33,944 nucleotides of DNA, taken from Kiritimatiellia bacterium. Its GTDB lineage: Bacteria; Verrucomicrobiota; Kiritimatiellia; SS1-B-03-39; UBA6053. Every line of letters starts with the position of its first letter. The stretch's first letter is position 1. Location: NCBI GenBank assembly GCA_029936175.1, contig JAPYUI010000015.1, positions 9,815 to 43,758 on the forward strand, read 5' to 3'. The notes below the pieces were generated by a model that was not told the origin of the DNA, ran no database searches, and worked only from the letters and a program-made list of their open reading frames with translations. Both the position numbers and the translations under genes were made by a program. Of this stretch, positions 1 to 33,944 are shown piece after piece.

Positions 1-460
1 CCGTTGCCTCGGGAGATATCCAGCTTCCACCCTGGGCAGCCATCTTTTCGCGGGCAGCGAGCACCCAGTCGAGCTCGGCGCTGTCCACGAGGGCCGGTCG
101 TGCATCAGGCGGGCGCACGGGCAAGGAAGAGCTGCGCCGGGCTTCGAGGCGCTGGCGGGCCGTCAGGCGCGGGGCGGCCACGGGTACTTCTGCCGGTGCC
201 GCTTCCGGCAGGGCTTCATCCGCCGCATCACTCAGGGTGATTACGGACGCACCCACGCGGACCATGTCCCCTTCAACACCCAGGATGCTGCGGACGTATC
301 CCGTCGATGCAGCACACAGGTCTTCCGCTGACTTGGTCGATTCCAGGCTGCAGAGCACATCACCCGGCCGAACCTGTTGGCCCAACTGCACGCTCACGGA
401 GGCGAGCAGCACCTCGTCCTCGTTCGCGTTTATGCGGGGAATTTGAATGTCGGTTATCAT
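1..460 (-). CDS. Dihydrolipoamide acyltransferase (E2)-like protein, N-terminal lipoyl domain; 3' end truncated by window edge
   Basis: Reverse-strand reading from ATG at 458-460: MITDIQIPRINANEDEVLLASVSVQLGQQVRPGDVLCSLESTKSAEDL...; lipoyl-lysine context ESTKSAEDL, then a linker and a possible subunit-binding start (WISPEAT). ATG overlaps the E1-beta stop (ATGA). Absent from the ORF track because it runs off the window. Confidence 0.8.
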   Translation of the reverse strand, partial: MITDIQIPRINANEDEVLLASVSVQLGQQVRPGDVLCSLESTKSAEDLCAASTGYVRSILGVEGDMVRVGASVITLSDAADEALPEAAPAEVPVAAPRLTARQRLEARRSSSLPVRPPDARPALVDSAELDWVLAAREKMAAQGGSWISPEAT

Positions 461-1443
461 ACGTGATACCGGTCGACGGTACGGATGACCGCATCGATGA
501 CGTCCTGCTTCTGGGGGAGCACCTGCTCCTCGAGGCCACGGGCTGCGGGAATGGGCAGGCTGCGCGCACCAACCCGCTCGGGGGGTGCTTCCAGTGAAAT
601 GTCACTCAGGCCGGCGATGACTTCTGCCCCCCAGCCGTGTGCTTCGATGCCCTCTTCGACAACAACCACGCGGCGGGTTGTCATTACCGATACCCGCAGG
701 GGCTCGAAGTCGATGGGCGAAACTTGGTGGACCATGAGAATCTCACCATTCAGCTCCTCCTCCTCATGGAGATAGGCCACCGCCTCGAGCACGAGGGAAA
801 GGTTATCCCCATAGGTGATAATACTGAAATCAGGCCGGCCCCCGCCAATGGTAAGGGTCGGGACCTGTGCATCGCTTTTTCGCATGTCCAGCTCGCCCGG
901 TTCAATGGCCTGGCGCGCATACAACAACTTGTTCTCCACGAAGAGGACCGGCGTATCGATTTCCTCAATCGCAATCCGCAACAAGGCCCCGGCATCAAGG
1001 GCCTGCGAAGCCGCCAGCACAGTCAACCCCGGCACCCCGAGGAAATGTTTTTCCAGGGTCTGACTATGAGTCGGCCCGTACCCGCGGCGGCCACCCATGG
1101 GGGTACGGACCACGATCGGCACAGCGAGGTCCCGGTTGTACATCCAGGTCATTTTCGCCGCCTGGTTCACCAGTTGGTCGGCAATCAAGGTGATAAAATC
1201 ACCGAACATGATCTCGACTACCGGGCGATAACCCTGTAGCGCCAACCCGGTTCCCAGGCCAACGATTGACGCCTCGCTGATGGGCGTCGTGATCACCTGG
1301 TCGGGGAAGGCTGTTGAGAGACCCTTGGACACCTTGAAGGCTCCGCCGTACGGGTCGAGTACATCTTCACCGATGAACAGTACGTCCGACCGCTCCGCCA
1401 TCACCGCGTGGAGGGACTGGTTCAGTTGTTCGAGAACACGCAT
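457..1443 (-). CDS. 2-oxoacid (pyruvate/acetoin-type) dehydrogenase E1 component, beta subunit
   Basis: 328 aa; MRVLEQLNQSLHAVMAERSDVLFIGEDVLDPYGGAFKVSKGL...TTPISEASIVGLGTGLALQGYRPVVEIMFGDF; typical transketolase pyrimidine-domain E1-beta. Confidence 0.93.
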   Translation of the reverse strand: MRVLEQLNQSLHAVMAERSDVLFIGEDVLDPYGGAFKVSKGLSTAFPDQVITTPISEASIVGLGTGLALQGYRPVVEIMFGDFITLIADQLVNQAAKMTWMYNRDLAVPIVVRTPMGGRRGYGPTHSQTLEKHFLGVPGLTVLAASQALDAGALLRIAIEEIDTPVLFVENKLLYARQAIEPGELDMRKSDAQVPTLTIGGGRPDFSIITYGDNLSLVLEAVAYLHEEEELNGEILMVHQVSPIDFEPLRVSVMTTRRVVVVEEGIEAHGWGAEVIAGLSDISLEAPPERVGARSLPIPAARGLEEQVLPQKQDVIDAVIRTVDRYHV

Positions 1444-1447
1444 GACC

Positions 1448-2353
1448 TTACAATTTCATCGCCTCCCCAGCCGCATCGCAGGCGGCCAAGGCACGGCCCA
1501 GGACGTCTCGCACCCAGGCCTCCGCCTCGTCGAGCTGTTCTGCATTCAGGCGCGCGGACTGGATACGCAAGGGGTCCTTCTCCTGGTACGCGCGTACTTC
1601 ATCCTCGTCACGGGTGTCATCACCCTTGCTGTGGGCAGAAAACCGGTAGGTATGCATGACCGCCCAGTGGGGCTTGCGCTCGAGTCGCACCGCCTCGATC
1701 GCGCGGCTGGACCAGACAAGGAGTTCCTCCACATCGGTCGTGTCGATTTCGTCCGCCCGGATGCCGAAAGGCCGGGCGCGGTCGACGATCGAACCGGCCA
1801 CCCCCAGGTGAAGCGGCGTGCTCTGCGCGTAGCGGTTGTTTTCCACCAGGAAGAGGATGGGCAAATCCCAGAGTGCAGCCATGTTTAACGACTCGTACAG
1901 GGTGCCCTCGCCCAGGGCGCCGTCGCCGATACTAACCACCGTGATCCCGTCGCCGCCCTTGAGCTTCTCCCCCATCGCCATACCGCAAGCGATGGGAATG
2001 CCGCCCCCGAGCACCCCGTTGGACTGGAAGCGATCATACTTGATATGCTGGCTACCTCCACGCCCTCCACACACCCCGTTGGCCGTACCCAGTATCTCGC
2101 CGAGCAGGCCATCGAGCGGGCCGCCATACGCGAGATAATGACCGTGGCAGCGATGGTTGCTCACGACGAAGTCGCGCTGGCGATCGAGTTGCCCGACCAG
2201 GGCGACGGCATTGGCTTCCTGGCCGATACAGGTATGCGTGGTACCGCCCACCTTGCCGGCAGAGAACAATTCCAGGATCTTCTCCTCGGTCCGCCGGATA
2301 AGCAGCATATCCCGGTACAGGATCTGCGAAAGATTTTCTGTTGCTACAGGCAT
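1448..2353 (-). CDS. 2-oxoacid dehydrogenase E1 component, alpha subunit (TPP-dependent)
   Basis: 301 aa; TPP-binding GDGALGEGTLYESLNMAALWDLPILFLVENN; N-terminal YRDMLLIRRTEEKILELFSAGKVGGTTHTCIGQEA. Confidence 0.94.
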   Translation of the reverse strand: MPVATENLSQILYRDMLLIRRTEEKILELFSAGKVGGTTHTCIGQEANAVALVGQLDRQRDFVVSNHRCHGHYLAYGGPLDGLLGEILGTANGVCGGRGGSQHIKYDRFQSNGVLGGGIPIACGMAMGEKLKGGDGITVVSIGDGALGEGTLYESLNMAALWDLPILFLVENNRYAQSTPLHLGVAGSIVDRARPFGIRADEIDTTDVEELLVWSSRAIEAVRLERKPHWAVMHTYRFSAHSKGDDTRDEDEVRAYQEKDPLRIQSARLNAEQLDEAEAWVRDVLGRALAACDAAGEAMKL

Positions 2354-2358
2354 GGCAC

Positions 2359-3411
2359 TCAGTCGATGAAGTCTTCCAGTGAAATCTGCTGGCTCTTCGG
2401 GACGGGTTTCTTCAGGGTGCGGCCGAGGAGCTGGGACAGGAACGAGGCCGCCAAGCCCGTGCCCGGTTTCAACAATTCCATGTCCGTAGATGCCAGCAAC
2501 GTGCCCGCGCTCAGGTCACGCGCGGCGACCAGGCTGCGCCGCGCCACCATCGCGATTTCCGCCTCCTTTTCCACCGGCAGCTTAAGACCGGAACCCAGCG
2601 CGGCTTCCACCTTGCGAACGCCCAGCACGAGTTCCCTGAGTTCATCCGGGAGGAGCGAGGCCTGGTGATCCGGCCCGGGCAGGTCGCGATCCAAGGTAAA
2701 ATGCTTTTCGATGACACAGGCCCCCAGGGCGGCCGCCGCAAAGGCCACCTCGTTGCTCGATACGTGATCCGAATATCCAACGGGGACATTAAAGGCTCGG
2801 GCCATGGTGTGCATGGCCCGCAGGTTCACGTCTTCCGGTGCCGCCGGGTAGTTGGATACACATTGCAGGAGGATCAACTCATCCGCTCCTGCATCCCGGA
2901 GCGTGCCCACGGCGGTCTCGACTTCGGCCAGGGTCGCCATCCCCGTGGAGAGGATGATCGGCTTTCCGAAGCGGGCAATATGCTCCAGGAAGGGCAAGGT
3001 CGTGACATCACCGGAGGAGATCTTGAACACCGGCAGGTCCAGCTCATCGTTCAGGAAGGTGGCGCTTTCAAAATCAAAAGGAGTGGAAAGAAAGAGCACG
3101 CCCTTGCTCGCGCAATAGGCCTGGAGCTCGGCGAAGGCATCATAACTCAGCTCCAGGCGGCGCCCCATCTCGACAAAGCTCTCCTCCTCTCCGGTGTTCT
3201 TCTTCTGGTAGTTCGCTTTCGGCGTATAATCGGTGGTGACCTTTTCCGTAATGTAGGTCTGGAACTTGATGGCATCCACGCCGGTGTCGCAGGCCGCGTC
3301 CACGAGTTCCCGGGCGAGCGCGATCTCCCCGTTGTGGTTCCCGCCGGCCTCGGCAATGATAAAGCAGGGATGGCCGGGGCCGATCATGTGCTGGTTGATT
3401 TCAATCGTCAT
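2359..3411 (-). CDS. NeuB-family N-acetylneuraminate/ulosonate synthase-like protein with C-terminal SAF-like domain
   Basis: FIIAEAGGNHNGEIALARELVDAACDTGVDAIKFQTY...FLSTPFD...KISSGDVTTLPFLEHIARFGKPIILSTGMA...GYSDHV...IEKHFTLDRDLPGPDHQASL; C-terminal SLVAARDLSAGTLL. Confidence 0.92.
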   Translation of the reverse strand: MTIEINQHMIGPGHPCFIIAEAGGNHNGEIALARELVDAACDTGVDAIKFQTYITEKVTTDYTPKANYQKKNTGEEESFVEMGRRLELSYDAFAELQAYCASKGVLFLSTPFDFESATFLNDELDLPVFKISSGDVTTLPFLEHIARFGKPIILSTGMATLAEVETAVGTLRDAGADELILLQCVSNYPAAPEDVNLRAMHTMARAFNVPVGYSDHVSSNEVAFAAAALGACVIEKHFTLDRDLPGPDHQASLLPDELRELVLGVRKVEAALGSGLKLPVEKEAEIAMVARRSLVAARDLSAGTLLASTDMELLKPGTGLAASFLSQLLGRTLKKPVPKSQQISLEDFID

Positions 3412-3429
3412 GGGAAAAGAACACCTCGT

Positions 3430-4440
3430 TCAGGCATCGTAGCCAAAAATCTTCTCGGCGAGCCCGGTGTACATGGCCGCCTGCTCCAGGGTGACCAGCG
3501 GGATGGCGGCCTCCAGGGTGGGCTGCAACATCACGGCAAGCTCTTCAGCCACGCCTTGCTTGACCCCGGGATAGGGAATCTCAAACGCAACCTTTTCCCA
3601 ACTGAAGGTCCCCTTTCGCATGACGAACAGGTCCTCCATGGGAATGAGACGATAGGCGTTTTCCGGGGTCATCACGTCTATGCCCCAGCGTCCGGCGGAC
3701 TGCCAGTCCGCCTGGTAGCTGAACAGGGCCCCGGACACGGTGCGACCCGCACCGTGGAAACGATCTCCACTGGGATGCCAATCCAGGCCGCCCGTGCGAT
3801 AGGTCTGCCACTCCTCCGGCATCCCGATGAGTGCGTGCGCCATGGAAATAACATGCAGCGAGTTGCTGCAGCCCCAGCGCACATACGAGTCCTCCGGGTT
3901 ATTCCCGAAAGGAATGGAATCCACGAGCTCGGTGACCTGGTAATGACAGGAGGTCACCCCGCCCTCCGCCTTGGCCAGGGCGTGCAGCCTGGCGAAATTG
4001 GGATAGGTCACCCGGTTATAGGCGACCCGCACACGGACACCGGACAAGGATCCGGCGAGGGCGTGCAAACGCTTCGAATAGAGCGAACAGGGCTTTTCCA
4101 CCAGGATATTCGACTGCCCGTGGCGCACGCAGGACTCGACCGCGGGAATGCATTCGTGCTCGGGAAGTGAAAGGACAACGAGGTCAAAAGGTTCCAGGTC
4201 CGGCAGGCGCGCGGTGTATCCGCCGTGCAAGGCGCTAAACCCGTATTCCCCGGCGAGCTTTTCCGCGGTGGCAGCCGAGCGGGAGAGGACGGTGACCTGG
4301 TCGATACCCATGGCCCGGAAGGCCTTGGCGTATTCACCGGCCATCCAGGCGGCTCCCACGAGGAGGACCCGCTTACCTGCATAGTCGCGGTCCTTAATGG
4401 TCTGGAGATTGTCGTACATAGCTTGTTGTTTATCCTGCAC
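3430..4440 (-). CDS. Gfo/Idh/MocA-family oxidoreductase
   Basis: N-terminal nucleotide-binding fold KRVLLVGAAWMAGEYAKAFRAMGIDQVTVLSR and canonical EKP motif (NILVEKPCS). Confidence 0.75.
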   Translation of the reverse strand: MQDKQQAMYDNLQTIKDRDYAGKRVLLVGAAWMAGEYAKAFRAMGIDQVTVLSRSAATAEKLAGEYGFSALHGGYTARLPDLEPFDLVVLSLPEHECIPAVESCVRHGQSNILVEKPCSLYSKRLHALAGSLSGVRVRVAYNRVTYPNFARLHALAKAEGGVTSCHYQVTELVDSIPFGNNPEDSYVRWGCSNSLHVISMAHALIGMPEEWQTYRTGGLDWHPSGDRFHGAGRTVSGALFSYQADWQSAGRWGIDVMTPENAYRLIPMEDLFVMRKGTFSWEKVAFEIPYPGVKQGVAEELAVMLQPTLEAAIPLVTLEQAAMYTGLAEKIFGYDA

Positions 4441-4466
4441 GGGGCAGGTGATGTCCTGCGACCGGC

Positions 4467-5282
4467 TTACCAGGCGGTCCAGCCGCCATCGATGACGAGA
4501 TTGTGGCCGTTCACGTAGGACGAGGCATCGGAGGCCAGGTACAACACCGCGCCGGCCATCTCATCCGCCCGCGCCATGCGATGCATCGGGACCCGGTCGC
4601 TGTACTTTTCCGTAAAAGTGCTGTTCTGCCCCGAACCCACCCCACCCGGGGTGATGCAGTTGGTCCGCAAGCCGGTCTCTCCCCAGTACGCCGCAAGGTA
4701 CCGGGTCATGGAGACGACGGCACCCTTCGTGGCCGAGTACGCCATCGGGGTCCGGATCTCCCCTCCCTGCTCCTCGTACCGGGATCCTTCGTAGATCCGC
4801 TGGTCCGGTCCGACCACACCGTAAATGGAACTCACGTTGATGATGCTTCCCCGACCCCGCTCGGCCATCGCGGGTCCCAACTCACGCGTGGTGAGGAAGG
4901 GTGCGGTCATGTTGACCGCAACCATCTGGTTCCAGTCATCGAGCGGGAACGCGTGGTGCTTGGCAAAAATGTTCGGCGGGCGGGCGGCCGCGTTGTTGAG
5001 CAGGACATCCACCGCCCCGAAGCGCTCGTTCAGGGCCGCCGACCACTCGACAATGGATTCCTCGTCCGCGAGGTCCACCGGGGCCGCGAGGTGCTCACCC
5101 GGCAACTCGGCAACAAGCGCCTCGCACGCGTCCTGGTCGATGTCGGCGACCACAACGGTGCCGCCGGATTCCGCGAGGGCACGGCAGTATACCTTCCCGA
5201 GGATGCCGACGCCCCCGGTGACGACGATGACCTTTCCGTCAACGCGGAAGTCGGGTTTAGCTGAGTCGTTTGAATCCGCCAT
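4467..5282 (-). CDS. Short-chain dehydrogenase/reductase (SDR)
   Basis: VIVVTGGVGILGKVYCRALAESGGTVVVADID; NNAA; YSATKGAV (YxxxK); C-terminal ASDASSYVNGHNLVIDGGWTAW. Track ORF begins at 5330; start chosen at MADSNDSAKPDF. Confidence 0.92.
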   Translation of the reverse strand: MADSNDSAKPDFRVDGKVIVVTGGVGILGKVYCRALAESGGTVVVADIDQDACEALVAELPGEHLAAPVDLADEESIVEWSAALNERFGAVDVLLNNAAARPPNIFAKHHAFPLDDWNQMVAVNMTAPFLTTRELGPAMAERGRGSIINVSSIYGVVGPDQRIYEGSRYEEQGGEIRTPMAYSATKGAVVSMTRYLAAYWGETGLRTNCITPGGVGSGQNSTFTEKYSDRVPMHRMARADEMAGAVLYLASDASSYVNGHNLVIDGGWTAW

Positions 5283-6579
5283 GACGTGCTCCATAGGGTA
5301 AGGCTGCATCGAGGGTATTTTCCTCGACATGTTTCTTCAGCGCGGCAAAAACCGGCTCGCTGTCACGCAAAAAGGTATCGACGATCTCGTCTGTATAGGC
5401 AAAGCAGGTGTACACGGCCGGGCAGACCAGGTAACCCGCCTTCAGCATTTCCTGGGCATAAAAGGTCTGGGCGGCCAGGGGATCGCCCCGGTCAAAGGTA
5501 ATCACCGTGAGCGCGGGAATCCCCTGGCTGTGCAGCGGCATGCCGGTCGACGCCGAAAGGGCCTTCCACCCGGCATTCAGCTTTTCCCCCCACGCGGTCA
5601 GGTGGCGGGGTACGTCGTGCTTTTCCATCTTGTCCAGCGTGGCGAGTGCGGCGACAAACCCGATACGCTCGGTCCACAGGGTTGAGCTGATGAAGGTGTC
5701 CTGCGCCGCATCCATGACCGCGTGGCGGCCGATGACCGCGGAGATCGGGTACCCGTTCCCGAGCGCCTTGCCGAACACCGCCATGTCGGGCTCCACCCCG
5801 GTGAGCAGGTGGAATCCCCCAAGGTTCTGGCGGAACCCGGAGGTCACCTCGTCAAAAATCAAGACGGCCCCGATCCGGTCAGCGATGGCCCGGACACCGG
5901 GGAGAAACCCGGGCTCCGGGTCCTGGGAGCGGCGGGGTTCCATGATAATAACCCCGATTTCATCGCCCTGTTCCGCAACCAGGGCCTCCAGCTCGTCCAG
6001 CCGATTATAGGTAAAGGGGATGGCCGATCCCTGCAAACCGCGCGGCACCCCGGTCGGCTCCAGGCCCGGAAGCAGTTGGCCGTCCAGGTTGCTTTCATCC
6101 GCGATATTCGAGGCAATATACCAGTCGCTCCACCCGTGATAGCCACAGAAGGCGACCGTGTCCCGGCCGGTCGCCGCCCGGGCAATGCGCACGGCAATCG
6201 CGCAGGCCTCCCCACCCGTCCGGGCGAATCGGGCCATGTCGGCCCAGGGGTGCAGGCCGACCAGGCGCTCGGCCAGCTCGACCTCCTCGGCGCAGTTGAG
6301 GGTGCACATGGAGCCCTGGTCGACGGCGGCGTGGACGGCGGCATTCACATCGTCGTCCGCGTAGCCGAGCACGCAGGTTCCGACGCCGAGACAGGCGAAG
6401 TCGTAATAATGCTGCTGGTCAAGATCCCAGACTTCACAACCCTTCGCCCGCGCGTAATACGCGGGCCAGAGTCCCGGGAGAAAATTCTCGGGCTTCTTGG
6501 ACAAGAGCTGTCCGCCTCCGGGAATGAGCCCCTTGGCTTTCTCCCAGAGGTGGGCACCGCTATGGTCGGGTGTTTTCAT
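5257..6579 (-). CDS. Class III PLP aminotransferase, glutamate-1-semialdehyde 2,1-aminomutase-like
   Basis: MKTPDHSGAHLWEKAKGLIPGGGQLLSKKPENFLPG...; FCGYHGWSDWY; IIMEPRRSQDPEPGFL; LIFDEVTSGFR; AVFGKALGNGYPISAVIG. Start moved from 6711 to 6579. Confidence 0.9.
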   Translation of the reverse strand: MKTPDHSGAHLWEKAKGLIPGGGQLLSKKPENFLPGLWPAYYARAKGCEVWDLDQQHYYDFACLGVGTCVLGYADDDVNAAVHAAVDQGSMCTLNCAEEVELAERLVGLHPWADMARFARTGGEACAIAVRIARAATGRDTVAFCGYHGWSDWYIASNIADESNLDGQLLPGLEPTGVPRGLQGSAIPFTYNRLDELEALVAEQGDEIGVIIMEPRRSQDPEPGFLPGVRAIADRIGAVLIFDEVTSGFRQNLGGFHLLTGVEPDMAVFGKALGNGYPISAVIGRHAVMDAAQDTFISSTLWTERIGFVAALATLDKMEKHDVPRHLTAWGEKLNAGWKALSASTGMPLHSQGIPALTVITFDRGDPLAAQTFYAQEMLKAGYLVCPAVYTCFAYTDEIVDTFLRDSEPVFAALKKHVEENTLDAALPYGARHGGFKRLS

Positions 6580-6583
6580 GGGT

Positions 6584-7285
6584 TCAGGACAGGCGCAGGG
6601 CGCAGAAATGCCAGGGCAGAGGTACCGCCCCGGAAAACTGTAGCCGGCGACCCTCATCGGTCCGTTGGGTCCAGGTACCTGCACCTCCCCCGGGCGGCGG
6701 ATCGAGATCAATCCCGATCTCGAAGGGTTTGTACATAACCTCTTTCACACCAAGGCCCAGGCAACGCTCCCTGAAATGATCGGCGTCAAAGATACAAATT
6801 CGGTCCGGGGCACCTTTCACGTAATCCCAGAGATCCATGACCACGTCCATTTGGTGGTCGCTGACCAGCGCGTTAAAGAACAGCCATTCCGAGCTGATAT
6901 GCATCAGGCTCCGCAGGACCGCATCGGTCTCGTCCGCGGAAAAGCGCATCATGGTCTGTATGAAGGTGGTGACCGCACAGGTATTTGCATCCACCCGCTC
7001 CGGGAGATCATAAAAGTCCATCCGTTCGTGGCGGCATCGGGCGGCCAGGTCCTCCGGTAAATGCGCTCGCGCATAATCGAGAAGTTTTTCGTCCAGGTCA
7101 TAACCGGTTATCTGGCATTGGGGCCATCGTTCCAGCATATGTACAAGGTTTGCCCCTCCTCCACAGGCGACATCCGCAATCCGGCGCTCACCCATTTCAC
7201 CGGCACATTCCTCCATGAAATCCAGCAGTCCCCGCGTGCTCTCGTACATCGTGGTGTACTGCCGGGCGTGATAATCATGAACCAT
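6584..7285 (-). CDS. Class I SAM-dependent methyltransferase-like protein
   Basis: Motif I IADVACGGGANLVHMLERW, followed by ITGYDLDEKLLDYARAHL. Confidence 0.75.
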   Translation of the reverse strand: MVHDYHARQYTTMYESTRGLLDFMEECAGEMGERRIADVACGGGANLVHMLERWPQCQITGYDLDEKLLDYARAHLPEDLAARCRHERMDFYDLPERVDANTCAVTTFIQTMMRFSADETDAVLRSLMHISSEWLFFNALVSDHQMDVVMDLWDYVKGAPDRICIFDADHFRERCLGLGVKEVMYKPFEIGIDLDPPPGGGAGTWTQRTDEGRRLQFSGAVPLPWHFCALRLS

Positions 7286-8249
7286 CCTGGATCGCTCCTC
7301 CGTTTGCTTCTGCCTCGTATAACCAACGGAGGATACGGAGATCCTCCGCGAATGAATAAGGATAGGCCCCCTCGCCCTTGGCGGCCTTCACGAAGGCCCC
7401 CAGCTCCTCGACGTAAAAGGACTCCGGCACGTCGCAGGACTCATCGAATTCCTGCCAGCTGTCGTCCTCGGCCCGGTACAGGCGAACGAGGTTACCCGGG
7501 CAGTCCCACTCGATAATGCCCTGCTCAGAAACCAGGCGACCCTCGCGGTAGTATTTGCGGGCGACCACGTCGATCATCATGTGGCCCAGCACGCCGGATT
7601 CAAATTCCATGATAACCTGGTAGACATCATCGATATCGATAGGCAAGTCGGTGCGCTTCCCTTTAAGGGCGGTAATGTTCCGGACGGGGCCGAAAAGCCA
7701 GGTCAACCAGACCAGCTCGAAGGGAACGATCTCGCGTGCGGCCCCGGTCTCCACCTTACCCACGTAATATTCGGACACCTCCTCGTAGGGATGCCAGTCC
7801 GGGAGGTACTCGCCACAATGATAGGTAAAGGCACCGGGTTTGCCGATCGCCTGGTCGTCGAGGAGTTGCTTGAAGCGCTTGATAACCGGGAAAAAGCGAA
7901 GCGTACACGAGGGCGCGCCGACCAGGCCGCTGCCCTCCAGTTGATCGACCAGGCCCTGCATGTCCTCGTCGACCACGCTGGCCTCGGTGAAAAAGTGCAG
8001 ATCCCGTTCCACCGCCAACCGGGCATACCGCATATGCGCATCCGGCGGGGTGGAAATAACCAGGGCATCCGGCCCGGTCGCCAGGCCCTCCTCCACGGTG
8101 GCGAAGGTCGGGATACCATGTTTTTCCACGGTTTCGGCCCGACGGTCCTCGCGCGGGTCAAACCCAACGATATCCGTCTCACCCATCGCCGTGAGGTTAC
8201 GAATCCGGCGTTTACCCATGGATCCGAGTCCAATGATCAAGAATTTCAT
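7275..8249 (-). CDS. Gfo/Idh/MocA-family protein lacking the canonical EKP lysine (EAS instead)
   Basis: MKFLIIGLGSMGKRRIRNLTAMGETDIVGFDPRED...ALVISTPPDAHMRYARLAVERDLHFFTEASVV. Confidence 0.82.
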   Translation of the reverse strand: MKFLIIGLGSMGKRRIRNLTAMGETDIVGFDPREDRRAETVEKHGIPTFATVEEGLATGPDALVISTPPDAHMRYARLAVERDLHFFTEASVVDEDMQGLVDQLEGSGLVGAPSCTLRFFPVIKRFKQLLDDQAIGKPGAFTYHCGEYLPDWHPYEEVSEYYVGKVETGAAREIVPFELVWLTWLFGPVRNITALKGKRTDLPIDIDDVYQVIMEFESGVLGHMMIDVVARKYYREGRLVSEQGIIEWDCPGNLVRLYRAEDDSWQEFDESCDVPESFYVEELGAFVKAAKGEGAYPYSFAEDLRILRWLYEAEANGGAIQDGS

Positions 8250-8260
8250 ATGTGGTGTTC

Positions 8261-9283
8261 CTAGGTGAAGGGGATATCCAGCGCGTGATAGGCCGGGTCA
8301 AGCGGAAGGGCAACCGGGCGATGCCCCTCCTCGTGCGAGATATGCGTCGCCATGAGCATTTCCATGCTCTGGATCCCCTCCGCCCCGCCACAAGTGACCG
8401 GGGCCTCGCTGATAAGTTCAGTGATAGCTGCCTCGAGAATGTCGATTACGTCGACCGGTTTTGCCTCGAATGCAACGGGATCCAGGGGCAACCAATAGGT
8501 TCCGACGGGTTCCTGTTTATCCGCGTCCGAGCGCGCGATGATCTCGCAGACATCGTCGATCTCCCGGATCGTAACCCGCCCCATGCTGCCGATGATATCG
8601 ATGTGCAGCGGGATGCCGATGTCCTCCAGGCAATCCAGGGTCGCCCGCATCCCGCACGCGAAGCGGAGTTGCACCAGGCATCCGGGATCACGAAACTGCG
8701 CGCCGCGCGGATTGGGCTTGGTGTTCGCATCCACGGTCCCGGTCACCGAGACCGGCGCACTCCCGCTGAGCATGCTCATGAGGTCGAGCACGTGCGACCC
8801 GTTGCAGGCATACATGCCGCCGCCGAACACGCCGAAAAAGTGACATAGCTCACCGATCACACCGCCGGCGAGGAGCTTCCGCAGCTCGATATAGGCCTCC
8901 GCCCAGCGCCGGCCATGACTGACTGCCAGGCGTACGCCTTTTGCCTCGCAGGCTTCGACCATCTTCACGGCATCGCCAACCGAGGTGGCGAAGGGCTTCT
9001 CGCAAAATATCCGCGGAACCCCGGCCTCGACAGCGGCCAGCACGATTTCCGCGTGCGACGGGCCGTTGGTCACCACGCTCAGCACGTCGAGCTCGGCTTC
9101 AGCCAACAGGTCCCGCCACGCATCGAATCGCCGGGCATCCGGCAATTCCTCAGCCGCCCGCTGGAGCGCGCTTTCCGAGCAGTCGGCGACCGCGTGGACG
9201 GCGACACCCTCCGCCCGTCCATAGGCCGTGCAGTGGCGGAACCCATGCCCACCCAAACCGACTACCCCGGCCCTAAACGTCAT
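8261..9283 (-). CDS. Gfo/Idh/MocA-family oxidoreductase
   Basis: MTFRAGVVGLGGHGFRHCTAYGRAEGVAVHAVADCSE...FCEKPFATSVGDAVKMVEACEAKGVRLAVSHGRRW. Start chosen internal to track ORF (9343). Confidence 0.85.
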   Translation of the reverse strand: MTFRAGVVGLGGHGFRHCTAYGRAEGVAVHAVADCSESALQRAAEELPDARRFDAWRDLLAEAELDVLSVVTNGPSHAEIVLAAVEAGVPRIFCEKPFATSVGDAVKMVEACEAKGVRLAVSHGRRWAEAYIELRKLLAGGVIGELCHFFGVFGGGMYACNGSHVLDLMSMLSGSAPVSVTGTVDANTKPNPRGAQFRDPGCLVQLRFACGMRATLDCLEDIGIPLHIDIIGSMGRVTIREIDDVCEIIARSDADKQEPVGTYWLPLDPVAFEAKPVDVIDILEAAITELISEAPVTCGGAEGIQSMEMLMATHISHEEGHRPVALPLDPAYHALDIPFT

Positions 9284-10034
9284 CCTGGATCCCTTCCTGC
9301 CCGGAATTAAAATGGGCAACGTATATTTCCGACAGCCCCGCATTCAGGGCCTTAACCTCCGGGTGACTGTTCACCCAGGCAATGATGTCGCGCATGCGCA
9401 CCGGCATCCCCCGGTAGAGTCCTTCGTAAACCGCGGTGAAAAATGCGAGGTCTTCTGGATAATCGAGGGTCATGCGGATATCCGGATGACAAAGAGCGGG
9501 ATCGGCTTCCTGGAGCACCTGTACCTTGAAATCGTCGGACTGCTCAAAATAGATCCCCCATCCGGTCGCGGTATCGCGCTGGTTCTTCCTTGCACAAACC
9601 CGCTCCAGTGCATCGCGCGTGAGTGCCAGGGGATTCGCCCCCAGGGGGAGGCCTTCGAGTCGCACGTAGTCGCAGTCGGTCTCGTGCAGGAATGCATGGA
9701 TCTTGTCGACCTGCTCGGCATCCATCAGGATATCGTCTCCATCGCAGTTCACGATGTGGGTGACGGAAAGAGCCTTCGCCGCATCGCAATAGCGCTGGAG
9801 AAGATCTTCATTGCTGCCACGGAAAATGGCGGCGCCACTGCGCGCGCAGAGCGCTTCAAGCGGATCGTCATCCGGCAGGGTCGTGGTACAAACCACCACC
9901 TGGTCGATGGAGGCAGCCTGGCGCATCCGTTCGACCAGGTGTTCGAGGACAGGTTTGCCCGCCACCATGCTGAGCGCCTTTTGCGGCAAGCGCTCGGACG
10001 CGAGACGCACGGGAATAAAGACGGCGGTCTTCAT
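9273..10034 (-). CDS. Cytidylyltransferase-family protein (SpsF/NeuA/KdsB-like)
   Basis: MKTAVFIPVRLASERLPQKALSMVAGKPVLEHLVERM...VVCTTTLPDDDPLEALC...FRGSNEDLLQRYCDAAK...NCDGDDILMD. Confidence 0.88.
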   Translation of the reverse strand: MKTAVFIPVRLASERLPQKALSMVAGKPVLEHLVERMRQAASIDQVVVCTTTLPDDDPLEALCARSGAAIFRGSNEDLLQRYCDAAKALSVTHIVNCDGDDILMDAEQVDKIHAFLHETDCDYVRLEGLPLGANPLALTRDALERVCARKNQRDTATGWGIYFEQSDDFKVQVLQEADPALCHPDIRMTLDYPEDLAFFTAVYEGLYRGMPVRMRDIIAWVNSHPEVKALNAGLSEIYVAHFNSGQEGIQDDV

Positions 10035-10783
10035 GCGTAGGCCTCTGCGGAGGATGGACTCAAAAGCGTGGTCAACTGTTCACTGAGCGCGGTCGCGAGG
10101 CCGCGGTGACCTTCGCGACTCAAGTGAATACCGTCGATGGTCAGCTTGTCCGATCCCCCGGCATCGACCTGCGCCTGCAAATCCTGGAGGAATACGTGCT
10201 CCTGGTCAACGTACTTGGCCAGCCATGCGTTGTACCCCTCGACCTTGGACCGGAAGCCGGGCGAACGCAGCTCCATGGCATCCGTGGGCCGGATGATATT
10301 GACGAAGATCAGCTTCGCCGCGTTTTCCCGCCGGGCCAGGGTGGCCAACCGGAACACCTGCTCGTGAAAGCGCTTTTCCTTCACGTAGACACAGTCGGGG
10401 CGAAGCGAAAGGATGCGGCGACGATGGGTGTGAACGAAGGAAATGACCGCTTCCCGAAGGGTTTTCGGGAGGGCCGAAACCATGGCGTGCTGGCGACGGG
10501 AGAAAACCCGTGGGGCACAATCAGCGATCCCGACCTGGACGATGGCGATATCGGCCTGCTTGACGATGACCCCCTCGGGCCAATCGTCGACCACCTGGTC
10601 GATGGTGCGGAAACGCCTGCCCCGCTCGATGAAGAGCGGGGCTTCCGTGCCCAGGCGCTGGCGACACAACTGGTCGAGGAGGTAGGGATAGGTTTCCTCC
10701 AGGCGGAGATCGCCCTCCCCCGGGGGACGGGGCATGGCCAGGGAATCGGCGAGTATACTGACTTTTTGCAGCGCATTACTCAT
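10031..10783 (-). CDS. SGNH-hydrolase-like protein within polysaccharide operon
   Basis: Block I-like SILADSLAMPR, block III-like VQVGIADC, C-terminal block V TIDGIHLSREGHRGLA. Start at MSNALQKV, internal to track ORF (10822). Confidence 0.65.
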   Translation of the reverse strand: MSNALQKVSILADSLAMPRPPGEGDLRLEETYPYLLDQLCRQRLGTEAPLFIERGRRFRTIDQVVDDWPEGVIVKQADIAIVQVGIADCAPRVFSRRQHAMVSALPKTLREAVISFVHTHRRRILSLRPDCVYVKEKRFHEQVFRLATLARRENAAKLIFVNIIRPTDAMELRSPGFRSKVEGYNAWLAKYVDQEHVFLQDLQAQVDAGGSDKLTIDGIHLSREGHRGLATALSEQLTTLLSPSSAEAYA

Positions 10784-12137
10784 CCGTTGGGCATCCTTCC
10801 GCTCCAAGCCCCACCGCCGCATCCAGGTCCCATGTATAATCCTGGTGCACGATCCCGGCCTGCATCAGGAGACCTACCGGGCAGGGGCCATCCATGGGGA
10901 TCGTATCCAGGCCTTCGGAGGTCACGCTGAAGTGGGCATCGCGATTCCAGTCGACCAGGTCGACAATACCACTGCTCTCCCGGATCGATGCGGCGACTTC
11001 GTAGACCCGGGGAAGCAGGTCCGGATTGCGTATGGTACAGGTCACCTGGCCCGGCCCCTCGATGGCCTCCGGGCAGTCCCCGTCTATCAACATGCTCGCG
11101 ACGAAAACCAGGGTCTCATCCGTGTAGAAGAACAACTGGAATTTTGGGTCGGGAATCCGTTCCCGGGCCTCATACTTCACCCGCACCCGGATATCTTCCC
11201 CGTAGCCAAAGCGCGTCGCGGGGCTGCCGTCCGACTTGAGCAGCTCGACCTTGTGCAGACTGATCTTCTCACCGGATCCTCCGCCCGGGCGAGCCGGCTC
11301 CAGCGCCTGGCGATATTTCTCTATCTCCCATGCGCGGTATTGCTCGATGATCTCCTGGGTGTCGCCCCGCATCTTCACCTTGCCGTGTTCCAGCCAGATA
11401 ACGAAGTCGCTCAAGGACTCGATGCGATGCATGTTGTGCGAGACCAGGGCAATGGCCATATTTTCCTCCCGCATGCGATTGATGCGGTCGATACACTTCT
11501 TCTGGAACTCCATGTCCCCCACCGCGAGAATCTCATCGATCAGCATGATCTCCGGCTCGAGGTGGGCGAGGACGGAAAAACCGAGTCGCACGTGCATGCC
11601 CGAGCTGTAGAACTTGACCGGCATGTCGATGAACTCCTCGACTCCTGAGAAGGCCACGATCTCGTCGAACTTCTTGTCGATTTCCTTGCTCCCCATCCCG
11701 AGTACGGCCCCGCTGATATAGATGTTTTCACGACCCGAGAGCATGGGGTGGAACCCGGAGCCGACCTCGATCAGGGAGGTCAAGCGCCCCCGGATGGCAA
11801 TGGACCCGGTGGAGGGGGAAATGATACCGCTGAGAATCTTGAACAGGGTGCTCTTTCCCGCCCCATTGTGGCCGATGATGCCCGCACATTCGCCCGCCCC
11901 GAGGTTGAAATTCACGTCTTGTAAGGCCCAGAACTCCGACTTTCGGAGCGCCACGGGTGCCGCGGCCCGGGCATCCTCCTCAATCGACGCGAGACGCGTG
12001 GCGAAATCGACGCTTCGGTACCGCCGCGGAATGAAGGCCGACTTGGCGATGTCGGCAAGGCCGTAGGCCATCGCGTGCTTCAGCGACTTGGCGTACTTCT
12101 TGCCCACGTGATGGACTTCGATTAGCGGATCAGGCAT
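10776..12137 (-). CDS. ABC transporter ATP-binding protein, Wzt-like, with C-terminal carbohydrate-binding-type extension
   Basis: Walker A GHNGAGKSTLFKILSG; signature YSSGMHVRLGFS; Walker B IMLIDEILAVGD; ~180 aa C-terminal beta-rich extension as in Wzt. Confidence 0.92.
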   Translation of the reverse strand: MPDPLIEVHHVGKKYAKSLKHAMAYGLADIAKSAFIPRRYRSVDFATRLASIEEDARAAAPVALRKSEFWALQDVNFNLGAGECAGIIGHNGAGKSTLFKILSGIISPSTGSIAIRGRLTSLIEVGSGFHPMLSGRENIYISGAVLGMGSKEIDKKFDEIVAFSGVEEFIDMPVKFYSSGMHVRLGFSVLAHLEPEIMLIDEILAVGDMEFQKKCIDRINRMREENMAIALVSHNMHRIESLSDFVIWLEHGKVKMRGDTQEIIEQYRAWEIEKYRQALEPARPGGGSGEKISLHKVELLKSDGSPATRFGYGEDIRVRVKYEARERIPDPKFQLFFYTDETLVFVASMLIDGDCPEAIEGPGQVTCTIRNPDLLPRVYEVAASIRESSGIVDLVDWNRDAHFSVTSEGLDTIPMDGPCPVGLLMQAGIVHQDYTWDLDAAVGLGAEGCPTDE

Positions 12138-12164
12138 GGCTGGAGGATGGAAAGATAAAGATGA

Positions 12165-13043
12165 TTACAGGCGCTCGGCCAGGAGTGGTTCACAGGCATG
12201 GAAGAAACGCCAGCCCATGAAAAAGACGAGGAAACTGATCCCGGTTGCCACCCAGAATCCGCTGTCCAGGTAGATCGTCCCGTGCTCGAGGATATGCTGG
12301 ATCGCGTGGATGACATGGCTGACCGGGTTCAGGTTGTGCACGAGATACAGCAGCATCTTCCAGGAGGAATCAACCGCGGCCAGGACCGGTGTGGGGTAAA
12401 CTGTCGGCGCGAGGAACATACCGAATTGAAAGAACAATTCCAGCATGCGGCTGATGTCGTGCATCATCGTGTTGATCGGGGCGAGGAAAAGGCCCAACCC
12501 GACGGCAAAGAAGACGATCGGGACAAGGAGCACGGGAATAAACAGGACCTGCCAAGTGACCGGGTACACAAAGATGATAAAGCCCGCAATCACGGCCCCG
12601 ATGCGGATGGCCGTGTTAATAACCGAGCGAATCGTGGCGCTGAAGATCAGGATCTCACGGGGAAAATATACCTTGGAAACCAGGTCACCCGAAATGGCAA
12701 TACTCGAGGTCGCCATGATCGTTGTCTGCGTAAACAAACCCCAGATGGTCGTGCCGACGAGGACGAACAAGGCATAGGGCAAGGCATCATCGGCCATCGG
12801 CACATTGATGATATTGGCCTGGCGCAAAAGGGAGAAGACCACCGTCGTCGCAACCGGCGGCAGGAGAATCCACAGGTACCCCAGGAATGACTGGCGTACC
12901 TGGCTCGCCATGTCCCGCATAACCAGCCGGTTAATCAGCTCCCGCGACTCGGCCAGCTCGCGAAACATCACCGACCAGGCCCGCCATGACAGGCGCTCCT
13001 CGTTCGAGGCGTTGTATAGGGTGATCGTATTCATCCGTTTCAA
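12165..13043 (-). CDS. ABC-2 type polysaccharide export permease, Wzm-like
   Basis: Multi-spanning hydrophobic protein; VMRDMASQVRQSFLGYLWILLPPVATTVVFSLL; directly upstream of Wzt-like ATPase. Confidence 0.88.
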   Translation of the reverse strand: MKRMNTITLYNASNEERLSWRAWSVMFRELAESRELINRLVMRDMASQVRQSFLGYLWILLPPVATTVVFSLLRQANIINVPMADDALPYALFVLVGTTIWGLFTQTTIMATSSIAISGDLVSKVYFPREILIFSATIRSVINTAIRIGAVIAGFIIFVYPVTWQVLFIPVLLVPIVFFAVGLGLFLAPINTMMHDISRMLELFFQFGMFLAPTVYPTPVLAAVDSSWKMLLYLVHNLNPVSHVIHAIQHILEHGTIYLDSGFWVATGISFLVFFMGWRFFHACEPLLAERL

Positions 13044-13147
13044 AGCAATCCTCCCGGCGATGGGCGGGCTTCGCCCCGGTCAATTCCCCAGGGGAAATCT
13101 ACACACTGTGCTAACATGTCGGGTGCGGTCGCCATGACCGTATGGTT

Positions 13148-13636
13148 CTAAAGGAGTTTTTGTACGATAGGATTGTTCAACAGTCCGCTGATCCGGTTTT
13201 TATAGCGTTCAGCCTCACTCAATTGTGCTTCAAAATGGGCCCGCTCTTCCGAGGGGCTGGTGCCGGATTCGGCATTCAGGATTTCCCGGCAACGATCGAT
13301 CTGGACCTGGGCCGAATCTAGTTTTTTTCCCAATTCGCGTAATATACCGTTGTTCAGTAGGTTACGGAAATCGGTTTCGGCCTCGTAATAGTCCTTGCGA
13401 TCGCCTTTTTTCCAGACCCGACGCAGGGCACCGAGGGCTTGGAGCTGGCGGCAGGCAATACTGACCGAGGCCTTTGAGACGCCCAGTGCCTGGACGATAT
13501 CATCCAGGCTGGCGGAGTCCCGGCCAAGATATAGAAGCATATAAACCTGTCCAAGCAAATGGTTTAGCCCGAATGACTGGGCGGTTCTACCCCCGGCTTC
13601 GATCATTTCCCACTTAGCTTGGTGTACAGAGTCCAA
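13148..13636 (-). CDS. GbsR/MarR-like winged-helix transcriptional regulator
   Basis: SFGLNHLLGQVYMLLYLGRDSASLDDIVQALGVSKASVSIACRQLQALGALRRVWKKGDRKDYYEAE. TTG at 13636, or ATG at 13606, could be the start. Confidence 0.8.
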   Translation of the reverse strand: MDSVHQAKWEMIEAGGRTAQSFGLNHLLGQVYMLLYLGRDSASLDDIVQALGVSKASVSIACRQLQALGALRRVWKKGDRKDYYEAETDFRNLLNNGILRELGKKLDSAQVQIDRCREILNAESGTSPSEERAHFEAQLSEAERYKNRISGLLNNPIVQKLL

Positions 13637-13646
13637 TAGCGTACCG

Positions 13647-13741
13647 TTTAGATATTTCTAAAAGTTCCAAATTTTAGATAAATTGTCAAACACCATGTAC
13701 ACCCATATAGCATATAGTAAAGACACCGACCCGCTCTAAAA
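13647..13741. promoter_or_regulatory. Cluster of TCTAAAA/TTTTAGA half-sites upstream of the regulator (candidate operator)
   Basis: TTTAGA (13647-13652), TCTAAAA (13657-13663), TTTTAGA (13672-13678), TCTAAAA (13735-13741); the first three form two overlapping inverted repeats. Confidence 0.4.
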
Positions 13742-13988
13742 TCGAATTTACCAATAACATTAGTTTTATAAGTTATTCCGCTAGAACATGTTGTACTCGT
13801 TACAGAGTAGTCATACGCCACCCTCTTGATAACGCATTCATGCCATTGCCACTTGTCTTGACGATGGCTCGCCTGTAAATGCTTGTCGGAAGATGGATGC
13901 CCTTTTGCCATGCCCCCATCAATACCGATAGATCGATGCACTCCAGCTCAGTACTTTCACCAGGAAAACATGAATCGAAATACTCGGG

Positions 13989-15371
13989 ATGGGTGTTTTG
14001 AACCGGCCAGGCCGCCTGGTTGTAACCGGCATCCTTGTCCTGCTGGTCGGTCTCGCCCTCTTCGCCCTACTCCATACGAAGGAATCGGAAGCGACGAGGC
14101 CCTACTTTACGATTTACCTGCTCGGGGGCTCCACCGCCAAGGGGGAACCCTACGATCCGGAACTGGACATCGCCAAGTTAGCGGCCTACGCCTACGATGA
14201 CCAGATCGCCGGGCGGCCGGTGCGCACCGTAAACCTCGGCCAATACGGCATACCCATCCATGATATCATCACGTCCCTGCGCAAAGTCAGGAGCGATGCG
14301 GATGCCGTGTTACTCTACAGCGGCAACAATGAGTTCCAGCCCTTCGATACGCGTCACAATCTCGCGCTCCGTTCAAGGCAGCTCTTCGACCGGGCAAGCG
14401 TGACCCAGGATCAGCACGAGGAGGTGCTCCGGCGCTACGAGAAATCTATCGAGAAAATCGTCGATCATTTCGAAAGTCGCCACATACCGCTCTACCTGTG
14501 CACCGTCGCCGTCAACGTATGCGACTGGGAACCGAATCGTTCCGTTCTCGAGGACCCGGCCCATGGGCCCCGAATCGAGGCCTTGCTGAACGCGGGTGAG
14601 CGCAGCCTCGCGGATCAGCAACTGGAAGATGCCTGTACCGCCTACCGGGAAATCGTGTCGATGGAGCCCACGTTCGCGCTCGGCCATCAACGGCTCGCCG
14701 ATTGCTACCGGCGGATGCGGAAGATGAAAAAGGCGCATGAACACTACCAGGAAGCCACCGACCTCGATGGCAATCCAGGCCGCGTGATACGCAAACAAAA
14801 TGAAGCTATCAGACGTATCGCCCGGGAGAGGAATGTCCCGCTGGTCGATGCGGTCGAGATCCTCGAGACCGCTTCTGCAGACCGACTCATCGGGTTCGAT
14901 ATGATGCAGGATAATTGCCATCCGACCCTCAAGGGCTACGCCTTAATTGCCGAGGGCTTCGCTCGTGAACTGAAAGCCAGGTTGAATCTTCAAACAGCAT
15001 GGCATGCCCTGGATCCGGACGACGTCATGAGCCATTTTGGACTTGGAAACCCCTTTTTGCTCAAGGTTTTCATGACCAGTGGACAGTACTGTTACGTGTC
15101 TTCAAGCCTGACCTACGACCGCACACATCGGCTGGAGCGCGCCCGATATTTCCTGGCGGCCGCGGAGGCGATTGCGCCTTCCGACGTTGACCTGCTGTGT
15201 AATATCGCCGTGCTGAACACGATGGCGGGAGATATCAAAGAAGCGCGTGCATCCTGGCTAAAAGCACACGGTGTTGACGCCGAGGTCACGAGAACCCGCT
15301 TGACCCATCCACGCGTACGCGAATTAATGAAGGGACTGGGAATGGACAACCCACTTTCCATTATCCGTTAA
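13989..15371 (+). CDS. Membrane-anchored SGNH-hydrolase-like protein with TPR-like insertion
   Basis: N-terminal hydrophobic helix LVVTGILVLLVGLALFALL; YLLGGSTAKGEPY; LLYSGNNEF; helical TPR-like middle (ACTAYREIVSMEPTFALGHQRLADCYRRMRKMKKAHEHYQEATDLD); C-terminal DNCHPTLKGYALIAEGF. Confidence 0.75.
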   Translation: MGVLNRPGRLVVTGILVLLVGLALFALLHTKESEATRPYFTIYLLGGSTAKGEPYDPELDIAKLAAYAYDDQIAGRPVRTVNLGQYGIPIHDIITSLRKVRSDADAVLLYSGNNEFQPFDTRHNLALRSRQLFDRASVTQDQHEEVLRRYEKSIEKIVDHFESRHIPLYLCTVAVNVCDWEPNRSVLEDPAHGPRIEALLNAGERSLADQQLEDACTAYREIVSMEPTFALGHQRLADCYRRMRKMKKAHEHYQEATDLDGNPGRVIRKQNEAIRRIARERNVPLVDAVEILETASADRLIGFDMMQDNCHPTLKGYALIAEGFARELKARLNLQTAWHALDPDDVMSHFGLGNPFLLKVFMTSGQYCYVSSSLTYDRTHRLERARYFLAAAEAIAPSDVDLLCNIAVLNTMAGDIKEARASWLKAHGVDAEVTRTRLTHPRVRELMKGLGMDNPLSIIR

Positions 15372-15477
15372 TGAGGGATCTGGCTAAGGCAGGTACACGA
15401 GGTCTTTTCATCCGGGCAAATCCCGACCGAGACAGCGCGATCCCTCCTGCACCAAGGGAGGACACTGCAGGACGGAA

Positions 15478-16578
15478 CTAGGGGACCGCCTTGCGGTTCT
15501 TGACCCAGGCGTGTAGGGCTGGCCGGAGAGCGGACCAGGCCTTTTTGTCACTGCGGACATCGACAAAGGCATCGTACAGCTCAAACAACATTTCCCGAAA
15601 CTCGTCGATCTTTATCACGCGTCCCTGGAAGCGGCTCATAGGATCCAGCTTCTCTTCGTCTTCAGGTAGCCTCATCGTGCGGATGGTGAATTCGCTCGCG
15701 TCGAAATTTCCGGACCAAACCTCTTCACCACGGACGAAGCTGATCTTGCACTTGGCCAACTTCTTGCCGGCCATCAGGCTCGCCTGGGCTTCCATGCTCA
15801 CGGTCGGGTTGCCTTTGCGAATCACCGATTCGTGGGCACCCTCCCCTTCCATGTAAAAGGTCAATGGGCCTTCAATGAAGACCGAGATATCGCCTTGCCG
15901 GGTCTTGATGTACTGCTCCTCGGTCTCGGAACGGTACCAGAGCCAGGTGGCGAAATCGTGCCCGGGATCCTCGCTCACGCAGGTGTCATCGACCTTGGGC
16001 GAAAAACTGCTCGGATACCAGTCGCGCACGTCTACGCGTTTGCGCGCACGTGCCAGCGTCTCCGGGCTAACCGGCTCAGGCGCAATACCGGTTGTGTGCC
16101 GCATATGCATGATGAACACATCCGCCTGCGTCTCGCTGATCGCATCTGTGTAGATAAACAAGTCTGCCGGATCGTGCACGAGGTCGATGCCGTTTAACTG
16201 CGGCGGCATCTGCGGCAGCAGGCGCTCCACCAGCTCCTGGCGAAGCTCCGCCCGCTCCTTGCGCGAGACGTAATCCGCTTGTTTCATCTCCAGGCGCAGC
16301 AACTCCTCCTGCTTCATCTCGGCTTTCAACAGCGAGGATGGAATCTTGCGCTCAGCCTTGACCAGGGTCAGGCGGAGATACCCCGAGGGATAGGCGGTAT
16401 CCTCGGTGATTGTACGATCAAAAAGGTGGCGACCGGTGACCCAGCCAAAAATCACGTCTTCCCCGAGGGACTCAAGCGAAGGCAGGGAATGATCGGCAAA
16501 GCGCTCGATAACCCCTTCCTCGAACCTCCGGGGGAGGGTAAACATGCGCAGACTGACAGTGCCGGATTCAAAGGACAT
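15478..16578 (-). CDS. RdgC-like (recombination-associated) protein, divergent
   Basis: Arrangement resembling RdgC: YLRLTLVKAERKIPSSLLKAEMKQEELLRLEMKQADYVSRKERAELRQELVERLLPQMPPQLNGIDLVHD; C-terminal REMLFELYDAFVDVRSDKKAW. Remote, by-eye similarity. Start at MSFESG chosen. Confidence 0.5.
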   Translation of the reverse strand: MSFESGTVSLRMFTLPRRFEEGVIERFADHSLPSLESLGEDVIFGWVTGRHLFDRTITEDTAYPSGYLRLTLVKAERKIPSSLLKAEMKQEELLRLEMKQADYVSRKERAELRQELVERLLPQMPPQLNGIDLVHDPADLFIYTDAISETQADVFIMHMRHTTGIAPEPVSPETLARARKRVDVRDWYPSSFSPKVDDTCVSEDPGHDFATWLWYRSETEEQYIKTRQGDISVFIEGPLTFYMEGEGAHESVIRKGNPTVSMEAQASLMAGKKLAKCKISFVRGEEVWSGNFDASEFTIRTMRLPEDEEKLDPMSRFQGRVIKIDEFREMLFELYDAFVDVRSDKKAWSALRPALHAWVKNRKAVP

Positions 16579-16709
16579 GGTATGGAAATGCCAAAAAGGA
16601 TTAATGTACAATGACGAAGCTCGGGTGTCTATCCGAGACGCATAGCCTTGTCACTTAAATAGTGCTGCACTTATAACTGGTCGCCGCCAGGATGGGTGCA
16701 GGAAACCAC

Positions 16710-17549
16710 TCAAGCCAGGCGATAGATACGACTGGCGTTGCCGCCGAAGATGGCTTCCCGTTCAAGCTCCGAACGCTCACCGATACAGGCGCGGAAGAAC
16801 TGAAGCGCTTGTTGATAAGGCTGCCCGTCCGGAAAAACCGGCCAGCCACTCCCCCAGATCAAGCGGTGGGTGCCAAAGGTTTCCGCCAGGAACTGCATCA
16901 GGTCCCGGCCCCGGTCTTCATCGCCATCGCTGATTGCCTGGAGACCCGAACATTTGACCGCGAGCAGCTCATGCGCTGCGAGCAAGCGCAGCCGCTCTTC
17001 CCACTTCGACCGCTCCACCCCCTCCGCCGGCGGAGCCGCACAGGCATCGAGAATCATCCGGCAATCGGGCTTATTCTCCAGCAATATGCCAAGGCCATCC
17101 AATTGGTCGGCATCCACCTGGAGCTCGAGTACCAGGCCCTGCTCGGTCAACATGTCCATCGCCCGGGACACGGTGGGATGGCCAGCCCACTCTTTCACCG
17201 GACCGGCGAGGCGGGAACGGATACCCTTGCAGCCCGGCCACTGCGTGAACGCTTCAAGCCAGAGCTTAAGGCTGTCCTGCAGGAGATCTGCACCGAGCAC
17301 GACCGCCTTTAAATACGGGCAGTACTCGGTGACCTCCAACCACCAGATATTGTAGGCGTAGGATGACTTATCCGCCTCGATGATGACCCCCTCCCGCACC
17401 CCCGAATCATGCAGCAGGGGCTGGAGATCAGGCGGAAGAAAACTGGTCTGTAAATCCGGGCGCGACGCCAGCCACTCCGTTTGGCGATAGGAGGCGTAAT
17501 CCCATATATGAATATGGGCATCAATGATGCTGGCAACTGATGATTCCAC
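16710..17549 (-). CDS. Amidohydrolase-2 family TIM-barrel metal-dependent hydrolase (L-fuconolactonase-like)
   Basis: IIDAHIHIWDYASYRQTEWLASRPDL...GVIIEADKSSY...CKGIRSRLAG...HRLIWGSGWPVF. Confidence 0.8.
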   Translation of the reverse strand: MESSVASIIDAHIHIWDYASYRQTEWLASRPDLQTSFLPPDLQPLLHDSGVREGVIIEADKSSYAYNIWWLEVTEYCPYLKAVVLGADLLQDSLKLWLEAFTQWPGCKGIRSRLAGPVKEWAGHPTVSRAMDMLTEQGLVLELQVDADQLDGLGILLENKPDCRMILDACAAPPAEGVERSKWEERLRLLAAHELLAVKCSGLQAISDGDEDRGRDLMQFLAETFGTHRLIWGSGWPVFPDGQPYQQALQFFRACIGERSELEREAIFGGNASRIYRLA

Positions 17550-17759
17550 GGGAAACAGGGAGGAGACGCGACTATTTAACTATAAAGCCCCCGCCCAGCA
17601 CAATACATTTAAGCCGCATCGGGAAAACCCGCATCACGGGTGCCTGGAACAGGTTCGGTAATGCCACCGCTTGCATGGGTGGCCTTCCATGCCCAAACCC
17701 CACCCCATGGACCGGGCAATGGAGGAGCGCGCCGATTCACGAACTCCGATCACCTGCGA

Positions 17760-19307
17760 CTACCCGACATATTTCTTCGCATCGATACCGTACTTATGGA
17801 CCTTGTAACCGAAGATGCGCTGGGTCGTTTTAAGGCTTCGGGCTGCAGAAGCCATGTTCCCTCTCGTCGACTTGAGCGCGTCGACAATCAAGTCCCGCTC
17901 GAAGCTGTCCACGGACTCCTTGAGCGATGACTCGGGGCGCCGACCGGTCGCTTCAGCCGTCTGCAGGGTCGGCGGAAGATGATGCGGGTACACAACATCG
18001 CCCTCGGTGAGAAGCACCGCACGCTCAACCATATTCTCCAACTCCCGCACGTTGCCAGGCCAATGATACGAGTAGAGCATGTCGATCACCTCGCTACTTA
18101 GCCGCCGCACATCTTTTCCACTGTCCCTTGAGTACTTTTCCAGGAAGTGATCCGCGAGGAGCAGAATATCACTCTTGCGCTTGTGCAGGGGTGGGACAAA
18201 GATCGGGAATACATTCAGGCGATAGAACAAGTCTTCCCGGAACTTGCCTTCGGCGGACATGGCCTGCAGGTCCTTGTTGGTGGCGGCAATCAGGCGCACA
18301 TTGACCTTAATCGTTTTTACGTCTCCGACCCGCTCGAATTCGCGTTCCTGGACAACCCGCAGCAACTTGATCTGGATGCTCGGAGGAATCTCGCCGATCT
18401 CATCCAGGAACAGGGTGCCGCCGTCAGCCAGTTCAAAACGCCCTTTTCGATCACCGGTTGCCCCGGTAAAGGCCCCTTTCACATGACCGAAAAGCTCGCT
18501 CTCGATAATATTCTCCGGCAGGGCGGCGCAGTGCGCCTTTACGAAAGGTTTATCCGAACGATCGCTGTTGTAATGAATCGCTGCGGCCACCAGTTCCTTG
18601 CCCGTCCCGGTTTCTCCCTGGATCAGTACACTGGTCGCGCTCGAGGAAACCTGGGCAATCTGGTCGTAGACCTCCTGCATTTCATGGGAGGTCCCGATGA
18701 TGTTCGAAGGCCGAAAACGATCTTTCAACTGCTCGCGAAGCAACTGGTTTTCCTCCTCCAACTTGTGGCTGTTTTCCTGCGCCTGCCGACGAATCTCCGC
18801 GGCCTGCGCCACCAGGGAAGCGACAATCTGCAGGGCATCCGAAAGCGAATTCAAATCGGTGGTATCGTCGTAATCACGATCCACACTCAAGGTGCCAATG
18901 ACGTTCTTTCCCGCCTTGATCGGCACACAGATAAACGACATTTCGCCGGTTGCCCGCTCGGTCCGGTTCAGGTACAAGGGTGATTCGAGCGTTTTCTTGA
19001 TGATCATCGGATCGCCGGACTGGGCAACCTTTCCCGTGACGCCTTCGCCGAGTTTGTAACGCCCACGACTGGTCTGCTGCGGGGTAAGCCCCAGTGCGGC
19101 CTCGATCTGCACCTCGTTGGTTGCACGATTGAAAATCGTCATGGTTGCGTGGCGAGCCAGGAGATGCTTGCTGATACACTCCATAATCGGGTTGACGATC
19201 CGCTCCATATCGAGGGTCTTCTCAAGGATTTGTGCGATCTCAAGAAACAACAGCGTACCGTCCACCTTTCCGGGTTGGGTCACGCTTATCTTTTGTTTTG
19301 CGGCCAC
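17760..19307 (-). CDS. Sigma-54-dependent transcriptional activator, NifA-like (GAF + AAA+ + Fis-type HTH)
   Basis: N-terminal GAF-like domain (ISKHLLARHATMTIFNRATNEVQIEAALGL); GETGTGKELVAAAIH; GAFTGA motif (HVKGAFTGATGDRKGRFELADGGTLFLDEIGEIP); C-terminal NMASAARSLKTTQRIFGYKVHKYGID. Confidence 0.94.
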   Translation of the reverse strand: MAAKQKISVTQPGKVDGTLLFLEIAQILEKTLDMERIVNPIMECISKHLLARHATMTIFNRATNEVQIEAALGLTPQQTSRGRYKLGEGVTGKVAQSGDPMIIKKTLESPLYLNRTERATGEMSFICVPIKAGKNVIGTLSVDRDYDDTTDLNSLSDALQIVASLVAQAAEIRRQAQENSHKLEEENQLLREQLKDRFRPSNIIGTSHEMQEVYDQIAQVSSSATSVLIQGETGTGKELVAAAIHYNSDRSDKPFVKAHCAALPENIIESELFGHVKGAFTGATGDRKGRFELADGGTLFLDEIGEIPPSIQIKLLRVVQEREFERVGDVKTIKVNVRLIAATNKDLQAMSAEGKFREDLFYRLNVFPIFVPPLHKRKSDILLLADHFLEKYSRDSGKDVRRLSSEVIDMLYSYHWPGNVRELENMVERAVLLTEGDVVYPHHLPPTLQTAEATGRRPESSLKESVDSFERDLIVDALKSTRGNMASAARSLKTTQRIFGYKVHKYGIDAKKYVG

Positions 19308-19317
19308 AACATTCTCC

Positions 19318-21027
19318 TCAATCCAACTCCCGATACCGGTTGGTGATGGGCATCCGACGGTCTTTACCGAAGGCTTTTGGGGTGATTTTTACCCCGGGCG
19401 GGGCTTGGCGGCGCTTGTACTCATTCAAATCAACCAGGCGGATCACCTGGGAGACGATTTTCGGGTCAAATCCCTCGGCAACAATCGCGTCGCGCCCCTG
19501 GTCCCGCTCCACGTAGCGTTCCAGGATCTGATCCAGCACGGCGTATTCCGGCAGGGAGTCGGAGTCCTTCTGATCCGGTCGAAGTTCAGCCGAAGGTGGC
19601 CGATCAATCGTGGTCTGCGGGATAACTTCGCGGCCCTCCGCTACATTTCGCCAGCGACAGAGATCGAACACCAGGGTTTTCGGAACATCCTTGATCACCG
19701 AGAACCCGCCGCACATGTCACCGTAGAGGGTGCAGTAACCCGTCGCCAACTCACTTTTGTTCCCTGTCGCGAGGACGAGATGACCCAGCTTGTTCGACAG
19801 GGCCATGATGATGGTTCCACGAATGCGTGCCTGGATATTTTCCTCGGTCACGTCGGTTTCGCGGCCCGGCCATAGCACCTCCAATTCAGCAAGGAAGGTG
19901 TCGACCAGCGCCTGGATTGGAACGGTTTTAAAATCGATACCCAGGCTTTGGGCCAGCAGACCGGCATCGCTCAAGGTGCCTTCGGAAGAATACTGCGAAG
20001 GCATGGTCACGCCGAGGACCCGGTCCGCGCCAAGGGCGTCGACCGCAATGGCCGCAACGAGCGCGGAATCGATACCACCGCTGATCGCGATAATGACCTG
20101 CTTGAAACCATTTTTGTTCACGTAGTCACGCAGGCCCGTCACCAGGGCGGTATACACTTCAGGAAAATCATCCAGTGGCTCAGGGGCATCGGTGCGATTC
20201 GCAAGGTCCGCCTCGAGAGCCGGCACCTGTTCATCGATGAAGATATACTCGACCTCCGGATTAACGGCGGGTGAAATCACCGATGGCACCGCCTTGTCAT
20301 CCACGGCCACCAGGAGCATCTCCTCGGTAAACTGTCCGGCACGGGAAACGATGGCATTTCCTTCGAGCATGAGGCTGGCGCCATCAAAAACCAGCTCGTC
20401 CTGGCCGCCGACGAGATTGACATACAGCAAGGGGGCGTTCACCGCCTCGGCGGTTTTGCCAAGGATGTCGATGCGCTTGAGCAATTTTCCCCGGGCATAC
20501 GGGGAAGCGGAAAGGTTGATCACGGCGTGGATGCCAATTTCGCGCACACCGGCCGCGGTTTGCTCGGGGAACCAGGAGTCCTCGCAGATGTGAACCGCGA
20601 GTTTATACCCGCCAACTTGCAGGCAGACTTCGCGGTCACCTGCTTCAAACACGCGTTTTTCATCGAATACGCCGTAATTCGGGAGTAGCTGCTTGTGGTA
20701 CACGCCGGCCATTCGTCCGTCTGCAAACATGACGGCGGAGTTGCGTGCGCGCTTTTCGCCACGCGTCGGGCAACCGACGATGCAGATAATGTTACGCGGA
20801 AGCTCCCCGGCCAGCCGATCCAGTTGGCGGGCACAATCCGCCACGAAATGCTCCTTGAGGATCAGGTCTTCCGGGGGATATCCGCTGACGGCGAGCTCTG
20901 GAAACACGGCTACCTGCGCCCCCTGCTCGGCCGCCTCACGGGCACGCAGAACGATCCGGGTCGTATTTTCATCCAGGGCTCCCAGGGTCGGGTTAAACTG
21001 GACCAAAGCTATTACAAGGCGACTCAT
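19318..21027 (-). CDS. nadE: Glutamine-dependent NAD+ synthetase (C-N hydrolase domain + NAD synthase domain)
   Basis: MSRLVIALVQFNPTLGALDENTTRI...VFPELAVSGYPPEDL...CEDSWFP; ISGGIDSALVAAIAVDALGADRVLGVTMPSQYSS. Track start 21063 lies inside a terminator hairpin, so start set to 21027. Confidence 0.95.
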   Translation of the reverse strand: MSRLVIALVQFNPTLGALDENTTRIVLRAREAAEQGAQVAVFPELAVSGYPPEDLILKEHFVADCARQLDRLAGELPRNIICIVGCPTRGEKRARNSAVMFADGRMAGVYHKQLLPNYGVFDEKRVFEAGDREVCLQVGGYKLAVHICEDSWFPEQTAAGVREIGIHAVINLSASPYARGKLLKRIDILGKTAEAVNAPLLYVNLVGGQDELVFDGASLMLEGNAIVSRAGQFTEEMLLVAVDDKAVPSVISPAVNPEVEYIFIDEQVPALEADLANRTDAPEPLDDFPEVYTALVTGLRDYVNKNGFKQVIIAISGGIDSALVAAIAVDALGADRVLGVTMPSQYSSEGTLSDAGLLAQSLGIDFKTVPIQALVDTFLAELEVLWPGRETDVTEENIQARIRGTIIMALSNKLGHLVLATGNKSELATGYCTLYGDMCGGFSVIKDVPKTLVFDLCRWRNVAEGREVIPQTTIDRPPSAELRPDQKDSDSLPEYAVLDQILERYVERDQGRDAIVAEGFDPKIVSQVIRLVDLNEYKRRQAPPGVKITPKAFGKDRRMPITNRYRELD

Positions 21028-21046
21028 CATACACGAAGAACTGAAG

Positions 21047-21076
21047 AAAAGCCCTCCGGACACCCGGAGGGCTTTT
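21047..21076. terminator. Intrinsic (possibly bidirectional) terminator downstream of glutamine synthetase
   Basis: Perfect 13-bp arms AAAAGCCCTCCGG / CCGGAGGGCTTTT with ACAC loop. Confidence 0.85.
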
Positions 21077-21158
21077 CCTAATAAACGTGGTGCTTAGAAC
21101 CAGGCGCTCGAGGCTTCCACCATCCAAGCACCACGCGGAAGAGAGCGGCAGTGCCGCC

Positions 21159-22175
21159 TTAGGCTAACGCTTCTTTTGTCGTCTTGATAATGGCGGATGC
21201 AATCTTGTACGGGTCACCATTTGACGCAGGCCGCCGGTCTTCCAGGCGACCCTTCCAGTCATCCTGGACCGTCGTCACCGGGATGCGGATTGATGCGCCG
21301 CGATCGGATTCACCGTAGCTGAACTTATCGATGGCCTGCGTTTCGTGCAGACCCGTCAAGCGCTGGTCGTTGTCGGCACCATAGACACTGATATGACGAT
21401 CGATATTCTTGGCGAAAGCCTCGCAAATAGTGGTCATCATTTCCTTCCCGCCCTGGTCACGCATGGCACCATTGGAGAAGTTGGCATGCATGCCTGAACC
21501 ATTCCAGTCGCCCTTGACCGGTTTCGGGTGCCAATCGACCGCGATACCGTATTTCTCGGCCGTACGCTCACAGAGGTAACGCGCCATCCATATCTGGTCG
21601 CCGGCGCTCCCGGCACCCTTGGCAAAGACCTGGAACTCCCACTGGCCCGCCATCACCTCCGCATTGATTCCCTCCACGTTGAGACCCGCCTCAAGGCAGT
21701 AGTGCAGGTGCTCATCCACGACATGGCGACCGAAGGTATTCCGCGCACCTACGGATGTGTAGTAGGGACCTTGCGGTGCGGGAAAGCCGTTCTCGGGGAA
21801 ACCCAGCGGCTGGTTCGTGTCCACATCTATCAGGGTGTATTCCTGCTCAAAACCAAACCAGAAATCAGCATCATCATCGGTTATCGTCGCGCGCCCATTG
21901 GACTCGTGCGGCGTACCGTTATCATTTAACACCTCGTTCATTACCAGCCACCCGTTGCCCCCAAAACGATCCGGGTCCGGGTATACGGCGACGGGTTTGA
22001 GCAGCGTGTCGGACTCGCCGCCACCGGCCTGCTCGGTAGACGATCCATCAAAATTCCACATCTTCGCATCCTCCAGCTTTCCGCTGAAATCATCTGCGAT
22101 CAGGGTTTTGCTGCGGAGAGACTGAGTCGGCTTGTAGCCGTCCAGCCAGATGTACTCCAGTTTATGCTTAGCCAT
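21159..22175 (-). CDS. Glutamine synthetase, type II (GSII/GlnII-like)
   Basis: LEYIWLDGYKPTQSLRSKT...WNFDGSSTEQAGGGESDTLLKPVAVYPDP; FGFEQEYTL; NGSGMHANFS; RLTGLHETQAIDKFSYGESDRGASIRIP; ~338 aa as in GSII. Confidence 0.95.
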   Translation of the reverse strand: MAKHKLEYIWLDGYKPTQSLRSKTLIADDFSGKLEDAKMWNFDGSSTEQAGGGESDTLLKPVAVYPDPDRFGGNGWLVMNEVLNDNGTPHESNGRATITDDDADFWFGFEQEYTLIDVDTNQPLGFPENGFPAPQGPYYTSVGARNTFGRHVVDEHLHYCLEAGLNVEGINAEVMAGQWEFQVFAKGAGSAGDQIWMARYLCERTAEKYGIAVDWHPKPVKGDWNGSGMHANFSNGAMRDQGGKEMMTTICEAFAKNIDRHISVYGADNDQRLTGLHETQAIDKFSYGESDRGASIRIPVTTVQDDWKGRLEDRRPASNGDPYKIASAIIKTTKEALA

Positions 22176-22311
22176 TACTATTTTACTCCTCTTACTTGGT
22201 TCAGGTTTTGAAACGCAAAGAACACGTTCTGAATTAACGAGATTCTGTTGATATACCGTTTTGAAGGTATGACAAGATATTTATACGAAAAGGTATTAAC
22301 AGGTTATCATG

Positions 22312-22327
22312 GATACATTTTTGTATC
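22312..22327. repeat. Inverted repeat GATACA-TTTT-TGTATC upstream of glutamine synthetase
   Basis: gatacatttttgtatc read directly; 6-bp arms, 4-nt spacer. Confidence 0.6.
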
Positions 22328-22432
22328 AATCAGGCGGTACCATTCCCCTGGTAAGGAACGCCTGGGGATAATGATCGTTCCGCGGAACTGAGCGCATCGC
22401 GGTGGCCTTCGCGTCGCTGCGGTTAAGACAAC

Positions 22433-23443
22433 TCAGCCATTTGACCGGGCGATCAAGGTGTCCAGCTTGTCTCGCGCCGCGCCGCTATCGATCGATGCCT
22501 GTGCCTGTTCGACGCCTGCAGCCATGCTTTGCGCGTCCCCCCCGGAACAAATCGCCGCCCCGGCATTCAGCACCACGATGTCACGCCTCGGCCCCTCTTC
22601 CCCTTCAAGGATCGCCCGGGTGATCGCGGCATTCTCACCCGGCTCGCCGCCGACCAGGTCATTCGGTTTTGCACGCTCCATCCCAAAATCTTCGGGTTTG
22701 ATTTCGAAATGGTTGATGCCGCCGTCGTGCACCTCGCCGATGATCGTTTCGGCCGTGTTGGTGATTTCGTCCAGGCCATCGCGTCCGTGAACCACGAACA
22801 AGTGCTCCGAACCCGTCGCCGCGGCGGCATCGGCCACCAGTTTAACCAAGTCCGAATGGTACACCCCCAGCACACCACGTTTGCTGCTCGCGGGATTGGA
22901 AAGCGGTCCGAGAATATTGAAAATGGTGCGAATACCCAATTCGCGCCGCGGACCGATAGCGTGTTTCATCGCTGGATGCAGGGATGGCGCGAACAAAAAT
23001 GCGATGCCGATTTCGTCCAGACATTGTGTCATGAGCTCCGGGGCAACCGTGATATCCACCCCGAGCTCCTTGAGCACATCCGCGCTGCCACACTTGCTGG
23101 ATACGCTGCGGTTTCCGTGCTTCGCCACGGGTACGCCGGCTCCGGCGGTGACAAATGCGGCCGTCGTAGAAATATTAAAGGTATGGGTCCCATCGCCGCC
23201 CGTCCCGCAGGTGTCGACGATGCGCGCGTGCTTGGTTACAACGGGGGTGCAGGCCTCGCGCATCGCCTCGGCGGCACCGGCGACGACTTCGGCGGTCTCC
23301 CCGACCATGCGCAAGGCGGTGATAAACCCCGCAATCTGGGCATCGCTAGCCTCCCCGGACATAATGGCTTTAAGCGAGTGGTAGGCCTCATCCCGGGTGA
23401 TGGGCTGGCGGTCGACGAGCTTGGCGATGGCTTGTTTAATCAT
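22433..23443 (-). CDS. trpD: Anthranilate phosphoribosyltransferase
   Basis: IVDTCGTGGDGTHTFNISTTAAFVTAGAGVPVAKHGNRSVSSKCGSADVLKELGVDI; VFLFAPSLHPAMKHAIGPRRELGIRTIFNILGPLSNPA-type block (FLFAPSLHPAMKH...). Confidence 0.96.
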   Translation of the reverse strand: MIKQAIAKLVDRQPITRDEAYHSLKAIMSGEASDAQIAGFITALRMVGETAEVVAGAAEAMREACTPVVTKHARIVDTCGTGGDGTHTFNISTTAAFVTAGAGVPVAKHGNRSVSSKCGSADVLKELGVDITVAPELMTQCLDEIGIAFLFAPSLHPAMKHAIGPRRELGIRTIFNILGPLSNPASSKRGVLGVYHSDLVKLVADAAAATGSEHLFVVHGRDGLDEITNTAETIIGEVHDGGINHFEIKPEDFGMERAKPNDLVGGEPGENAAITRAILEGEEGPRRDIVVLNAGAAICSGGDAQSMAAGVEQAQASIDSGAARDKLDTLIARSNG

Positions 23444-23480
23444 AGGGGGAATCTAGGGCTAAACCCCGGGAAAATTAAAC

Positions 23481-23549
23481 CACGAAATACACGAAATGAA
23501 CGTAGGCCGGGACGGCTACCTTTTCTCGCCCGCGAAGGACCGGGGCTAC
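23481..23549. repeat. Candidate extragenic repeat: tandem ACGAAATAC/ACGAAATGA plus GTAG...CTAC hairpin
   Basis: cacgaaatacacgaaatgaacgtaggccgggacggctaccttttctcgcccgcgaaggaccggggctac; imperfect hairpin GTAG(G)CCG-GGA-CGGCTAC at about 23502-23519. Confidence 0.3.
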
Positions 23550-24685
23550 AGGCCAAAGCGCTTGAACTCTTCAATCGCATAGCGATCGGTACATCCCGCG
23601 ACGTAATCACAAACCGTGCGCTCGAGGCCTTCTGACGCGATGCGGCCCCGGGCCTTCAAGCCCAGGTCCTCGGGGTGGTCGAGGTAATGGAGGAAGAGGC
23701 CTTTCATCATCTCAACCGCCTCATCGTTGGCGGATTTCACATCGGGGTGATAATACAGGTGGTCGAACAGGAAGGTCCGGAAGGGCTCGAGCATACTGCG
23801 CATCCCTTCGCTGAAATCAACCAGGCGATCGGGTGCATGCATGACCTCGTCGGGCGACCCGGGCTTCCAGGCATCAGCGCGTTCACGAACGAGCTCCAGC
23901 ACGTCTTCGATCTGGACGGTAAAAAGGCAGCGGATGACGGTTGGCGCGAGTCGATCGGCGGGGCAAGCGGGATATTCCTTCATCACCCGGTCACGGGCAA
24001 AACGCCAGAGCTCCAGTTGCTCCAGCTCCGCTTCGTGGATGAGCCCGGCATCCAGGCCATCCGCGACGTCATGGGCCTGGTAGGTGATGTCATCCGCGAT
24101 GTCGGCGATTTGACCTTCTGCATATTGAAAGGGACCGATCGGGTACCCGTCGAGCATGCGCCCGGCATCACGGCTCTCGTGCTTGCGCAATCCCGCGCGC
24201 ACCTCCCAGGTCAGGTTGCAGCCGTCATGACCGGGATAATCGGCCTCCAGCAATTCTACCCAGCGAAGGCTCTGCTCATTGTGGTCAAAGCCCCCGTGGT
24301 CGGCCATCAATTCATTCAAGGCGCGTTCCCCACAATGGCCAAAGGGGCTGTGCCCGATATCGTGCGCGAGGCAGATACAGGCCGTGAGGTCCTCGTTCGC
24401 CCGCATGGCCCGGGAGAGCGTTCGCCCCACCGAGGCCATCTCGATGGTGTGGGTGAGCCGGGTGCGGTAATGGTCAGCTGTACCGTTGATGAAAACCTGG
24501 GTCTTGTACTCGAGCCGACGAAACGATTTACAGTTCACGATCCGGTCGCGGTCGCGCTGGAAATCCACCCGCCGGGAATGCCGGGACTCGGGATGAACGC
24601 GCCCGCGAGACTGGGAGCTCCGCGCCGCAAAGGGCGAAAGCCAGGCCTCTTCCAATTTCTCTCGTTCTGTTCTCGATTGTATCAC
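23546..24685 (-). CDS. Deoxyguanosinetriphosphate triphosphohydrolase-like HD protein (dGTPase)
   Basis: RDRIVNCKSFRRLEYKTQVFINGTADHYRTRLTHTIEMASVGRTLSRAMRANEDLTACICLAHDIGHSPFGHCGERALNELM; HD motif. Track ORF starts at 24808, but GTG at 24685 avoids overlap with the divergent NUDIX gene. Confidence 0.92.
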   Translation of the reverse strand: MIQSRTEREKLEEAWLSPFAARSSQSRGRVHPESRHSRRVDFQRDRDRIVNCKSFRRLEYKTQVFINGTADHYRTRLTHTIEMASVGRTLSRAMRANEDLTACICLAHDIGHSPFGHCGERALNELMADHGGFDHNEQSLRWVELLEADYPGHDGCNLTWEVRAGLRKHESRDAGRMLDGYPIGPFQYAEGQIADIADDITYQAHDVADGLDAGLIHEAELEQLELWRFARDRVMKEYPACPADRLAPTVIRCLFTVQIEDVLELVRERADAWKPGSPDEVMHAPDRLVDFSEGMRSMLEPFRTFLFDHLYYHPDVKSANDEAVEMMKGLFLHYLDHPEDLGLKARGRIASEGLERTVCDYVAGCTDRYAIEEFKRFGL

Positions 24686-24708
24686 GAAGGCTACTATATG
24701 TTGTCGCC

Positions 24709-25242
24709 ATGATCGAAAAAACACTAAATTCGGAGATCGTTTTCGACGGACTGATCTTTGATGTCGAGCGGTTGGAAATCGGTCGCGAAGACGGCAGCCG
24801 TTCCGCACGGGACGTTATCCGGCACCACGGTGCGGTCGCGCTGGTCACGCGCAAACCGGATGGTCAGTATGTATTCGTCCGCCAGTACCGCAAGGCGGTC
24901 GAGCAGATGATGCTCGAGATCGTGGCCGGAACCCTGGAAAAGGGCGAAGACCCCGTGGACTGCGCCAAGCGCGAACTCCTGGAGGAAACCGGGTACATCG
25001 CGGACGAAATCACCCACCTCGGGGCCATCTACCCCTCCCCCGGCTACGTCGATGAGAAGATCGACCTCTATTTCGCGCCGGTCACCGGCGAAGGCCTCGG
25101 CGTACCCGACGCAGACGAACGGCTCGAATCGCTTGAGATGAACCACGCGGAAGTCGAGGCTGCGATCACGGACGGGACCTTCACCGATGCGAAGTCCCTC
25201 GCCGCATGGATGCTCTACTGCCGAAAGGTTTATGCCCCCTGA
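24709..25242 (+). CDS. NUDIX hydrolase (ADP-ribose pyrophosphatase-like)
   Basis: Nudix box GTLEKGEDPVDCAKRELLEETGY; downstream SPGYVDEKIDLYFA. Confidence 0.93.
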   Translation: MIEKTLNSEIVFDGLIFDVERLEIGREDGSRSARDVIRHHGAVALVTRKPDGQYVFVRQYRKAVEQMMLEIVAGTLEKGEDPVDCAKRELLEETGYIADEITHLGAIYPSPGYVDEKIDLYFAPVTGEGLGVPDADERLESLEMNHAEVEAAITDGTFTDAKSLAAWMLYCRKVYAP

Positions 25243-27191
25243 TGGAGACGCGGATTGATTACGCAAACGAGTTAAACGCCGAGCAGTTTGCCGCGGTCCA
25301 GGCGCCTGACGGCCCGGTCCTGATCATCGCCGCGGCGGGTACCGGGAAGACCCGCACCCTTGTGTATCGCGTGGCCTGGCTGGTGGAACAGGGGGTCCCG
25401 CCCGGCAGCATCCTGCTCGTGACCTTCACCAACAAGGCCGCGCAGGAAATGCTCGACCGTGCCCGCACACTGGTCGGGCCCTCGGTCAGCGGCTTGTGGG
25501 GCGGCACCTTCCACCACCTGGCCAACCGTATCCTGCGCCGCCATGCCGAAGCCCTGGGCTACGGGACGGATTACGGCATCATCGATTCCGACGACCAGCG
25601 CAGGCTGGTCAAGCAAATCGTCGCGGACCTCGGGCTCAAGGACAAGCAATTCCCCAAGCCGGACGTCCTGCTCAGCGTCTTCAGCTATGCGATCAACACC
25701 GAGACCCCGGTCGAGGACGCGGCCTTTGATCGATTTGAACATCACCCGATCGAGATCCAGGACATCGTCCATGTGCACGCCGAGTACGAGAAGCGCAAGC
25801 GTACCATGAACGCAATGGACTTTGACGACATGCTCGTCAACTGCCTCGCGCTGCTGGAGGAACAGGAAAGTGTGCGCACCCACTACCAGGAACAGTTCCG
25901 CTACATCATGGTGGATGAATTCCAGGACACCAACGTGATCCAGTCCAAGCTCGTGGAACTGCTCGCCGCCCGGCACCGGAACATCCTCGTGGTGGGGGAC
26001 GACTTCCAGAGTATCTACGCCTGGCGGGGGGCGGACTTCCGGAACATCATTGACTTTCCCGAGGAGTACCCGGAAGCAAAGGTCTACACGCTGGAGACCA
26101 ACTACCGCAGCGTGCCGGAGATTCTCGCGGTGGCAAATCAATGCATCGCGGGGAATCCCGATCAGTTTCAAAAGGAACTCCGCGCGGTGCGCGACCCATC
26201 CGGGAAACCGCGTACGGTCTACGTGCAGAATGGCCATCAACAGGCGCATTACATCATTGAGACCATCCGAAACCTGCAACGCGAGGGCTACCCCCTGCGC
26301 AGCATGGCGATCCTGTACCGTTCCCATTTTCACTCCATGGAGATCCAGTTGGAGTTGGCCCGACAACGCGTGGCCCATGTCATCACCTCCGGCGTCCGCT
26401 TTTTCGAGCAAGCCCATATCAAGGACCTCTGCAGCCTCCTGCGCCTGGTTCACAACCCCGCCGATCAATTGTCCTTCGGCCGCCTGCTGGGCCTGCTGCC
26501 CGGCGTGGGGCCCAGGACGGTGCATAAGATCTGGCTCCTGATCGGGGAACGATTTGCCGTGAGCAACCCCTCCACCCGCACCCAGGTCATGAACGCCGTG
26601 CCGAAAAAAGCGCTGGCCCTATGGCAGAAAATAGACCCTATTTTCGACTGCTACACCGATGAGGATCTCCGCCGGAATCCCAGCGAAATCATTCACCTGT
26701 TCAACCGGGACTTCTACGATCAATTCGCGGTGGAGACCTTTGAAAACTACCCGCGTCGCAAGGAGGATATCAACGAGTTGATCGACTACGCGACCCGGTT
26801 CAGCAGCCTGGATGACTTTCTCAGCGAACTGGCCCTGGTAACCAACATCGAGGCCGAGGAGGCCCGGGCCAGCGGCGAGGAGGACGCGATCCGCCTCTCG
26901 ACCATCCACCAGGCAAAGGGGCTCGAGTTCGAGGTCGTCTTCGTCCCCTGGCTGACCGAGGAGATGTTCCCCTCCGGCCGGGCGATCGACGATGACCCAT
27001 CGGCCTCCGAGGAACGGCGCCTGTTCTACGTGGTGACCACCCGGGCCAAGGACGAGCTCTACCTGCTGATCCCGGAATACCGCCGCAAGCGCGATGGCGG
27101 AATCCAGTACTTCAACCCCTCACGATTTATCGAGGAGCTGGACGAGGACCTGGTGGAAAAATGCGAGCCCGGGTATTTCCACACGCTATAG
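25242..27191 (+). CDS. UvrD/Rep/PcrA-family ATP-dependent DNA helicase
   Basis: LNAEQFAAVQAPDGPVLIIAAAGTGKTRTLVYRVAWL; VDEFQDTN; VGDDFQSIYAWRGAD; LSTIHQAKGLEFEVVFVPWL. Start METRIDY at 25242 overlaps the NUDIX stop (TGATG). Confidence 0.95.
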   Translation: METRIDYANELNAEQFAAVQAPDGPVLIIAAAGTGKTRTLVYRVAWLVEQGVPPGSILLVTFTNKAAQEMLDRARTLVGPSVSGLWGGTFHHLANRILRRHAEALGYGTDYGIIDSDDQRRLVKQIVADLGLKDKQFPKPDVLLSVFSYAINTETPVEDAAFDRFEHHPIEIQDIVHVHAEYEKRKRTMNAMDFDDMLVNCLALLEEQESVRTHYQEQFRYIMVDEFQDTNVIQSKLVELLAARHRNILVVGDDFQSIYAWRGADFRNIIDFPEEYPEAKVYTLETNYRSVPEILAVANQCIAGNPDQFQKELRAVRDPSGKPRTVYVQNGHQQAHYIIETIRNLQREGYPLRSMAILYRSHFHSMEIQLELARQRVAHVITSGVRFFEQAHIKDLCSLLRLVHNPADQLSFGRLLGLLPGVGPRTVHKIWLLIGERFAVSNPSTRTQVMNAVPKKALALWQKIDPIFDCYTDEDLRRNPSEIIHLFNRDFYDQFAVETFENYPRRKEDINELIDYATRFSSLDDFLSELALVTNIEAEEARASGEEDAIRLSTIHQAKGLEFEVVFVPWLTEEMFPSGRAIDDDPSASEERRLFYVVTTRAKDELYLLIPEYRRKRDGGIQYFNPSRFIEELDEDLVEKCEPGYFHTL

Positions 27192-27205
27192 CGGGGCCAG
27201 GCAAG

Positions 27206-27228
27206 CAAAGCGGGGCCTTCCCGCTCTT
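27206..27228 (+). terminator. Likely intrinsic terminator after helicase gene
   Basis: AGCGGG-GCCTT-CCCGCT hairpin followed by CTTTAA. Confidence 0.45.
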
Positions 27229-27323
27229 TAATGCCCAGCGGCAAGAGTCCACCCGCTGCGACGAGCCCTTTCGGGTCAATCATTTTAGTTGAAACAGCGT
27301 TCACTTTCCCCTAGGTTGCGCCC

Positions 27324-28865
27324 ATGTCTTCAACCCTGTCCAAGGTCTTTTCAGGCGGCATCTTCGGGATCGACGCCTTCACGGTGGAAATCGAGGTCGA
27401 TGCCGGCCATGGCGACCCGAAAATCGTGATGGTGGGCCTGCCGGACATGGCGGTCAAGGAAAGCCAGGACCGGGTGTGGACCGCCCTGCTCAACAGCGGA
27501 TTCGCCCCGCCGCCGGGACGCACCACGATCAACCTCGCGCCCGCCGACGTGCGGAAGGAAGGGCCTTCGTTCGACCTGCCGATCGCCCTGGGCATGCTCG
27601 CGGCGACCAACCAGCTGAACCAGGGCGCACTCGAGCCCTACACCGTCATCGGCGAGCTCGCGCTCAGCGGCGAAGTCCGCAAGGTGAAGGGTATCCTCCC
27701 GGTGACCCTGAACGCCCGCGAGGCGGGGCGCGAACGGATCATCGTGCCGACAAGCAACGCGGAGGAGGCCGCGGTCGTCGAGGGGATCGAAGTCTACCCG
27801 GCGAACAACCTGCGCCAGGTCGTCGAGTTCCTGAACGGCAACGAGGATATCCCCGCCAAGCGGGTCGATCTCGAGAGCCTCTTCGACGTGGCCAGCCAGT
27901 ACGAGGTCGACTTTGCCGAGGTCAAGGGCCAGGAGTACGCCAAGCGCGCCATCGAGGTGGCGGTCGCGGGGGGGCACAACCTGCTCAAGATCGGTCCCCC
28001 GGGAACCGGCAAGACCATGATCGCGAAACGCATCGCGTCGATCCTTCCACCCATGTCGCTCGAGGAAGCCCTGGAAACGACGAAGATCCACAGCATCGCC
28101 GGCACCCTGCCGGCCAAGCAGGCCCTGATCGGGAAGCGCCCCTATCGCTCGCCGCATCACACGGTGTCGGATGCCGGCCTGCTCGGCGGCGGTGCCTACC
28201 CCGTCCCGGGTGAGGTGAGCCTGGCGCACCACGGGATTCTTTTTCTCGACGAGCTGCCCGAGTTCGCGCGCAATGTGCTCGAGGTCATGCGCCAACCCCT
28301 CGAGGACGGCCAGGTCACGATCTCGCGTGCGGCCGCGACCGTGACTTTCCCCTGTCAATTCATGCTGGTCGCCGCGATGAACCCCTGCCCCTGTGGGTAC
28401 CACGGCGATTCGCAGCGGGAATGTCGTTGCTCACCCAAGCAAATCACCAGCTACCGCAACCGGATCTCCGGCCCCCTGCTCGACCGGATCGACATCCATA
28501 TCGAGGTGCCCTCGGTGAACTACAACGAGCTCTCGAGCATGGAACCCGGAGAGCCCTCCTCCGCCATTCGCGAGCGGGTCATCCGGGCCCGGAAAACCCA
28601 GCAGGAGCGTTTCAGCGATCTCCCCCACGTCCATTGCAATGCCAACATGGGCGCGCGTGAACTGGCGAAGTACGGTCTCCTCCAGCCGGAAGCCCAGGAG
28701 ATGATGAAGATGGCGATCAACGAGCTGAATTTCAGCGCCCGGGCCTACGACCGTATCCTCAAGGTCTCCCGCACCATCGCCGACCTCGCCGCCAGTGAGA
28801 CCATTGAGGGTGAGTACGTGGCGGAAGCGATCCAGTACCGCACCCTCGACCGGCAACTGTGGTAG
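27324..28865 (+). CDS. comM: YifB/ComM-family Mg-chelatase-like AAA+ ATPase
   Basis: VEIEVDAGHGDPKIVMVGLPDMAVKESQDRVWTALLNSGF; INLAPADVRKEGPSFDLPIALG; IGPPGTGKTMIAKRIASILPP; FRSPHHT-type PYRSPHHTVSDAGLLGGG. Confidence 0.96.
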   Translation: MSSTLSKVFSGGIFGIDAFTVEIEVDAGHGDPKIVMVGLPDMAVKESQDRVWTALLNSGFAPPPGRTTINLAPADVRKEGPSFDLPIALGMLAATNQLNQGALEPYTVIGELALSGEVRKVKGILPVTLNAREAGRERIIVPTSNAEEAAVVEGIEVYPANNLRQVVEFLNGNEDIPAKRVDLESLFDVASQYEVDFAEVKGQEYAKRAIEVAVAGGHNLLKIGPPGTGKTMIAKRIASILPPMSLEEALETTKIHSIAGTLPAKQALIGKRPYRSPHHTVSDAGLLGGGAYPVPGEVSLAHHGILFLDELPEFARNVLEVMRQPLEDGQVTISRAAATVTFPCQFMLVAAMNPCPCGYHGDSQRECRCSPKQITSYRNRISGPLLDRIDIHIEVPSVNYNELSSMEPGEPSSAIRERVIRARKTQQERFSDLPHVHCNANMGARELAKYGLLQPEAQEMMKMAINELNFSARAYDRILKVSRTIADLAASETIEGEYVAEAIQYRTLDRQLW

Positions 28866-28900
28866 ACCGCGCCATCGCCAGGTGCGATCGGTCTGTTGGA

Positions 28901-28932
28901 AAAGACCAGGCTCAAGAAGGAAGCCTTCAAGG
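28901..28932 (+). repeat. Imperfect direct repeat, left copy, flanking the PQQ-propeller gene
   Basis: aaagaccaggctcaagaaggaagccttcaagg; by-eye alignment to 33763-33795 with few mismatches and one 1-nt indel. Confidence 0.45.
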
Positions 28933-28954
28933 ATTTGAAGCCGTTGTTTGTGAA

Positions 28955-29002
28955 GTGAGGGGGGCAATCAAATGGAATGAATGGAGCCCGTACCCCCCTC
29001 AC
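28955..29002. repeat. Inverted repeat spanning the end of the PQQ-protein gene in the convergent intergenic region
   Basis: GTGAGGGGGG (28955-28964) and CCCCCCTCAC (28993-29002), perfect 10-bp arms, 28-nt spacer. Confidence 0.7.
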
Positions 29003-32000
29003 TCCTTCTCATACGCGATGATCAACTCGGGTGGGGCTATGCCTTCTCTGGAATCGTATCGGATTCCATCGGTTGAGGTCGGACGTAACAGGATCGAAAT
29101 TTCACTGAGCCCATCGAGTTGAATCGCGAGAGGACGTTCGACAAATTCCTTCTCCCCTACCATTCCGATGACCCCGATTTTCCTCTTCGCCAACGGCCGG
29201 TGGGCAAAAGTGATCTTCTTTTCATCCCATTCGCCTTCGACGGTATAGACCGCCCCGGCATCCTTACTGCCCGGTCCTCCACATTTCAGCCTCAATTTGA
29301 CCGCGATTGGTTTACCGGGCAAATCAGCGAGACTGAACTTGATGAAAACCATCCCGTAGTCCACATCTCCCATGTTGGATCCACCGCCATCCACGGCAAT
29401 CGACTTGTTATTACCCTCGTTCCGATCAGGGTACTTCTGCGACACCCGACTATCAGCAACCGGATTCAATGAGACCGTCGGCTTGCCCGCCGGCCATTCA
29501 GGCATGGTGTAGAGACTGGGTGGCTTTGGCTTATCCAGATCCGCCGTCCGAATGATTTCGATCGCGTTGATTGAAGGAACCGCTCCAGACCGGTCTGACA
29601 GGGCCAACTCCATTTCCAGGTAATCAAAAACCTCAATGCCCTTGATTTCCTTCACGACCTCCAGAAAGGCGCCACCCGCCTCTTGGTCGATCCTAAAATC
29701 AGAAGCAACCATTTCCTCCTGCACGAAGATATTGAAGGGCCGGTTGAGCTTGGCGAGCTTCTCTGTCTCAGCGAAGTAGAGCCGCACCGTGTAAATACCC
29801 GGCATGTCCTTCTTACCGATGACAGGAATACCAAAGCGAACATTGCCACGATAACCACTGGTATGCAGCCAGGGGCGTTTCGATCCGCGGACCTTGCCCA
29901 CTGCGGAAAGTCGACGCTCAATCTTCAATTGGGTTCCTTCCACATCAAATCCGAGCTTCAATTCCAGCTCCCGCGTCTTGGAACTTCCTTTCGGCCGGGG
30001 ATAAGCCAGCCAGAGTTTTCCATCCACATCACGACGATCTCCCGGTGCGCCGAGATTAACGCTCAGGTGCTTGATCGGCAGGGTCTCCCCTGGAGCATTG
30101 AAGACACCCCAACCCCGGTCCTGATCCTCGTTCACCGGCTCAAGAGTGACGGTGGATTGAATGGCAAAAAGACACTGGCAGCCAGCGCTTGCCTCCGGAA
30201 TATGCACCAGACCATTGGCGGGAATCATATTGATGGTGCAGCCCGTGCGCATCCCGGCAAAGTGCGTCACACCATTGTCCTTGTTTAAATCGTAATAGGC
30301 CGTGGAAGCACTGCGGAAAAACATGATATTTTCCGTGGCTGCCACATGCCCGCAATGATGTCCGGAACGAATGAACCGCCATGGAGTCTCTTCGCCTGTG
30401 GTGGGGTGTTTCCTCATCTTGGGCTTCCCGGTGTAAAGGTCATACGCCCATGGTTCAGCGATGATGGTATCACCCGCCATGATCGGACGGATGCGATAGT
30501 CTGCCTCCCTGGACCAGAGTTCCTGACCCGTCCCCGCGTCCACCACCGACACCTTGCGCTGCTTGAATTCCCCGGAGATAAATTGATCCCAATAATGGCC
30601 ATTGCCACTGGCACCGGCTAAAACCAGTTTCCCATTCTTATACATCATCATCAATTCACCATGACTGCGATGAATCCCCGTACACTCGGTAAGGTCGAGC
30701 GCATCGGTCCAAAGTTCCTTCCCTGTCTGCAAGTCCAGAGCCACCGCCAGTTGGAGATCTGCCGCCTTGATCCGAGCCTCCGCAATCCGCTTTTCCTCAC
30801 CCTTGAGCCGCGCCAGCTCAGTCTTGTCCTTCTGGAGTTCCGCCTCCCTTTGCCAAGCGGTCATCTTGGAGTTGATCAAAAACGCCTTGTCATCACCCAG
30901 GGCAATGCAGAGCTGCGCAATGTTATTGCCCGAATAGGTCCACAACAGTTTCTTGCTGACCACGTCGTAAGCAAAAAGAGCCTTTGAATAATTGGCGCTC
31001 AAAAGGTCTGAAATACTCCCGACCAACACCTTCCCGTTCAGCCCCAAATATCCCCACTTGCTCTTACGGTTCTTAAGCGCTTCCGGAAGCGGGTAAACAT
31101 GCAGGAGCCTACCCGTCGCTGGATCGAATTGCTGACATTCCGTCTGGGTGGCCAGAAACACGCCTTTCTCCGAAGCCACAATCGCCCCCGGAAAGGTCCG
31201 CGTTCTCAAGCGCGGTCCGCCGGTATAGGACTGCTCCCAAAGCTTGGTTCCATTGTAAGCGTCATAGGCAAGAACGACACTCCGCCCAACAATGAACATG
31301 CGTCCATCCAACGCGACAGGAGGTGAGCCCTGGGTATGACGATTGATCATGTCGGTGGGCCCCGGATCCCCAAACCACAAGACCCCGAGTGGTGCTTTCA
31401 ATCGCGATTCCCGGCTTGAGGAGGTGTTCCCCGAATTGGCGTATTGATGCGTCCATGCTCCGGCTCCTGCAAGCCCTCCGCGCGTCACTCTCCCTCCTTC
31501 AACAGGACCGAGCTCCAACGAGTTCAGGAACGTAGCCACTTTGGGTTCAAACTTCTTTTCCCCCTTCGATTTTTTATCAAATAGCCCGAGCATCACCGTG
31601 CCTCCCAAAGGCCGCACCGTCCGCGCCACGTCTTTCGGGTTCCCTGGAATCCGTCCATCGAAGAACGCTGATTCGGACACCACCAAGTTGGCAAAATAGT
31701 TTGAGAAAGGAAGCTGGTTGGGATCACCATGAGCCACACTGATGCGCGAACCATAAAGCCCTGTCTTCGCCAATATTTTCCGAACCTTTGCGACAATGGA
31801 TGCATCCGATTCGATGGCGATAATCTTTAATTCACTTTGCTTCGCCAATTCATAGGCCATTTCACCCGTTCTCAGCCCCAATACCAGGCAGAATCCACGG
31901 CCGGGGTTTGCCTGTTCCAGCATGGCAGCCACTTCGTTCCGAATCAGTTCGGACATGTCCCCGCTCGGGAAGTGAAGGGCTCCTGGATCATCTGCACGCA

Positions 32001-33489
32001 CAACAGTGGGAGCTATTACATCACCCGCCTGAAAACAATAAATCCGGCCGGTATCAGAGCTCACCAACAACGAGCCATTGGCGACGGCCAAACCCGCTGC
32101 CTTCCCATCCACCTTACCGCGCCAAACTTCCTTTCCTGTCTTCGCATCCAGTCCCACGACAAACCCACCACCACCTGCGAACAACATGTCAGGTGTTCCA
32201 ACCAATGAGGCATTCGCTTCGATCGAGGTCGTCCAGATAGTGGCCTTGCCTTTGGATTCCTTTTCGAAGGTGGCTTCCTCCCTGGTCAACCTGGCGAGCA
32301 AGGCCTTCAACTCGGGAACCTCCTTCTTCAAGGCCTCGATCCTGACCTCATTTCGCACCTTCTTCTTTTCCTCTTCCCGCAATTCTGCACGCCTGACCGC
32401 ATAGAGATACTGTGGATCATCTTTTTCCCGCCCATCATGACGCTGCTTCATCTCCAGAAGCTTGCGCGTGGCTTCGGCATACTTGTTCCGATAAATCGCT
32501 TCAATGGTTTCGTCACCGACCATGTAGGAAATCTCACCATCAATCACCGTGCGACGCCCGGTAAACCAACCAAAGCCCGTGCGGCCGGTTTCAGCATCAA
32601 AGGCGACATTCTGATTGGCCCCACAAAGAAGCTGGCCATCCACCAAGACGCCATAGGTGCCTCCAATAATTCCCGACGCCCGCCAGCTACTGTTGGCCTG
32701 GAACTTCATGCGCCCATCCTTGCGATAAAACGCCGCCGGCAAATCACGACCGGAAGGCGAATACAACAACTCGTCCGTGGCCAACAAATACCCCTGCGGG
32801 GAAAAGCGGTTACGATTCGAGTTCTCTGCACCGAGCCCATCATTCATCCAGATCTTGGCTCCTGTTTCCGCATTGAACGCAGCCATCATTACGCCCTCAT
32901 GGGGAAATACGCCTGCACCGCAGTAGGCAATTCCATCTTCCACAATCACATCGGTGCGCAATGGCCAGCGTGAAATCATGCGTCCATTGCCGAGCTGACG
33001 CCGCCCATCCGGCCCGAGATACGCGCTCCAGATCGCCTTGCCCGAAAGGGCATCCAGACAATAGAGCCGTCCATCATCCGAACCGAAATACAAACGCCCA
33101 TCTGCAATCGTCGGTGCCAGGCGAACAGGACCCCCGGTGAAGAAGGTCCAACGGATCTTCCCTGTTTTTAGATTGAGACCGTAGACCTGGTCATCCGCTG
33201 ACGAACCGAAGTAAACATGGTTCCCACCCACCGTAACCTGGAAGGCATTGTCATAATCCACGCGATGGACTTCTTCATGGCCTTCAACAACACCCGGGAT
33301 CGGCGCTTGCCAAGCAGCAGCGGGCGCACTTGGGGAAACAAAGGTCCATATATTCACCAGTGACGACGGGATGGATTCCGAGGTTCGTCCACCGCGGGAG
33401 TAATCATGAAGGTGGGTCGGCCAGTCTTCTGAAAAAGAGGAAAAGGAAGTCGCAAAGAATAGGATAGCGATCAAAGCCGGGAAAAGCAT
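28999..33489 (-). CDS. Secreted multidomain protein: PQQ-like beta-propeller repeats, embedded methyltransferase-fold segment, malectin-like domain, DNRLRE-like C-terminus
   Basis: Signal peptide MLFPALIAILFFATSFSSFS (start at 33489, not 33636). Repeats such as VYGLNLKTGKIRWTF, LYCLDALSGKAIW, VVGLDAKTGKEVWRG. MTase-like CLVLGLRTGEMAYELAKQ...IAIESDASIVAKVRKIL. Malectin-like GIYTVRLYFAETEKLAKLNRPFNIFVQ...PSINAIEII. C-terminal SLNPVADSRVSQKYPDRNEG...VFIKFSLADLPG. Confidence 0.85.
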   Translation of the reverse strand: MLFPALIAILFFATSFSSFSEDWPTHLHDYSRGGRTSESIPSSLVNIWTFVSPSAPAAAWQAPIPGVVEGHEEVHRVDYDNAFQVTVGGNHVYFGSSADDQVYGLNLKTGKIRWTFFTGGPVRLAPTIADGRLYFGSDDGRLYCLDALSGKAIWSAYLGPDGRRQLGNGRMISRWPLRTDVIVEDGIAYCGAGVFPHEGVMMAAFNAETGAKIWMNDGLGAENSNRNRFSPQGYLLATDELLYSPSGRDLPAAFYRKDGRMKFQANSSWRASGIIGGTYGVLVDGQLLCGANQNVAFDAETGRTGFGWFTGRRTVIDGEISYMVGDETIEAIYRNKYAEATRKLLEMKQRHDGREKDDPQYLYAVRRAELREEEKKKVRNEVRIEALKKEVPELKALLARLTREEATFEKESKGKATIWTTSIEANASLVGTPDMLFAGGGGFVVGLDAKTGKEVWRGKVDGKAAGLAVANGSLLVSSDTGRIYCFQAGDVIAPTVVRADDPGALHFPSGDMSELIRNEVAAMLEQANPGRGFCLVLGLRTGEMAYELAKQSELKIIAIESDASIVAKVRKILAKTGLYGSRISVAHGDPNQLPFSNYFANLVVSESAFFDGRIPGNPKDVARTVRPLGGTVMLGLFDKKSKGEKKFEPKVATFLNSLELGPVEGGRVTRGGLAGAGAWTHQYANSGNTSSSRESRLKAPLGVLWFGDPGPTDMINRHTQGSPPVALDGRMFIVGRSVVLAYDAYNGTKLWEQSYTGGPRLRTRTFPGAIVASEKGVFLATQTECQQFDPATGRLLHVYPLPEALKNRKSKWGYLGLNGKVLVGSISDLLSANYSKALFAYDVVSKKLLWTYSGNNIAQLCIALGDDKAFLINSKMTAWQREAELQKDKTELARLKGEEKRIAEARIKAADLQLAVALDLQTGKELWTDALDLTECTGIHRSHGELMMMYKNGKLVLAGASGNGHYWDQFISGEFKQRKVSVVDAGTGQELWSREADYRIRPIMAGDTIIAEPWAYDLYTGKPKMRKHPTTGEETPWRFIRSGHHCGHVAATENIMFFRSASTAYYDLNKDNGVTHFAGMRTGCTINMIPANGLVHIPEASAGCQCLFAIQSTVTLEPVNEDQDRGWGVFNAPGETLPIKHLSVNLGAPGDRRDVDGKLWLAYPRPKGSSKTRELELKLGFDVEGTQLKIERRLSAVGKVRGSKRPWLHTSGYRGNVRFGIPVIGKKDMPGIYTVRLYFAETEKLAKLNRPFNIFVQEEMVASDFRIDQEAGGAFLEVVKEIKGIEVFDYLEMELALSDRSGAVPSINAIEIIRTADLDKPKPPSLYTMPEWPAGKPTVSLNPVADSRVSQKYPDRNEGNNKSIAVDGGGSNMGDVDYGMVFIKFSLADLPGKPIAVKLRLKCGGPGSKDAGAVYTVEGEWDEKKITFAHRPLAKRKIGVIGMVGEKEFVERPLAIQLDGLSEISILLRPTSTDGIRYDSREGIAPPELIIAYEKE

Positions 33490-33762
33490 ATGGTCAGGAT
33501 CCTTTCGCGAATCGACGGGAGGGGGCTGGATTGGGTGCATGAGATCAACGGTCTGGTTCAAAGTTGCCGGCAAGAGACGAGCCATCCGGGACCCGAATTC
33601 ATCCATTCCAATGGAGTGAAGACCCAAACCCGGCATAGGGCAAGTTGTAGCGCAGCCTGTATGCCCTGAATGGATCTCACGCCCCCACTAACGGATAGGA
33701 ATTTGCTTTTACCTGAATCACTCACCCGGCCCTCCATTTGCGGTTAACCACGCTTGATGCAC

Positions 33763-33795
33763 AAATACTAGGCTCAAGGAGGAGGCGTTTCAAGG
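33763..33795 (+). repeat. Imperfect direct repeat, right copy, flanking the PQQ-propeller gene
   Basis: aaatactaggctcaaggaggaggcgtttcaagg. Confidence 0.45.
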
Positions 33796-33869
33796 CTGGA
33801 ACGGCCGCTTCGGGACCCATATAGTGATCATGATGTAGCAACACGCAGCCATGTCGGCCACAAGGCCTT

Positions 33870-33942
33870 TTCAAGGCAGGGCCCGCCCCTTATCGTCCAT
33901 GAGCGCGATCAGCTTCATCCCGGAACCACCGCGTGGACAGTC
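33870..33942 (-). pseudogene. Possible transposase remnant (IS5-like), truncated by window edge
   Basis: Reverse-strand reading DCPRGGSGMKLIALMDDKGRALP*, resembling the RGG-x-TKIHAL-x-D-x-x-G-x-P segment of IS5-type DDE transposases. Very short. Confidence 0.25.
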
Positions 33943-33944
33943 AA

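Follow-up and report, generated by a model that had tools for sequence, protein, structure and literature searches.

An exported two-propeller protein with an eroded methyltransferase-like domain, probably part of a conserved envelope system, in a Kiritimatiellia bacterium

Analysis of a 33,944-nucleotide stretch of a Kiritimatiellia bacterium contig (JAPYUI010000015.1; this whole stretch is hereafter called the window) and of the relatives of one of its genes suggests that this gene encodes an exported two-propeller protein with a captured pseudo-enzyme domain (M) and, as its likelier functional centre, a cysteine site in the second propeller, and that the protein is part of a conserved envelope system; we put the probability of this reading at about 0.6. 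A class I methyltransferase domain would have been captured into an exported protein with two propellers (P1 and P2) and would have become a pseudo-enzyme there, held between P1 and P2 either as a rigid linker or as a pocket that accepts some ligand in place of methyl-donating SAM. The M protein would then be the large extracytoplasmic (periplasmic or surface) member of an envelope system that also comprises an exported protein family (designated c6), an FtsX/LolD-like set and a double ModA-like importer, sometimes with ThiF/ThiS. Because it occurs together with this transporter cluster within the phylum, the M protein is probably part of an undescribed cell-envelope system and not a working methyltransferase. 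A literature search for the architecture and the gene set, which covered open-licence papers, found no description of either; each of the domains is known, and what was not found within this literature is an exported, eroded methyltransferase between propellers and its association with c6, FtsX and ModABC-like genes.

The gene is a minus-strand open reading frame (28999..33489) that encodes 1496 amino acids free of internal stops. A Sec signal peptide (about residues 1-20; 33430..33489, minus strand, as are all features below) is followed by propeller P1 (residues 21-486; 32032..33429), which was delimited by PQQ_2 matches, AlphaFold strands and helices, and Foldseek, and which has a helical insertion at residues 334-416. 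Domain M occupies residues 500-665 (31495..31992), and P2, as judged from AlphaFold and family conservation, extends over residues 666-1120 (30130..31494), starting near WTHQYA..GNT. A malectin-like domain (about residues 1131-1320; 29530..30099) and a CBM96/DNRLRE-like C-terminal domain (residues 1338-1492; 29014..29478) complete the protein. In a Pfam scan of the full protein, PQQ_2 matched in four stretches (E=8e-41, 140.6 bits against a cut-off of 27.6), and Malectin (PF11721; E=3.1e-7, 31 against 23 bits) and CBM96 (PF24517; E=2.3e-13, 50.7 against 26 bits) also exceeded their cut-offs; the C-terminal domain scored under the cut-off of the NCBIfam DNRLRE model. Repeated PQQ-propeller blades, a malectin-like domain and a DNRLRE-like C-terminus had all been recognized in a sequence-only reading of the window, whose positions for M and the malectin domain were right to within a few residues. 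The predicted structure of the P1-M-P2 body (AlphaFold2, pLDDT 91.9, pTM 0.92) agrees with the PQQ_2 matches in giving PQQ-type beta-propellers, and its nearest solved folds in Foldseek were BamB (E=1e-21), tetrathionate hydrolase and PQQ alcohol dehydrogenases. Neither a PQQ-dependent alcohol dehydrogenase (NCBIfam TIGR03075, 50.5 against 480.05 bits) nor BamB itself (equivalog TIGR03300, 69.6 against 285.2 bits) was indicated by the corresponding models. The C-terminal modules differ between homologues, many of which have no sequence beyond P2 (about query residue 1118), and the carbohydrate-binding modules are variable add-ons.

Export of the protein, also proposed from the sequence alone, is borne out by its relatives: in about 60 homologues whose true N-terminus is displayed, a hydrophobic signal peptide was seen by eye directly before the motif DWPTY.HD..RSG. 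The ATG at 33489 gives the window gene an n-region without positive charge, and an in-frame ATG at 33636, upstream of the open reading frame start, would add 49 amino acids; comparison with homologues makes a true start close to the hydrophobic stretch the likeliest. It had been suggested that M might act before export, which is unlikely because Sec substrates traverse the membrane unfolded.

Several lines of evidence indicate that M is related to class I methyltransferases. Methyltransf_25 stayed under its Pfam cut-off of 27 bits on the full protein (23.7 bits, 8e-5) and passed it when the M segment was scanned alone (28 bits, 3.7e-6), and 64 of the 75 members of the M alignment matched this family (best 1.6e-13). 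The M profile matched methyltransferase 3dlc in the PDB at E=1.5e-16, and a model of M alone, built with 74 homologues, was confidently predicted (AlphaFold2, pLDDT 88.5, pTM 0.86), with all PDB matches listed by Foldseek being class I SAM methyltransferases or proteins sharing that fold. A chance match is ruled out by the profile, the predicted structure and the Methyltransf_25 membership taken together, and M has a genuine class I methyltransferase fold of the Rossmann type, in agreement with the sequence-only reading.

The SAM-binding signature is eroded. When six canonical class I residues were scored over 75 M homologues, none had all six and nine had five. Only two homologues still have the motif I acid, and 73 have lost it; in the GxGxG motif, the first and last glycines are common (67/75 and 69/75), whereas the middle one is found in only 23 and lost in 52. 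In the window protein, the eroded motif I GFCLVLGLRTGE (residues 532-543; 31861..31896) has V536 in place of the acid, and R540 replaces the middle glycine, so that GxGxG reads GLRTG. The acid at the end of strand 2, at the ribose-binding position, is retained as E560 (31810..31812) and is D or E in 68/75 homologues, and the adenine-site position is D or E in 25/75. The surroundings of the pocket ('LPYSNYFANLIVSD') are strongly conserved. Moreover, the motif I block has a mean information of 2.36, inside the range of the propeller blocks, and such conservation implies that it is under selection and not freely decaying. Selection acts on the fold and on a portion of the pocket, and not on the end that would hold the methionine part of SAM. 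From these sequence patterns, M is most likely a pseudo-methyltransferase that has presumably lost methyl transfer; loss of the motif I acid lowers the likelihood of SAM binding without excluding or disproving it. That M may be degenerate had been raised as one way out of the paradox of an extracytoplasmic SAM methyltransferase. The fold and the export that made up this paradox both stand, whereas the paradox itself is largely removed by the erosion of the SAM signature across the family.

The strongest conservation lies in P2 instead. Residues 1081-1120 form the most conserved block (information content 3.01), and four cysteines (C1046, C1084, C1104 and C1106; 30172..30354) are present in all 73 homologues that cover them. 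The CxC together with an upstream cysteine recurs in relatives with permuted or split layouts. This four-cysteine site is more likely than M to be the functional centre of the protein, and we infer that the quartet binds or handles a thiol, soft metal or sulfur species outside the cytoplasm, with the caveat that the cysteine motifs of P2, c6 and the FtsX permease can also simply form disulfides.

The family is large and widely distributed. Scanning of genome contigs with the single protein gave no matches; with a four-sequence alignment as query, at least 556 relatives were recovered; the 80 that were kept belong, according to the titles of their records, to Planctomycetota, Verrucomicrobiota, Lentisphaerae, Kiritimatiellota, Armatimonadota, Hydrogenedentota and Omnitrophota. 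The distribution in Planctomycetes and Verrucomicrobia expected by the sequence-only reading was thereby confirmed. Among the matches listed, those closest to the window protein came from a Roseibacillus MAG (55%) and an Akkermansiaceae MAG (54%); in the tree they are its sisters (support 1.0), which makes a verrucomicrobial origin of the window probable. Many paralogues are present in the genome of the window gene, and three layouts were distinguished: P1-M-P2 (type A, that of the window gene), signal peptide-M-P2-P1 (type B), and a split pair of M-P2 and P1. The type B paralogues of the same genome (L027, L029, L030, L031, L032 and L034) group as a single clade (support 1.0), and M is still weaker in the permuted paralogues, being under the Pfam cut-off or undetected. 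The split pair consists of adjoining genes on contig C333 of this genome (L023:4816-8705), in which the M-P2 protein has an fn3-like N-terminal domain and falls inside type A in the tree. Taken together, these layouts and the tree placement show M-P2 to be the stable unit.

Invariant P2 cysteines and permuted or split relatives had been missing from the sequence-only reading, as had a transporter gene cluster linked to the family. Of 80 loci fetched, many with short flanks, 22 had at least one partner (c6, the FtsX set or the binding-protein set) near the M gene, and the same was seen in several other genomes. The c6 family comprises exported proteins with the motif AC.VPVFRYALE.W, a conserved CxC (38/38) and often a C-terminal membrane anchor (e.g., L047:4740-5861, L108:4271-5584 and L139:7366-8530, among others), and in many genera and phyla its gene directly adjoins the M gene or is divergent to it. 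The second partner set consists of an FtsX/LolC-like permease with a periplasmic CxC (25/26) and a LolD-like ATPase; the third, of a doubled ModA-like binding protein (SBP), a ModB-like permease and a WtpC-like ATPase. These genes are arranged in operons with ABC ATPases, and some clusters include genes for ThiF (sometimes with rhodanese), ThiS and TauE/SafE. The SBP passes the TIGR01256 ModA cut-off (96.9 against 62.5), and the permease and ATPase linked to it score under the equivalog cut-offs. Genes for a sulfur carrier and an oxyanion importer suggest that the chemistry involves molybdenum/tungsten or sulfur. Tungsten-dependent aldehyde:ferredoxin oxidoreductase (AOR) was considered as a client of the importer and rejected, as just 4 of 289 genomes encode it and M is absent from all four.

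Co-occurrence was assessed in a sample of 289 genomes of the same phylum, in which M was scored at E<=1e-22. Genes for c6 were detected in 32 genomes, the double SBP in 28, FtsX in 24 and M in 16, and nearly all M genomes had every partner (c6 16/16, SBP 16/16, FtsX 15/16; hypergeometric p 4e-19 to 8e-18, values that ignore relatedness). The M genomes belong to 15 families, so a single clade is insufficient as an explanation. Several of the other c6 genomes have weaker M matches in open reading frames of more than 1000 amino acids. We infer that the linked genes act together with the M protein.

Other genes were also seen at loci of the family. A tandem pair of FtsX-like permease genes lies behind c6 at L199:10703-16968, and beside them is a gene that by eye resembles a TonB-dependent receptor (L199:10703-12703). 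A protein with a hydrazine synthase alpha middle domain (PF18582) is encoded near a homologue of the window gene (L050:1475-3985), and a small 4Fe-4S ferredoxin-like open reading frame lies with a membrane-like one within a binding-protein cluster (L195:7581-8457).

It might be argued that M has only a structural role, as a Rossmann-fold relic that keeps the propellers apart, and that the protein as a whole serves passively as a scaffold or adhesin of the envelope and is equipped with carbohydrate-binding modules. The eroded SAM signature, the even weaker M of the permuted paralogues, the well-ordered prediction for P1-M-P2 and the variable C-terminal modules are all consistent with this; however, the strong conservation of the ribose acid and of the pocket surroundings is not what a mere spacer would suggest, and an invariant cysteine quartet and near-obligatory transporter partners would be odd for a passive scaffold, which makes this explanation unlikely on the whole.

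The surroundings of the window gene bear on a second alternative. Its upstream side runs into the contig end, and its other neighbour is a convergent YifB/ComM-type gene. In the same genome, contig C501 carries both c6 and FtsX, and contig C111 the SBP operon; none of these genes adjoins the window gene, and at the loci of the two closest relatives among the matches listed (L045 and L046) the partner genes are likewise absent. The position of c6 at the extreme end of C501 raised the possibility that it is physically linked to the window gene over a contig break; this was rejected, as no N-terminus or start of c6 could be read upstream of the window gene. Elsewhere in the window (10776-28865), the neighbours that were checked are ordinary: a Wzt-type ABC ATPase, a GDSL/TPR protein, an RdgC-like protein, a sigma-54 activator, NAD synthase, a short glutamine synthetase-like protein of 338 amino acids, a TrpD-type phosphoribosyltransferase, an HD hydrolase, a UvrD helicase and YifB/ComM. 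The linkage seen in other genomes could accordingly reflect a shared lifestyle only, with the M protein being a quinoprotein-like dehydrogenase or a hydrolase of an extracellular substrate that is co-inherited with an unrelated Mo/W-type uptake operon. The isolation of the window gene itself would fit this, as would the fact that P1-M-P2 resembles, in addition to BamB, PQQ alcohol dehydrogenases and tetrathionate hydrolase; nevertheless, c6 lies immediately beside or divergent to the M gene across many genera and phyla and the NCBIfam quinoprotein models remain far under their cut-offs, and we regard this explanation as rather doubtful.

Finally, that M is an active extracytoplasmic SAM methyltransferase, using SAM that is exported or scavenged via one of the linked ABC systems, is very improbable: small-molecule methyltransferases are its best matches and nine homologues come within one residue of a full signature, but the motif I acid and middle glycine are lost in most of the family, a periplasmic SAM pool is not known, and the linked importer resembles the oxyanion systems ModABC/Wtp and not a SAM carrier.

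The preferred reading, an exported protein with a captured pseudo-enzyme in a conserved envelope system, can tentatively be made more specific. It is possible, if short of probable, that the family supplies the extracytoplasmic core of a so far undescribed envelope system of Planctomycetota, Verrucomicrobiota and their neighbours, in which three exported or membrane proteins that each have a conserved CxC (the M protein, c6 and the FtsX-like permease) would pass a soft metal, oxyanion or sulfur species between the periplasm and the double ModA-like importer with ThiS/ThiF chemistry, the exported methyltransferase fold having been repurposed for a new ligand. An exported methyltransferase fold that is present in hundreds of genomes without the motif that marks SAM binding would be a clear case of extracytoplasmic repurposing of a cofactor enzyme. 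Through near-perfect co-occurrence with a defined gene set, a giant protein recognized only as secreted becomes a multi-gene system open to testing, in phyla with poorly understood envelopes, and the association offers a first handle on the widespread c6 family.

Compared with known systems, M shares with class I SAM methyltransferases (Methyltransf_25/11; 3dlc, RebM 3bus and TleD 5gm1) the fold, the strand-2 acid and the local motif spacing, whereas it is exported, has valine for the motif I acid and a broken GxGxG, and is inserted between two propellers. The blades and the N-terminal W.TY..D motif are common to the window protein, BamB/PQQ-type propellers (PF13360) and PQQ alcohol dehydrogenases; unlike these, the window protein has two propellers plus M and four invariant cysteines, and does not reach the quinoprotein equivalog cut-offs. 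Tetrathionate hydrolase (6l8a), among the top Foldseek matches, is an extracytoplasmic propeller of the same fold, but it has a single propeller, lacks M and is only about 13% identical. The linked transporter genes resemble ModABC/WtpABC in that the SBP scores as ModA and the permease and ATPase are similar to ModB and Wtp; they differ in the doubling of the SBP and in permease and ATPase scores below the equivalog level. The partner c6, which had no match in Pfam or the PDB, sets the cluster apart from known ABC systems, and the linked permease, which has the FtsX fold in common with LolCDE/MacB-type systems, adds a conserved CxC to it.
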